DNA from: Cymodocea nodosa
Lineage: Eukaryota > Streptophyta > Magnoliopsida > Alismatales > Cymodoceaceae
Length of the DNA: 64,000 nucleotides
Direction: 5' to 3'
NCBI GenBank assembly: GCA_036874045.1
Contig: CM072344.1
Coordinates: forward strand, 8,466,501 to 8,530,500
This document shows, piece by piece, positions 1 through 64,000 of this stretch. Each line of letters starts with the position of its first letter. The stretch's first letter is position 1. Made by a program: the position numbers and the translations under genes. Under the pieces are notes generated by a model. It ran no database searches and had not been told where the DNA came from. It worked only from the letters and a program-made list of their open reading frames with translations.

Positions 1-2083
1 AGATGGGAAGATACCTCTTGAGGTATGGTTGAAAAGATCTGCTAGTTATTCAAAGCTTAGAATTTTCAGGTGTCCAGCTTACTATCATGTGAACAATGGC
101 AAGTTGGAACCACATGCCAAGAAAGGCATATTTGTAGGCTATGGTGTTGGTGTAAAGAGATACAGGATATATGATATTGAATCTCACAAAGTAATATATA
201 GCCGTGATGTTACTTTTGATGAGAATTCTCTTTTGCAGGCAACAGATAAACTAACAGGTGAAACACTAGAAATTGAGCACACCCTTCCTAAACAGATGGA
301 GATAGATGACGCACAGCAGCCGCCTATCACTGATCAAGTTGAAATTAGAGAAATCTCATCTGAAACTTAGGAAAATGAAGTTGAGGAGGAAGAGGTGGAG
401 CAACCACCACCAAGAACCATTGGCAAAGATCGTCCTAGAAGAGAGTTTAGACCTCTGATTAGATATGGCTATGACAGTTTGGTTGCTTTTGCCTTACAAG
501 TAGCAGTTGAGGTGGAGGATTCTATTGATCCACCTATATATGAAGCTGCAATGAAAGATTCAGAAGCTGGTCTTTGGATGTCTACTATGGAGGAACTCCA
601 ATCTCTTTATAAGAACAAGACTTGGGAACTGGTGAAACGTCCAAAGAACACAAATATTGTTGGTTGCAAATGAGTCTATAAGAAGAAGATTGGGACTCAA
701 GGCAACACAGGTGTGCAGCACAAGGCAAGATTAGTCGCCAAAGGTTATTCACAATGAGAAGGAGTTGACTTCAATGAGGTATTTGCTCCTATTGTATGTC
801 ATACATCTATTAGAATTTTGTTATCCATTACTGCAGCACATAATTTAGAATTGGAACAACTAGATGTAAAGACAGTCTTCTTGCATGGTGAGTTGGAAGA
901 AAATATTTGGAAGGAACAACCAACAGGGTTTGTGGTGAAAGGTAAATCTGATTGGGTGTGCAAATTAAATAAGTCATTGTATGGACTTAAACAGTCACCA
1001 CGACAATGGTACAAAAGGTTTGATGCCTTTATAGTTAAAGTTGGTTTTAGACGTAGCAACTATGATTCATGTGTATATGTTAAAACTCTTGATAAGAGTA
1101 CACATGTTTATTTGTTATTGTATGTTGATGATATTCTTATAGCTGCGAAGAATATCGAAGTGATACAGGAGCTAAAGGACACATTAAAATCAGAATTTGA
1201 TATGAAGGATCTTGGTCCAGCTGGCAGAATTCTTGGAATGGAGATTAGGTGTGAAAGAAATTCTGGTAAGCTATTTTTGAATCAATAGAAGTATATTGAG
1301 AAGATCCTTAGCAGATTTGGTATGGCTTCATGCAAAGCCATTAGCACGCCTTATGACAGAAATGTCAAATTGTCATCTACGATGTGTCCACAAACTGATT
1401 CTGAAAAGCTTGATATGCAACGAGTTCGTTATGCATAGGCAGTTGGAAGTCTTATGTATGCTATGGTATACACTAGGCCTGATTTGGCATATCCTTTGAG
1501 TGTTGTTAGTAGGTTCATGTCCAATCCGGGCAGGGAACATTGGAAAGTAGTTAAAAGGATATTTAGATATTTGAAAGGAACTCCAGGTGTTGGCTTGATG
1601 TATGCAGCAGATCAGGGTCATACTATGGCTGGTTATACAGACTCAGACTATGCAGGTGATGTTGACAGAAGGAGATCATTATCTGGTTATGTCTTTACAT
1701 TTGCAGGTTCTATTGTGAGTTGGAAATCAACTCTTCAGCCTACGGTATCTCTGTCCACAATTGAGGCTGAATATGTGGCTATGACAGAAGCTGCAAAGGA
1801 AGGGATTTGGTTGAAAGGCTTACTTGAAGACTTTGGTTGGCACATTGATAAAGCTGATATCTTTTGTAATAGTCTTAATGCTATTTGTCTCTCCAAAGAT
1901 AATGTCTTTCATGATAGAACTAAACATATTGATGTTAAGTATCATTTCCTCAGGAATGAAGATAGGATAAAGATTATGAAGGTCAACACAAAGGACAATC
2001 CGGCTGATATGTTTACAAATGGCGCTGTTGAAAGCAAGTTCAAGCATTGCTTGGACTTACTCAACGTCTATTGCTGCTGCTGA
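1..2083 (+). pseudogene. Copia pol remnant: integrase C-terminus, reverse transcriptase, RNase H
   Basis: The first ~350 bases encode the integrase C-terminal region of Copia proteins, recognisable by KKGIFVGYGVGVKRYRIYD, which matches the usual GIFVGY...KGYRVY pattern. Reverse transcriptase follows at about 540-1290, with the Copia hallmarks LDVKTVFLHGELEENI, LNKSLYGLKQSPRQWY and the catalytic YVDDILIA near 1120-1145. RNase H is at about 1450-2080, with YTDSDYAGDVDRRRSLSGY and the terminal RTKHIDVKYHFLR. The likely role was copying and integrating the element. It is a fossil with several breaks and no single open frame. Confidence 0.9.
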
Positions 2084-2139
2084 CCCAAGTTGGGTCTTGG
2101 TGATCCATCACCTGTTCGTGGTGAAGATTGATGAAAGAC

Positions 2140-2151
2140 AAGGTGGAGATT
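2140..2151 (+). other. Polypurine tract of the Tork-like Copia element
   Basis: The purine run AAGGTGGAGATTT ends just before the LTR start TGTGATGCG at 2152. In LTR elements this is the plus-strand primer site. Confidence 0.75.
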
Positions 2152-2524
2152 TGTGATGCGTATGTCTTCCATCAAGTATATGTATGTGTCATTGAATATG
2201 GTTGTATTTCTTTGATAATTTGTACAGGGGCAAACTTATCTTTTGGGTATCACCAACTATTGCCCCTATATATGTAAGGGGTCATCCACGTCCAAGGGAT
2301 GTCATGCCAAACCATCCCTTGATTTTGTTCTCCCCCTTCTTTGTACCAACAACCATACAGCAAGGAATCACGATAGATTGATCACCCGTGGTTGTACCCG
2401 TGTTGGGGAACCACGTAAATTTGTTGTTCTTCGAATTCTCCACTCGCAATCCTCTCTTCCACACAGATCTCTTCTCCACGCCACCCCTAGATGCTCCACG
2501 TTTGTTTGATATTTCCACACAACA
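2152..2524 (+). repeat. 3' LTR of the Tork-like Copia element
   Basis: The LTR is 373 bp. It starts TGTGATG after the polypurine tract and ends CACACAACA. A TATA-like sequence (TATATATG) lies at 2267-2274. The length suits Tork/Tnt1-type Copia elements. The open reading frames seen across it are not coding. Confidence 0.85.
2267..2274 (+). promoter_or_regulatory. TATA-like box in the Tork-like LTR
   Basis: TATATATG sits about 115 bp into the LTR, where U3 promoters are expected. Its function is inferred from position only. Confidence 0.45.
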
Positions 2525-4727
2525 GATATTAAATAGTGTATAGATGAACAAAAAAAATTGCCATTAGGAAAATGGGCCTTCGAAGTGAAGGACAAAGAGT
2601 TTATCAACTCAAAATGGCAGAGGTTGAGAGCTTAAAACTCTATATTCCATTATTACAACCTAGGCATCATGGTGAAGGACCATCAAGACCTTAGGTGCCT
2701 TTAACAGGAGAAATTAAGACAATTTTAGAACCTCTTAAACAACCTGAAACACTGTAGACATATAGTCAGAAAAAGAAAAAGACAACTGAATATTTTGGAC
2801 TAACTATAGGTGTACAAGGAATATTGCATCAAAAAGAAGAATCAGTGAAAAATGGAAAACTATGCTCCATTGCAGAAGCTAGATAGACATTTTTGTTAGG
2901 AATCCCAACAGATGTGACAAATATTGGCTTACAAGCATATACTCTAAGGTATTGTGTCACATTAGTGCATAATGTATCTTTTCATACAATGGACAATTTT
3001 TTACACAATGTTGCAAGCACACATTCTTTTCCTATGGAAAGAGAGCATGTGGGACATTTTGATGATACATATACAGATGATATCCAATTTGATGATATTT
3101 TTAATGACATAGACACTGAGTCTATGAATTTTAAAGATATTTCATTTGAAGAGGACTGTATAGATATTCTTCCTCTTACTGTATCTCAAACAAAGACTTT
3201 TGAATTTTGGTACAATTGCTTATACTACACTTTATATATATGGTTATGTCTGTTACAGTATATAGTATACTTGTTGATAAATGTATATAATCAACAACAT
3301 ACACAGTTACAAATAGAATATGATACTACCAATGTCTCACATATACAAATTTCAAAAATATAGGATGATTCTATTCCACAGAAAGATATAGAACATTCTT
3401 TTATACAGAGACAATTGTATAGATCAAATATAGATATACATGTTGCTGATATATAGATTATTACAGAGACTGTTGCTAATGAAATGTTTCCAGAAGAACA
3501 CATACAAGAATTTCAGCAGATTATTGATACAACAATACCAGATACTTTAGACATTTATAATAGTTTTGATGGCAATTACACCAGTTCTGAAAGATCTGCA
3601 AATTTAGATGCTGCTGAAAATTTTGAAACAAGTCCCATTTCAGAACATCATGACAGGAAAATACTTAATCCCGATCAGAGTTTAGATGAAAATACACTAT
3701 TATGGTTCAGAATAATTCCTGTTATGACAAATTTCAGACATATAAAACTTTTACAATTTTATATTCAAGACCAGTTAAGTTTGAAGGGATGGCACACATA
3801 CGAGAACTGTTTGAATTTCAAGGCTTGTTGACTCTACTTCCACAATAGCTAGGCCATCTTGCTATACCCGAACTTATTAGTTATTTTTACTCAAACTTAA
3901 TAGTGGAAGAAGGTATTCCTGTTTCTAATATACAAGACAATGACATATATTTAACTCTAGATTTACTACTTCAGGTACTTGGTTTGAAAAATGGAGTTAA
4001 ATTATCAGAAAGAAAACAGGTTTATCGATTGGGATGAGACATTACACATTTAGCCAAAGATCCAACTGCCAACAAACCATTGACATTACTAAATGACTTA
4101 AATGGCCAAGCACATTTTATTGCAAAAATATTGCATGCTACATTGTTTCAGAGGTTTGGTCATGGGGCAGAAGTTGGCAGATGTTGTTTTTATACTACAT
4201 ATGCATTTATAAACCATATACAGGTGAACTGGTATGATATTTTTGTTTCTCATATCTTACATTTGCAGAGTAAATTATTTTATGGTGATACGATTTTGAG
4301 AATTGTGGCAAGTCAAATAGATATTACACCTTGACCATAGAAAAGATTAAAGTCAAGATCTTTCTCTACAAAGGAACTCCAAAAATACCAGGAAGTAGAT
4401 ACACTTGTCCTCAGACAACAACAACAACAAGATCGGCAAACATAGTCACAGCAGCAACAGCAACAATCCACACAATTTATAGAAACACAGCAACATATAG
4501 ATATACAACAAGATATACATACAGATATACAATAAGGTATACATACAGCAATACATACAGGTATAGATATAGACATACATACTAAATTTTTACAGCAACC
4601 ATCACAAGTTTCTCAAAATAATTTAGATCAAGCATTACTTGATCAGATAAACAGAGTTAGTACAGAAATTGCAAAGAAAATTTTAGATACTCTAATTGAT
4701 ATTTTTCGAAGACAAAGAGGCTTGTGA
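2525..4727 (+). pseudogene. aORF remnant (plant transposon-protein type), element D
   Basis: This is a broken extra ORF between pol and the 3' LTR. The part at about 3790-4330 (LNGQAHFIAKIL, HIQVNWYDIFVSHIL, SKLFYGD) is clearly related to the aORF of family A on the minus strand (LNGKAHMVANIL, NKIQVNWCQVFLSKI, KKLFFGD at 36325-36729). It resembles the plant-specific domain annotated as putative plant transposon protein in Gypsy and Copia elements. The middle is acidic and Asp/Ile-rich. The tail at about 4410-4580 is glutamine-rich with His-Thr-Ile repeats, followed by a short possible coiled-coil. Function is unknown; an envelope-like role has been proposed for genes in this position, but I see no signal peptide or clear membrane segment. 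It has many breaks. Confidence 0.7.
4410..4585 (+). repeat. Low-complexity CAA/CAG and ATACA repeats in the aORF tail
   Basis: Imperfect CAA/CAG triplets (4417-4480) are followed by ATACA/ATAGATATACA-like repeats to 4585. They encode Gln-rich and Ile-His-Thr-rich protein in the aORF frame. Long reading frames appear here on both strands because the repeats lack stops; they are not separate genes. Confidence 0.8.
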
Positions 4728-5054
4728 TTATACAAATTATGTATTACATGATTTATTTTTTTGTAATTTGTAACCAAAACTATTATGTAAATTGTTTACT
4801 GATTTTAATGTTACATGATTATTTTTCACAGTTTATGATATTAAATAGTTTATGCTTAATCCATAAATCCTATGTATGTTTGAAACTATCATTTTGATTA
4901 ATATATACTTAGTAAGATTTCCTTCCTTACATTTAACTTGCTTAACTTCCTAAAGGGAGAGAAAATAGTTTGTTTACTTTTTTATAATGCCAAAAAGGGG
5001 GAGATATAAATTATATGACTTATTAGGTTTTGACATCATCAAAAAGGGAGAGAT
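4728..5054 (+). other. Spacer between aORF and 3' LTR, with two polypurine tracts
   Basis: This AT-rich spacer shows no coding signal. It has two similar purine tracts, CAAAAAGGGGGAGAT at 4991-5005 and CAAAAAGGGAGAGAT at about 5039-5053. The second lies directly before the LTR and is the likely plus-strand primer. Confidence 0.7.
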
Positions 5055-6230
5055 TGTTAGGTATTTAATTTTGATGATATATGCTTTATTATCGTATTTA
5101 AATAAGTCTAAATAATATTCTCTAAGTGTATTTCTCTAAGTATAATAGTTAACAGATTATTGGAAAGTTTCATTTTTATGTCGGATAAATTAAAGATTTC
5201 CGAAGAGTTAGATTTGCAATAGTTAAACTTTCAGATAGTTAACGTCTCAATTTTGTCGAATACTTTATGTTAAAAACTTGTATAGTTAAGTTATCTGCAC
5301 ATGTGTTTTTAATGTTTTAAGTTGTCACATGTTTTCCTTGTGCGTTCGGTAATGAAAAATCAAATAATTAGATAACTGTTCGAGTTTTTATATGCATGGA
5401 TAGATAACTGTTCGAGTTTTATAAAAGGACTAACGAATAGATAAGTTTCTTTGTTTAGTCATGTGTTTTGCAGGTGCAAAAACTCGAAGAGTTAAAGGAT
5501 AAGTGTTCGAGTTTTTATAGGACTTAAAGGATAAATGTTCGACTAAATCAAATACTTAGAAGATATTCTACAAGACTCCAGGAGGATAAAGTTTCGATGT
5601 ATCTATGAGTGGAGATCATGGAAACTCAAAAAGATAGTAATTTGGATTAAAGAGAAAATTAATACGTGGATTATGGATTATGAATTGTGGATCAAGTGGA
5701 TGAACATGCTGAACGTGAAAGACAATAGAGTTCGACTACAAATAGAGAGTACGAGCTACATTACAACAAGGGATCCCAATCTCGAAAACCAAGTCTGAAT
5801 ATTCAATCCGGATCCCTAACTGAAAAGTTAAGTTTGAATATTCATATTCTGAAAAGTTCTCCAACATCAAAAGAAGTTCAAAATTCCAAGCAATTTCAAA
5901 AAAGAGCTGCAAATGTAAGAAGTCTGGAAATTCGACAATTGGAGAAGAAGAGATACAAAAGCTGAGCAAAGACAAAGAAAGATCAGGTTTTATACAATTC
6001 GAAATTAGTTTTCAATAAGAGCTTTATTGTTATATTCGAATTGTATATCGAACATTTCTGTATCAAAACCGTCAAGAAGGGAATTGAGCTGAAAAGATAT
6101 TGTAAATTCTGTCTTGAAATAAAAGAATAGAATTTCATTTACGAGTGTTTTGTGCTCTTGTTTTATCTGCTAGTATTTAATTACTAAAGACACAATTCAC
6201 CCCCCCTCTTGTGATACAGACGATCCTACA
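5055..6230 (+). repeat. 3' LTR of element D
   Basis: The LTR is 1,176 bp, from TGTTAGGTATT to CGATCCTACA. It has a TATA box TATAAAAG at 5420-5427 and a poly(A) signal AATAAA at 6118-6123. The end sequence ACAATTCACCCCCCCTCTTGTG...GATCCTACA is shared with the LTRs of Copia B, so D and B are related. Four copies of a GATAAnTGTTCGAGTTTTTAT motif lie around the TATA box (5371, 5403, 5498, 5530). Confidence 0.88.
5420..5427 (+). promoter_or_regulatory. TATA box of LTR D
   Basis: TATAAAAG lies immediately after the second copy of the GATAACTGTTCGAGTTTT repeat. This suits a U3 core promoter, though activity is inferred. Confidence 0.55.
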
Positions 6231-7254
6231 CACATCTATCCAAGATTCCAAGGATCTCAACAATTACACAGTTGAAGAACTGTTGGGCAATCTTCTAGCC
6301 CATGAAGTTCAAATGAAGGACTGGAAAGAGCAAGAAGGAGTTGTTGAAAAGAAAGCTAAGAAGAAAAAGGAAATATCATTTCCTTCAACAAAAGAAGCTC
6401 CAAGCTCAGATGATGATGAGATCATGTTGCTGGCAAGGAACTTTAGAAAGTTCATGAAAAAAAAGAATAAGACCAGCTCCTCCAAAAGAACTGTCCTTAC
6501 ATGCTTTAAATGCAAAAGGCAAGGACACATACAAACTTTCTGTCCATTTTAGACAGAAGAGGATCAGGTAGATAAGAAGAAGAGATGGAAGGAGAAAAAG
6601 ATGGCACTCAAAGCTATGTGGGATGATAGTAGCTCATCAAGTAGTTCATCTGATTCTGAAGATGAGGTTGCAGCAAATATGTGCTTTGCAGCTCAAGAGG
6701 TATGTTCCACTTCTTCTAGCTTAGAAGATGAGCATGATGAAATAGATATTAATAGTCTTCTGTGTACTGTAGATAATCTCTATGTTAAATATAAAGAATT
6801 TAAGAAAGAAATTAAAAGGTTAAATAATTGCTTAGAAGATTCTTTTGTTGAATTAGAAATAGTTGTAGTTGATAATAGAAATCTGAAATCTAACTTGGAT
6901 AAATATAATTGTGATAACTGTAAATTGAAAGAAGAAAATAAAAACTTATTAACTACAATATCTGATCTAAAAAATACCATATGTAAATTTACTCAAGGTC
7001 AAAAAGGACTAAATAAAATTATAGGATCTCATCGACCTAATGGAAGTAAATATGGACTAGGGTATGCTACACCACAGGAAGTACCTTATTGTGGTGGAAT
7101 GATTCGATCATACAGAGATGGCACCACTACGTTTGCCATCAAACGAAGATCAGGACATATGTGGCTGCCAAGAGGCAATAGATTTAATATTTTAAGGACT
7201 AACACTACTGGACTCAAGAAGATTTGGGTGACAAAAGCCTTAATTTCAATATAA
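6231..7254 (+). pseudogene. Copia gag remnant, element C
   Basis: This encodes the nucleocapsid part of gag. A UBN2-type gag region (TVEELLGNLLAHEVQMKDW) is followed by a Lys-rich linker and a CCHC zinc knuckle, CFKCKRQGHIQTFC, at about 6500-6545. Next come an acidic serine run, a Glu/Lys/Asn-rich segment likely to form a coiled coil (about 6770-7020), and the linker YGLGYATPQE that precedes protease in many Copia polyproteins. It is broken, with a few breaks. Confidence 0.85.
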
Positions 7255-7255
7255 A

Positions 7256-8570
7256 TTGCAGGATGATAAGGAGCTCCAAGCACGTACAACAAAATGGATT
7301 GTGGACAGTGGATGCTCAAAGCATATGATAGGTAAGAAAAGATTTCTTAATTCTATTCAAAGTTTAAATTCAGGATCTGTTAAATTTGGAAATAATGAAA
7401 AGTGTAAAATTACTGCTATAGGAAATATCACATCAGAAAATGGCATAATTGAGAATGTCTTGCATGTCAATGGATTAAAACAAAACTTATTAAGTGTAGG
7501 ACAATTATGTGATAAAGGTTATACAGTTTCCTTTACTACTGAAAATTGTTACATTATTGATTCGGCATCAAATGAAATAAAATTTACTGGTATTAGAAAT
7601 TGTTCTATTTATCCATTAAATTTTCCTTATGAAAATACTGCAAGCAATTCCTGTTTGATAGCATCTAGTGAAGATGATTGGTTGTGGCATAAAAGACTTG
7701 GTCACATTAATATGAAGACTCTTAGAAAGTTATCCAAGGATGATCTTGTCAAGGGATTGCCTAAACTTACATTCAAAAAAAATAAGGTGTGTAGTGACTG
7801 TATGCTAGGAAAGCAAAAGAGAACCTCACTCCATAGTAAACATGAAATTTCAACCAAAAGACCATTAGAACTGTTACATCTAGATCTGTTTGGCCCAACT
7901 CAATTATCAAGCCTTGGAGGTCAAAAATATACTCTTGTTATTGGAGATGATTTTTCTAGATTAACCTGGGTAATATTTTTAACTCATAAAAATGAGACAT
8001 GTAGTGAGTTCCAAAATTTTTGCATTAGAATTCAAAACCAGAAGGAACTGATAGTAAAGAAAATCAAAAGTGATCATGGAGGAGAATTTAAAAATCATGA
8101 GTTCGAAAATTTGTGCAATTCATTTGGAATTTTGCATGAATTCTCCTGCCCTAGAACTCTAGCTCAAAATGGAGTAGTGGAAAGAAAGAATAGAACATTG
8201 CAAGAAATGGCTAGAAATATATTAAATGCCACTGATTTGCCAAAATTTCTTTGGGCTGAAGTAGTTGGTACAGCCTATCATATCTCCAACAGAACTCACA
8301 TCAGACCTATGATGAATAAGACACCTTTTGAAATCTGATTTGATAAGACTCCAAATGTTGGTTACTTTAAGACATTTAGTTGCAAATGCTTTGTATTAAA
8401 CACTGGAAATGCTAAAGACAAGTTTAATGCAAAATCTAAACCTGCCATACTTGTTAGATACTCATCCAGAAGCAAAGCTTACAAAGTATATGTTGCTAAA
8501 GATAGAAGAGTAGAGGAAAGCATAAATGTTCAATTTGATGAAGATTTGATATAGAATTTCAAGAATCTGA
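7256..8570 (+). pseudogene. Copia protease and integrase remnant, element C
   Basis: Protease is marked by KWIVDSGCSKHMIG, carrying the Asp-Ser-Gly active-site triad, at about 7290-7335. The GAG-pre-integrase zinc-binding region (WLWHKRLGHINMKTL) lies at about 7680-7830. The integrase core follows with LLHLDLFGP, SDHGGEF and GVVERKNRTLQEMAR at 7870-8220, giving the D, D, E catalytic set. The C-terminal part runs to about 8570. The first 360 residues are the longest single open frame in the window's Copia elements, but the polyprotein as a whole is broken. Confidence 0.9.
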
Positions 8571-8639
8571 TGATTGACAATGACAGTGAAAATGAATATT
8601 TAGAGAAAGGAAATTGCAAACATAAACTCAAATCTCAAG

Positions 8640-10311
8640 CTTTAGATCAGAATCAACACAGTTGGAAGTTCAAATCTGATCACCCCATGGAACAAATAAT
8701 TGGAAATATAACCAAAGAGGTACAAACGAGAAGCAAAGCACAAGATATTTGTAATTTTTGTACATTTGTATCAGAAATAGAGCCAAAATCAATAGATGAA
8801 GCCTGTAAGGATATTTACTGGATAATGACTATGTAGGAAGAATTAAATCAATTCTAGAAAAATAATGTTTGGAATTTAGTGGAAAAACCTGTAGGAAAAT
8901 CCATCATTGGAACTAAATGAATTTTTAGAAACAAATTAGATGAAGAAGGAAACATTCTCAGAAATAAAGCTCGACTAGTTGCACAAGGCTATAATCAGCA
9001 AGAAGGTATTGACTATGAAGAAACTTTTGCACCTATAGCCAGAATAGATGCTATCAGAGTGTTGTTTGCCTTTGCAAGCAGTATGAGAATAAAATTGTTT
9101 CAGATGGATGTGAAAAGTGCCTTTTTGAATGGGAAAATTCAAGAAGAAGTTTTTGTTAAACAACCTCCCAAATTTGAAGATGAAGTCAAGCCAGATCATG
9201 TCTTCAAATTAAATAAAGCTTTATATGGTCTGAAATAGGCACTTAGGGCATGGTATGAGAAACTAAAAAAATTCTTAACTGAAAATGACTTCTCTATAGG
9301 CAAAGTGGACAACACTTTGTTTATCAAAACTGTTGATTTGCACATTTTGATCATACAGATATATGTTGATGATATAGTTTTTGGAGCTACATCAAAAAAA
9401 CTCTGTCATGGATTTCAAAATTTGATGAAAAATAAATTTGAAATGAGCATGATGGGAGAATTGAAGTTTTTCTTAGGTCTACAAATCCATCAAGTGTGAA
9501 ATGACACCTTTATCAACCAAGAGAAATACTGCAAAGAAATATTGAAGAAATTTAGCTATGAAAACATTAAATATGCAAATACTCAAATAAGTTCAAGTAC
9601 AAAACTAGAAATCGATGACTCAAGTATTATAGTAGATCAAAAGAAATATAGAGGCATTATTGGATCTCTATTATATCTTTCAACAAGTAGGCCAGATATC
9701 ATGTTCAATGCATGCTTGTGTGCTAGATTTCAAGCATCACCACAGGAATCTCATTTGAAATCAGTAAAAAGAATTTTCAAATATCTACAAGGTACTAAAG
9801 ATTTTGGATTATACTACTTAACTGACAACAACCTAACATTATCAAGCTATAGTGATGCAGATTATGCTGGCAGCAGATCTGATAGAAAAAGCACAAGTGG
9901 CACATGCCAACTACTTGGAAATTCATTAATCTCCTAGTTTAGTAGGAAACAAAATTGTATTGCATTATCTACTACTAAAGTTGAATATATTGCAGGAGGT
10001 CTATGTTGTGCTCAAATTCTTTGGATGTAGTAAACTTTATCAGACTACAGACTGAAAATTCAGAATACAATCATATTTTGTGATAACAGCAATGCAATTA
10101 GTTTATCTAAGAATACTATACTTCATTCTAGAGCCAAGCATATCGAGATCAAACATCATTTCTGAGAGATCATGTGGAAAAAGGGAACATCTCACTCAAG
10201 TTTGTGCTAACAGAAAATCAACTTGTAGATATTTTCACCAAACCTTTAAATGAATCAACTTTTAATCATATTAGAAGAAATCTAGGCATATGTTCATTAC
10301 AAGATATTTAA
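8640..10311 (+). pseudogene. Copia reverse transcriptase and RNase H remnant, element C
   Basis: The segment begins with the HPMEQIIGN linker typical of the region before Copia reverse transcriptase. Reverse transcriptase is at about 8850-9500: ARLVAQGYNQQEG, QMDVKSAFLNG and the catalytic YVDDIVFGAT at 9362-9391. RNase H follows at about 9630-10311, with SSYSDADYAGSRSDRKSTSG and a final SLQDI before the stop. Several breaks interrupt it. Confidence 0.88.
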
Positions 10312-10724
10312 ATGCTTTTATATTATTCCTCAAGCTCACCATATGGGAGCTTGCTTTCTGCTAACATGTACTCATGCAGGACATATTAGATATCAATTTT
10401 AAAGTTTTAAGATATCAATCACCTTTTTATATAATGACAAAAAGGGGGAGAAGAATATGGAAATTAGAGAAGAATATGGAAACTTATAGTATTTCCAACA
10501 TAAACAGAAGGAGAATTATTAAAAGGGGGAAGAAATACTCAACACATAGATAGGGGGAAAAGACAGCACACAGTTAGGGGGAGGAATCTCACCACTACAG
10601 TATATTCATTGTAAATCCTTGTTTTACTTAGTTTCTGTGTGACTGAATATATAGAAATAATCTAGGGAGTGAAATACATGTAAATAAATGTGAAAGATTT
10701 TGTCATTATCAAAAAGGGGGAGAT
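10312..10724 (+). other. 3' untranslated spacer of element C with several polypurine tracts
   Basis: This is the non-coding 3' end of element C. It holds five purine tracts of the AAAAGGGGGA type (about 10438, 10513, 10547, 10570 and 10709). Only the last, AAAAAGGGGGAGAT, touches the LTR start and should be the working primer site. Confidence 0.8.
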
Positions 10725-10887
10725 TGTTAGGACCCGAGTATTTTGATAATGCAAAAACCTATGTGAGGAAATATATTGTATTTCACAGATAAGTCAGTGT
10801 AGCAAAAGATCAGAAGGCAGACAAATAAGTTGCAGTTAATTCCAGAATATGTTGGAGTTCCCTACAACTTCCATGGGTTCCCTACAA
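10725..10887 (+). repeat. Start of the 3' LTR of element C (partial)
   Basis: It begins TGTTAGGACCCGAGTATTTT directly after the polypurine tract. The first ~110 bp align with the solo LTR at 42234-43125 read on the minus strand. The right limit is uncertain (about 10850-10888), because Tat-type protease coding starts there. Confidence 0.7.
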
Positions 10888-11830
10888 CTTCCCTTTTCTA
10901 TCGGGGAGTTGGAGTTTGAGGCCGTGTTCGTCGTCCTTGACATCTAAGCGAACTTCAACCTCCTTTTGGGAAGACCCTAGCTGCACAGGTACCTCATTGT
11001 GCCCTCAACGCTTCATAGAATGTTGAAAGTGTGGCATAAGGGATCAATTGTGTCCATCCTAGCTAAGGACTACAATACATCCCCAAAGTTTGTTGCAGCC
11101 CTTTCCGAGTCCCGTCGCAATTTTCAGCCTGGGTCTCTTGAGTCTTTCCTTTGCTTTACCCTGTTAGAGCTTGTCACCTTTTCCTCTTTAGGTGATTTGC
11201 AACTGTAGTTAGAGGTTAGAACAGGTTTAGTGGGACCTTGCAGTGGAGTGCAAGATGCAGATGTCTGCATACCCAGAAGGCTAGGGAAGGAAGTGGCAGT
11301 TGAAGTAGAGTAAATTGCCCCTCCAAATGTGCAACTGATAGGGATTCAAATCCATGAGTCAGTAGCAACCTAGCCTCCACTCGTAAAGCAGTGGCACTAC
11401 ACGTCAGATGAAGAATTAGCATCCCTCTTTTCTAAGTCGTAGCAGTTAGAGCAGCTGGTCTGCACTCTGACCAACTCCTACAACCAGCGAATGTTGTTTC
11501 CTCTGCAAGACGGCATCGTGCGGGTAATGCCATGGGCATCCGACAACACCTCCCAACCCTAGGATTGAATTGTCAGAATTTAGTCAATAGATGTCGCTCC
11601 TATCAGTACAGTGAGCACACGAGAACCAGACTTGGAAGGTGTTGTTGAAGAGGATGATTCAGGAGTAGAGCTTGATGATTCCTTCCAAGGTCACGATCCA
11701 AAGCAACGGGAGCTTTCGGTCGAAGAAGCCACCGAGGTCGTGAACTTTGGCACCCCAGACAACATGAGGAACTTGTGCATAAGCGCACTTTTAAGTCTGC
11801 AATATAGAGGCAAGCTGGTACGCCTTTTGT
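10888..11830 (+). pseudogene. Tat gag-pol linker and protease remnant
   Basis: The first ~150 bases encode the C-terminal part of a Tat aspartic protease region, with the typical VPSTLHRMLK segment at about 11000 that follows the LLGRPWLH motif of this family. The stretch to 11830 resembles the variable linker before reverse transcriptase. The call rests on similarity to known Tat polyproteins; the catalytic aspartate itself is not clearly seen in the window. It is broken. Confidence 0.65.
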
Positions 11831-13240
11831 GAGAGTTCCTAGATATATTTGTGTGGAGTTATAGCGATATGCCAGGGTTAGACCCTAAGATTGCAGTTCA
11901 TCGCCTCCCCATTCAAGAGTCAGTGCGACTAGTCAAGCAGAAACTACATCGCATCAAGCCTGAATGAAGCTTGAAGTTGCAGGAGGAAGTAGCCAAATAG
12001 TTGCAAGTTGGTTTCCTTTGTGAAGTGCAATACCCAGAGTGGCTAGCTAATATCGTCCTAGTCCCCAAGAAGGATGGTAGAGTCTGAATGTGCGTGGACT
12101 ATCGGGACCTCAACAAGGTTAGCCCTAAGGATGACTTTCCATTGCCGCATGTCGATTTATTGGTAGACAGTGCTGCAGGACATGCAGCTCTTTCTTTCAT
12201 GGATGGATTCTCAGGTTACAACCAGATCCACATGGCTGAGGAGGATATGAAAAAAACAACATTCATCACTCCCTAGGGTGTATATTGCTATCAGGTCATG
12301 TCGTTCGGCTTGAAAAATGCAGGTGCCACTTATTAGAGGGCCATGACCTTGATATTCCATGACATGATCCATTGCGAGATCGAGGTGTATGTAGACAACC
12401 TCGTTGCGAAGTCTCGATCACTGCAACAACATCTTATAGATCTACGCAAGTTATTCGAGCATCTAAGGGAATACAAGCTCCGCTTGAATCCAGCCAAATG
12501 CATCTTTGCAATATCCTCTAGCAAGTTGCTTGGCCATGTGGTCAGCTAGAGGGGGATTGAGATTGACTTTAGCAAAGCTAAGGCCATCTAAGAGATGCCA
12601 CCGCCAAGGACATAGAAAGAAGTCTGCAGTCTGCTAAGGTGCTTGCAGTACATCAGTCAGTTTATATCTAGGCTGACTTCAACCTACGAGCCTATCTTTA
12701 GACTGTTGAGGAAGAAGGCAGCCATTCAATGGAATGATGAATGTCAAGCTGTGTTCGACAGGATCAAGCAATTACTTGTATCGCCACTGGTGTTGGTCCC
12801 TCCAACACTAGGAAGGCCATTGATCCTGTACTTATCAGTCTTGCCCACATCTATAGGTGCAGTTTTAGGACAATATGATGAAACTGTCACCAAGGAAAGG
12901 ACAATTTACTATCTGAGTTGCAAGTTAACAGACTGTGAGACGAGGTACAAGATGATAGAGAGGTACTGTCTTGCTTTAGTCTGGGTAGTCTAGAAGTTGA
13001 AGCATTACATGGCAATCTACTCAGTCAAACTAATTAGTTGTCATGATTCACTTCGCTACTTGCTTGAGAAGCCAACACTAGTAGGTTGATGCGTGAAGTG
13101 GCAACTATTGCTGTCTGAGTTTGACTTGGAATTTGTATCTCAGAAGTTAGTGAAGGCTCAGGCATTAGTAGATCATCTAGCAGCATTGCCAATCCATGAC
13201 CAGTCCATAGTTCAAGAGTAGTTTCTAGACGAATAGGTAT
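11831..13240 (+). pseudogene. Tat reverse transcriptase and RNase H remnant
   Basis: Reverse transcriptase is at about 11880-12560: VDYRDLNKVSPKDDFPLPH, FMDGFSGYNQIHMAEED, and the catalytic block EVYVDNLVAKS, followed by LNPAKCIFAISSSKLLGHVV. The connection and RNase H (about 12640-13240) include QWNDECQAVFDRIKQLL, LYLSVLPTSIGAVLGQ and TRYKMIERYCLALVW. These are typical Gypsy motifs. The region is broken many times. Confidence 0.88.
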
Positions 13241-13690
13241 TGGCCACAATAGATGGATCAGAAGTTGTAGATGATCAAGACACATACGTCATGTACTTCG
13301 ATGGAGTAGTTAACCATCGGGGTTGTGGCGTGGGAGCAGTCCTTCGAGACCCCCAAGGATGGCTCACCCTAGTTGCATAGTGTCCCACATTCCCATGTTC
13401 TAACAACATGGCGGAGTACGAGGCATGCATGTTGGGTTTGCGACTAGCATTGGATCATCAAGTTCAAAATCTTTAAGTCTGTGGAGATTCTTTGCTGGTA
13501 ATTTCACAAGTTAACAGACTGTGGAAGCTTAGTAATCCTAAGCTAGCCCCCTATTTATCAGCCCTACGAGACATGGTTCGGCAGTTCAGGTCAGTCTCCT
13601 TCTCACTTGTGAAGAGAAATCAGAATGCCTTTGTCGATGCTTTAGCGACCCTAGCATCATGGGTCCATATCCCAGGGCATGGAACCATCA
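13241..13690 (+). pseudogene. Archaeal-type RNase H remnant (Tat lineage marker)
   Basis: A second RNase H follows the Gypsy RNase H. It shows YVMYFDGVVNHRGCGVGAVL, NNMAEYEACMLGLRLALD and the end motif NQNAFVDALATLAS. Tat-lineage elements are known to have acquired this domain. The four acidic positions expected of the fold (D in YFDG, E in AEYEA, D in GDS, D in ADALA-like FVDAL) can be recognised. Confidence 0.85.
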
Positions 13691-15003
13691 ACCTTGAAGT
13701 GACAAAGTCAGATATGCCAGCATATTGCTTGACGATTGACATAGAGGCTTCAAGTGATGACAAACCATGGTTCCACGATATCATGACATACCTCAAAGAT
13801 GGATCCTTCCCATCAGAATGCCATGCAGCAGATAGGAGGACATTAGCCAGAATGGCAAGCAGATATGTGTTGGGAGGTGATCAACTATACCACAGATCCC
13901 ACAACCACGTGCTCCTGAGATGTGTAGATCAACTAGAGGCAAAGACCATCATGCAAGAGATGCACAAAGGTACCTTTGGTCCACATATGAATGGCCTTTT
14001 CCTTGCCAAGCAGATCCTAAGGCAAGGATACTATTGGTCTACCATGGAAGCAGATTGTTGTAACCATGTCAAGAAGTGCCTAGCTTGCCAGTTACATTCG
14101 AATGTGCCGCATGCTCCTCTAATGTCATTATATACCAATGACGTAGGAGTCTAGCCCTTTTTGGCGTGGGGGTTAGATGTCATTGGCGAAGTTTGTCCGA
14201 ACACGTCGAATGGACATAGATATATCTTGGTGGCGATCGACTACTTCATCAAATGGGTGGAAGCGACAACCTATCGGACGGTCACAGCCAATCCCACTCA
14301 GAAGTTCATTCGAGACTACATCGTCACAAGGTATGGTGTCCCATTTGAGGTTTTTACTCATAATGGTGTTAATTTCATTATAGCCTCAATACGATAGTAC
14401 TTAGAGATGCTTGGAGTCAAATACCACGCCATATCGACCACAAATGAATGGCGCTGTAGAAGCAACAAACAAGAACCTCATTCAGATCCTTAAGAAGACG
14501 ACGGAGATGTGTCAAGACTAGCACGAGAAGTTGCCATATGCTCTATGGTCTTACAGATGCGCCATCCACTCTTTGACCGGTGATACTCCTTTTTCGTTGG
14601 TTTTTGGATCTGAAGCAATTTTACCTGTCAAAGTGGAAATCCCTTCATTCCGTGTCCTTAAGGAAACCCAACTTACTGACATAAAGTGGCTTGAGGACTG
14701 GTACTTGCAATTGGATCTGTTGGATGAACATCGCTTTCAAGCACTTCATCATGCACGTTGCTACCAGAATAGGCAAGCACGTGCATACAACAAGAAGGTG
14801 CGACCTCACCCTATATTAGAGGGTGATCTCGTTCTTCACCAACTGCATAGACCAGACCAACATGGCAAATTCCAACCCAATTGGAAGTGGCTATATTGGG
14901 TGACGCGACTCCTCTCCGAGGGGGCTACGTATATTCATCAAATCAGGGAAAGTACCATCGAGGAGTTGGTAAACTACTCCAACTTAAGGCGGTTCTATCA
15001 GTG
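13691..15003 (+). pseudogene. Tat integrase remnant
   Basis: The zinc-binding H2C2 region is at about 13950-14100 (MHKGTFGPHMNG...CLACQLHSN). The core follows with GLDVIGEVCP and YILVAIDYFIKWVEA at about 14160-14270. The C-terminal part (about 14530-15003) includes LPYALWSYR-like residues, TGDTPFSLVFGSEAILPVKVE, and the chromodomain-less GPH-type end with NLRRFYQ. The integrase inserts cDNA into the host genome. It is a broken fossil. Confidence 0.87.
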
Positions 15004-15035
15004 AACCCCTCTGATTTTAACCTTTTGTGCATTTT

Positions 15036-15055
15036 GTAGTTTTGGCTGCTATTAT
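15036..15055 (+). repeat. 20-bp direct repeat, left copy
   Basis: GTAGTTTTGGCTGCTATTAT occurs here and again at 17225-17244, exactly flanking insert F. The Tat sequence runs on across the pair. Confidence 0.85.
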
Positions 15056-17224
15056 AAACGCTTTTATGTGTTGTTAAATTAACGGCAAAAGTGCAAATTT
15101 TACATTTATAACCGCAAGCGTACGGTGCCCATTGTAATAAGTATGTGCAAGTACGGGTCGAATCCACAAGGAATTTGTCTTAAATAATTTTATTAAAATG
15201 ATTGTTTGATAAAACATCCACTCTATTAATTCTACAATTAAAACTCTAATTACATGCAATTAAGTTACAATTTACAAAAATACAATAAAGATTTCAAAGG
15301 TAGCATAAAACTTGTTAATTCCTAGAGCTAATAGCTAGAAAATCTTAAGTTCACGTTTCTGGAATCACAGAAATTAGTCCGAATTCTAACTCTTCTTCCT
15401 TCCAACCTGGACATTGAAAAATCCAGAGAAAATATTGGTTGCAAAGGAGTTATCTTAAAAATGGCAGTGATTTCCAGGACTAATTCACTCTAGATTGCTG
15501 CCAAAGTCGGATATAAAAACAGTGCGCAAAACGATTCTGAAAACTTTCCAAAAATGCGTCGTTGGTGTAAAAGTCATAACTCAATCAAATCTTCATGAAA
15601 CACCACGAAATCACCGTGCCTTGAAAGATAACTCGTTTCTCTAATCAGGAAAATTTACAGGAAAACATTTCGGAAAGCACAAAAGAAAGGTAACACGAAG
15701 GCGTCGAGCACAATTTCTGTTGCTCGACCAGTAAAATAGAGCAGATGCTACCTTCGAAAGGATAATCAAAAAACCGAAAAAATGCATTCTAAAAAATTCC
15801 AAAAACTCTACATACGTATTGTACACTTGAATTACTTACAAAAAAAGCTATAACACGACATATAACTCTGAGAAATCAAATCGTACAACATACAACAAAA
15901 TGGAACATGCACTAGAATTTACAGCAAACAGGGTATACACACATTCACAAGAGTTAAGAGTTAGTTTTATGCACAACATTCACACATTCACATGAAGTAA
16001 CCATTTTCTACGAAATATATTGTAAGACAACTAATATTCTTAAACAAAATCATCATTTAAATAAAATACTACATGTGCACATAACAAATGAATTAAAAAC
16101 CTAAATACTCATACACATATGATATGAAAATTCGATATTCAAGTATGAGGATCTCTCCCTTCTCTTTTACCTTCAATTCATCCACTTCTCTTCAAGCATT
16201 TGATCCCTATTTGATGATGAACCACTTTGTCCGCTCCTCTACAAGGCTGTCACCACTTGCAAATCACGTCCAAAGGGGAACCACCTATGTTTGCTTTGGA
16301 GAAAATGGGTTGCACGTCCTCAATCTACTTCCAAGATATACGGATTTGTTGGCTTTCCTCTCAATTTTGATGCTTCCTATTACCTCATCTTGAAGATCAC
16401 GTCCCAAGCTCTTCCAATGCTGCACACATGCCTCCAATACCACCGATTTCACCTGTGGAGGTCCTTCCGTATGTCGGCTTGGAGTGGAGAGAAGGAGGTC
16501 TTCTAGTATGAGGGGGAAGGCGCCTAAGCTCACCAATCTTGGAGGAAAACTCTTCCAAAATCTTGGGTGGAAGAGGATGGACGAAAATTGGAGTTGGAGT
16601 TCTTACCCTTGCGTGGAGGAGAAAGAGGAGATGATCTTTCCTTTGGCTAGCCATCCTCTTTTACTTTCCATTGTCATCCATCTATGGAAATATTTCAAAC
16701 ACCTTCCAATTTGTGGCCTCTAATTTAGGCAAGCTTTAATCATTGATTGATTGATTGATGGATTGATTTGGAGTTTGAATTGGATGACCATGAGTTGTTG
16801 ATTTCCCATGATTTAATCCAAGGGTCCACGTCCTCGCCTATTATCAACAACTCAAAAGATAACATTAAATGCATATGCACATTACACATAAATTCCTACT
16901 AGATTATAAAGCAAAAATGAAATGTGCATAATATATTGCTTGCTCAATTGAGGATTATTTGATTTCATATCTTAATGATAATTCTTTTAAGATATGCATG
17001 AAATCAATATATAAATTACTTATATTTACACATAGGCTAATTGACTAGGTGTTAATTTAATAAAGGATAAATTTGTGCATTAATGACTATTTAACCAATA
17101 AAACATGCATAGTTCTAAAATATGATTTTCATGTAATCTTTCATAAGAACATATATAATGATGACTTATAATCCTTAATATGCATGAATTAACATATATA
17201 AAATGCACAAATTGATACTTTACA
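15056..17224 (-). repeat. Insert F: LTR-like sequence of Gypsy (Athila-like) type, 2.17 kb
   Basis: Read on the minus strand it starts TGTAAAGTATCAATTTGTGC. Near its other end it carries the U5 signature seen in many Gypsy LTRs: TGTGGATTCGACCCGTACTT, complementary to 15143-15162. It has no coding region; the short frames at 16124-16723 lie in the U5-like part, which resembles LTR E (24060-24130) with TCCAACTCCAATTTTCG. It splits the Tat element. The far end is not a clean CA, and the flanking repeat is 20 bp, so it may not be a plain solo LTR. Confidence 0.65.
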
Positions 17225-17244
17225 GTAGTTTTGGCTGCTATTAT
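17225..17244 (+). repeat. 20-bp direct repeat, right copy
   Basis: This is an exact second copy of GTAGTTTTGGCTGCTATTAT, immediately after insert F. Confidence 0.85.
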
Positions 17245-19040
17245 TTTGCACAAGGTTTTATTCTCTTTACTCCCTGCAATAGGTAGAGATCTGTTGATTT
17301 AATCTGGATCATTCTCTAGACTTAAAGGTCTCACAGAGTCACCCTATGGAGATGCTATTAGAATGGCTAAGTAACATGAGTTAGAGAGCCACCAGCATCA
17401 ACTCTTTACTATCCCAGAACTTGGTTTAGAGGACAGATACTCTATTCAACTTGGACTCTTATGTAGGGCAAGTTCTGAGCTTTGAGGGAGTTTTCCACCT
17501 AAGTCCATGGTGATCTAACCATGTGATACCATCGGTGAAAGGGGTATGGAGATGAAGAGTGCAACGTGGAGGACCCCTAGTGAATCTCTAAATCTTATTT
17601 GGGGGTAAGTGTCAGCAACACAAGTAGCAGCTATGGACAACTTGATTTTCCCAAGGTGTTGGGTCAAGGAATTACCTCACTTCGGTCTTTCCCTTTTGAA
17701 ATCCCATTCCATTCCCTTTCTCTGAGTCAATCGCATATTTCTGCAAATAATGCTCCTCGCCTTTGTCCAACCTTTGGTCTCCTCTTGAGGTTCCTAAGCA
17801 ACAGAGCCGTCTCTTTTCTCCAAACTCTTTTGATCAATCAAGTGTCATGTCCCTTCCTAAAGTGTTCAACTTTCAGATTTCCTTTTCTACATGGGGTGCC
17901 GATATGCAGGCTACCCACAATCTTGTGTCTTGTCGCCTACGAGCACGTGAATGGCACCTTCCTTTGGCTTGTCGAGGAGTGGAAAAGAAAAACAAGGCTC
18001 AAAGAAAAATGTGGAAAAGTGAAAAAAAAGGTGACTAAAAAGGAAAGAGAACAAAAAAATGATGCATAGAAGAAAATCAAAAGAAAAGAAAAAAGAAAAG
18101 ATGAAAAGAGAGTTGAGACAAAAGATGGGAGAGCCGAAAGAAAAAAAGAGATGTTTAAAAGAAAGAAAATAACGAATGAGAAGTAGAGTAGAAGTAGTAG
18201 TGCCATTGGGACCCACGCATAATTGGCTGCTATCTGCAATGGAACCCAAGTAGGGTGCTATCTGATGTCAAAACCCATCGGGTGCTATCCAATGTTGGAA
18301 CCCAATCGGGTGCTATCCGCAATGGAACCCAAACAGGGTGCTATCCAATCTTGGAACCCAAGTTGGGTGCTATCTGATGTCGGAACCCAAAGCCTCTAGT
18401 AACCCCACACAAGTCTGTCTTTTAGTTTCACTTGTCTCTTCTTCTGGCCTTCTTTCATTCATTCCTTTTTTTTGAGGTAATTCCACGATCGGGCAAACTA
18501 GACAACCTGATGTCTGAACCTGGCACTTGCCCACTTCCCCCTAAAAGGATAAAGAGTGTAGCTAGGGTTGACGCATACGAGAGTCAAAAGCCACTAGTGA
18601 TGAGACAAAAGCTCAGAACACTACATGATTGAGATCAGGTAATATGAGTTACCAACTCTAACCCCTATGACTGGTAGTCAGTTATGAGAGCTATTTCGTG
18701 AGTGTGAGAGGTCCACCCTAAACACACTTGCCCTTTCACCATAGTTCTCAACATAGGTACCTAACTCATTTGGGCCACCTCTATGAGATGGTCGTACCCT
18801 AAAGATGTCTAAGGGGAGATCCTCCAAGACCAATAGATGCTTTGGCATGGTCATGGATCTCAGATCTCGTTGCATAACCTATGTAGGCAGGGAGAAAGAT
18901 TTTTATGCCAAGGGTAGTTTATTTCCCCTGTTTGACTTTATATTTTATTGCAGTTTACCTTTCTTATCATGCTTTAGATCATGTCTTTCTGACCTCATAT
19001 ACATGGCTATTTTGTTCATTGATGATTCATGTTTTTGAAG
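17245..19040 (+). other. Tat spacer between integrase and the DUF7745-like ORF
   Basis: This non-coding spacer belongs to the Tat element. It holds a purine-rich stretch (17975-18190, GAAA and AAAG runs) and a tandem repeat (18195-18392). The frames at 17599-18069 and, on the other strand, 17911-18249 are low-complexity shadows with no recognisable domain. Confidence 0.6.
18195..18392 (+). repeat. Tandem repeat, about 28 bp x 6
   Basis: Units begin GGGTGCTATC and end GGAACCCAA. Clear units start at 18253, 18280, 18308, 18336 and 18365, with a degenerate one before. Two unit variants alternate in part (CTGATGTC and CCAATGTT/CCGCAATG types). No CRISPR-like unique spacers are present. Confidence 0.85.
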
Positions 19041-20105
19041 CCATAGATATTTCAAGTTTTTAGCAGATATGCTAGTACAGACATTGCTGTCACCTAAGCG
19101 TTGTTTAGAGGAGCTCAAGGTCACAATTGAGACGTTGACCCTAGAAGAAATAGAGTAGTTGTCACAATGGAGACTAACTCGGGCTATGCTGCACTTGGCC
19201 TAAATAAGAGTCAACAGGAATCTACTATCCACTCTAGTAGAAAAGTGGGAAGGCTCTCGGCACACTCTTCAAATGCCATGCGGCTTTGAGTTAACACCGA
19301 CTTTGGAAGAGTTTAGATATCTATGCCAGATACAAAGGCGACCGTATCTGCCCTTCCAGCATTATCAAAAGCTAGAGGACTATCTTACATTCCTGCTCAA
19401 CCCCATAGGCCGTCAATGCAAAGATATGTTCTTTAGCGATGGCCAAGGACAATGGTTCGATGTTAAGAAGCTATTGACTCTCGTAAGCAGAACGAGCAAC
19501 AAATGGCTTCGTCACTTCTTTGTCTATTTCTATGCTGAGCTTATATTCAGCCACAGGATGACAAAGCTAAGCAATCATGTTATCCCAACCCTACTGTGAG
19601 TATTTGAGGGAGTCTACGACCCCATGGCAATTATACTTGCCAATATTTACTCTACACTAGATCGCTGTGCTCGAGGACAAAGGAATTTCTAAGGATCATC
19701 AGCTCTCCTATAGCTTTAGATTGCTGCTCATCTACATCATCCCATTGATCAGAGGAGCACTCCAACCTTTTCCTATGCATTCACTCCTTTCGTCCTACTA
19801 GGGAGGATGAAGAACCAAGTCAAGCAGTACTTGGAGGTCTACATAGAGCATATCAAGTGGTGCATTCTACCCGAATCAACTTCAACTTCAGCTTGTGTCC
19901 GAGGAGATGAAGGCAAGCTATGCTTGCCAAGGTTGGAAGGTGGACTTATCTACAACCCCATCCTAGTCCTACAACAATTCGGATATGAGCAGATCAATGT
20001 AGAGTTGGAGTTGGTGTCCCTCCGCTTCAAGCAGTATTAGGAAGAGGACGACTCTGCAGTACTCATGATGAGCAGAGGACTCATACACGCACATACTCCT
20101 TGAAG
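19040..20105 (+). pseudogene. DUF7745-like extra ORF of the Tat element
   Basis: A broken coding region lies between the spacer and the 3' LTR. The pattern GFELTPTLEEFRYLCQIQRR, the ELIFSHRMTKLSNHVIPTLL block, and a later segment containing PMAIILANIYSTLD resemble the plant DUF7745 / plant-mobile-domain type of protein that Tat and Ogre elements carry as an extra ORF. Its biochemical role is not known. In Ogre the extra ORF is usually 5' of gag; here it is 3' of integrase, on the same strand. It has a few breaks. Confidence 0.65.
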
Positions 20106-20433
20106 TTTGGGTCTTGCTCATCATTTCGCCAACGTACCACCACCTGAAGCTTCGCTGGAACCACTAGAGGATTCGGCCCCACTTGAAACCCTAGGCAGAA
20201 AGTCTTTTGCATCTCCTTCAGCCAATAGGAGAAGAGTTTGATGTTTTCTCTTTAAATATTGAACTCCTTTCTGTACTTTATTATTTAGTGAAATGAAAAG
20301 TTCCTTTCCTTTTGATCTACTTATATAGATGTTGATTTTCTTAAATCCATCATATATTTGATCCATTGTCGAGATGTTTGGGTGTTTCGTCAACCCTAAG
20401 TGATGCCTGTTGGGTAGGCCAATGACCATCTCT

Positions 20434-20447
20434 TAGGGAGGGGCATC
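20434..20447 (+). other. Polypurine tract of the Tat element
   Basis: TAGGGAGGGGCATC directly precedes the LTR start TGTAGACACCC at 20448, as expected for plus-strand priming. Confidence 0.75.
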
Positions 20448-20701
20448 TGTAGACACCCAAATCTTGCCCCCTTTTTAGGAACTACCTTTTTCACTATTGC
20501 AACCCCTGAGGTATACACTATCATTGCGCTTATGCAATTGTGCACTTTGTCATCTAGAGTAGTGCTAAATGGCCTTGGCCTTGTTTGAGTATGTGATCAC
20601 TACTAGTCCCTCGATGGAGTTTTCTCTATCTAACCTTATGGTTAGGGCCTCCCTATTCTTTGATTGACTGATCCTTTAGTCGAATCGTCAATTAGAGTTT
20701 T

Positions 20702-20728
20702 CGATTGTCCGAATCAATCTCGGACAAT
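20702..20728. repeat. Perfect inverted repeat in the Tat LTR
   Basis: GATTGTCCGA and TCGGACAATC flank a 7-base loop. The surrounding 200 bp repeat GATTGTC-like words on both strands, so this may be part of a degenerate array. Confidence 0.8.
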
Positions 20729-22653
20729 CTAGGTCATCCGACTAACGATTGAGAAATCCGATCATAGGATGAGGCTCATCTCGTCCCTGATTGACTAGCC
20801 CTTCAATTGGATTGTCAATCAGGTCTTCGGATTGTCTGAGATCAACTCGAATAATCTAGTCGTCTATTTAAGGATTCGACTTTTCGAGGCTATTTTGGCA
20901 TCCTACAAGTCGAATTTGTCAAAATGGAGGCTGGATTCAGACTCAGCATGTCCAAGTTACCTAGGAGGGACTATTACCCAAATTTGGCCATGTGGCAAAG
21001 CTACCACGTGTTGCCCTCTCGTGCTGCCACATGGCAGCCGTCATCTCACTGACTCGTCGGAATTGGATCCACCTAGATCTGAATCTGAATATCTCTCTTA
21101 AAACTTCTTAGGGATTCGTGCGAAACCACGAATCCACTTTTCTCTCACCGTAAAACTGTGCCGTTAGTCGCCACACATTGTCGGCCAACCGCTACGACCG
21201 CCACTCGTCTCCGGCCATCCCACGACCGTTTCTCCGCGTGCAGGTACCCACCCAAATCACTAGTTATGCATTTGTGAAGTTTCAAATTTCATTTTCCAAT
21301 GTTTCCCACTGAATGCATGCTGTTTTTCATGGTCGACGGTAAAAGCTTGCCATCGACCCTTTTTCCCACGTAGGTTTTACTAGTTTTTAGCTTTGGTCTG
21401 ACCTCCTTCGGTCAAGATTGAGGTGTGTTTGAGCTCAGGAGGTAGCACCTCAACATGTATGACCTTCATTCGAGGCACGCGAGCTAGTTTTTGTTGTTGC
21501 CCAACTCGCCAGAAAAGGTAGCCGTCGCTAGAGACGACGGCTGCCTCAATCGCAGGACTCGTCGGGTTCTGGTGAGCATCGAGGTTCTACTAGACCGTTC
21601 GATTTTGCAGTGGTGAGATCTGATCCGTCTGATCACATAGGTTAAGTCCTAACCATCCGATCTTTTGCTTTTCATCGCGTGAGATCCGACCATCGAATAT
21701 CATCGCGATGCATCCATGCTGTTCGATTAGATTTAATATCTAATTGATCTTGACTGTCCACTCGAGATCAAGATGCTTGATCTCGGCCGCTGGATTGCTT
21801 TGTTAAGGACCGTCAGATCTAGATTTGAGGGTTCTCCAAGTCGTCTAGTCCCGATCGTTAGATTCAGATCTAACGATCTTGCCATGAGCCTCCTGCAAGC
21901 AACACGCGCTCCGCTGCATTGACCACTCCACTGTGCCACCATTGCTCCGACATGCGACGTTGTCCCAACGTGCTCCGTTGCACCATCGTCGCTTCCAAGT
22001 GCTTTGCCATCTCGTTGCATCGTCGCTTCGTCCCCCTAGCTCGCATGCTTTTTCAGGCATTGCGTTGCGTCGTCGTTGCTGCACGACACTACATGTTCAC
22101 AGTCGCGTTTGTGCCTGGTGTCTCCGTCGACATTTTACCGTCGGGCCTTTGTCGACGCCCTATGCGTGTTAGCACCAACATTTGGGGGCGAGAGGATCAC
22201 GAACCTCAAGATTGAGGTTCGTGGGTTGCTGGATTTCGGTGACGTCGCTAGAGAAGACGATATTGTCGTCCCTCCGGTGGCCCCCTTAGCCATCCGATAT
22301 TCGACGGTCGAGAATATCTCAACCGTACGTGTGTCTTGGATGGGTGCGGATCTGGTAAACTTAAAGTTTACCTGTATCTGGGTCATCGTACCAAAATCCT
22401 ATAATCAGATCTAGGCTCGATAGATTAAACCCAGGTTACCGATTAGACCAGTTAACCCACGATTAATCCAAGGCTCCAACCTAGATTAACCGATTATAGC
22501 CAGTTAATCCAAGTTGGGTGACTAGCTAGACTAGTTAACGAGGTGTCGTCATGATGATGTCACGCCCATTTGCTGACATCATCATATTGTTTGATGATGT
22601 CACTATCCTATCTGTTGACGTCAGCATTGCTTAAATTGGTTTAATTTAAGTAA

Positions 22654-23274
22654 TACCCTCTAAGGAAGCCCTATCACTCTTTCATGTGATACCTTAGAGG
22701 GGAAATATTACCTGTTTGGGTGTATTTCAGGCCGTTTTTACCTCAAGAGAGGTCTCTTTTGTACATTTTGTACAAAAGCCCCTAGGGATAATTTTATCAC
22801 GGACCGTTGTTTACCCTTTGAAGAGTCCCTATCACTCCTTCATATGATACCTTAGAGGGGGAATATTACTTGTTTGGGTGTATTTCGGGCCGTTTTTACC
22901 TCAGGAGAGGTCCCTTTTGTATAAAAGCCCTTGAGGATAATTTTATCACGAACCTTTGTTTACCCTCTAAGGAAGCCCTATCACTCTTTCTTGTGATACC
23001 TTAGAGGGGGAATATTACTTATTTGGTTGTATTTCGAGCTGTTTTTACCTCAAGAGAGGTCCTTTTTATACATTTTGTATAAAAGCCCCTAAGGATAATT
23101 TTATCACGGATCTTTGTTTACTCTCTAAGGAGGTCTTATCACTCTTTCATGTGATACCTTAGAGGAGGAATATTACCTATTTGGTTATATTCTAGGCCGT
23201 TTTTACCTTAGGGGAGGTCCCTTTTGTACATTTTGTATAAAAGCCCTTGAGGACAATTTTATCTTGGACCTTTC
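22654..23274 (+). repeat. Tandem repeat in the Tat LTR, about 155 bp x 4
   Basis: Units start at about 22654, 22812, 22961 and 23119, with periods of 158, 149, 158 and about 156 bp. Each unit begins with a bipartite palindrome, CCTCTAAGG...TATCAC...GTGATA...CCTTAGAGG, then continues with GGCCGTTTTTACCTCA and ATAAAAGCCC. Confidence 0.9.
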
Positions 23275-23394
23275 TACCCCTTGAGGCTGCTCGATCATAA
23301 TATTGACTTGTAGTACCCTAAGGGGGGATATCAAGTCTATGACTTTGATATCCTGGGCCTGTTATGCATATTTCTTACATGACACTTCTACACT

Positions 23395-23640
23395 TAGTTG
23401 ACTTTTGTAAAAAGTCAACCCCAAAGGATTTTGCCTTTACTTGGGCTTTTTAGGCCCAAGGTTTCTTGCCTTCCCAGACCTATGTTTAGGTAGATCTTTT
23501 GAGTGATCCCACACATAGGTCACCTCCTAGTGGATCCAGTCAACTATGTTGACCTTGTCAAAACCAAATAGTTGACTTTGACCGTTCAAAGTCAAAGTCA
23601 ACTATTTGACTTTGACTCTTTTCCTCTACTTTGACTAAAG
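23395..23640. promoter_or_regulatory. Dense W-box (TTGAC) cluster in the Tat LTR
   Basis: About a dozen TTGAC/GTCAA cores on both strands fall in 245 bp, several as TTGACTTTGAC pairs. TTGACY is the known binding core of plant WRKY factors. Function here is inferred. Confidence 0.5.
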
Positions 23641-24003
23641 ACCTGTGGTCTTTACATAGGCCTTATGGGCCTATGGTTTCTGGGGGGAACCTTTCGTTCA
23701 TCCTGTAATCCCATGTTTCGTGCTATAGAGTCCAACAGGACATTTACACGACCCTCTAGAGAGGTTGGCTTTGGTCGGGCGGGTAGGGTACCTCACACCT
23801 TCCCTACTCATACCCGAGAGACTTGCTTAGAGTCTTGGGGGGCTTTTCTTATCGGTCCCTTGATATACGAGAGATCAATAGTGCAGGTTTTCCTAATCTC
23901 CCTTTAATGGACTAGGTGGCAACTCCTTCTTCACCAATGTGGGTCCTTTTTGGGTTCGCGTTAGTGGGGTGTTGGCGTCATTCGTGGGCATTCAGGTTCC
24001 CCC

Positions 24004-25582
24004 CCTAATATTCGATCTTTTTTGAACGTTCACAATAGGCCTTGTATCCCACAAGTTTTCTCCTCTCTTCCAACTCCAATTTTCGGAATTCCCCTTGGTG
24101 CTCCAAGCAAGGTGAAGGAAGAGCTTTCCTCTTGGTGTCTTCTCCTCCAAACGTCTCTTGGAGGTAAGGTTCTTCTTCTTCTTGTTGTCTTCTCCAATAC
24201 TTCATCTAGCATTCTACATCTTGAGGAGGTGAACTACTACTGCAAATCCCCTCTTGTTGGTGTTGAATCCGTGGAGGAAGCCCCATTGGAGATACACTTG
24301 AAGGTGTGGAAACTTGCATCCAAGAGAGCTCTTCAATTGTTCTACACGTTGTTGTATTCCCTTCGGCATTGGACCTCCAATCCATGGAGGGAACAAGCAG
24401 CTTTGGATGTAGAGAATTGTTGGAGAAGATAGCCATCTCAAGTGGCGTGAAGCAAGGAGGTGACGTCCCTTATGCTCAAGCCATTGGAGGTGTGATCTTA
24501 AGGTAATAGGAGTAGACATTTGAGTTGAGATGGAGTTGTAATGTAAATTTCAATAGTATATGTTTGTTAATTCCTTTTGTTTGTGTTTTTCACGTATTTC
24601 CCCTTTTTTTTAATGTTGAATTCTTGTTGTTATTTCAATGTTCTTCAATTCTAAGTTTAGTTTGTGTTTTTGCCCTTTATGTGTTTGATTTTATGTTTCT
24701 TTGTGTGGATTTTACTCAATGTTTGTTACTCTAACTCTAACATAGTTTAAACATTTTTTACTTAACTCTAACCTCCTGATTTACTTGGTTTTGATTGTAT
24801 ATAACTTATACTTAGTAGATCTAGGCATATATGGATTTAGATGTATGGTTATAAGTCCATGTATGCTAGTTTTGTAGTAGAATTAGTAGTCTGATGTAGT
24901 ATAATTTTATTTTCTATTTTTGTAGTGTAATAATTATTGTGTGTTGCTTTCTCTTAAGTGATGGATAGAAGGGGACATGAATGAGATTTCTCATTACTGA
25001 TTCAACTCTATATGAAGTCATTTCTAACATACACATGATTGTTAAGGCAAACATGTGATGAGAATGCATTTACACAAGGCATATCTATAAACTCTAGTGA
25101 ATTTTATGTTTAATTGCTGGTCCCTGTGGACTCGATTTTGATTGTATATAGCTTATACTTAGTAGATTTGGGCATACATGGATTTAGATGCATGGTTATA
25201 AGTCTATATATGCTAGTTTTGTAGTAGAATTAGTAGTCTGATGTAGTATAATTTTATTTTCTATTTTTGTAATGTAATAATTATTGTGTCTTGCTTTCTC
25301 TTAAGTGATGGATAGAGGGGGACATGAATGAGGTTTCTCATTACTGATTCAACTCTATATGAAGTCATTTCTAACATACACATGATTGTTAAGGCAAACA
25401 TGTGATGAGAATGCATTTACACAATGCATATCTATAAACTCTAGTGAATTTTATGTTTAATTGCTGGTCCCTATGGACTTGACCCATTCTTGCATGCTTT
25501 CTATAATTGACTCCGTGTGCTTACGGTTATAAATATTAAAACTCGGGTGCGTATTAATTTCATAACATATAAACCCCAAACA
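24004..25582 (+). repeat. LTR of element E (left end uncertain)
   Basis: The right end is firm: ATAAACCCCAAACA at 25582, followed by a primer binding site. The left edge lies within about 23991-24030. It contains a 347-bp tandem duplication. Frames at 24022-24519 on both strands fall in the U5-like transcribed part and show no domain. Confidence 0.75.
24791..25484 (+). repeat. Tandem duplication, 347 bp x 2, in LTR E
   Basis: The unit starting TTGATTGTATATA at 24791 is repeated from 25138 with only a few differences. Each unit ends with the U5-type phrase GCTGGTCCCTGTGGACT or its variant. Confidence 0.92.
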
Positions 25583-25588
25583 AGTTTT

Positions 25589-25606
25589 TGGCACCGTTGC
25601 CGAGGA
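25589..25606 (+). other. Primer binding site of element E (tRNA-Asp type)
   Basis: TGGCACCGTTGCCGAGGA lies 6 bases after the LTR end. It closely matches TGGCGCCGTTGCCGGGGA, the primer site commonly seen in Athila-like Gypsy elements. Confidence 0.88.
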
Positions 25607-26515
25607 TCATGCCAATTTTCTATTTGAAATTTTCTAGAGTTTTTGATATGTTTCTTCTTTTGGAATTCTGATTTCAAAGTGTTTTGATGTAATAATGGTA
25701 TATTAGTATGTCTTGATGCTTTGATTTCATGAATATAATGTCATATGCTTTAATTGATTTAAGTTTCTTATGGCATTTGTGGACTACATGTTAGTAGCAG
25801 AATTTTCAGAGTTCTCAAGAATTTTCAGAGTTTTGAATTTTTCATCTCTATTCCACGTGAATCTGCTACCAAAGGGCTTTTCAATGTGATGAGTTTATAT
25901 TTTTCCATGAAACAAGGTTTCCTTAGCTTTCCAGATTGTGTTTAAACACTGGAATTGGATGTTTAGAGATTTTTGTATGAATTTTTGAAGTTCAGGTTGT
26001 TTTCAGATTACAGAACAGGTTTTTCAAAAGAATTTTTGAGGTATTGTTGATTCTGCTGTGATTGGAGTTTCTGAAACGTTGGTTTGATATCTTTACTTGA
26101 AAGTATGGAAGTTAAGCTTTCCTACGAGTATTTGCAAGTTAAAATCGGAGTAGGATTGATAGGTTAATTAATTCTTGAGATACAGGGTATGATGCAAAGC
26201 AGTTTCCAGAATTCTGTCAGTTACATGCTTTTTATTTGGAAGTGCTTGCATAATCACTGCATATTTTGTTTTAGTAGATATTTTTGTTGAAATACTTAAT
26301 GAATTAGCTTTCCAAGACATATTTGCATGCTCAATTCTGATGTGTATACATTTCTGAGTGAATTTTTTAGTTCTGTTATGCTTAAACTACAATAGTGAGT
26401 GATGCAAATACAATGATTGTAGTTATTTTATTATGTGCTGATTGCTAATTGTTCTTAATTGAAGATCTTAATAAAGCACCCTATAGGTTAGCCTAGGATT
26501 AAGATTTTGATCTGA
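25607..26515 (+). other. Leader of element E
   Basis: This AT-rich leader lies between the primer binding site and the first coding remnant. I see no open frame or domain. Confidence 0.55.
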
Positions 26516-27115
26516 TTATGGATAGTAATTTCAATTACCATAGTTCATATGATGCTTCATTTACGATATTTTGTGCTAAATGTGGTTTAAAAGATCATAT
26601 TCTTGAGGATTGTCCTTTTTATATGTTAGATGATAATTTTAAAGAGTATAAGCATCCTGATTTATCCATATCATAAAATGAGAATTTAAACTTTAGTGTA
26701 CAAGCATTGCATGCTAAATTTCCTACTGATAATGTTTACAATGCATATTTTAATGATGTAATTACTATTGGTGATGATAATGATGGTTATAGTGTTAATG
26801 TTGAGCTCAATAGAGCTATTAAAGAGGCCAAAATATTTCAAGATAAGCATATCTTGAGGAGAATTTGTAATAGGCCAAAAGGTTCTATTATATAATTTAA
26901 GATTGCACATTTTTCCTAAGAAGTTTAGATCCTGATGAACTAGACTTTATCTGATTAAGAAAGTTTATCCTCATGGTGCAGTAGATATAAAAAATATGAA
27001 AAGGAGGGACATTTTTAAGGTTAATGGTCATTGATTGAAAGTATTTTTATCTGATAAGAAAACTTATAGTGGTGAAGAGATTACTTTAGATGAGCCTTCT
27101 TATACTTGAGCTAGG
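26516..27115 (+). pseudogene. Element E coding remnants: zinc knuckle and integrase tail
   Basis: A CCHC zinc knuckle, CAKCGLKDHILEDC, is encoded at about 26570-26615, as in gag nucleocapsid. An uncharacterised acidic stretch follows (26707-26895). The end resembles the C-terminal tail of Athila integrase: [12 protein letters not shown] and FKVNGH at about 26960-27030. It is heavily broken and short compared with a full gag-pol. Confidence 0.6.
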
Positions 27116-28404
27116 TTTGAATGCTTAATATTTTTAGCTCATTCTGTATTAGTAGTTTTATTTTTCTTATTTTTTTGTGTAGTGTGTTTGTTGTTTTATT
27201 ATTAATATTATTATTATTTCCACTTTTGGTTGATGTTCTTTTATTTGTTTTGCTATATTTGTGTTTGTCTTTTTACATTTCCTTTTATAGAATTGTTTGA
27301 TGTGTTTGTTCATGTTTTCAATTACAAATTCTTACTACAATGTAGGTATACATTTCGTTCTCCTTATATATTTTCATGCTTAGAATGTCCTCTTTCATGT
27401 TGGTTGCATGTATGAAAGAGTTTGCTACGATACTATCCTGCATTTGTTGTGACAATTTGTGCTCATTTTGTGTTGATTGTTGTTTTTGTTTTGTTTTTGC
27501 TTCACAGGTTTACCAATTTCATACTTACGAGTACATTGGGGACAATGTACAAGATAGGTATGGGGGGTGGCTGTGAATTATGTTTTGCATTTGGTGATTG
27601 ACAATATTCCTATTAATAGGCTACTCAATCTTCATTGTTTGTTCTTAGGAATGTTATTAGTCGCATCTTTTGTTAATTTATTATTATTATTTTTTTGTGT
27701 TTGGTGTCTTTTGTTGGCATACCTAAGGTCTTAATTAATGAAGTGCTTATTTAAGGTTTATTAGTTGAACCTTAGAGGTAACACTAATAGGATAATACCC
27801 TTGAACCTAAAGGTAAGAACTTAAGAGTAAATTCAATTTTCATTCATATATTTATTATGTATAGGTATTGCACAACCTCGAGACCTTAACTAAAAAGGAA
27901 CATAACTAGCTTATTCCTTTTTGAAGTGAAACTTAAGTAATAGTCTAAAGTGCTATCCAATGGGTTGTCTCTCGAGAAGGGTAGTAAAAAGGGAATAAGA
28001 TGATTGCCCGTTCTTACAAAGGACACTTAGTAGTTGGTTATGGAGGCTAAGCAACCTCTTAATATTCGCATAGAACCATGTTTCTAAGTAGGAGGTAATC
28101 CTAAGGGTAGATGTAGGAAGAGAGTTAAGAAAAAAGAAAGAAAAGAAAAAAAGAAGCAAGTTATAAAAGAAAAAAAAAAGAGAAAGAAAGAAAGGGAAAG
28201 AGAAGAAAAAAAGAAAAAAAGAAAAAGAAAAAAAAAGAGAGGAATAAAATAAAAGAGACAATGTACTTGAGGATAGACTTTTGAAGATTATGTAAGTAAC
28301 ATGGACAGAGTGAGTAGGTTATTATGTGAATTTTTAGTTTTGGCCATTTCACTTACACCTATATATGTATGTACTTATTTTCTTAGGATGAAATGAGAAT
28401 GAGC
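27116..28404 (+). other. 3' spacer of element E with Athila 3' motif and purine tract
   Basis: This region is non-coding. At 27533-27570 it carries ACATTGGGGACAATGTAC followed by TAGGTATGGGGGGTGG, the motif also present three times in family A. A GA-rich run lies at 28128-28252. Reading frames here (27230-27576; 27953-28352 on the other strand) are low-complexity. Confidence 0.65.
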
Positions 28405-28693
28405 AAATAAAATATTCTTTTAGCGTTTAAAATGTAATTGTCTAGTACATGAAATATAACTCTCCAAAATAACAAACAATTTAAATACTTAGAAATTAAA
28501 AAGCTCATAACTCACCGATAGTGTAAAAATATACTTAATTAACGTTAATTCCTTGAAATTATGTAGATTCTTTCATTAAAGCATATAATAGTGCAATTAT
28601 AACATAATAGCTTAATTCTCATATGAAAAGCTAAATATTATGCAATTAACCATTATTTAACCGTTAATATTATGCACTTTTTCATTCTAAACA
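28405..28693 (-). repeat. 3' LTR start of family A copy 1 (partial)
   Basis: On the minus strand it begins TGTTTAGAATGAAAAAGTGC at 28693, directly after a polypurine tract. It matches the first ~285 bp of the solo LTRs at 31290 and 55277. It ends where element E sequence begins. Confidence 0.88.
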
Positions 28694-28709
28694 CCTCTCC
28701 CATACTTAA
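28694..28709 (-). other. Terminal polypurine tract, family A copy 1
   Basis: The complement reads AGTATGGGAGAGGTG just before the LTR start. The same tract occurs at 49740 and 60199. Confidence 0.8.
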
Positions 28710-30026
28710 CTTTTGCTAGTCCCTTAGCAAACTACTAAGATCTAACTAGTTGGTCTTTCTAAAGTGCTAAAACTAATTCTTTATTTTATATCTTCAGAAT
28801 ACATAGATTAGATTAATATAAAGATATTCTATATTAATTCAATAATCTATTTTAACATTGATTTCTCCTCTCCAACCTACAAATATATTTAAAACATATG
28901 TAAATTACATACAAAATATATTAGCATCACATAGGTGGTAGTTATATTATCAAATTTTTCTTTTCAAACATCTATTATCTTGAATTTTCCAATATGATTT
29001 CTAGAATAAATTTCAACTACATACGAATCAAAACACAATTCAACTCAATATGATTAAAACAAGAAGAATAATGAATTGTATCTCAAATAAACAACTTCAA
29101 AAGTCTAATTCTAGATTCATACTTCAATAATCATAGATAATAGAAAATATACTCGATTCAAAAGATATCTGTATCTTCACAAAACACTTTTATCTTTTGA
29201 AAATAGTATATGCATATTTTTACTTTAAAAGTTAATTTGAAAAACTTGAATCATACAAGAGCTTTCTAATGTACCTATGTATTGAACTTTCAATCAACAA
29301 TCCCAGATCTGATTAAGATCTTAGGTTGCCAGATTTAAAGAGTCCCTTTTGAGGTCAATAATCGTTATATACCTATCTGCTCAAGTACAAAAGGCTTATA
29401 ATCAAACAAATCAATAAACACTCAAAGTTTTTCTCTTTTTTTCCTCTTTTTCCTTTTCAACATAGTATATATACGTATTTCATTAATACAGATGCAATAA
29501 AAACAAATCTCATATAATCCTGCTTCTATAATTTATTGAAAATATGAATCCATATCAATAAGCTCATACTTTTTCTGTAGTTTAATAAGATTTACACATA
29601 AATCATTCTACAAGTTTAATCAATCAAATTAAATGTATCCTTGATCATATGCATCTCATTTAATCCAAAAATCAACATTTCAACTCTTTCAAGATTTCAG
29701 ATCATTTCTTGAGTTTTAGTTAAGCATTCTGATTTCTTTTTAAAATCGTGAAACTATTAAACTCAAAAATTCAATAAAAACATAAGATACTATGTTTAGA
29801 TTTGTATTAATAGTAAAATTTTGTAGCATCTTATATAAGATTCCAAATATAACATTCAAGTAGTTACAATTATTAAAAAAAATTTTACAATTTCAATTAT
29901 CGGATAGTTATAGGAAATTTCAGTTAGTTACAGTAATTTCATAAAAAAAATTTAGTTTCCATTAAAATTTGCAGCACAATCCTAATTCCTCTAATTAACA
30001 AGGTTACTTGGATTTCAATATAATTA

Positions 30027-30065
30027 CCTCTACCCCCATACCTACATTTTACATTGTCCTCAATT
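30027..30065 (-). other. Internal polypurine motif, copy 1
   Basis: The complement reads AGGACAATGTAAAATGTAGG then TATGGGGGTAGAGG. It is nearly the same as the tract next to the LTR, about 1.3 kb upstream of it. Confidence 0.75.
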
Positions 30066-30351
30066 TAAAAGATTTTACGGTAAATATAGTAAATGTTAGC
30101 AGGCATGAATATTGTTTCGTTGACTTAGCACCTAACTCAACAAACTAACTTCGTTGAGTTAATGAATAACTCCACAAACTGAGCTTGAATGTAAATTCAA
30201 GATAAGTAATCAATTACATACCTTGTTCTTTTGTATCTCCTTCAATATCTTTTGACTTTTGATTCTAAAAAACTTTTCATTCATAAATAAAAGTAGAATA
30301 TATAACAAAATAACAACTTAACAATAAAACATAAATTGTTAAATCAGTGTC

Positions 30352-30446
30352 TTGTGTGGAACCCAAGCTCTTATACCTTTGGTGGCTCACAAGCAAGCTA
30401 GTTGGTTTTTTAGAACAGATACCAATAAACTAGATTGATATTTTTC
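30352..30446 (-). ncRNA. Candidate structured RNA block, copy 1
   Basis: This ~95-bp block lies 105-200 nt after the F-box stop and is conserved in all three copies. It can form three successive hairpins, clearest in copy 3 (TTGGTA/ACCAA-, TGGCT/AGCCA- and AGGC/GCCT-type stems). No known RNA family was recognised, and it is not an evident tRNA. Confidence 0.35.
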
Positions 30447-30550
30447 TTTTCTTTTCCTTTTCTAAAGGTAAATAAAATAGAAACTAAAAAAAAAAATTTC
30501 TTAAAGATAAATGCAACATATACTCAACATTAAAAGTACAAAATCACAGT

Positions 30551-31289
30551 TTAAGAACATGATTGAAAAGTAGTGACAAATGGAATAAATGTGTCAATCC
30601 AAGCAAACTTTTTAGGCATAATTCTTTTTGCTATTAATTCTGTTTTAATGTATTCTACTTTCCTTTTTAACTTGTAAACTTGCAGCATGTTATCAATGGT
30701 AAATATAAGTGTATTACCATTAATGAATTGAAATATAGAAAGGGATCCTCTTTTGTTCCAAGATAATGTAGTTGTTTCTATTTCTACATATATTTCAATA
30801 TATTCCTCTTCCCACTTCCATTCATTTAGGTCTTTCATAATCCATATTTGAAATTTCATCAATTTATCTCCCCATCTTATCAGACATAAAGTAGGATCAT
30901 CATATTCATTATACCATAATCCTAATTGAATTTTATCATGTTCTGCAAATGGTGGTTCAACCATATCATTAGGTATAGGCAATATTTCTATAAAGTCGTC
31001 ATCATAACTGTCTATGCTTACTATGTATAAATCAGATCTAAATGCAACTGATATATCCATGACTAGATATATATATCCATTAAGTATGACATGTATGTTG
31101 TTAATTAATGTTTTCTCTCCTAGATATATCATAGTATTTTCAATCCAAGATCTATTTAGAAAATTATACACACTTAAGCATAGATCCTCATCGCAATTTG
31201 TAGTTGTTTTCCAATAATACAATTTTTCAAGAATGGTCGAATTTTTATTACAAAATGTTAAAGCTAACCCACAATTCTTAATTAGTACT
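30551..31289 (-). pseudogene. F-box protein gene, C-terminal part, copy 1
   Basis: This encodes the F-box-associated (FBA/kelch-like) interaction domain of a plant F-box protein. Visible motifs are VILNGYIYLVMDISVAFRSD, DLYIVSIDSYDDDFIEILP, DDPTLCLIRWGDKLMKFQIW and the WIMKDLNEWKW block, which matches the typical IWVMKDY..W pattern. In plants such proteins recruit substrates to SCF ubiquitin ligases through SKP1. The N-terminal part lies at 33316-33721, beyond a solo LTR. It is a passenger of the retroelement and is not intact. Confidence 0.85.
31285..31289 (+). repeat. Target-site duplication GTACT, left
   Basis: GTACT precedes the solo LTR and matches 33316-33320. A 5-bp duplication is standard for LTR integration. 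Confidence 0.92.
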
Positions 31290-33315
31290 TGTTTAGAATG
31301 AAAAAGTGCATAATATTAATGGTTAAATGATGGTTAATTGCATAATATTTAGCTTATCATATGAGAATTAAGCCATTATGTTATAATTGCATTATTATAT
31401 GCTTTAATGAAAGAATCTACATAATTTCAAGCAATTAGCAATAATTAAGTATATTTCTGAACTGTCGGTAAGTTATAGGCTTTTTAATTCTTAAGCATCC
31501 GAATTGTCTATTATTTCAAAGAGTTACATTTCATGTACCAGACAATTATATTTTAAATGCTTAAAGAATACTTTATTATTTCCTAAAGTACACGTGTTGA
31601 AATCTTAATGCATGACTTAAGTGAATGTTCGGTAAGTTATCTGCTAACTATCCAAAATGTATTTGAGCATTAGATAGTTAGGTTTGTAAGTATCCGAAAT
31701 ATCAGAACTCGTTAAGTTAAAATTATGCACATGTTGAATTTAAATGCTTTATTATGCCACGTGAGCTACACATGCATAACTCATTAAGTTAGCATAACTA
31801 TATGCATTGAGTTACTTGAATATATACTAAGGTAGCACGTTGTGTTAGTATTACAAGCTTATAAGTTATTTCTTTATTGCATGTGTTTTATAGTTAAATC
31901 AACAAAGTAAGTCCATTGAGTTAACCGTAACTCCACATATTATTTATTTTCTAACATGCCACTATAGCAATTGCAAAAATAGGAAATTCGAAGGAAACCC
32001 ACGATTGCACATATCACGCAAGAATTCACTCTTAGAATGAAGAAGAAATCACCATCGTTGATATGAATGAAGAAAATCCAACTAATCATTTAAGCAAAAG
32101 AGGAGAAAGACGAAGAAAAAGTGTGTGGGGAGAGAGGTGGAGAACCGCGCTAACTATAGGAAGCATCGAAAGTTCCCTAAAGCTCCACACCACCACCAAA
32201 ATCAGCAACCATCGAAGGTCTATGAGGATACTTTCTAGATGTCAGGTCAATTCTGAGCCAAACATGGTAATTGACAATCACTGTAAGAAGTGATCGCGTC
32301 GTAGGAAGAGAAGCCATTTTCACTAAGCACCAACTCATATCTCAGGAGATCGTAAAGCTTCTAGCCTTGGTTTCAAGTTGATGCTAGTCTATTGAAGAGG
32401 AGATCAACTTACAATTCTTGGTTCGCGATTCTATAGGGACAAGAGGCAAGATTGTATTAAGTTTTCAATGGTGTAATCACATCGCATGTAGTGATAGAAG
32501 TTTTTACTATCGATAGAGATTTTTACATTTCACCTTTCACTCATCTTCAAGAATATATCAAAACAAAAATACCAAAAATAACTAATTATCTGTATTTAAA
32601 TTTAGTATTAAAGTGTGTATTGTTTATTTTGTATCGTGATTTATGTTATCATTATCAGTACTATGAATGTTTTATATTTGTTTGATTTAGAAAATAGAAA
32701 ATAGTTTTATTGTTTATTAAAATTAATTCGTCCCAAATGCTTAAAGATTTTAATGGTTACTATTTGAAATATTTGAATGTTAGTGTTGCTCAATAACAAA
32801 TCTAAGATTGACTAACATTAAAGAGCTTAATTGATGTTATTTACATTCTGCGGAATTGCCATTGGATGGTCGAATTCCTTTATAAATAGCAGTATTTAAC
32901 TAGAAAGGTAAGCTCATGGAGTTAACTTAAGTCTACGAGGTTAATCCGTTGAGTTAATCATAACTCCACCAACTAAATCCGTTGAGTTAATCATAACTCC
33001 ACCAACTAAGTCCGTTGAGTTAACTGTAACTCAATGGAGTGCTTAACTGAACACATATAAATTCCAATATAAAAATCAGAATAGTACTCAATTCTTACTC
33101 AATCTCTATGGGATCGACATATACTTGCACACAAATACAATATACACTATGCACTTGTAGTTAAAATACAAATTGGACTTAATATCTAATTTGTGTGAAA
33201 AGTTGTTTGTTTACTTCTAAAAGAATTTATTAATATAAGCATTAAAACAAATCAAACAAGTTTTCTAGCATCGCCTAATAGACAAGTTTTTGATTTAACT
33301 TTTCACAACAATACA
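31290..33315 (+). repeat. Solo LTR of family A, 2,026 bp, with GTACT target duplication
   Basis: It starts TGTTTAGAATG and ends CACAACAATACA. GTACT occurs at both 31285-31289 and 33316-33320, and the F-box gene of copy 3 provides the empty site (GGTGCTTCAAAT). It contains dyad-repeat clusters (31625-31950, 32910-33045), the U5-type phrase GGGATCGACATATACTTGCA near 33112-33131, and a block shared with LTR B (31755-31895). It has no coding region. Confidence 0.95.
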
Positions 33316-33721
33316 GTACTTCAAATCTATTAGACCTTTCTATATTCCATTCTTCTCTAGTAATAGGATTTCTAATCAAAATATCAGGTAACAGAATAGT
33401 ATATCTTGGTTTGGTTCTATAAATAATTATTCCTTCATCTATCCCCATAATATGATCTATTCCTTCTAATGTATTAGATGGAATTCCAGTAGTTTCTTTC
33501 ATATTTAAATATTCATAACTAATTGAACTATGATTAAATGACTTCCATAAAAATCCATCTCTAATATTAGTCATCTTTACAGCTTGTAGTCCATGAAAAT
33601 ATTTTTCTCTAACACATTCTTTAATTTCTTTTGACACACAACACAATCTACACAGATCTTTAGCTAATAAGTTACTCAATACTTCCCTTAGTGCATCTAG
33701 CAGTAATTTCATCAATTCCAT
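33316..33721 (-). pseudogene. F-box protein gene, N-terminal part, copy 1
   Basis: The start is placed at the ATG complementary to 33719-33721 (MELMKLLLD), because copy 3 starts at the same residue (MELMQLPLD). Upstream in-frame residues are not shared. The F-box motif covers residues ~6-40: LLAKDLCRLCCVSKEIKECV fits the consensus L...L..R...VSK.W. Then comes IIIYRTKPRY and the beginning of the associated domain (IRNPITREEWNIERSNRFEV). The gene continues at 30551-31289 past a solo LTR. Confidence 0.85.
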
Positions 33722-33890
33722 TTGTTGTGATTCTATATAACAAAAACAAAATTTAGTAGAGATAAAATTAACATAGCTACTTATATACCTCCGTGGAGTT
33801 AGGCCATAACTCAACAGACTAAGTTCGTTAAGTTAAGTAATAACTCTATGGTACTACTAATTATAATTAAACTTTCATTATCTTTTTTTT
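33722..33890 (-). other. Gap between gag and F-box gene, copy 1
   Basis: This short non-coding gap has a dyad cluster at 33785-33855 (TAACTCAAC...GTTCGTTAAGTTA). The equivalent gap in copy 3 is 63130-63290. Confidence 0.7.
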
Positions 33891-35230
33891 TTATATTTTT
33901 CTACTTAATATATTATACATAGTTACTTCAGTTATGCTACTTCATTCAGCTTCCCTCCCATAGGAGGTATCAATTTCATTAACAATTCTATTGATAGGGT
34001 TAGGCACTACTTACATTGGCAATCCTCTAGTAGGTTTAACTTCTATTGATTCCTTCTGTCTAAGAGGTATATTTCTATTCATATTCTGATTCTAAATGGT
34101 AGCATTTCCAAATACATAGTCTAAACAATTGTTTAATTGTTGAATTATCTTTTCTAATTTCTTTATTCTAGATCCTTGTTTAATTAATGCTTCATAACTT
34201 ATATTTTTGTCATTTATATTTTCTCCTCCTTGAAAATTGTTATTTCTCCAAGATAGGTTCAGGTGATTTTTCCAATTAGGGTTATAAGAATTTCCAAAGA
34301 TATCTTTCTAGTTTCTAGAATTTCCAAAGATATCTTTAAGTAAATAATATCTAAGTCATTAATATACATTCTTTTCTGCTAGTTTTTTATTTAATGATAA
34401 CTCCTAAATTTTCTTTGTTAACTTAGTTAATTTAACTTTAAGCATAGTACTTGAATCTATTTCATGCATTCCCCTTGGTAATATTCTTTTATTTGTAATA
34501 GCTTCAACTGAGTTTTCCCACTAAGTAGTTCTTTTTGCAAAGTTTTCTAAGTATGCCCATGCTTCTTCACTACACAGTTTTAAAAATCCATTCTAACAAG
34601 TAGATTCTAATAAAGATTTACTTGAAACGTCCATGTCTTCATAAATTATACCTATTAATTGTGCTTTACTCATTGCATGAAGTAGACATTGAGTCAATAA
34701 ATCTTTAAATCGTGCAAAATATTTCTAGAATGATTCTCCCTATTTTTGGCTACACATTAATATTTCCTTTTTCTTTCTAATCGTTTGATGTGTTGGATAA
34801 TATTTTTCTAGAAAAACAAAGCAAAATTTAGTCCAAGCAAAAATTGAATCAGGCGACAGAGTATATAACCATCTCTTAGTTGTCTTTTAAAGAAAAAGGA
34901 ATATATCTAAGTTTAATAGCATCAATACTCATGTTCGGCATTTTCATCATTTTACAAACTTCCTTAAATTCTGTAAGGAAATAATAGGCATCTTCTCTTT
35001 CTAATCCATGAAAGTGTGGCAATTGACTAATATAATTAGATTTCAGTTTAAACCTATTTCCCTCAAAGTTTGGCAATCGAATACATGAAGGTTCATCAAC
35101 TAGTTTAGGATACAAAATTTCCCCTAATGGTTTTTCTACTAGAGCAATCATATCTTTGTTCTCCTTTAAAGAAAGGTTAGCTACAACCCTAAGGATTTCA
35201 TTAAAGTTCTCTTCAAAATTTTTTTTCAGG
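33891..35230 (-). pseudogene. Athila-type gag remnant, copy 1
   Basis: The gag core is recognisable at 34876-35151: FEGNRFKLKSNYISQLPHF, then DAYYFLTEFKEVCKMMKMPN and IDAIKLRYIPFSLKDN, which match the Athila/Gypsy retrotransposon gag pattern (..F.LKP.LI...F.G...EDP..HL..F...C......G...DAIRLRLFPFSL.D.A). The C-terminal part (about 34200-34480) aligns with the copy 3 gag at 63607-63840. In Athila elements protease and reverse transcriptase follow gag; here the F-box gene follows. It has many breaks. Confidence 0.82.
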
Positions 35231-36267
35231 ATTCTTCTATGTTAAATAATCTCGTCTAGGAGAATGAGTCCATGTGCTCATAAACTCTTAACATAAAGTA
35301 AACTTGTAGAAGATTAATTACATACTAGTCTGAAGCTTTGTTCTCAATAAATAATTATTGACGGATGAAGTTGAATCAACTACTTCTCATTCTAGTTCCC
35401 CAACGAATTCTCTTTCCTCTTCTCAATTGCTAGTAACTAATAAATAAAATTCTATTCTATATTTATAATGCACGTCTATAAGGCAAATGGATCTCATTGC
35501 AAAAACATGTCTTATGACGTGCAGTATGGTTCCTATTTTTATGGATGTGTTCCATTTCTAATTTCAAATTTTAGTAACCACTAAACCCATGAAGTTTCGT
35601 TTGTGCCTAAAAGAATAACTGTTAGACTAACTCCACGAACTAACTTCGTTGAGTTACAGATAACTCAACAGACTAACCTCAATTACTATTTGCTAACTCC
35701 ACGGATTAACTTCATTGGGTTACAGATAACTCAACGGAGTGACCTTATATTTTAATATTAACTTCGTGGAGTTAAGGTTAACTCCACAAACTAACTTCAT
35801 TGAGTTAACACTTAGTAAATTTTTCTAAAACTTACTCCTCATCTTAACTTCTATATATTTTCCTCCTACATTTTATCAACTTAAATAAAGTTAAATACAT
35901 TACATTAATGTAGTGTTCCAATTTAAACTCATTTAAATCTGAACATTATATGCATATTTAACTTACAGTTCATTTCCTGTTATGTAGAAATTACATTTTA
36001 CTTTTTAGTATGTAAATATATTCAGACATTATCAAATCATCATGCATTTAACAACCTCATTCATAAAATTGTAAATTTTTTAACACATTCTTGCAAAGCT
36101 TTAAATAAATAGATATATAATATTCATCTTCAATACAGTTCTCAATTAAATCATTCATTCACAATCACACAATTTCAGAAACATCTGATGTTCAAACATT
36201 CATATATATATCATTTACAATACATACAATCAAACATTTTTCAGTACAAGTAGATGAATAATACATT
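35231..36267 (-). other. Non-coding region between aORF and gag, copy 1
   Basis: No gene is seen. It contains a dense dyad cluster at 35610-35825 and a TATAAATATAG-like sequence on the minus strand near 35455. That could mark a leader or a degraded LTR upstream of gag, but no LTR end or primer site is certain. The part at 35985-36240 matches 53247-53520 downstream of the aORF in copy 2. Confidence 0.55.
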
Positions 36268-38471
36268 TTAATCTTTCTTCCTAAGTTCATCTATATCTTT
36301 GTAGAGCTTTTCTAATTGTTGTTCTCATTGGTTTATATGTTCTACAACTCCTATAATTTCTCTAGAAGGTCTAGCTATCTCAGCAGCAGCAGCATTGTAA
36401 TTTCTATACTCCACTGAAATGGCTCTAGATCTTATCCTCTTGGATGTCCATTTCATGAAGTCAATTCCTTCCATCATTAATATTGATATGAAGTCCCCAA
36501 AAAATAGTTTCTTCTTTACAGACTTTATCTTTGATAGGAAGACTTGGCACCAATTAACTTGAATTTTGTTTAGAACTACATACATGGCCCATTTGACAAA
36601 TTGACTCAATTCTATATCATGGTCATGCCTTGGATAGACATTTTTAATTAAAATGTTTGCCACCATGTGTGCTTTCCCATTTAAATACTTCAGTCTATTA
36701 AGTAATGACACACTAGGGTTGATGGTCAATCATTGCTTGATTTCTTGTTCTATCCATTCAGTTGTAGTTGTATTTTCCAAAATTTCAATCCCTTCATTTT
36801 TCAGTCCAAAGATGTTGTGGAGGAGTTCTAGTGTTATCTAAATATTAACTTCCTCCACATTAGAAATTAATTTTCCTTCTTCCTCTCTTAGGCTTGCATA
36901 AAAGTAGGGCACTAAATTTTCATAAACTACATGCCCTTTTGCTCTCGAAATAAATTCCAATAGGTACTAGAATTCAAATAATTCTCTAATCTCCTCCATT
37001 CCAATCTAGTCAACTGGCCTACTATAAATTATATCATACCCCTTTTATCTCTTGATACTTGTTGTATACTTCCTAACTCTAGAAATGAATTTCATTCAGA
37101 ATAGTTGCTTCAAACGGGTCAGGGATTTGGATTTGTTCCTCTAGAGGGGTTTGTTCTTGAACTTCTTCAATTTTCTGAGCTTGTTGTTGTAATTGTTGCT
37201 GAAAATAATGTAGAGATTCCTACTCTTCTACTCTGAATTATTGTGGAAAGCCTGTAGAACTTTCCACATTTTTATCTTGAATTTTCTCCATAAGTTGTTA
37301 AAGAGTTTCATTCTCTTCAAAGGAATCTATCGAATTTTTTTCTTCCAATTCAGCTTCCTGCTTAGCTTCTTCTCTTTCTTCTTCCTCTTCACTATCAATC
37401 TGCATTGTTACTATTCTCTCTGATTCTATAGTAGATTAGGATGGAATCTCAGGCACAGTATTTTCTACCCTAACTTCAGTTTCTAATTCTTTAGGTTGTA
37501 GACTAATTTCAGCCTACTCTTCTTCTTCTTCTTCAGATAATAAATCCACAAAAATGGGCTCTTTATGCCCTACTGTAGACATTATAGGTTCAGATTTAAT
37601 TTCTTCTACAGTTTTAGACACTTTTTCTTTTCCTTTTCTTCTTCTTAACAGTTGTGCCTGATCTTCTTCTGACACTAAGTCAACAAAAATGGGCTCTTCA
37701 GGCCCTCGAGCCACAAGTATTGGCTCTTCCTATTTCACCTTCTCTATAGTTGCTGGTCTCGAAGGACTAGCCTTAGTTTCTCTTATAATTGGTATGGCAA
37801 TGGCTTCTTGATGTTGTTCAACTTTAACTTTGTATTAGGCCTTCAACTTTTCTGTAGCCCTTCTTTTGTGAAATGCATCAAATGCCAAATGTGCTTTAGC
37901 TACTACCAAATCTTCTAGTTCACCTTGGTTTTTCCCAACTTGAATCAGTTCTTCAAACTCTCTCAACTCTTCTTTAGTAGAAGACCCCATAACTACCACC
38001 CTTTCTAGTGGTTTAGGTGATGGAATTGAAGGTCCTACTTGTTGTGCTGTTGCAGACGACATTTTAACTTGGTTTTTTAGTTGTTACTATGAAGATTTTA
38101 GCTACTGCTCTTGTTTTTCCTGCTCTCTCTATTCTTTAAATTATTGATAAGCTGCTTCTGCAACTTTCTTCCTTATAAACCACAACTGTGATTTCCTTCT
38201 TATAAGTTCTAGGGCAACTTCATTGTGCAGCTTGATTTTTCTTTCTCTATTGATGGTTGCTTTCGTAGTTACTCGTATTCTTGTTTCCATTATTTGAGGT
38301 ATTCTAACATTCAAATTTACGAGCTTTCTAGTAAAGAAGAATAGATCATCCTCTACCTTTTCAAGTTGCTTTTCTCTCATGGTGTTTCTGATCTTCTACC
38401 ATGAATGTCATTCCTCCAATTGTTTGAGAAATTCGGTAGTGTCAAACTAATCCTAGAAGTTTTGCTCCATC
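36268..38471 (-). pseudogene. aORF remnant, family A copy 1
   Basis: This is an extra ORF after integrase. The N-terminal part (38141-38380) has a charged, coiled-coil-like segment. The centre (37514-38062) has a repeated acidic phrase, EEPIFVDLVSEEDQAQLLRR and later KEPIFVDLLSEEEEEE. The C-terminal part (36325-37000) carries the plant transposon-protein-like domain with LNGKAHMVANILIKNV and KIQVNWCQVFLSKIKSVKKK. Related sequences are at 53529-57552 (copy 2) and 2525-4727 (element D, opposite strand). Function is unknown. It has several breaks. Confidence 0.72.
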
Positions 38472-39202
38472 TTTGTCTTCGTTGTGTTATGGAACAGAAT
38501 AGAATTGCTCTGACTTTTACTATTCTAAGTTCTAAATGATTGCTACAGATAATGCCCCCAAATCCTAAGTTTTAGTATAAATAAACCTTAAGTTTTTGGT
38601 GGGTAATTAGGTCATTTCTCATGCAAACTATCACTACTCACATATACTACTCCGTGGAGTTACAGTTAACTCCATAGACTAAGTCTGTGGACTTACCTTA
38701 AGTACTTCGTTGAGTTATAGTTAACTCAACAGAGTAAGTTCGTTAACTTAATCCTAGACTCAACAAAGTAAGTTCGTTTAATTAAGCTTAATTTAACAGA
38801 CCTCCTGTAAAGTTATAACTAATAAAAATAAATAACTATAATAAATTTTTACTCGGTCAATACTAAAGAAACTCCAGTTTGATCGACTCTTAATTTTTCT
38901 ATTTGCTTAACTTCGATCAAACCGTTACTTTTCCTTGGTCGAACCGAAATTATAGAATTTTTTTTTCTTTTTCTACCAATTGAACCAATACCATGCTTTA
39001 GTAAAATCGATATTTTTACTTAATATAATATATATATATATTCTATGTTTCAGTCAAACCGATGGATCCTTTTGGTGTGACCATAACAATATTTTTTTCT
39101 TTTAATATATGTTTCAGTAAAATTGATAATTTCTTTCGATTGAACCGTCACTATATTTAAAATAAGTTTTTTTTTTTAACAAAAAAAAACATAAGTATAT
39201 AT
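38472..39202 (-). other. Gap between integrase and aORF, copy 1, with two repeat types
   Basis: Non-coding. A dyad cluster lies at 38640-38810. Next comes an array of about eight degenerate GGTTTGACCGAAA-like motifs (either strand, 38860-39170). Copy 2 has the same two blocks at 57715-57850 and 57895-58230. Confidence 0.7.
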
Positions 39203-39632
39203 CTACTTAATAAAGCTCATGCAGTCCTCTACTCTTACTTCTATAATTCCAAAGGAATTTTTTAGAATTTTCAAAATAGGTCTAAGTCTTTATTCATTTA
39301 CTTTAAATATATTCTGATTTTTAGGATTTTCAATTTCAATAGCTCTATAGGAATAAATATTTCAAATTATATAAGGACCTATCCATCTAGATCTTAATTT
39401 TCCTAGATGGTTATGAAGTCTAATTATGTAAAGATATACTTCTTATACTATTTCAAAAGTTTTTGAAATAATTTTCTTGTAATGCCAAAACTTTATTTTC
39501 TCTTTTCTTTTATAGTTTTCGAATAAGCTTCATTGATAAATTCTTCTAACTCAATTAATTACATTTTTCTATTTTCAGCACCTTGATTTAAATTAATGTT
39601 TAGAGTTTTTAATGCCCAATAAGCTTTATGTT
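39203..39632 (-). pseudogene. Athila-type integrase C-terminus, copy 1
   Basis: The end of integrase is seen in minus frames: a region like LHNHLGKLRSRWIGP and a final EDCMSFIK. It aligns with 58264-58690 in copy 2. The N-terminal part is cut off by the LTR of Copia B starting at 39633. Confidence 0.75.
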
Positions 39633-39789
39633 TGTTGAGTATTTTGTTTTGATGATATGTGTTAAACGAATGTAATCATATTTACTCAATTACTATTGTT
39701 TGTGAAAGTAAATTTAGAACATCAATTAATACAAAAAATGTTTACTAATATAAATACTTATCTATAATGGATCTGAGATTATGCTATGT

Positions 39790-40510
39790 TAAATAACTAG
39801 TCGTTAAGTTATACTAACTTTTCATTTAACTAAACGTTAAGTTAACGTGTGTTTTGTTGTAAAGCATGATATGTTTTAAAGTTATATTTTCTGTATCATG
39901 TATAGTGCACATTAAGACAACTCATTAAGTTAGTGCGTTATTTGTAAAAAGGCCACGTGAAAACTCATTGAGTTATAGGCTTAAAGGTTAAAATAGGTCA
40001 CGTGAGAACTCGTTAAGTTAGTGAATAAAATGTTAAAGTAAAGAGACGAACTTGTTAAGTTAATATTATGTACGTGGTGAAATTAAAGTTTATGAATGTT
40101 ATATTGTATCACGTGAGTTGCACATGTTTAACTCGTTAAGTTAACATAACTATACATGTTGAGTTGCTATATTGAACAATAAGGCAATGCATTAGGTTAG
40201 CATTATAAACTTAAAGTTATTATTATTGAATGTGATAAATACCTTATTGTAAAAACATTTGTTTATTACTGGATTAGTGAGTTATAAGATTTTCATATAC
40301 TTAGAAAACTTAACAATCCAATACTTAAACTGTTTTCGATGAGTTAGCATTTAACCTTTCAAAAGAAAGGTTAAGCTAGTTCGTTGAGTTATTTGTAACA
40401 CAACGAAGCTGGTTCGTTGAGTTAGCATAACACAATAGACTTAGTTCGTTGAGTTAGCTACAGTACTTGTCACGTGATTTGGCACATGATGAACTTGTTG
40501 AGTTAGATAC
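39790..40510 (+). promoter_or_regulatory. U3 array of CACGTG and CGTTAAGTTA units in LTR B
   Basis: Units such as GGTCACGTGAGAACTCGTTA recur at about 39950, 39993, 40107 and 40470, with further lone CGTTAAGTTA dyads. CACGTG is the G-box bound by plant bZIP and bHLH factors. The array ends ~260 bp before the TATA box. The regulatory role is inferred. Confidence 0.5.
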
Positions 40511-40772
40511 ATTAAGTTATAATTCTACTTGTTTTTCTCGTTTAGTTAACATTAACACAATGACTTGTTATTATACTTGATGAAAAATTTTGGATGAGAA
40601 AGTTTATTTTGTAGGAAATTTTTCAAAGATCTAGGATTAATGATTAAAGAAAATTTGAAAGGAAAACGTAGGTCAAAACGTGTGTATTTCGATGAAGGAA
40701 AAAGAGAAGATGTGAAGAGTGGAAAACTGATAATGATTAAATGTGGAAGATATGCATGAAATGAAGATATAG

Positions 40773-40780
40773 TATAAAAG
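40773..40780 (+). promoter_or_regulatory. TATA box of LTR B
   Basis: TATAAAAG is kept at the same place in the solo LTR (44211-44218), in a conserved context (AGTATAAAAGGCATAGA). Confidence 0.7.
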
Positions 40781-41219
40781 GCATAGAATTCTCGTTGATC
40801 AATTATACCTACACACCAAATGAAAAATATTTTCAAGAATCAAAAACACCTCTTTGAGGAAAAGCTCTCAGATAGAAGTAAATTCAGTGAAGTAGAGAAA
40901 GTTAGATATTTGCCACTAAAGAATTGCAGAAGAAGAAGAAGAAGAAGAATCTCAAATAGGGAGAAATGTTTTAAATTCTGTAAATGAGTTTTCTCTATTT
41001 GTAGTTATGAATTGATTAGATGAAACATGGTATCATTATATAATTTCATCTACAATTTCTGAGAGGAATTGAATCATATATTGTAATTGAAACCTTGAAT
41101 AAAATGATTTGATTAAGATAGTGTCTCGACTTCTTTTTAATTTTGAAATTTCAATTATTTTTAAATATGTTGAAAAATACAATTCACTCCCCTCTTGTGT
41201 AGCTATTTGATCCTACAAG

Positions 41220-41231
41220 TGGTATTATAGC
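41220..41231 (+). other. Primer binding site of Copia B (initiator tRNA-Met type)
   Basis: TGGTATTATAGC lies two bases after the LTR. It is close to TGGTATCAGAGC, the usual Copia primer site complementary to tRNA-iMet. Confidence 0.85.
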
Positions 41232-42233
41232 TAGATTAATAATCTTTGATATAAAATCAATACCAACTTAATTAATATCAAAGCTTATTCTACCTTCATT
41301 GTTTTTAAGCAGAAATTAATATCTGAGCATACGTTTAATTTGTTGATTTTAGGCTAAAGTTGTTTTTAAAGTTTTAAACTATTTAAAATCTAATAGGTTA
41401 AACAATCTAAGGTAAGATGGCTACTGGAAATGGTAATTTTTCTTTATATGAAGGTCAAAATCTTAATCATCCTCCTTTATTTGATGGAATACATTTTGAA
41501 TATTGGAAATATAGGATGACAATCTTTCTTCAAAGTATAGATCACAAGTTTTAGTTCATGATTTCTAAACCATATACTCTGTTAACTACTCCATATAATA
41601 CTTGGACAGTTACTGAAAAAGAAAATGAAATTCTAAATGCAAAAGGCTTAAATATCTTATTTTGTGTATTAAGTGATGAACAGTTCAGTAAAGAGTTGGC
41701 ATATAAATTTGCTTATGAGGTGTGGCATGCATTAGAAGTTTCATATGAAGGTACTTCTCAAGTTAAAGAAACTAAGATAAATATGTTAATTCATAAGTAT
41801 GAACTCTTTAAGATGCATGAAGACAAAAGTATTTCTGAGATGTTTTACAGATTCCTAGATATCATAAACTCTTTAAAATGTTTAGGAAAGAATTTTGAAT
41901 AAAAGGATTTGGTGAGAAAAGTTCTCAGATCCCTAAGTTCTAAATGGTCTCAAAAAGTAACATCAATTGAGGAATCATGAGACTTAAATGTTTATACTAT
42001 AAATGAACTTATAGGAAATTTAACTGCTTATGAAGTTCAATTAAATGATTCACTAAGTCACAACAAATTAAAAATGAAGAAAGAAATAGCCTTCAAAATT
42101 AATTCAGATTCTGAAATATCTATTGATTCTGATGAGGATTTAATTTTGCTAACTAGGAAATTCAAAAAACCATGAAAAGCTAGGAAACAACAAAGGAATA
42201 GAAATGACAAACCCTCAACGTCAAAGTCATTGA

Positions 42234-43125
42234 TGTTGGGAACGTATGGCTTCACCAGAGGGGGGTGAATGGTGATCAGTGTGAATTTAAGACTATTTTT
42301 AACTTTACTAACTAATTTGATTAATCAGTTTGCACAAGTACTAATCAGATATAAATAAACATGCACAATGGAAATAAAGTAAGAAAGAAAAGGGAATTTT
42401 AAGTGGTTCACCAACTCAGCTAGTCCACCCCCAAGGAACACTTGGGCTTCACTAAGTGTCTCAACACTTACAAACACTTGCTTTAGGGTTTAAGCAAGAA
42501 CCAACCATTAACTTGAGCTTTCTGGTCAAAGCTCCAACCAATCCTTTCTCTGAAGTTTTGATCCATGTACTTCAGTAAACACTAGCTTGTAAGTATCAGA
42601 GTTGAGTGCGTGATGAGCTTCTAAACTTGAGTCTATAAATGTTGAAGATGATTTGATCTCTAAAGCTTTCTTTTGTTGAGCTTGGTGTAAGTATGTGTAT
42701 GAGCAAAAGCTATTTTAATTCTGTTGTCTATATCTTGTATATATACTAAACCTGTGTAACGATAGTTTAAAACTTTTCACGTATTCTTTTGTTTGGATTT
42801 CTGCACGTGGGAAATTAAATGAATTAAGTTTCGGATAGTTAGCCTTTCTAACTCTCCGAATTTCCATGAGCTTTCAGATAGTTAACTCCTTAACTCTCCG
42901 ATCATTCAACTAACTGTCTTTTCATAACTCTCCAAAGGCTTTATGATTTCGGATAGTTATTAACTGTATAATGGTGTTGCTGCTGCTTTAAACTTGCTCT
43001 TCGGATACTTAGACCTGTAACTATTCGTCTGCCTTCTGATCTTTTGCTAAGCTGTCATATCTGTGTAATACAATTTGGTTTCCTCACATAGGTTTTTGCA
43101 TTATCAAAATACTATGGTCCTAACA
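42234..43125 (-). repeat. Solo LTR of family C in Copia B gag, 892 bp
   Basis: On the minus strand it starts TGTTAGGACCATAGTATTTT and ends GTTCCCAACA. Flanks are ATTGA (42229-42233) and ACTGA (43126-43130), a 4/5 match. The start aligns with the 3' LTR start of element C at 10725. A TATATATA sequence lies mid-LTR. Confidence 0.88.
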
Positions 43126-43197
43126 ACTGAATGAAAAGAATTCATCCAAAACGTATGTATGTTACAACTACAAGAAAGCTAGACATCTGTTGAGTAT

Positions 43198-44795
43198 TTT
43201 GTTTTGATGATGTGTGCTAAATGAAAATAATCATATTTGTTCAATTACTATTGCTTGTGAAAGGAAATTAAGTACATCAATTAATATAGAAAAAGTTTAT
43301 TGATATAAATACGTGTCTGTATTAGATCTGAAATTATACTAAGTTAATAACTAGTCGTTTCATTACATTAATTTCTCATTTAACTAAACATTAAGTTAAT
43401 GTGTGTTTTTATTGAAAAGCATGATATGTTTTAAAGTTATATCTTCTATATCATGAACAGTGCATGTTTAGACAACTCGTTAAGTTAGAGTTTTGTTCGT
43501 ATAGAGCTCACGTGAGAACTCGTTAAGTTAGAGACTTAAAGGTTAAAATAGGTCACATGAGAACTCGTTAAGTTAGTGAGTAAAAGAAGAGACAAACTCG
43601 TTAAGTTAGTGTTGTACACGTGGTGAAATTATAAGTTACGAATGTTATATTGTATCACATGGGTGCACATGTTTAACTCGTTAAGTTAACATAACTAAAC
43701 GTGTTGAGTTGCTATATTGAATACTAAGGCAACGTGTTAGGTTAGCGTTATATAACTTAAGTTGTTATTTTTGCACGTGGTAAAGTTCTTATTATAAAAA
43801 CATTTGTTTATTATTGGTTCGTTGAGTTATCTGTAACACAATGGAGATGGTTCATTGAGTTAGTGTAACACCACAGACTTAGTTTGTTGAGTTAGCTATA
43901 GTACTTGTCACGTGAGTTGGCACATGAGGAACTTGTTAAGTTAGAAACGTTAAGTTACATATCTACTTGTTTACTTGTTTAGTTAACATTAAAGTAACAA
44001 CTTTTTATTACACTTGATGAAAAATTTTAGATGAGAAAGTTTATTTTGCAGGAAATTTTTCAGAGATCTAGGATTGATGATTAAAGAAAATTCAAAATGT
44101 AAACGTGGGTCAGAATGTGTGTATTTCGATGAAGGAAAAAGAGAATACATGAAGAAGTGGAAAACTGGTAGTGATTAAACGTGGAGGATATGGATGAAAT
44201 GAAGATACAGTATAAAAGGCATAGACTTCTCATTGATCAATTATCCCTGCACACCAAACGAAAAATCTTTTCAAGGATCAAAAACACCTCTTCGGGGAAA
44301 AGCTCTCAGGTGGAAGAAAATTCAGTGAAGCATAAAAAGGTAAGATATATGTCACTGAAGATTTGAAGTATCAGATGGAAGAAAATTTAGTGAAGCAGAA
44401 AAGGTAAGATTTATGTCACTGAAGATTTAAAGTATCAGAAGAGAGCAAATTTGGTGAAGCAAAGAAAGAATAGATATTCGTCACTGAAGAATTCCTGAAG
44501 AAGAAAGAGAAGAAGAAGAAGAAAGATCTCATATAGGGAGAAATGTTTTAAATTCTACAAATTAGTTTTCTCTATTTCTAGTTATGAAATTATATAGATG
44601 AAACATGGTATTGATATATAATTACATCTACAATTTCTAAGGAGAATTGAATTGTATATTGTAATTGAAACCTTGAATAAAAATGATTTTATGAAAACAA
44701 TGTCTCGACTTGTTTTTGAATTTTAAAATTTCAATTATAATCGAAAATGTTGAAAAACACAATTCACCCCTCTTGTGTAGCCATACGATCCTACA
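43198..44795 (+). repeat. Solo LTR of family B in Copia B gag, 1,598 bp, with ACATC duplication
   Basis: It runs from TGTTGAGTATTTTG to CGATCCTACA. ACATC is present at 43193-43197 and 44796-44800. It is very similar to the 5' LTR at 39633. An AGAAG-rich run lies at 44495-44525. The frame at 44181-44366 is in the transcribed LTR part and is not a gene. Confidence 0.95.
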
Positions 44796-45516
44796 ACATC
44801 TTTCTCCAGATTATCCTATAAGGAAAAATGAAAAGCAAAGTAGGATAAATCAAAAGAAGAAGGCTTAGAAAACTCAGAAAAAGTTTTACAAGAAAAAGGC
44901 TTTAAAGGTCACTTAGGATGACACGTCAGAAGTGTCTAAATCTGAAGAATTATCATCAAAATTTTCACATTCAAAAGAAGAATAAGAGTCAGAAGACGTT
45001 GCTCATGTGTGTTTCATGGCAGATGAGTTTGAGGTAATATCTGATTTTGAAAGTCATTCAGATTTTAACTTTGATGAATTATTATGTGCTTATCATGTAT
45101 TATTACAAAAACTTAAAGTTTGTAAACTAGAAAATAAGAATATTAGAAACTCTTTGTCCATTATAGAAGAAGAAAATTGTTTCCTATCTACTACTTTAGA
45201 GAAATTTAAATATGATAATGAAAATCATGCTAGAGATTTGCATAAATTTAGATTTAATGAATGTGTCTTGCATGAACAAATACAAAATTTAAATGCTGAA
45301 AAATTAAAGATAAAATTTGAAAATGAAAAATTGAGAAACAATATAAATGACCTTGAATTAGAGATTAATAGATTAAAAATGAGAGAGCTAGATTTAAATT
45401 CCACCATTAAGAAATGGAATTTAAGTCAAACTAAGTTAGACAAACTAACTAGTACCCATGTAGTGTCATATAAATTTGGCTTAGGATTTGATTTTCCTAA
45501 ATACCTTGAATCTTAA

Positions 45517-46190
45517 GTCAATAAAGGATTTATTAGTTGTAGTTCAAGTAAATCTAAGACTAAAATTCCTTTTATCATGAAACAAGGTAATAAATATGTA
45601 GAGGTAGGTACTTTTAGGGATGAATCATGTAGCAATAATATAAACTAATCTGATTTATCTAAATGTACTTTTAATATGACTATCAATGTTTCTAAAAATC
45701 TTTTTTCTTGTTTTGGAAATTCAGTTACTAATGTTTCTAAAATTTCAAACAATTATAGTAAACTGGAAATTTAGGAACCTGAGCATGAAATTCAAAACAC
45801 TAGTATTAGACCAATTATTGGCTCTGCATGTTCTTTATCTAAATATTCATATGTAGAAAAAGATTTTGTATGTATTGAAAATTTAAATACAAGTACAAAA
45901 TCTTGATATGAACTTACTGAAATGTATGAGCATGACCAAAATAAATTAACATTTAATAAAAATTAGTTTGGTCTTGGTTATACTACATTTGAAAATAAAA
46001 AGAATGTTTATAAGAGCAATAATTCTATAAGTGAGTATGAAGTTAATGATAAATCAATAGTACTTACAACTAATAAGAATATAAATGATAATGTTAGACT
46101 ATTTTTAAACAAAAAGAAGAAATATGCTTTAAATAAACTTAGTCCTCAAAGACATTGGGTACCAAGAAATAATTCTTAATTTGTTTTGTA
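45517..46190 (+). pseudogene. Gag-protease linker of Copia B
   Basis: Coding-like remnant with Copia linker features, ending RHWVPRNNS just before the protease. No separate domain is seen. Confidence 0.55.
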
Positions 46191-47135
46191 GGATGAAACA
46201 ACATCAAAATAGATTTTGGATAGTGTAGCATCAAGTCACATGACTGAATAGAAAAGTCTACTGAAAAATTTTACAAATACTAAGAAAGGAAGTGTAATAT
46301 TTGGAAACAAAAGCAAGGATAAAATCATAGGTACGAGCAATGTTCAATTAACTCCTACTTGTGTTATTTTGAATGTACTATATGTAGAAAACCTAAGATT
46401 TAATTTGCTGAGTATTATAAAACTAATTGATAATGGATACTATATATTGTTTGAAGATAATGTATGCAAAATTATTGATAAAATTATAGATGAACTTAAG
46501 TTTATTACTAAAAGAAAAGATTATGTATGTATTTTATCATTACCTTCTAATGCAATTGATTTAAATTCATGTTTGCTAGCTAAAACTAATGATGTATATC
46601 TTTGACATAGAAGGATCAGACATATAAATATGAAACTGTTGCATAAATTGTCTAAAAAAAATTTAGTGAGAGGTTTACCTAAGATTAAATACACAAAGGA
46701 TTTGATGTGTGATGCATGTAAGTTAGGTAAACTTCATAAAAACTCTTTTAAATCCAAAATTGATATATCAAGCAAGAAAGTCTTAAAACTTATATATATA
46801 GATTTATTTGAACCAACAAGAATCATGTGTCTTGGTGGTAAACAGTATGTATTTGTTTTAGTAAATGACTTCTCTAGATACACTTGGGTATATTTTCTAA
46901 CAACTAAGACAGAAGTTTTTGAAACGTTTAAAATGTATTGCAATCTTGTTCAAAATGAACATAGTGTCTTAGTTCAAAAACTTAAGAGTGATCATGATAT
47001 TAAATTTGAAAATGTTCAAATGGATAATTACTGTAAAGATCATGGCATTGATCACAACTATTCTTTTCCAAGAGCACCTTCACAAAATGGTATTGTTGAG
47101 AGAAAGAATCAATCACTTTAGGAAATGGTTGAACT
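46191..47135 (+). pseudogene. Copia protease and integrase remnant, element B
   Basis: The protease region is recognised by the segment around 46210 (ILDSVASSHMTE, aligned with the DSGCSxHMT motif) and by NVLYVENLRFNLLSI. The GAG-pre-integrase region follows (LVRGLPKIKYTKDLMCDAC at about 46670-46730). The integrase core has YIDLFEPTR, LKSDHDIKFEN and GIVERKNQSL at 46790-47120. It is broken. Confidence 0.85.
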
Positions 47136-47940
47136 ATGTTAAATGAACATAATTTACCTCAAAATCTTTGGGTTGAAGCAGTGAATACAACTTGTTATAT
47201 TATTAACAGAAGTCACCTAAGACCTCTTGTTAATAAAACTCCTTTTGAAATTATGTTTGATAGGGTTCCAAAAATTTCCTATACGAAACCATTTGACTAT
47301 AAGTGTTTTATCCTTAACACTAAGGATAAAAGGGATAAATTTCACGCCAAAGCGGATGAAGGAATTTTTGTAGGTTACTCTACTAGAAGTAAAGCCTATA
47401 GAGTTTATAATAAGACTTCTAAAACCATTGAAGAAACCCTTCATGTAAGCTTCAATGAAAATTCTTTTAGAGAATCTCAATCTAAAGTTGATAATGATGA
47501 TATGATCAATTTCCCAAAAGAATTAGAGATCCATAGAAAGATTGAAGATTTATTTGAGAAAATTAAAAATATGAACTTAAATGATCAAACTAATGATCAA
47601 AGTAATGTACCTTCAAATGTTGATGAGAATATTGAGGAGAATTATAGAAATTGGCATTATTCTTCATCACATCCCATCACTCAAGTCATTGGTAATATTA
47701 ATGAGGGAGTTAAAACCAAAGCTTCAGTAAATTTAAATAGTATGTGCATGTTTGTTTCTATGGTGGAACCAAAGAATATAGAAGAAGCATTATCTAATGA
47801 AAATTTGATAGTGGCAATACAAGATGAACTAAATCAATTCATCAGAAATAATGTTTGGGAATTAGTCTCTCCACTAGAAAATCAGTCCATAATAGGTACA
47901 AAGTGGATCTTTAGAAACAAAACTAATGAGACTAGTCAAG
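47136..47940 (+). pseudogene. Copia integrase C-terminus and start of reverse transcriptase, element B
   Basis: One open stretch encodes the LWVEAVNTTCYIINRSHLRP part, the GIFVGYSTRSKAYRVYN motif, the acidic linker, SSHPITQVIGNINEGVKTKA, and the beginning of reverse transcriptase up to GTKWIFRNKTNETSQ. At 47941 the LTR of family A copy 2 begins; residues read beyond it come from that LTR. Confidence 0.87.
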
Positions 47941-49739
47941 TGTTCAGTGTCAAAATCTGTTTGATTTGTTTTTTATGCTTATATTAATAAATTCTTTTAG
48001 AAGTAAACAAACAACTTTTCACACAAATTAGATATTAAGTCCAATTTGTATTTTAACTGTAAGTACACAATGTATATTGTATTTGTGTGCAAGTACAGGT
48101 CGATCCCATAGAGATTGAGTAAGAATTGTGTATTATTTCAATTTTTATATTGGAATTTACATGTGTTCAGTTAAGCACTCTGTTGAGTTACAGTTAACTC
48201 AACGGACTTAGTTCGTAGAGTTAGGGTTAACTCAATAGACTAACCTCATAGACCTAAGTTAACTCCATAAGCCTACCTTTCCAATTAAATACTATTATTC
48301 ATAGAGGAATTCAACTAACTATTGGGTAGTTCCACAGAATGTAAATAACATCAATTAAGCTCTTTAATGTTAGTTAATATGAGATTTGTCATTAAACAAC
48401 ACTAACATTCAAATATTTCAAACAGTAACCATTAAAATCTTTAAGTATCTAAGACGAATCAATTTTAGTAAATAATAAAACTATTTTCTATTTTTTGAAT
48501 CAAACAAACATAAAACATTTACAATAATGACAATGATAGCATTAACCATAATACAATACAACACTTTACTACTAAATGTAAACATAGATAATTAGTTGTT
48601 TTGGGTATTTTTTTATTTTGATATGTTCCTGAAGATGAATGAAAGGTGGAATGTAAAAATCTCTATCGACAGTAAAAACTTCCATCACTACATGTGACAC
48701 GATTACACTACTGAAAACTTAATCACTTACAGTCTTGCCTCGTCTCCCTATAGAATCACAAACTAAGAATTGTAAGTTGATCTCCTCTTCAACATACTAG
48801 CATCAACCTGAAACCTAGGCTAAAAGTTTTACAATCTCCTAAGATATGCTTGGTGAAAATGGCTTCCCTTCCTATGATGCAATCGCTCCTCATAGTGGTT
48901 GTCAATCACTATCTTTGGCTTGGAATCTACCCGACATTCGAAAAGTATCCTCACAGATCTCCGATGGTTGGTGATTTTGGTGAGCTTTAGGGAACTTCCA
49001 ATGCTTCCTGTACTAAGAATTGTAAGTTGATCTCCTCTTCTTTTATATTTCTTTTAGTAGTAACTACTTTTACTTAAATGATGGGTTGGATTTTCTTCAT
49101 TCATATCAACGATGGTGATTTCTTCTTCATTCCACGAGTGAATTCCTACGTGATACATGTAATCGTGGTTTTCCTTTGAATTTCCTATTTCTACAACTAC
49201 TATAGTGGTATGTTAGAAAATAAATAGTCTGTAAAGTTAGTGTAACTCAATGGACTTATTTTGTTGATTTAACTATAAAACACATGCAATAAAGAAATAA
49301 CTTATAAGCTTATAACACTAACACAATGCATTACCTTAGTGTATATTCAAGTAACTCAATGCGTATAGTTATACTAACTTAACGAGTTATATATGTGCAA
49401 CTCATGTGACATAATAAAACATTTAAATTCAACACGTGCACTCTAAGAAATAATAAAATATTCTTTAAGTGTTTAAAATATAACTATCTAGTACATGAAA
49501 TATAACTCTTCAAAATAACAGAAAATTCGGATACCTAAGAATTAAAAAGCCTATGATTCACCGACAGTTCAGAAATATAATTAATTAACACTAATTCCTT
49601 GAAATTATGTAGATTCTTTCATTAAAGCATATAATAGTGCAATTATAACATAATGGCTTAATTCTCATATGATAAGCTAAATATTATGCAATTAACCATC
49701 ATTTAACCGTTAATATTATGCACTTTTTCATTCTAAACA
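47941..49739 (-). repeat. 3' LTR of family A copy 2, 1,799 bp
   Basis: On the minus strand it starts TGTTTAGAATGAAAAAGTGC at 49739 and ends ACACTGAACA at 47941. It carries the U5 phrase near 48090-48110, dyad clusters (48180-48270; 49230-49440), and overall similarity to the solo LTRs. The last ~17 bp differ from theirs. Confidence 0.9.
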
Positions 49740-49755
49740 CTTCTCCCATACTTAA
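49740..49755 (-). other. Terminal polypurine tract, copy 2
   Basis: The complement reads AAGTATGGGAGAAG before the LTR. Confidence 0.78.
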
Positions 49756-51585
49756 CTTTTGCTAGTCCCTTAGTAAACTACTAATATCTAACTAGTTGGT
49801 CTTTCTAAAGTGCTAGAACTAATTCTTCATTTTTTCTTTAGAATACATATATTAGATTAGTATAAAGATATTCTATATTTTTCAGTAATCTAATTTAACA
49901 TTGTTTTCTCCTCTTCAACTTGCAAATATATTTAAAACATATGTAAAATACATACAAAACATACTAGCATCACGTAGGTGGTAATTATATTATCATTTTT
50001 TCTTTTCAAACATTTGTTATCCTGAATTTTCCTATATGATTTCCAGAATAAATTTCAACTACATATGAATCAAAAATAATAAATTTCAACTACATACGAA
50101 TCAAAACACAATCCAACTCAATATGATTAAACAAGAAGAATAATGAATTGTATCTCAAATAAACAACTTCAAAAGTCTAATCTAGATTCATACTTCAGTA
50201 ATCATAAATAATAGAAAATATACTCGATTCAAAAGATTTCTAAATTTTCACAAAACACTTTTATCTTTTCAAAACAGTATATGCATATTTTTACTTTAAA
50301 AGTTAATTTGAAAAGCTTGAATCATACAAGAGCTTTCTAATGTACTCATGTATCTAGCTTTCAATCAACAATCTCAGATCTGATCAAAATCTTAGGTTGC
50401 TAAATTTAAAGAGTTCTTTTTCAAGTCAACAATCCTTACATACCTATCTACTCAAGTATAAAAGGCTTATGATCAAACAAATCAATAAACTCTCAAAGTT
50501 TTTCTCTTTTTTTCCTCTCTTTTTCTTTTCAACACTATATATATAAGTATTTCATTAATATAGATGCAATAAAATACAAATCTCATATAATCCTACTTCT
50601 ATAATTTACTGAAAACATGAATCCACATCAATAAGCTCATACTTTTTCTATAGTTTAATAAGATTTACACGTTAATCATTCTACAAGTTTAATCAATCAA
50701 ATTAAATGTATCCTTGATCATATGTATTTTATTTAATCTAAAAATCAACATTTCAGCTCTTTCAGGATATAAGATCATTTACTGAGTTTCAATTAAGCAT
50801 TCTGATATCTTTAAAATTGTGAAACTATTAAACTCATAAAATTTAGTAAAGACATAAGATACTATATCCAAATTTGTATTAATAGTGAAATTTGTAGCAT
50901 CTTATATAAGATTCTAAATATAACATTCAAGTAGTTATAGTTCTTAAAAATTTTACAATTTTAATTACCGGGTAGTTACAAGAAATTTCAATTAGTTATA
51001 GCAAATTCATAAATAAATAAAAATTTCAATTTCTACAAAAATTTGCAGCACAATCCTAATTCCTCTAATTAACAAAATTACTTGGATTTTAATCTAATTA
51101 CCTCGCCCCTATATCTACATTTTTCATTGTTTTCAATGTAAAAGATTTTACAGTAAATACATTAAATGTTAGCAAGCATAAATATTATTTTATTGACTTA
51201 ACACCTAACTCAACGAACTTAATTTATTGAGTTAATGAATAACTCCACGAATTGAGTTTAAATGTAAATTCAATATAAGTAATCAATTACATACCTTATT
51301 CTTTTGTATCTCCTTTAATATCTTCCGACTTTTAATTCTGAAAAACTTTTCATTCACAAATAAAAGTAGAATATATAACAAAATAACATTTAACAACAAA
51401 ACATAAATTGTTAAATCAGTGCCTTGTGTGGAACCCAAGCTCCTATGCCTTTGGTGGCTCACAAGCAAGCCAGTTGGTTTCCTAGAATAGATACCAACAA
51501 ACTGGATTGATATTTTATTTTTCTTTTCATTTTTCTTCAAAATAAATGCAAAGTACACACAACATTAAAAACACAAAATCACAAT
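49756..51585 (-). other. Conserved tail between F-box gene and 3' LTR, copy 2
   Basis: Non-coding, aligned with 28710-30550. It includes the internal polypurine motif (51101-51138), a dyad cluster (51190-51260) and the structured block (51421-51515). Confidence 0.8.
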
Positions 51586-52196
51586 TTAAGAACATGATTG
51601 AAAAGTAGTGACAAATGGAATAAACGTGTTAATCCAAGCAAACTTTTTAAGCATAATTCTTCTTGCTATTAATTCTGTTTTAATGCAATATGCTTTCCTT
51701 TTTAACTTGTAAACTTGCAGTATGCTATCAATACTAAATATAAGTGTATTACCATTAATGAATTGAAATGTAGAAAGGGATCCTCTTCTGTTCCAAGATA
51801 ATGTAGTTGTTTCTATTTCTACATATATTTCAATATATTCCTCTTCCCACTTCCATTCATTTAAGTCTTTCATAATCCATATTTGAAATTTCATTAGTTC
51901 ATCCCACCATCTTATCAGACATAAAGTAGGATCATCATATTCATTATACCATACTCTTAATTGAATTTTATCATGTTATGTAGATGGTGGTTTAGCAATA
52001 TCACTAGGTACAAGCAATATTTCTATAAAGTCATCATCATAACTGTTTATGCTTACTATGTATAAATCAGATCTAAAAGCAACTGATATATCTGTGACTA
52101 GATATATATATCCATCAAGTATGACATGTATGTTGTTAATTAATGATTTCTGTCCTAGATATATCATAGTATTTTCAGTCAAAGATTGTAGGATCG
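51586..52196 (-). pseudogene. F-box protein gene, C-terminal part, copy 2
   Basis: It encodes the F-box-associated domain, with VILDGYIYLVTDISVAFRSD and the block FQIWIMKDLNEWKWEEEYIE. It ends FVTTFQSCS like copy 1. The upstream limit is the end of an LTR B fragment at 52197. The N-terminal part is not present next to it. Not intact. Confidence 0.85.
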
Positions 52197-53246
52197 TATG
52201 GCTACACAAGAGGGGGGTGAATTGTGTTTTTCAATATTTTCGAATATAATTGAAACTTTAAAACTCAAAAATAAGTCGAGACACTGTTTTCATAAAATCA
52301 TTTTTATTCAAGGTTTCAATTACAATATACAATTCAATTCTCCTCAAAAATTGTAGATGCAATTATATCTCGATACCATGTATCATCTAAACAATTTCAT
52401 AACTACAAATAGAGAAAACTAATTTGCGGAATTTAAAACATTTCTCCCTGTTTGAGATCTTTCTTCTTCTTCTTCTCTTTCTTCTTCAGCAATTCTTCAG
52501 TGACGAATATCTTGTCTTTTTATGCTTCATCGAATTTACTTTCTTCTGATACTTTAAATCTTTAGTGACGTAAATCTGACCTTTTTTGCTTCACTGAATT
52601 TTCTTCCCTCTGATACTTCAAATCTTCAGCGACATAAATTTGACCTTTTCTGCTTCATTGAATTTTCTTCCACCTGAGAGCTTTTCCTCGAAGAGGTGAT
52701 TTAGATCCCTGAAAAGATTTTTCATTTGATGTGCAGGGATAGTTTGATCAATGAGAATTCTATGTCTTTTATACTGTATCTTCATTTCATGCATATCCTC
52801 CACATTTAATCACTACCAGTTTTCCACTTCTTCATGTCTTTTCTTTTTCCTTCATCGAAATACACACATTCTATCCCACGTTTACATTTTGAATTTTCTT
52901 TAATCATTAATCTTGGATCTCTAAAAAATTTCCTGCAAAATAAACTTTCTCGTCCAAAATTTTTCATCAAGTATAATAAGAAGTCGTTACTTTAATGTTA
53001 ACTAAACGAGTAACACAAGTATATATATAACTTAACGTTTTTAACTTAACCAGTTTCTCATGTGCTAATTCACGTGACAAGTACTGTAGCTAACTCAACG
53101 AACTAACTCCATTGTGTTATGGATAACTCAACGAACTATCTCTGTTGTGTTACGATAACTCAACGAACCAATAATATACAAATGTTTTTATAATAAGAAT
53201 TTTACCACGTGCAAAAATAACAACTTAAGTTTATAACGCTAACCTA
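52197..53246 (-). repeat. LTR B fragment, 3' two thirds
   Basis: On the minus strand it ends CGATCCTACA at 52197. It matches LTR B from about position 540 to the end. The missing first part matches 59613-60127, which is in the opposite orientation. Confidence 0.88.
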
Positions 53247-53528
53247 CGTGTAGAAATTAAATTTTACTTTTCAGTATACATATATGTTCAGATATTAGCC
53301 AATCATCGTGCATTTAACCATGTCATTCATAAAATTTTGAAAAAACTTCAAATAGTTTTAACACACATATATATAATATTTTCGTTCAGTACAGGTTTGA
53401 ATTAAATACTGTATTCTCTGTTATGCAAATTCAACAACATTTTGCTTCAAACATTCATATATATATATATTGAAATATTTTATATTACAACAAACAAATG
53501 TTACAATATAAGTAGATGGTTGATACAT
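53247..53528 (-). other. Non-coding region after the aORF, copy 2
   Basis: AT-rich; matches 35985-36240 of copy 1. No gene is seen. It includes an (AT)n run near 53457-53470. Confidence 0.65.
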
Positions 53529-56500
53529 TTAATTTTTTTTCTTAATTCATCTACTTCCTTCTAGAGTTTTTCTAATTATTGCTTTAACTAATTTATATGC
53601 TTTACAACCCCTCTAATTTCTCCAAAAGATCCTGCAACAAATGTTCCAATAGCAACAATCAAATAATTCCTATATTCCTTCACCGAGATGGCCCTGGATT
53701 TCATCTGTTTGGATGTCCATCTAGTGAAGTCAATATTGTCCACCATCGACAATGGAATTAGATCTCCATAGAATAATTTTTTCTGTGCTACCCTCAACTT
53801 GGAGATAAAAATTACAGACCAATTTACTTGAATTTTGTTCACAACTGCATATATGGCCTATTTAACAAATTGACTTAATTCTATATCATGGCCTTGTCAT
53901 TGGTAGACATTTTTAATCAAAATATTAGCTACCATGTGTGCTTTACCATTTAAGTACTTCAATCTGTTTAATAATGGCACACTAGGATTGATAGCTAAAC
54001 AACCTTTTATTTCTTATTCTGTCCACTCAACTGTAGTCGTGCTCTCAAGAATTTCTTTTCCTTCATTTCTAACTCCAAAAATATTGTGGAGAAGCTCTGG
54101 TGTTATCAGTACATCAGCTTGCTCCACATTGAAAATTAATCCTCTTTCCTCATCTCTTAAATTTGCATAAAAATAGGGTACTAAATTTTCATACACTACA
54201 TGCCCTTTATGGTGAGAAATAAATTGCAATAGACCTTGGAACTCAAATAATTATTTAATGTCCTCCATGTCGTCCTAGTTTACTAGTCTACTATATATAA
54301 TATCAAACCCCTTTATCTCTTCATATTTATTCATTACTTCCTGACTCCAAAAACATACATCATTCAGAACTTGTTGTTGAGAAGGGTTAGGAATCTGAAA
54401 TTGTTCCTCTACTGGGGGTTTTTTTCTACTACTTCCTCAAGATGTTGAACTGGTGTTTGTTGGAAATGATTCGGAGATTCCTGCAATTCAGTTCCTACTT
54501 CTATCTATGGTGGAGAGCCGGTAGAACTCTCCACTCTTTTTTCTTGTACTTTCTCAATAAATTGCTGAAGAGTCTCTCCATCTTAAGTGGAATCTGTCGA
54601 GTCATTTCCTCTTTGTTCAATATGCTCTTGTTCAGCTTCTTCTATTTTTTCTTCCTCCTCACAACCAATATCTAATGTCACTATTTTTTCTGAATCATTA
54701 GTAGATTGGGATGGAGTCCTAGGCAAATCATCTTCTACCCTAATTATTTTTTCTAGTTATGCAGGCTATAAGCTAATTTTAGCCTATTTTTTCTCTCTTC
54801 TTTGCTTTTGCTGTTGCTACTCCTGCTCCTCATATTTGAATAACAGATTAACAAAAATGGGCTCTTTAGGCCCTACTAATAATATAGGCTCAGATTTAAC
54901 TATCTCCTTAGCCTCAAGCACTTTTTCTTTTTCTTTTCTTCTTCTTATTAGTTGTGCTTGTTCTTCCTCTAAGACTAAGTCAACAAAACTGGGCTCTCCA
55001 AGCCCTCGAGCCATAGGTATTAGCTCTTCCTACTTAACATTTACTAGTCTGGAAGGACCAGCTTCAAATTCTCTTGTAGCTAGTGATCTAGCTGCTTTAG
55101 AATGTTGTTTTAATTTAATTTTATATTAGGCCTTCAACTTATCTTTGGCCCTCTTCTTGCATAGTGCATCATAAAGTAAATGAGTCTTTATCATAGCCAT
55201 ATCTTCAGAATTTCCTTAGTTCTTGGAAACTTTCACGAGCTTTGCAAATTCTCTCCATTCCTTTGGCATCGATGGCTATTTAGAATAAAAAAGTGCATAA
55301 TATTAAGGGTTAAATAATGGTTAATTGCATAATATTTAGCTTATCATATGAGAATTAAGCCATTATGTTATAACTGCACTATTATATGCTTTAATGAAAG
55401 AATCTACATAATTTTAGGGAATTAATGTTAATTAAGTACATTTCTAAACTGTTAGTGAATTGCAGGATGTGAAATTCTTAAGTATTTGAATTTTTTGTTA
55501 TTTCGAAGAGTTATATTGCATGTACCAGATAGTATGTTTTAAAAGAATATTTTATTATTTCCTGGAATGCACGTGTTGAATTTAAATGCTTTAGTATATC
55601 ATGTGAGATGCACATGTTTAACTCGTTAAGTTAGCATAACTGTACGTGTTGAGTTACATGAATACACACTAAGGTAACACGTTATGTTAACAGCTTATTT
55701 CTTTATTGCACGTGTTTTATAGTTAAATCAATGAAGTAAGTCCATTGAGTTATCTTTAACTCCATGGACCATATATTTTCTAATATGCCACTGTAGCGAT
55801 TACAGAAATAGGACATTCGAAGGAAAACCACGATTGCATGTATTTCGTAGGAATTCACTCGTGGAAGGAAGAAGAAATCACCATCATTGATATGAATGAA
55901 GGAAATCCAACCAATCATCTAAGCAGAAGCAGTTACTACTAAAGAAATATAAAAGAAGAGGAGAAAAATGAAGAAAGGGTGGTTGGCAGTGTGTGTAGAG
56001 GTGGAGGACCGTGCTAACTACAGGCAGCATCGGAAGTTCACTAAAGCTCCACACCATCACCAAAATCACCATAATCACCAACCATTGGAGGTCTGTGAGG
56101 ATACCTTTTTGATGTCGGGTCGATTCCGAGCCAAACATAGTGCCTGACAACCATTGTGAGGAGTGGTCGCGTCGCGGGAAGGGAAGCCATTTTCACCAAG
56201 CATTGACTCATATCTCAGGAGATCGTAAAGCTTCTAGCCCTAGTTTCGGGTTGATGCTAGTATGCTGAAGAGGAGATCATCTTACAATTTTGGACTTGCA
56301 ATTCTATAAGCAGAGGAGACAGGATTGTAAGTGATTAAGTTTTCAGTGGTGTAATCGCATCATATGTAGTGATGAAAGTTTTTACTATCGATAGAGATTT
56401 TTACATTTCACCTTCCATTCATCTTCATGAACATATCAAAACAAAACTACCAAAAACAACAACTTATCTGTGTTTACATTTAGTATTAAAGTATTGTATT

Positions 56501-57552
56501 GTTTGTTTTGTATCGTGATTAATGTTATCATTGTCAATATTGTAAATGTTTTATATTTGTTTGATTCAGAAAATAGAAAATAGTTTTACAGTTTACTGAA
56601 ATTGATTCGTTCTAGATACTTAAAGATTTTAATGGTTACTATTTGAAATATCTGAATGTTAGTGTTGCTTAATGATAAATCTAATATTAACTAGCATTAA
56701 AGAGCTTAATTGATGTTATTTACAATCTATGGAACCACCCAATGGTTGGCCGAATTCCTCTGTAAATAGCAGTATTTAACTGGATAGATAGACTCGTGGA
56801 ATTAACTTAAGTCCACAAACTAGGTCCGTTGTGTTAACTATAACTCAATGGAGTGCTTACTGAATACATAAACTCTAATATAAAAATCAGAACAATACAC
56901 AATTCTTACTCAATCTTTGTGGGATCGACTTGTACTTGCACACAAATACAATATGCACTATGCACTTGCAGTTAAAATACAAATTGGAATTAATATATAA
57001 TTTGTGTGAAAGGTTATTAGTTTACTTCTAAAAGTAATTATTGATATAAGCATAAAGACAAATTAAACAAGTAAAAATAGAAGTTAACAAACCCCAAACA
57101 ATGGCCCCAAAAATGCTTCTCTTCCCAACAGCCTAGGTGGTGCAATTGATGGTCCTGGCTACTATTCCTCTGTAGTAGGTTTTTCAATAGTAGGCTCTTC
57201 AACTGCTTTCTTTTGTTGCTCCTCAATGTCCCACCAAGCGTGTCTAGAAATATCTTACAAACCATAGTCGTGACTTGTGCTAGATCAACTCTAGGGCAAC
57301 CTCATTATTTGGTCTTATTCTCCTTTCTCTATTCACAGCCATCTCTATTGCTACTTTGATTCTAGTTTCTACTATCTGAGGCATTCTAATATTTAAATCA
57401 ACCAAAACTCTTGTCTAGTAGAAAATTTCAGATTCTACCTTTTCTAATTCTTTTTCCCGTGTCATATTCCTGATCTTCTATCGTGTATGTCATTCCTCTA
57501 ACTCCTTGAGAAATCTTGTAGTGTCAACTACTTCCCAGAATTCTAGTGTCAT
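53529..57552 (-). pseudogene. aORF remnant, family A copy 2 (split by a solo LTR)
   Basis: The start near 57552 (MTLEFWEVVDTTRFLKELEE) matches the start of copy 1. The acidic phrase EPSFVDLVLEEEQAQLIRR is at 54817-55014. The conserved domain is at 53588-54229, with HKGHVVYENLVPYFYANLRD, ITPELLHNIFGV and NKIQVNWSVIFISKLRVAQK. A solo LTR lies within (55277-57100). Plus-strand frames at 53934-54170 and 54587-55129 are shadows of this region. It is broken in several places. Confidence 0.75.
55277..57100 (+). repeat. Solo LTR of family A in the aORF, 1,824 bp, with ATGGC duplication
   Basis: ATGGC occurs at 55272-55276 and 57101-57105. The body aligns with 31290-33315. It has a dyad cluster (55610-55760), CTCCACACCATCACC in U5 and the phrase GGGATCGACTTGTACTTGCA at 56922-56941. 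It ends AACCCCAAACA, unlike the other two full LTRs. Confidence 0.94.
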
Positions 57553-58263
57553 CTTGTATTCTTTTAGTGTTATGGAATAGAATAGAACGATTTTTGGTGC
57601 TCTAAGTGCTAGATAGTTTTGTAGATAATGCCCCCAAATCCTAAGTTTTAGTATAAATAAACCCTAACTTTTTGGTGGGTAATCAAGTCATTTTCCCATG
57701 CAAACTATCACTACTTACATATACTACTCCATGGAGTTACGGTTAACTCCACGGACTAAGTCTGTGGACATACCTTAAGTACTTCGTTGAGTTATAGTTA
57801 ACTCAACGTAGAAAGTTCATTGGGTTATGTTTAACTCAACGAACTTCCCGTACAGTTATACTAATAAAACAATGCAAATACAATACAAAAATGTTAGTCT
57901 ATACCGAAAAAATTTCTGGTCTGATCGATTCTTGATTTAACTTTTCTTACTTTCAGTCAGGCCATTATATTTTCTCAATTCAACTAAAATTAAATACATT
58001 TATTTATTATTATTTTAGTTTAGTTTTATATTTGGTTGAACCGATACCTTGTTTCGGTCAAACCGACACTTTTACTTAATATAATATACATTTTTTCCTT
58101 TTTTTTTTAGTTGTGGTTAGACCGATGGATCCTTTCGCTATGACCGTAACAAAGTTTTTTCTTTTAATATATGTTTTGGTAAAATTAATAATTTCTTTTG
58201 GTTGAACTGTTACTATATTTAAAATAAGTTTTTTTCTTTTTTCCAAAACAAACATATGTATAT
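57553..58263 (-). other. Gap between integrase and aORF, copy 2
   Basis: Non-coding. It has the dyad cluster (57715-57850) and the GGTTTGACCGAAA-like array (57895-58230), as in copy 1. Confidence 0.7.
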
Positions 58264-59612
58264 TTACTTAATAAAGCTCAAGTAGTCCTCTACTCTTACT
58301 TCTTCTACAATTCCAAAGGAACTTTTTGGAATTTTTAGAATAGGTCTAAGTCTTTGTCCATTTACTTTAAATATATTCTGATTTTTAGGATTTTTAATTT
58401 CAATAGCTCCATAGGAATAAATATTTCAAATTATGTAAGGTCCTACCATCTGGATGTCAATTTTCCTAGATGGTTATAAAGTCTATTCATATATAGATAT
58501 ACTTCTTGCCCTATTTTAAAAGTTTTTGAAATAATTTTGTTGTCATGCCAAAGCTTCATTTTCTCTCTTTCTTTTACAGTTTTCGAATAAGCTTCATTTT
58601 CGAAATAATTTTCATTCCTAAATTCTTCTAACTCAATTAATTGTAGTTTTCTATTTTCAGCACCTTGATTTAAATTAGTGTTCAGAGTTTTTAATGCCTA
58701 ATAAACTTTATGTTTAATTTCAACTGGTAAATGGCAACTTTTTTCATATACAATTTTAAAAGGTGGCATACCTAAGCTTGTCTTATAAGCAGTTCTATAA
58801 GCCCAAAGTGCATCTATTAATCTATTAGCCCAATCTATTCTAGTAGGATTTACTACTTTTTTTAAAATTAACTTAATTTGTTTATTTGCACTTTCTACTT
58901 GTCCACTTGTTTGTGGATAATATGATGTTACAATTTTGTGATTTACTCCATATTTCTTCATTAAGGCTTCAAAACTTCTATTATAGAAATGAGTTCCTCT
59001 ATCACTAACAATAGCTCTAAGTATTCCAAATCTAGCAATTATATTAGTTCTTATAAAATATATTACCACTTTGTTGTCATTAGTTTTTGTAGGAATAGGT
59101 TCTATCCATTTAGATACATAATCCACCCCTAACAATATATAATTAAATTGATTAGACATAGGAAATGGACCCATAAAATCTATTCCCCACACATCAAAGA
59201 TTTCAACTTCAACAATAGGATTCAGAGGCATCATATTCTTCTTTGATATGCTTCCTATTTGTTGACATCTTAAACAACTTAAACAGTATTTATGAGCATC
59301 TTTGAATAGTGTTGGCCAATAGAATCCACATTGTAGAACTTTGGCAGTAGTTTTCCCTGAACCAAAATGTCCTCCACATGCTTAGTCATGACAGAAAGAC
59401 AATAGGCTCTAATATTCAGTTTCTGGAACATACATCCTTAAAACCAGATCAGGACATTTCTTTAATAAGTATGGGTCTTCCCAATAGTAATATTTTACTC
59501 TTGAAAAGAACAAATTCTTATCCTGTCTATTTCAACTCTTAGGTGTTAAACCAATAAGTAAATAATTAACTATGTCTACATACCAAGGCATTGTGTTTAT
59601 GGTCATTAATTG
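58264..59612 (-). pseudogene. Athila-type integrase remnant, copy 2
   Basis: The zinc-binding region is at about 59250-59400 (GGHFGSGKTTAKVLQCGFYW). The core is one open stretch, 58698-59234: FDVWGIDFMGPFPMSNQ, YVSKWIEPIPT, IVSDRGTHFYNRSFEALMKK and YYPQTSGQVESANKQIK show the D, D, E set. The end LWAYRTAYKTSLGMPPFKIV and CHLPVEIKHK are typical of Athila. It is the best-preserved integrase in the window but is broken as a gene. Its upstream side ends at LTR B (59613). Confidence 0.9.
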
Positions 59613-60127
59613 TGTTGAGTATTTTTTTTTTGATGATGTGTGCTGAATGAAAATAATCATATTTGCTCAATTACTATTGCTTGTGAAAAGAAATTAAAAT
59701 CATCAATTAATACAGAAAAAGCTTACTGATATAAATACTTGTCTGTATTGGATCTGAAGTTAATAACTAGTCATTTCGTTGCATTAATTTCTCATTTAGC
59801 TAAACGTTAAGTTAACGTGTGGTTTTATTGAAAAACATCATATGTTTTAAAGTTATATCTTCTGTATCATGAATAGTGCACGTTTAGATAACTCGTTAAG
59901 TTAGAGTTTTGTTTGTATAGAGGTCACGTGAGAACTCGTTAAGTTAGAGACTTAAAGGTTAAAATAGGTCACGTGATAACTCGTTAAGTTAGTGAGTAAA
60001 AGAAGAGACAAACTCGTTAAGTTAGCGTTATACACGTGGTGAAATTATAAGTTACGAATGTTGTATTGTATCACATGAGGTGCACATGTTTAACTCGTTA
60101 AGTTAACATAACTAAACGCGTTGAGTT
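59613..60127 (+). repeat. LTR B fragment, first 515 bp
   Basis: It starts TGTTGAGTATTTT and follows LTR B through the CACGTG/CGTTAAGTTA array to CGCGTTGAGTTG, then joins family A LTR sequence at 60128. Confidence 0.9.
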
Positions 60128-60198
60128 GTGATAAGATAAATATTATGCAATTAACCATCATTTAACTGTTAATAATATGCACTTTTTCATTCTAAACA
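60128..60198 (-). repeat. 3' LTR start, family A copy 3 (partial, about 70 bp)
   Basis: On the minus strand it begins TGTTTAGAATGAAAAAGTGC at 60198 and ends at the joint with LTR B. Confidence 0.85.
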
Positions 60199-60221
60199 CT
60201 TCCCCCATACCTAAATTTTGC
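60199..60221 (-). other. Terminal polypurine tract, copy 3
   Basis: The complement reads GCAAAATTTAGGTATGGGGG followed by AAG, next to the LTR. It is nearly the same as the internal motif at 61513-61551. Confidence 0.82.
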
Positions 60222-61512
60222 TAGTCCCTTAGTAAACTAAGATCTAATTAATTGGTCTTTCAAAAAGTGCTAGAATTAATTCTTCCCCTTTTGTTTTTTT
60301 TTTCTTCTTTTGTTCAGCATAAACATATATTCTGTATGTTTTAGTAATCAACCTGCAAAGATATTTAGAATATATGTAAATTACATACAAAGTATATCAT
60401 CTTCATATAGGTGTTAATTATATTATCGTTTGTTATTCTTTTCATCATCTGTAATCCTGAATTTTCCAATAAGTTTTTCTAGAAGAAATTTCAACAACAT
60501 ACAAATTAAAGTACAATCTAATTCAATCTGATTAGACAAGTAGAATAAAGAATTGTATTTCCATTAAACAACTTCAAAAGTCAATTCCAGATTCATATTT
60601 TAGCAATTCTAGATAATAGAAAATATACTCGATTCATAAGATATCTGTATTTCACAAAACACTTGTATCTTTTCAGAACAGTATATGTTTTTTTCTTTTT
60701 CTTTTTTTTTTGTGTACTTTAAAAGTTAATTTGACAAGCTTGAATTATACAAGAGCTTTCTAATGTACCCATGTAACGAGCTTTCAGTCAATAATCCCAG
60801 ATCTGATCAGGATCTTAGGTTGCTAGATTTTCAGAGTCCTTTTTCAGGTCAACAATCCTTACATACCTATATGCTCAAGTACAAAAGGCTCGTGATCAAA
60901 CAAGTCAATAAACTCTCAAAGTTTTTTTTTTTTTTTCTAAAAATAAATGCACACACAAAACAAAGCATTAATCACATACTGTATATGCACGTGTTTCATT
61001 AATATAGATGTAGTAAAACACCAATCTCATATAATCCTGCTTCTATCATTTACTAAAGATATGAATCCATAACAATAAGCTCATACTTTATCTATAGTTT
61101 AATAAGATCTACACATAAATCATTCTACAAGTTCAATCAGTCAAAGTAAATGTATCTTTCATCATATGTGTTTCATTTAATCTAGAATTAACATCTCAAC
61201 TCCTTCAGGACTTCAGATAATTTTCTGATTAAGCATAAAATATTCTGATTTCATTTTAAAATCGTGAAACTATTAAACTCATAAAATTCAGAAAAATCAT
61301 AAGATACTATATCTAGATTTACATAAATAATAAATTCTATAGCATCTTCTATAGCCTTCTAAATATAACATTCAAGCAGTTTATAAAAATTTTACAGTCT
61401 CAATTATCAGATAGTTACAGCAAGTTCATAAAAATTTTCAATTTCCTCAAAACTTTGCAGTACTATTTTAATTCCTTTAATTAACAAACTTACATGGCTG
61501 TTACTTTAATTA

Positions 61513-61551
61513 CCTCCCCCCCATACCTACATTTTGCATTGTCCTCAATGT
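61513..61551 (-). other. Internal polypurine motif, copy 3
   Basis: The complement reads ACATTGAGGACAATGCAAAA then TGTAGGTATGGGGGGGAGG. ACATTGAGGACAATG followed by a G run is a known 3' feature of Athila-like elements and also occurs in element E (27533). Confidence 0.82.
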
Positions 61552-61775
61552 AAAAGATTTGACAATAAGTATAGTAATTGTAGCAGGCATGAATAAAGTA
61601 TTACAGTAAAAATTCAGCTTGTTTGGTTTAAAATTCAAGATAAGTAATTGGTTACATACCTTGTTCCATTTGTATCTCTTTCTGCATATTCTGATTTTTG
61701 ATTCTAAAAAACTTTTCATTCCCAGATAAATACAGAATATAAAACAAAATAACATTTAACAGATATTAATAAATC

Positions 61776-61875
61776 AGTGTCTTGTATGGAACCCAGGCTC
61801 CTATGCCTTTGGTGGCTCACAAGCAAGCCAGTTGGTTTCCCAGAACAAATACCAACAAACTAGATTGATATTTTG
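61776..61875 (-). ncRNA. Candidate structured RNA block, copy 3
   Basis: The block lies 115-215 nt after the F-box stop. Stems are TTGGTATTTG...AAACCAA, TGGCT...AGCCA and AGGC...GCCT. It is conserved in copies 1 and 2 above the level of its surroundings by eye. No RNA family was recognised. Confidence 0.38.
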
Positions 61876-61990
61876 TTTTGTTTGTTTTTTTTTTTTTAGA
61901 AAATGAACATGAAAAATTTCAAAATTCCTTTTTTTTCTTTTTTTAAAAATAAATGCAAAATACACAACATTAAACACACAAAATCACAGC

Positions 61991-63129
61991 TTAAGAATAT
62001 GATTGAAAAGTAGAAACAAATGGAATAAATGTATCAGTCCAAACAAACTTTTTAGGTATAGTTCTTCTTGCTATTAATTCTATTTTAATGTAGTTCTTGT
62101 TCCTTTTTAATTTGTAAACATGCAATATATTATAAATTCCAAATATGAGTGTATTACCATTAATGATATGTAATGTAGAAAGAGATCCTTTTTGGTTCCA
62201 GGGTAATGTAGCAGTTTCTATTTCTACATCTATTTCAATATACTCCTCTTCCCACTTCCATTCATTCATGTCTTCCATAATCCATATTTGAAATTTCATC
62301 AGTTCATCCCACCATCTTATTAGACATAAAGTAGGATCATCTTCTTCATTATACCACATTCCTATTTGAATTTCATTAAATTTTTCAGATGGTGGTTTAG
62401 CTATTTCACTCGGTACAGGTAAAATTTCTATATAATCATCATAACTGTCTATGCTCACTATGTATAAATCAGATCTATATGCTATTGATATCTCCGTGAC
62501 TAAATATATATAACCATCAAGTATGACATGTGTTTGGTTAATTAATGATTTCTGTCCTAGATATATCATAATGTTTTCATTCCAAGATCTGTTTAGAAAA
62601 TGATACACACTTAAGCGTAAATCTTCACCCCAATTTCCTGTAGGTCTCCAATAATATAATTTTTCAGGAATTGCAGAATTTTTATTAGAAAATATTAATG
62701 CTGACCCACAATTTTCAGTTGGTGCTTCAAATATATTAGGTCTTCCTATATTACATTCTTCTCCTGTTATAGGATTTCTTATCAAAATCTCAGGAATGAT
62801 AAACTTGCATACCTTGGTCTCGTCTTGTATATGATTAATCCTTCATCTATCCCCATAATATGACTCATTCCTTCTAATGCATTAGGTGGAATTCCAGTAG
62901 TTTCTTCCATAGCAAGATATTCATGGGTATTTGAACTACAATTAAATGACCTCCATATGAATCCATCTCTAATCTTAGTCATTTTTGCAGCTTGTAGTCC
63001 CTGAAAATATTTTTCTTCAATACAGTCTTTAATTTCCTTTGATACACAACACAGCCTGCACAAATCTTTAGTTGACAAGTTACTTAGTATTTCCCTTTGT
63101 GCATCCAACGGTAATTGCATCAATTCCAT
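61991..63129 (-). pseudogene. F-box protein gene carried by family A copy 3
   Basis: The span codes for about 380 residues, a normal length for F-box/FBA proteins. The F-box is at residues ~4-40: LPLDAQREILSNLSTKDL then CRLCCVSKEIKDCI. The associated domain follows, with IMGIDEGLIIYKTRPRY, IRNPITGEECNIGRPN, HVILDGYIYLVTEISIAYRS, WDELMKFQIWIMEDMNEWKW and a final FVSTFQSYS. Such proteins link substrates to SKP1-CUL1 ubiquitin ligases. No intron is evident, as expected for a copied gene. It is nearly whole, with about one break. Its place between gag and the 3' tail, repeated in copy 1, makes it a retroelement passenger, not a local host gene. Confidence 0.9.
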
Positions 63130-63290
63130 TTATCGATTCTGTAAAATAAAAACAAAAATTTAGCAGAGACAAAAATTAACATAACTACTGCACACCCTCG
63201 TGGAGTTAAGGCATAACTCAATGGACTAAGTTCGTTGAGTTAAAAATTAACTCTACGATACTATTAACTTAAAATAAAAATAAAAACATA
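63130..63290 (-). other. Gap between gag and F-box gene, copy 3
   Basis: It has a dyad cluster at 63190-63260 (TAACTCAAT...GTTCGTTGAGTTA), as in copy 1. Confidence 0.72.
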
Positions 63291-64000
63291 TATACATACA
63301 GATAGTTGCTTCAGATATGCTGCTTCATTCAGTTGCCCTCCCAGAAGAGGTATCAATTACATTAACCGTTCTATTGACAGGATTAGGTATAGCTTGTATT
63401 GGCAATCCTCGAGTAGGTGTAACTTCCATTGGTTCCTTCTATCTAAGTGATATATTTCTATTCTGATTTTGATTTGCACCATTTCCAAATATAAATTCGA
63501 GACGATTGTTTACTTGTTGGATTATCTTTTGTAATTTCTCTATTCTAGCTCCTTGTTCAATTAATACTTCATAACTTATGTTCTTCTCATTTATATTTTC
63601 TCCTCCCTAGAAATTGTTGTTTCTCCAAGATAAATTCAGGTGATTTCTACAATTAGGATTATAAAAATTTCCCAAGTTATCTCTCTGGTTTCTAGCGTAA
63701 ATAATATCTAAGTCATTTATGTTTGTATTCTTTTCTGCTAGCTTTTGATTTAATGAAAACTCTTCTATTTTCTTTGTTAATTCATTTAATTTCACCTCAA
63801 GCATAGTATTGGAATCTATTTCATGCATTCCTCTTGGCAATAATCTTTTATCTGCAATAGCTTCAACCGAATTTTCCCACTATGCAGTTCTTTTTGCAAA
63901 ATTTTCTAAATATGCCTATGCTTCTTCACTACATAATTTTAAAAATCCATTTTGACAAGTAGATTCTAATAAAGATTTCGTTGAAACATCTATGCCTTCA
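63291..64000 (-). pseudogene. Athila-type gag remnant, copy 3 (runs off the window)
   Basis: The frame at 63607-63840 shows MPRGMHEIDSNTMLEVKLNE, a coiled-coil-like KKIEEFSLNQK segment, and the Athila gag phrase NPNCRNHLNLSWRNNNF (usual form NPGWRNHPNFSW). The C-terminal Gln/Asn-rich part continues to about 63300. It aligns with 33891-34480 in copy 1. Broken. Confidence 0.83.

Follow-up and report, generated by a model that had tools for sequence, protein, structure and literature searches.

The window analysed here, i.e. the whole stretch of 64,000 nt of Cymodocea nodosa DNA from contig CM072344.1 (C16:8466501-8530500 of the host genome), consists in large part of transposable elements, which are nested in its right half. 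Three related segments were found on the minus strand, namely copy 1 (35281-28406), copy 2 (52186-47937) and copy 3 (64000-60129), the last of which runs off the end of the window. Copies 1 and 3 have the same order of parts: gag, a 0.2 kb spacer, an F-box gene, a 1.8-kb tail, a polypurine tract (PPT) and the start of a long terminal repeat (LTR A). Copy 2 begins inside the F-box gene and retains only its last ~200 codons, without the F-box domain. Rfam gave no matches. The features are listed below, with a slash marking an exon boundary and L numbers denoting other loci in the host genome.

28406..28693, minus: LTR A start of copy 1, truncated
28700..30550, minus: tail of copy 1, with PPT
30551..31289, minus: F-box gene of copy 1, 3' part, open to its TAA (TIGR01640, E=8.7e-7)
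31290..33315, plus: LTR A insertion within the F-box gene of copy 1, with GTACT on both sides
33316..33721, minus: F-box gene of copy 1, 5' part (PF00646, E=8.1e-7)
33942..35281, minus: gag (capsid) of copy 1, with several stops (PF03732, Retrotrans_gag, E=7.9e-5, just under the cut-off)
begins at 35325, minus: putative splice donor GTATGT, a boundary in L033
35326..35983, minus: leader between env-like region and gag (76-77% identical to the leader in L031-L034)
35983..37964, minus: env-like region beside copy 1 (71.5-72.9% identical to 53249-55255)
38208..39632, minus: integrase end and following spacer beside copy 1 (79.6% identical to 57290-58715)
47937..49739, minus: 3' LTR A of copy 2, ending in a copia pol ORF, with an end point presumed from the sequence
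49740..51585, minus: tail of copy 2, with PPT
51586..52186, minus: C-terminal half of the copy 2 F-box gene, cut by a copia LTR fragment
55278..57100, plus: second single LTR A insertion, with an ATGGC duplication, between integrase-side and env-like pieces
58446..59381, minus: integrase region of a related element (rve, 2.2e-11; H2C2, 7.8e-9; 86-87% identical to the integrase of L033, L035 and L036)
60129..60198, minus: LTR A start of copy 3 (70 nt), interrupted by a copia LTR fragment
60199..61990, minus: tail of copy 3, with an internal PPT-like motif (61513-61552) and the terminal PPT (60199-60212)
61991..63129, minus: F-box/FBA gene of copy 3 (PF00646, E=5.3e-11; TIGR01640, E=1.9e-6; alignment), 379 codons long in intact relatives
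63139..63140, minus: AG of a putative splice acceptor shortly before the F-box ATG, TTTTATTTTACAG / AATCGA, the exact exon boundary in the spliced-type copy L033
63325..64000 and beyond the window, minus: gag of copy 3, C-terminal part, with TGA at 63327 (85% identical in the alignment to the C-terminal stretch of copy 1 gag, 96% to the gag of L031, L032 and L034)

The preliminary description of this DNA had an F-box gene following the common gag on the same strand in copies 1 and 3. Order and strand hold, but the spacing, given there as 0.5 kb, is 0.2 kb (from 63327 to 63129). It also let all three copies share the F-box gene, tail, PPT and LTR start, and this stands for the last three parts but not for the F-box gene, of which copy 2 has the C-terminal half only. 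From F-box stop to LTR start the tail measures 1.79-1.86 kb in all three copies, and it ends in each with the PPT followed by TGTTTAG. Removal of the LTR A insertion and one GTACT from the split gene of copy 1 restores an open reading frame of ~380 codons with no inner stop, and the gene of copy 3 carries a single 2-nt frameshift near 62800.

An N-terminal F-box domain is unambiguous. The PF00646 matches lie at 62785-63129 in copy 3 and at 33278-33832 in copy 1, and two intact ORFs score 39.7 and 38.8 bits, against a curated cut-off of 20.5. For the C-terminal part, the F-box-associated model TIGR01640 gives matches in copies 1 and 3 that are significant yet below the curated cut-off; a further pair of matches (E=1.5e-6 and 4.1e-7) likewise stays below it, with 28-30 bits against 37.9. 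A full F-box ORF is kept in 13 of 29 loci outside the window; the 30 loci examined are the best matches to copy 3 and hence a biased, non-random sample. Searches of 5.8 billion proteins, which need shared words and had a divergent F-box as the query, retrieved no relative of the F-box protein (838 candidates at E<=0.01 and 4,172 at E<=10), while that collection gave thousands of relatives of the neighboring integrase, some of them named as coming from grape, rose or Prunus. A scan of viral contigs with one F-box piece gave no relative, sequence searches of the PDB gave nothing useful, and structure prediction of the C-terminal part was unusable (mean pLDDT 32).

Carriage of the F-box gene by a dispersed LTR retrotransposon family

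Searching the host genome (374.6 Mb in 28 contigs) with up to 3 mismatches, we found 3,874 occurrences of a 35-base F-box word and 3,655 of a 37-base PPT-LTR junction, the reversed-pattern controls giving 0 in both cases. Since 3,874 matches stand against none for the reversed word, a chance association is excluded, in agreement with the preliminary description, which had argued against a host gene hit by chance. The best 40 of 4,437 first-look matches to the copy 3 F-box region (1,150 bp) cover it essentially in full and are distributed over 16 contigs; they are 95-98% identical to it, apart from the window itself, which is one of the 40 and matches at 100%.

The possibility that F-box copies reside mostly outside the family, named in the preliminary description as speaking against carriage, was approached from the junction side on part of contig C1 (exact matches between 4.6 and 15.4 Mb). 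Among the matches listed there, the exact F-box word occurs 1.5-2.05 kb upstream of 30 out of 55 exact PPT-LTR junctions on the same strand; as controls, the opposite strand gave 0 and the downstream side 1. For the other 25, the matches listed included no exact F-box word in the 3 kb upstream, and mismatches, decay or absence of the gene are the sources considered for these.

Paired LTRs were present in all three elements read at both ends, and two of the three had perfect 5-bp target duplications, a feature to which the preliminary description had also pointed. The element containing L012 (C2:7582060-7595950) is flanked by GAGCT/GAGCT, with an LTR divergence (K2P) of 0.038, and the one containing L003 (C16:3804791-3821214) by GGCTA/GGCTA, with a K2P of 0.039 over 1,307 aligned bases with many gaps. 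In the element containing L033 the LTRs diverge by 0.051, and the outer flanks are unlike, without target duplication. At a substitution rate of 1.3e-8 per site per year, these divergences would translate into ages of about 1.5-2 million years. The two single LTR A insertions in the window are likewise flanked by duplications (GTACT and ATGGC). With paired LTRs that have TG..CA ends, 5-bp target duplications, a primer binding site (PBS) after the 5' LTR and a PPT before the 3' LTR, the element is an LTR retrotransposon, and the F-box gene is carried and mobilized within its family.

A host F-box locus with nearby transposable element fragments, duplicated in tandem within the window, would agree with three same-strand copies within 36 kb and with pol and env pieces adjoining two of the three. 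We judge it refuted by the thousands of dispersed copies, the F-box word at the expected distance from PPT-LTR junctions on C1 (the 30 of 55 among the matches listed), the paired LTRs with target duplications, the spliced-type copies described below and the unequal divergence of neighboring pieces: env-like pieces beside copies 1 and 2 diverge by d 0.34, as compared to d 0.10 for the tails of the same copies. Segmental duplication of one host locus with shared outer flanks, the other contrary outcome named in the preliminary description, is ruled out by the dispersal of copies, the separate target duplications of the L012 and L003 elements, which lie elsewhere, and the same unequal divergence.

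Gene order and the position of the capsid gene

In 10-kb stretches around L031-L034, the env-like region, leader, gag, F-box gene and tail are colinear in four of four, with the exceptions that the env-like region is only a remnant in L032 and that gag is absent from L033. LTR A follows the tail in three of these four, and the tail of L032 is cut. The env-like piece at 53249-55255 of the window is 72-74% identical to L031, L033 and L034. Stretches further 5' contain the end of LTR A, the PBS, an ORF with a CX2CX4HX4C zinc knuckle, protease, reverse transcriptase (RT), RNase H and integrase (IN). The PBS AGTTTTATGGCGCCGTTGCCGGGGA follows the LTR end in L043, and variants of it occur in L032, L035, L046 and L051. 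The arrangement 5' LTR-PBS-knuckle was found in five of seven loci examined (L031, L032, L033, L003 and L012); of the other two, L034 was not reached at its 5' LTR, and L014 has another, reversed element in the expected place.

In L036 (upstream of L034) and L043 (upstream of L033), RT and RNase H precede IN on its 5' side, and they are present also in L044, which belongs to the element containing L003. They have been lost by deletion in L032 and in L035 (upstream of L031), i.e. in two of four loci for which long flanks were read. Together, the neighboring stretches L050, L043 and L033 thus provide the whole chain except gag, and L036 with L034 provides it from RT through gag to the 3' LTR. 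Pfam domains identified in the genomic copies were RVT_1 (4.1e-29), RNase H (3.1e-33), rve (6.1e-15), Retrotrans_gag (1.3e-14, in L032) and F-box (3.7e-10), along with Asp_protease_2 below the cut-off (4.1e-4).

Judged from these stretches, the order of the element is LTR-PBS-zinc knuckle-PR-RT-RH-IN-env-like-leader-gag capsid-F-box-tail-PPT-LTR. The matching order is found in the window beside copy 1, i.e. integrase end, env-like region, leader, gag and F-box gene. A tblastn search gave no match of the capsid gag in the 5' stretches L035, L036, L043, L044 and L046, while the zinc-knuckle ORF matches all five (only in part in L036 and L046). Since the capsid gene is found 3' of the env-like region and has no match in the five 5' stretches, it is displaced. 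The preliminary description had seen the F-box gene in the place where protease and RT would follow gag, a view given up here as pol lies upstream and gag itself is 3' of both pol and the env-like region. Two related candidates were also discarded: a replacement of pol by the F-box gene, once the flanks of the genomic loci had been read, and a pol-less element as the general form, by the RT and RNase H of L036, L043 and L044.

By its PR-RT-RH-IN order, seen in the ORF pieces of L036 (Pfam) and in L043, the element would be placed in the Ty3/gypsy superfamily. The arrangement GAG-PROT-RT-RH-INT with the capsid 5' of pol was not found, the capsid lying only 3' of IN and the env-like region, with only a zinc knuckle 5' of pol. 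The label Athila-type is a provisional one, drawn from PBS, gag and element layout, and falls short of proven membership. The Athila ORF-1 domain PF03078 had no match in the pieces scanned; it is given for 16% of Athila elements in PMC6317226. One env-like piece matches Transposase_32 below the cut-off (E=0.005).

The order probably arose by recombination between a pol-env element and an element with gag and F-box gene, whose 5' end would have become the internal leader. Recombination between Athila families is documented (PMC2410132).

None of the five gag ORFs examined (copies 1 and 3, L031, L032 and L034, copy 3 being only partly visible) is intact, all having stops or frameshifts. Of eight places with an internal stop in gag, seven have TAG, where the other copy mostly has CAG, CAA or TGG, and 14 of the 29 F-box stop cells are TAG, at places of TGG or CAG. 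A reading of TAG as glutamine in gag was dropped in favor of ordinary C-to-T decay.

Splice-type junctions around gag

In L033 the leader is joined exactly to the F-box gene (...TTCAGACTG / AATCGACAAATGG). The corresponding place in other copies reads ACTG / GTATGT...TTACAG / AATC and encloses the entire gag ORF. The gap in L033 begins precisely with the GT of GTATGT, and its end falls precisely behind a pyrimidine-rich AG. Allowing up to 2 mismatches, the genome contains 187 such spliced-type junctions and 2,534 unspliced donors, with 0 in the reversed controls. Out of the 30 best-match F-box loci, one was spliced and 26 were unspliced, while three were classed as other, though with intron sequence before the ATG. 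In a tree of five of the seven junction loci (two were too short), these are spread over at least three places among the unspliced ones, with weak support.

The GT-to-AG stretch that contains gag, and which is precisely missing from many genomic copies, thus has the appearance of an intron. Given 187 junctions next to 2,534 unspliced donors, it is probable that spliced RNA was reverse-transcribed into DNA, and the simplest reading of the sequences is that this happened more than once. Alternatively, gag could have been lost from L033-type copies through a chance DNA deletion that then spread as a subfamily. The 187 junction sites, some of which probably descend from earlier ones, and the weak support in the tree would fit such an origin; the exact start at GTATGT, the exact end after the pyrimidine-rich AG and the at least three tree places of the five junction loci do not, and we consider it very improbable.

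On the reading with splicing, gag and pol would be made from unspliced RNA, and the F-box ORF would be translated from spliced RNA, much as retroviral Env is made from a spliced message.

Selection, possible roles and known systems

The ratio of non-synonymous to synonymous change, another point raised in the preliminary description, was 0.41 between the F-box genes of copies 1 and 3 (bootstrap 0.29-0.59; YN00 0.30). Neutral simulations with the substitution spectrum of the tail had a mean of 0.77 (0.53-1.10), and only 2 out of 2,000 runs gave 0.41 or less. Copies 2 and 3 likewise gave 0.41. Copies 1 and 2 gave 0.88 (CI 0.43-2.5), a near-neutral value that is compatible with decay after insertion and uninformative as such. 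An older F-box gene in L035 (54-57% protein identity) had omega 0.35-0.36 against L002, L012 and L020 at dS 0.73-0.78, and copy 1 had omega 0.39-0.44 against the same three. Two indels were found in the F-box gene as compared to about 20 expected from the tail (P=3e-7). The gag of copies 1 and 3 gave omega 0.30, yet carries stops. Taken together, the dN/dS of 0.30-0.44 between subfamilies indicates purifying selection on the F-box ORF.

This bears on whether the gene is a passive passenger, i.e. a host F-box gene captured by chance and hitch-hiking since, with purifying selection from before capture or from use by the host. Captured host genes are common in plant LTR elements, according to PMC7264820 and PMC3726574, and omega is higher among close copies (0.52 when 27 are pooled, uncorrected). 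However, three F-box subfamilies, each adjoining the tail or LTR A, keep omega at 0.35-0.44 over dS 0.3-0.8, so constraint was maintained while the element itself diversified. A splice acceptor just before the ATG and the lack of a relative in a database rich in plant proteins, as far as shared-word searches reach with a divergent F-box, also speak against a passenger, which we find improbable.

The best explanation as a whole, which we hold with high confidence, is that of three decayed members of a high-copy Ty3/gypsy (Athila-type) family with an FBA-type F-box protein as a resident gene, including the gene order, the splicing and a predicted role in an SCF complex. The F-box protein would bind SKP1 via its F-box, its C-terminal domain would select a target, and the target would be delivered to the SCF ubiquitin ligase, presumably to the benefit of the element. 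Two kinds of target are conceivable: a host factor of silencing or defence, or one of the element's own proteins. With the first, the F-box gene would be a standing accessory in the position of Env, expressed when the capsid is spliced out, and its product would turn the ubiquitin ligase on a silencing or defence factor and so have aided the rise to thousands of copies; this more specific scenario we put forward only tentatively, and think rather unlikely in full. With the second, the protein would serve the element's own cycle, e.g. by turning over or taking apart Gag or the integration complex, or by controlling the cell cycle, instead of disarming host defence. The F-box gene is encoded beside gag in the same, apparently alternatively spliced region, in line with such a role, but known plant viral F-box-type proteins act on silencing (PMC6593998 and PMC6784205), and we regard it as a serious possibility that falls somewhat short of even chances. 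An anti-silencing role is thus attractive, if unproven, and a function within the element's own cycle stands on the same footing.

Several known systems share some of these traits. The pol-less gag and env Athila families of Arabidopsis (Marco and Marin 2008, PMC2410132) also combine a gag of Athila type with a further sense ORF that evolves under purifying selection, and show inter-family recombination, and the omega values of 0.19-0.38 given there for gag and env are to be compared with 0.30 for gag and 0.30-0.44 for the F-box gene here. In contrast to those families, the extra ORF here encodes an F-box protein, several copies have pol, and gag is 3' of pol and the env-like region. Bs1 and other gene-transducing plant LTR elements likewise carry a gene of a family known from hosts in sense orientation (PMC7264820, PMC13317346 and PMC3726574), but additional ORFs explained by transduction occur in one or a few copies (PMC7264820), whereas the F-box gene resides throughout the family, in thousands of copies, and is preceded by a splice acceptor. 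Host-type genes in LTR elements are also described for an F-box-family "LTR-gene" of Thlaspi arvense (PMC8764390) and for pepper NLRs (PMC5664825); judging from the accessible text, these are duplicated host genes and not a conserved gene of one element family. A 3' ORF reached via splicing and intron-containing genomic RNA are known from the Bagy2 env-like ORF (PMC7264820) and the Ogre intron (PMC6317226), respectively, but here the 3' ORF is an F-box protein, the intron would hold the capsid gene, and the env-like region is further upstream. Polerovirus P0, an F-box-like silencing suppressor (PMC6593998), is another F-box-type protein of a selfish element, a likeness by kind and not by sequence comparison.

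Additional ORFs, captured genes, pol-less Athila and intron-containing elements are thus already known from the literature (PMC7264820, PMC2410132, PMC6317226, PMC3726574, PMC5664825, PMC8764390, PMC13317346, PMC11963269 and PMC1142308). In the openly licensed literature surveyed, we noticed no F-box gene as a resident of an LTR element family, nor any case in which a selected F-box gene common to a whole family occurs together with a displaced capsid gene in a putative intron and with spliced-form copies in the genome. The extra genes of plant retroelements usually fall into two kinds, namely host genes captured in single or few copies, and ORFs that are family-wide but for the most part lack relatives in hosts (PMC7264820). 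The present gene combines family-wide occurrence with a clear affiliation to a host-type regulatory family, is conserved by selection and has a splice site of its own. The role of such extra genes thereby becomes testable through a protein of known biochemistry. The displaced capsid gene in its putative intron suggests that the gag-first order is not fixed, and spliced RNA that has apparently been copied back amounts to a DNA record of retroelement splicing.

Lastly, the internal PPT-like motif in the tail of copy 3 (61513-61552) includes a 36 nt match to an otherwise unalike element on the plus strand.

F-box copies, elements and stop codons

Two diverged, older F-box copies, next to a current element, were found in L035, a genomic stretch upstream of the F-box locus L031:
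L035 2111-3246, plus strand, older F-box copy
L035 5398-5766, minus strand, older F-box copy

With a protein identity of 54-58%, they reveal additional F-box subfamilies. A spliced-type element, which lacks gag (L033 7359-9216, compared with L043 and L050, adjacent stretches of one element), has LTRs at both ends and outer flanks that are unlike, and is perhaps a recombinant.

In gag copies 1 and 3 and in the F-box of the 27 loci compared, stops are frequently TAG where a CAG, CAA or TGG codon belongs, the pattern that decay of methylated cytosines would be expected to leave.

Motifs common to different elements

CGTTRAGTTA occurs 41 times in window positions 30152-63242, against 0.36 expected from mononucleotide shuffling. 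Part of these sites lie in arrays spaced by about 33 bp, both in LTR A, the LTR of the F-box family, and in an unrelated copia LTR, e.g.:
32947, 32980, 33013, sites in LTR A
40382, 40415, 40447, sites in the copia LTR

The gag-F-box spacer and the tail that follows the F-box likewise contain the motif. A promoter module in common, or sequence exchange, is possible.

A 36-nt motif, TACATTGRGGACAATG...TAGGTATGGGGGG, is common to the F-box tail and the following remnant, in which no pol was noticed:
25589-27567, plus strand, gypsy-type remnant with PBS-like site and zinc-knuckle-like reading frame

Other repeats in the window

A single copia LTR is present in two complementary, mutually opposite parts (52186-53246 and 59612-60128) flanking a pol/env piece (53247-59611), an arrangement as after inversion or ectopic recombination. 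Repeats spaced by about 150-158 bp and 347 bp occur at 22654-23386 and 24783-25482.
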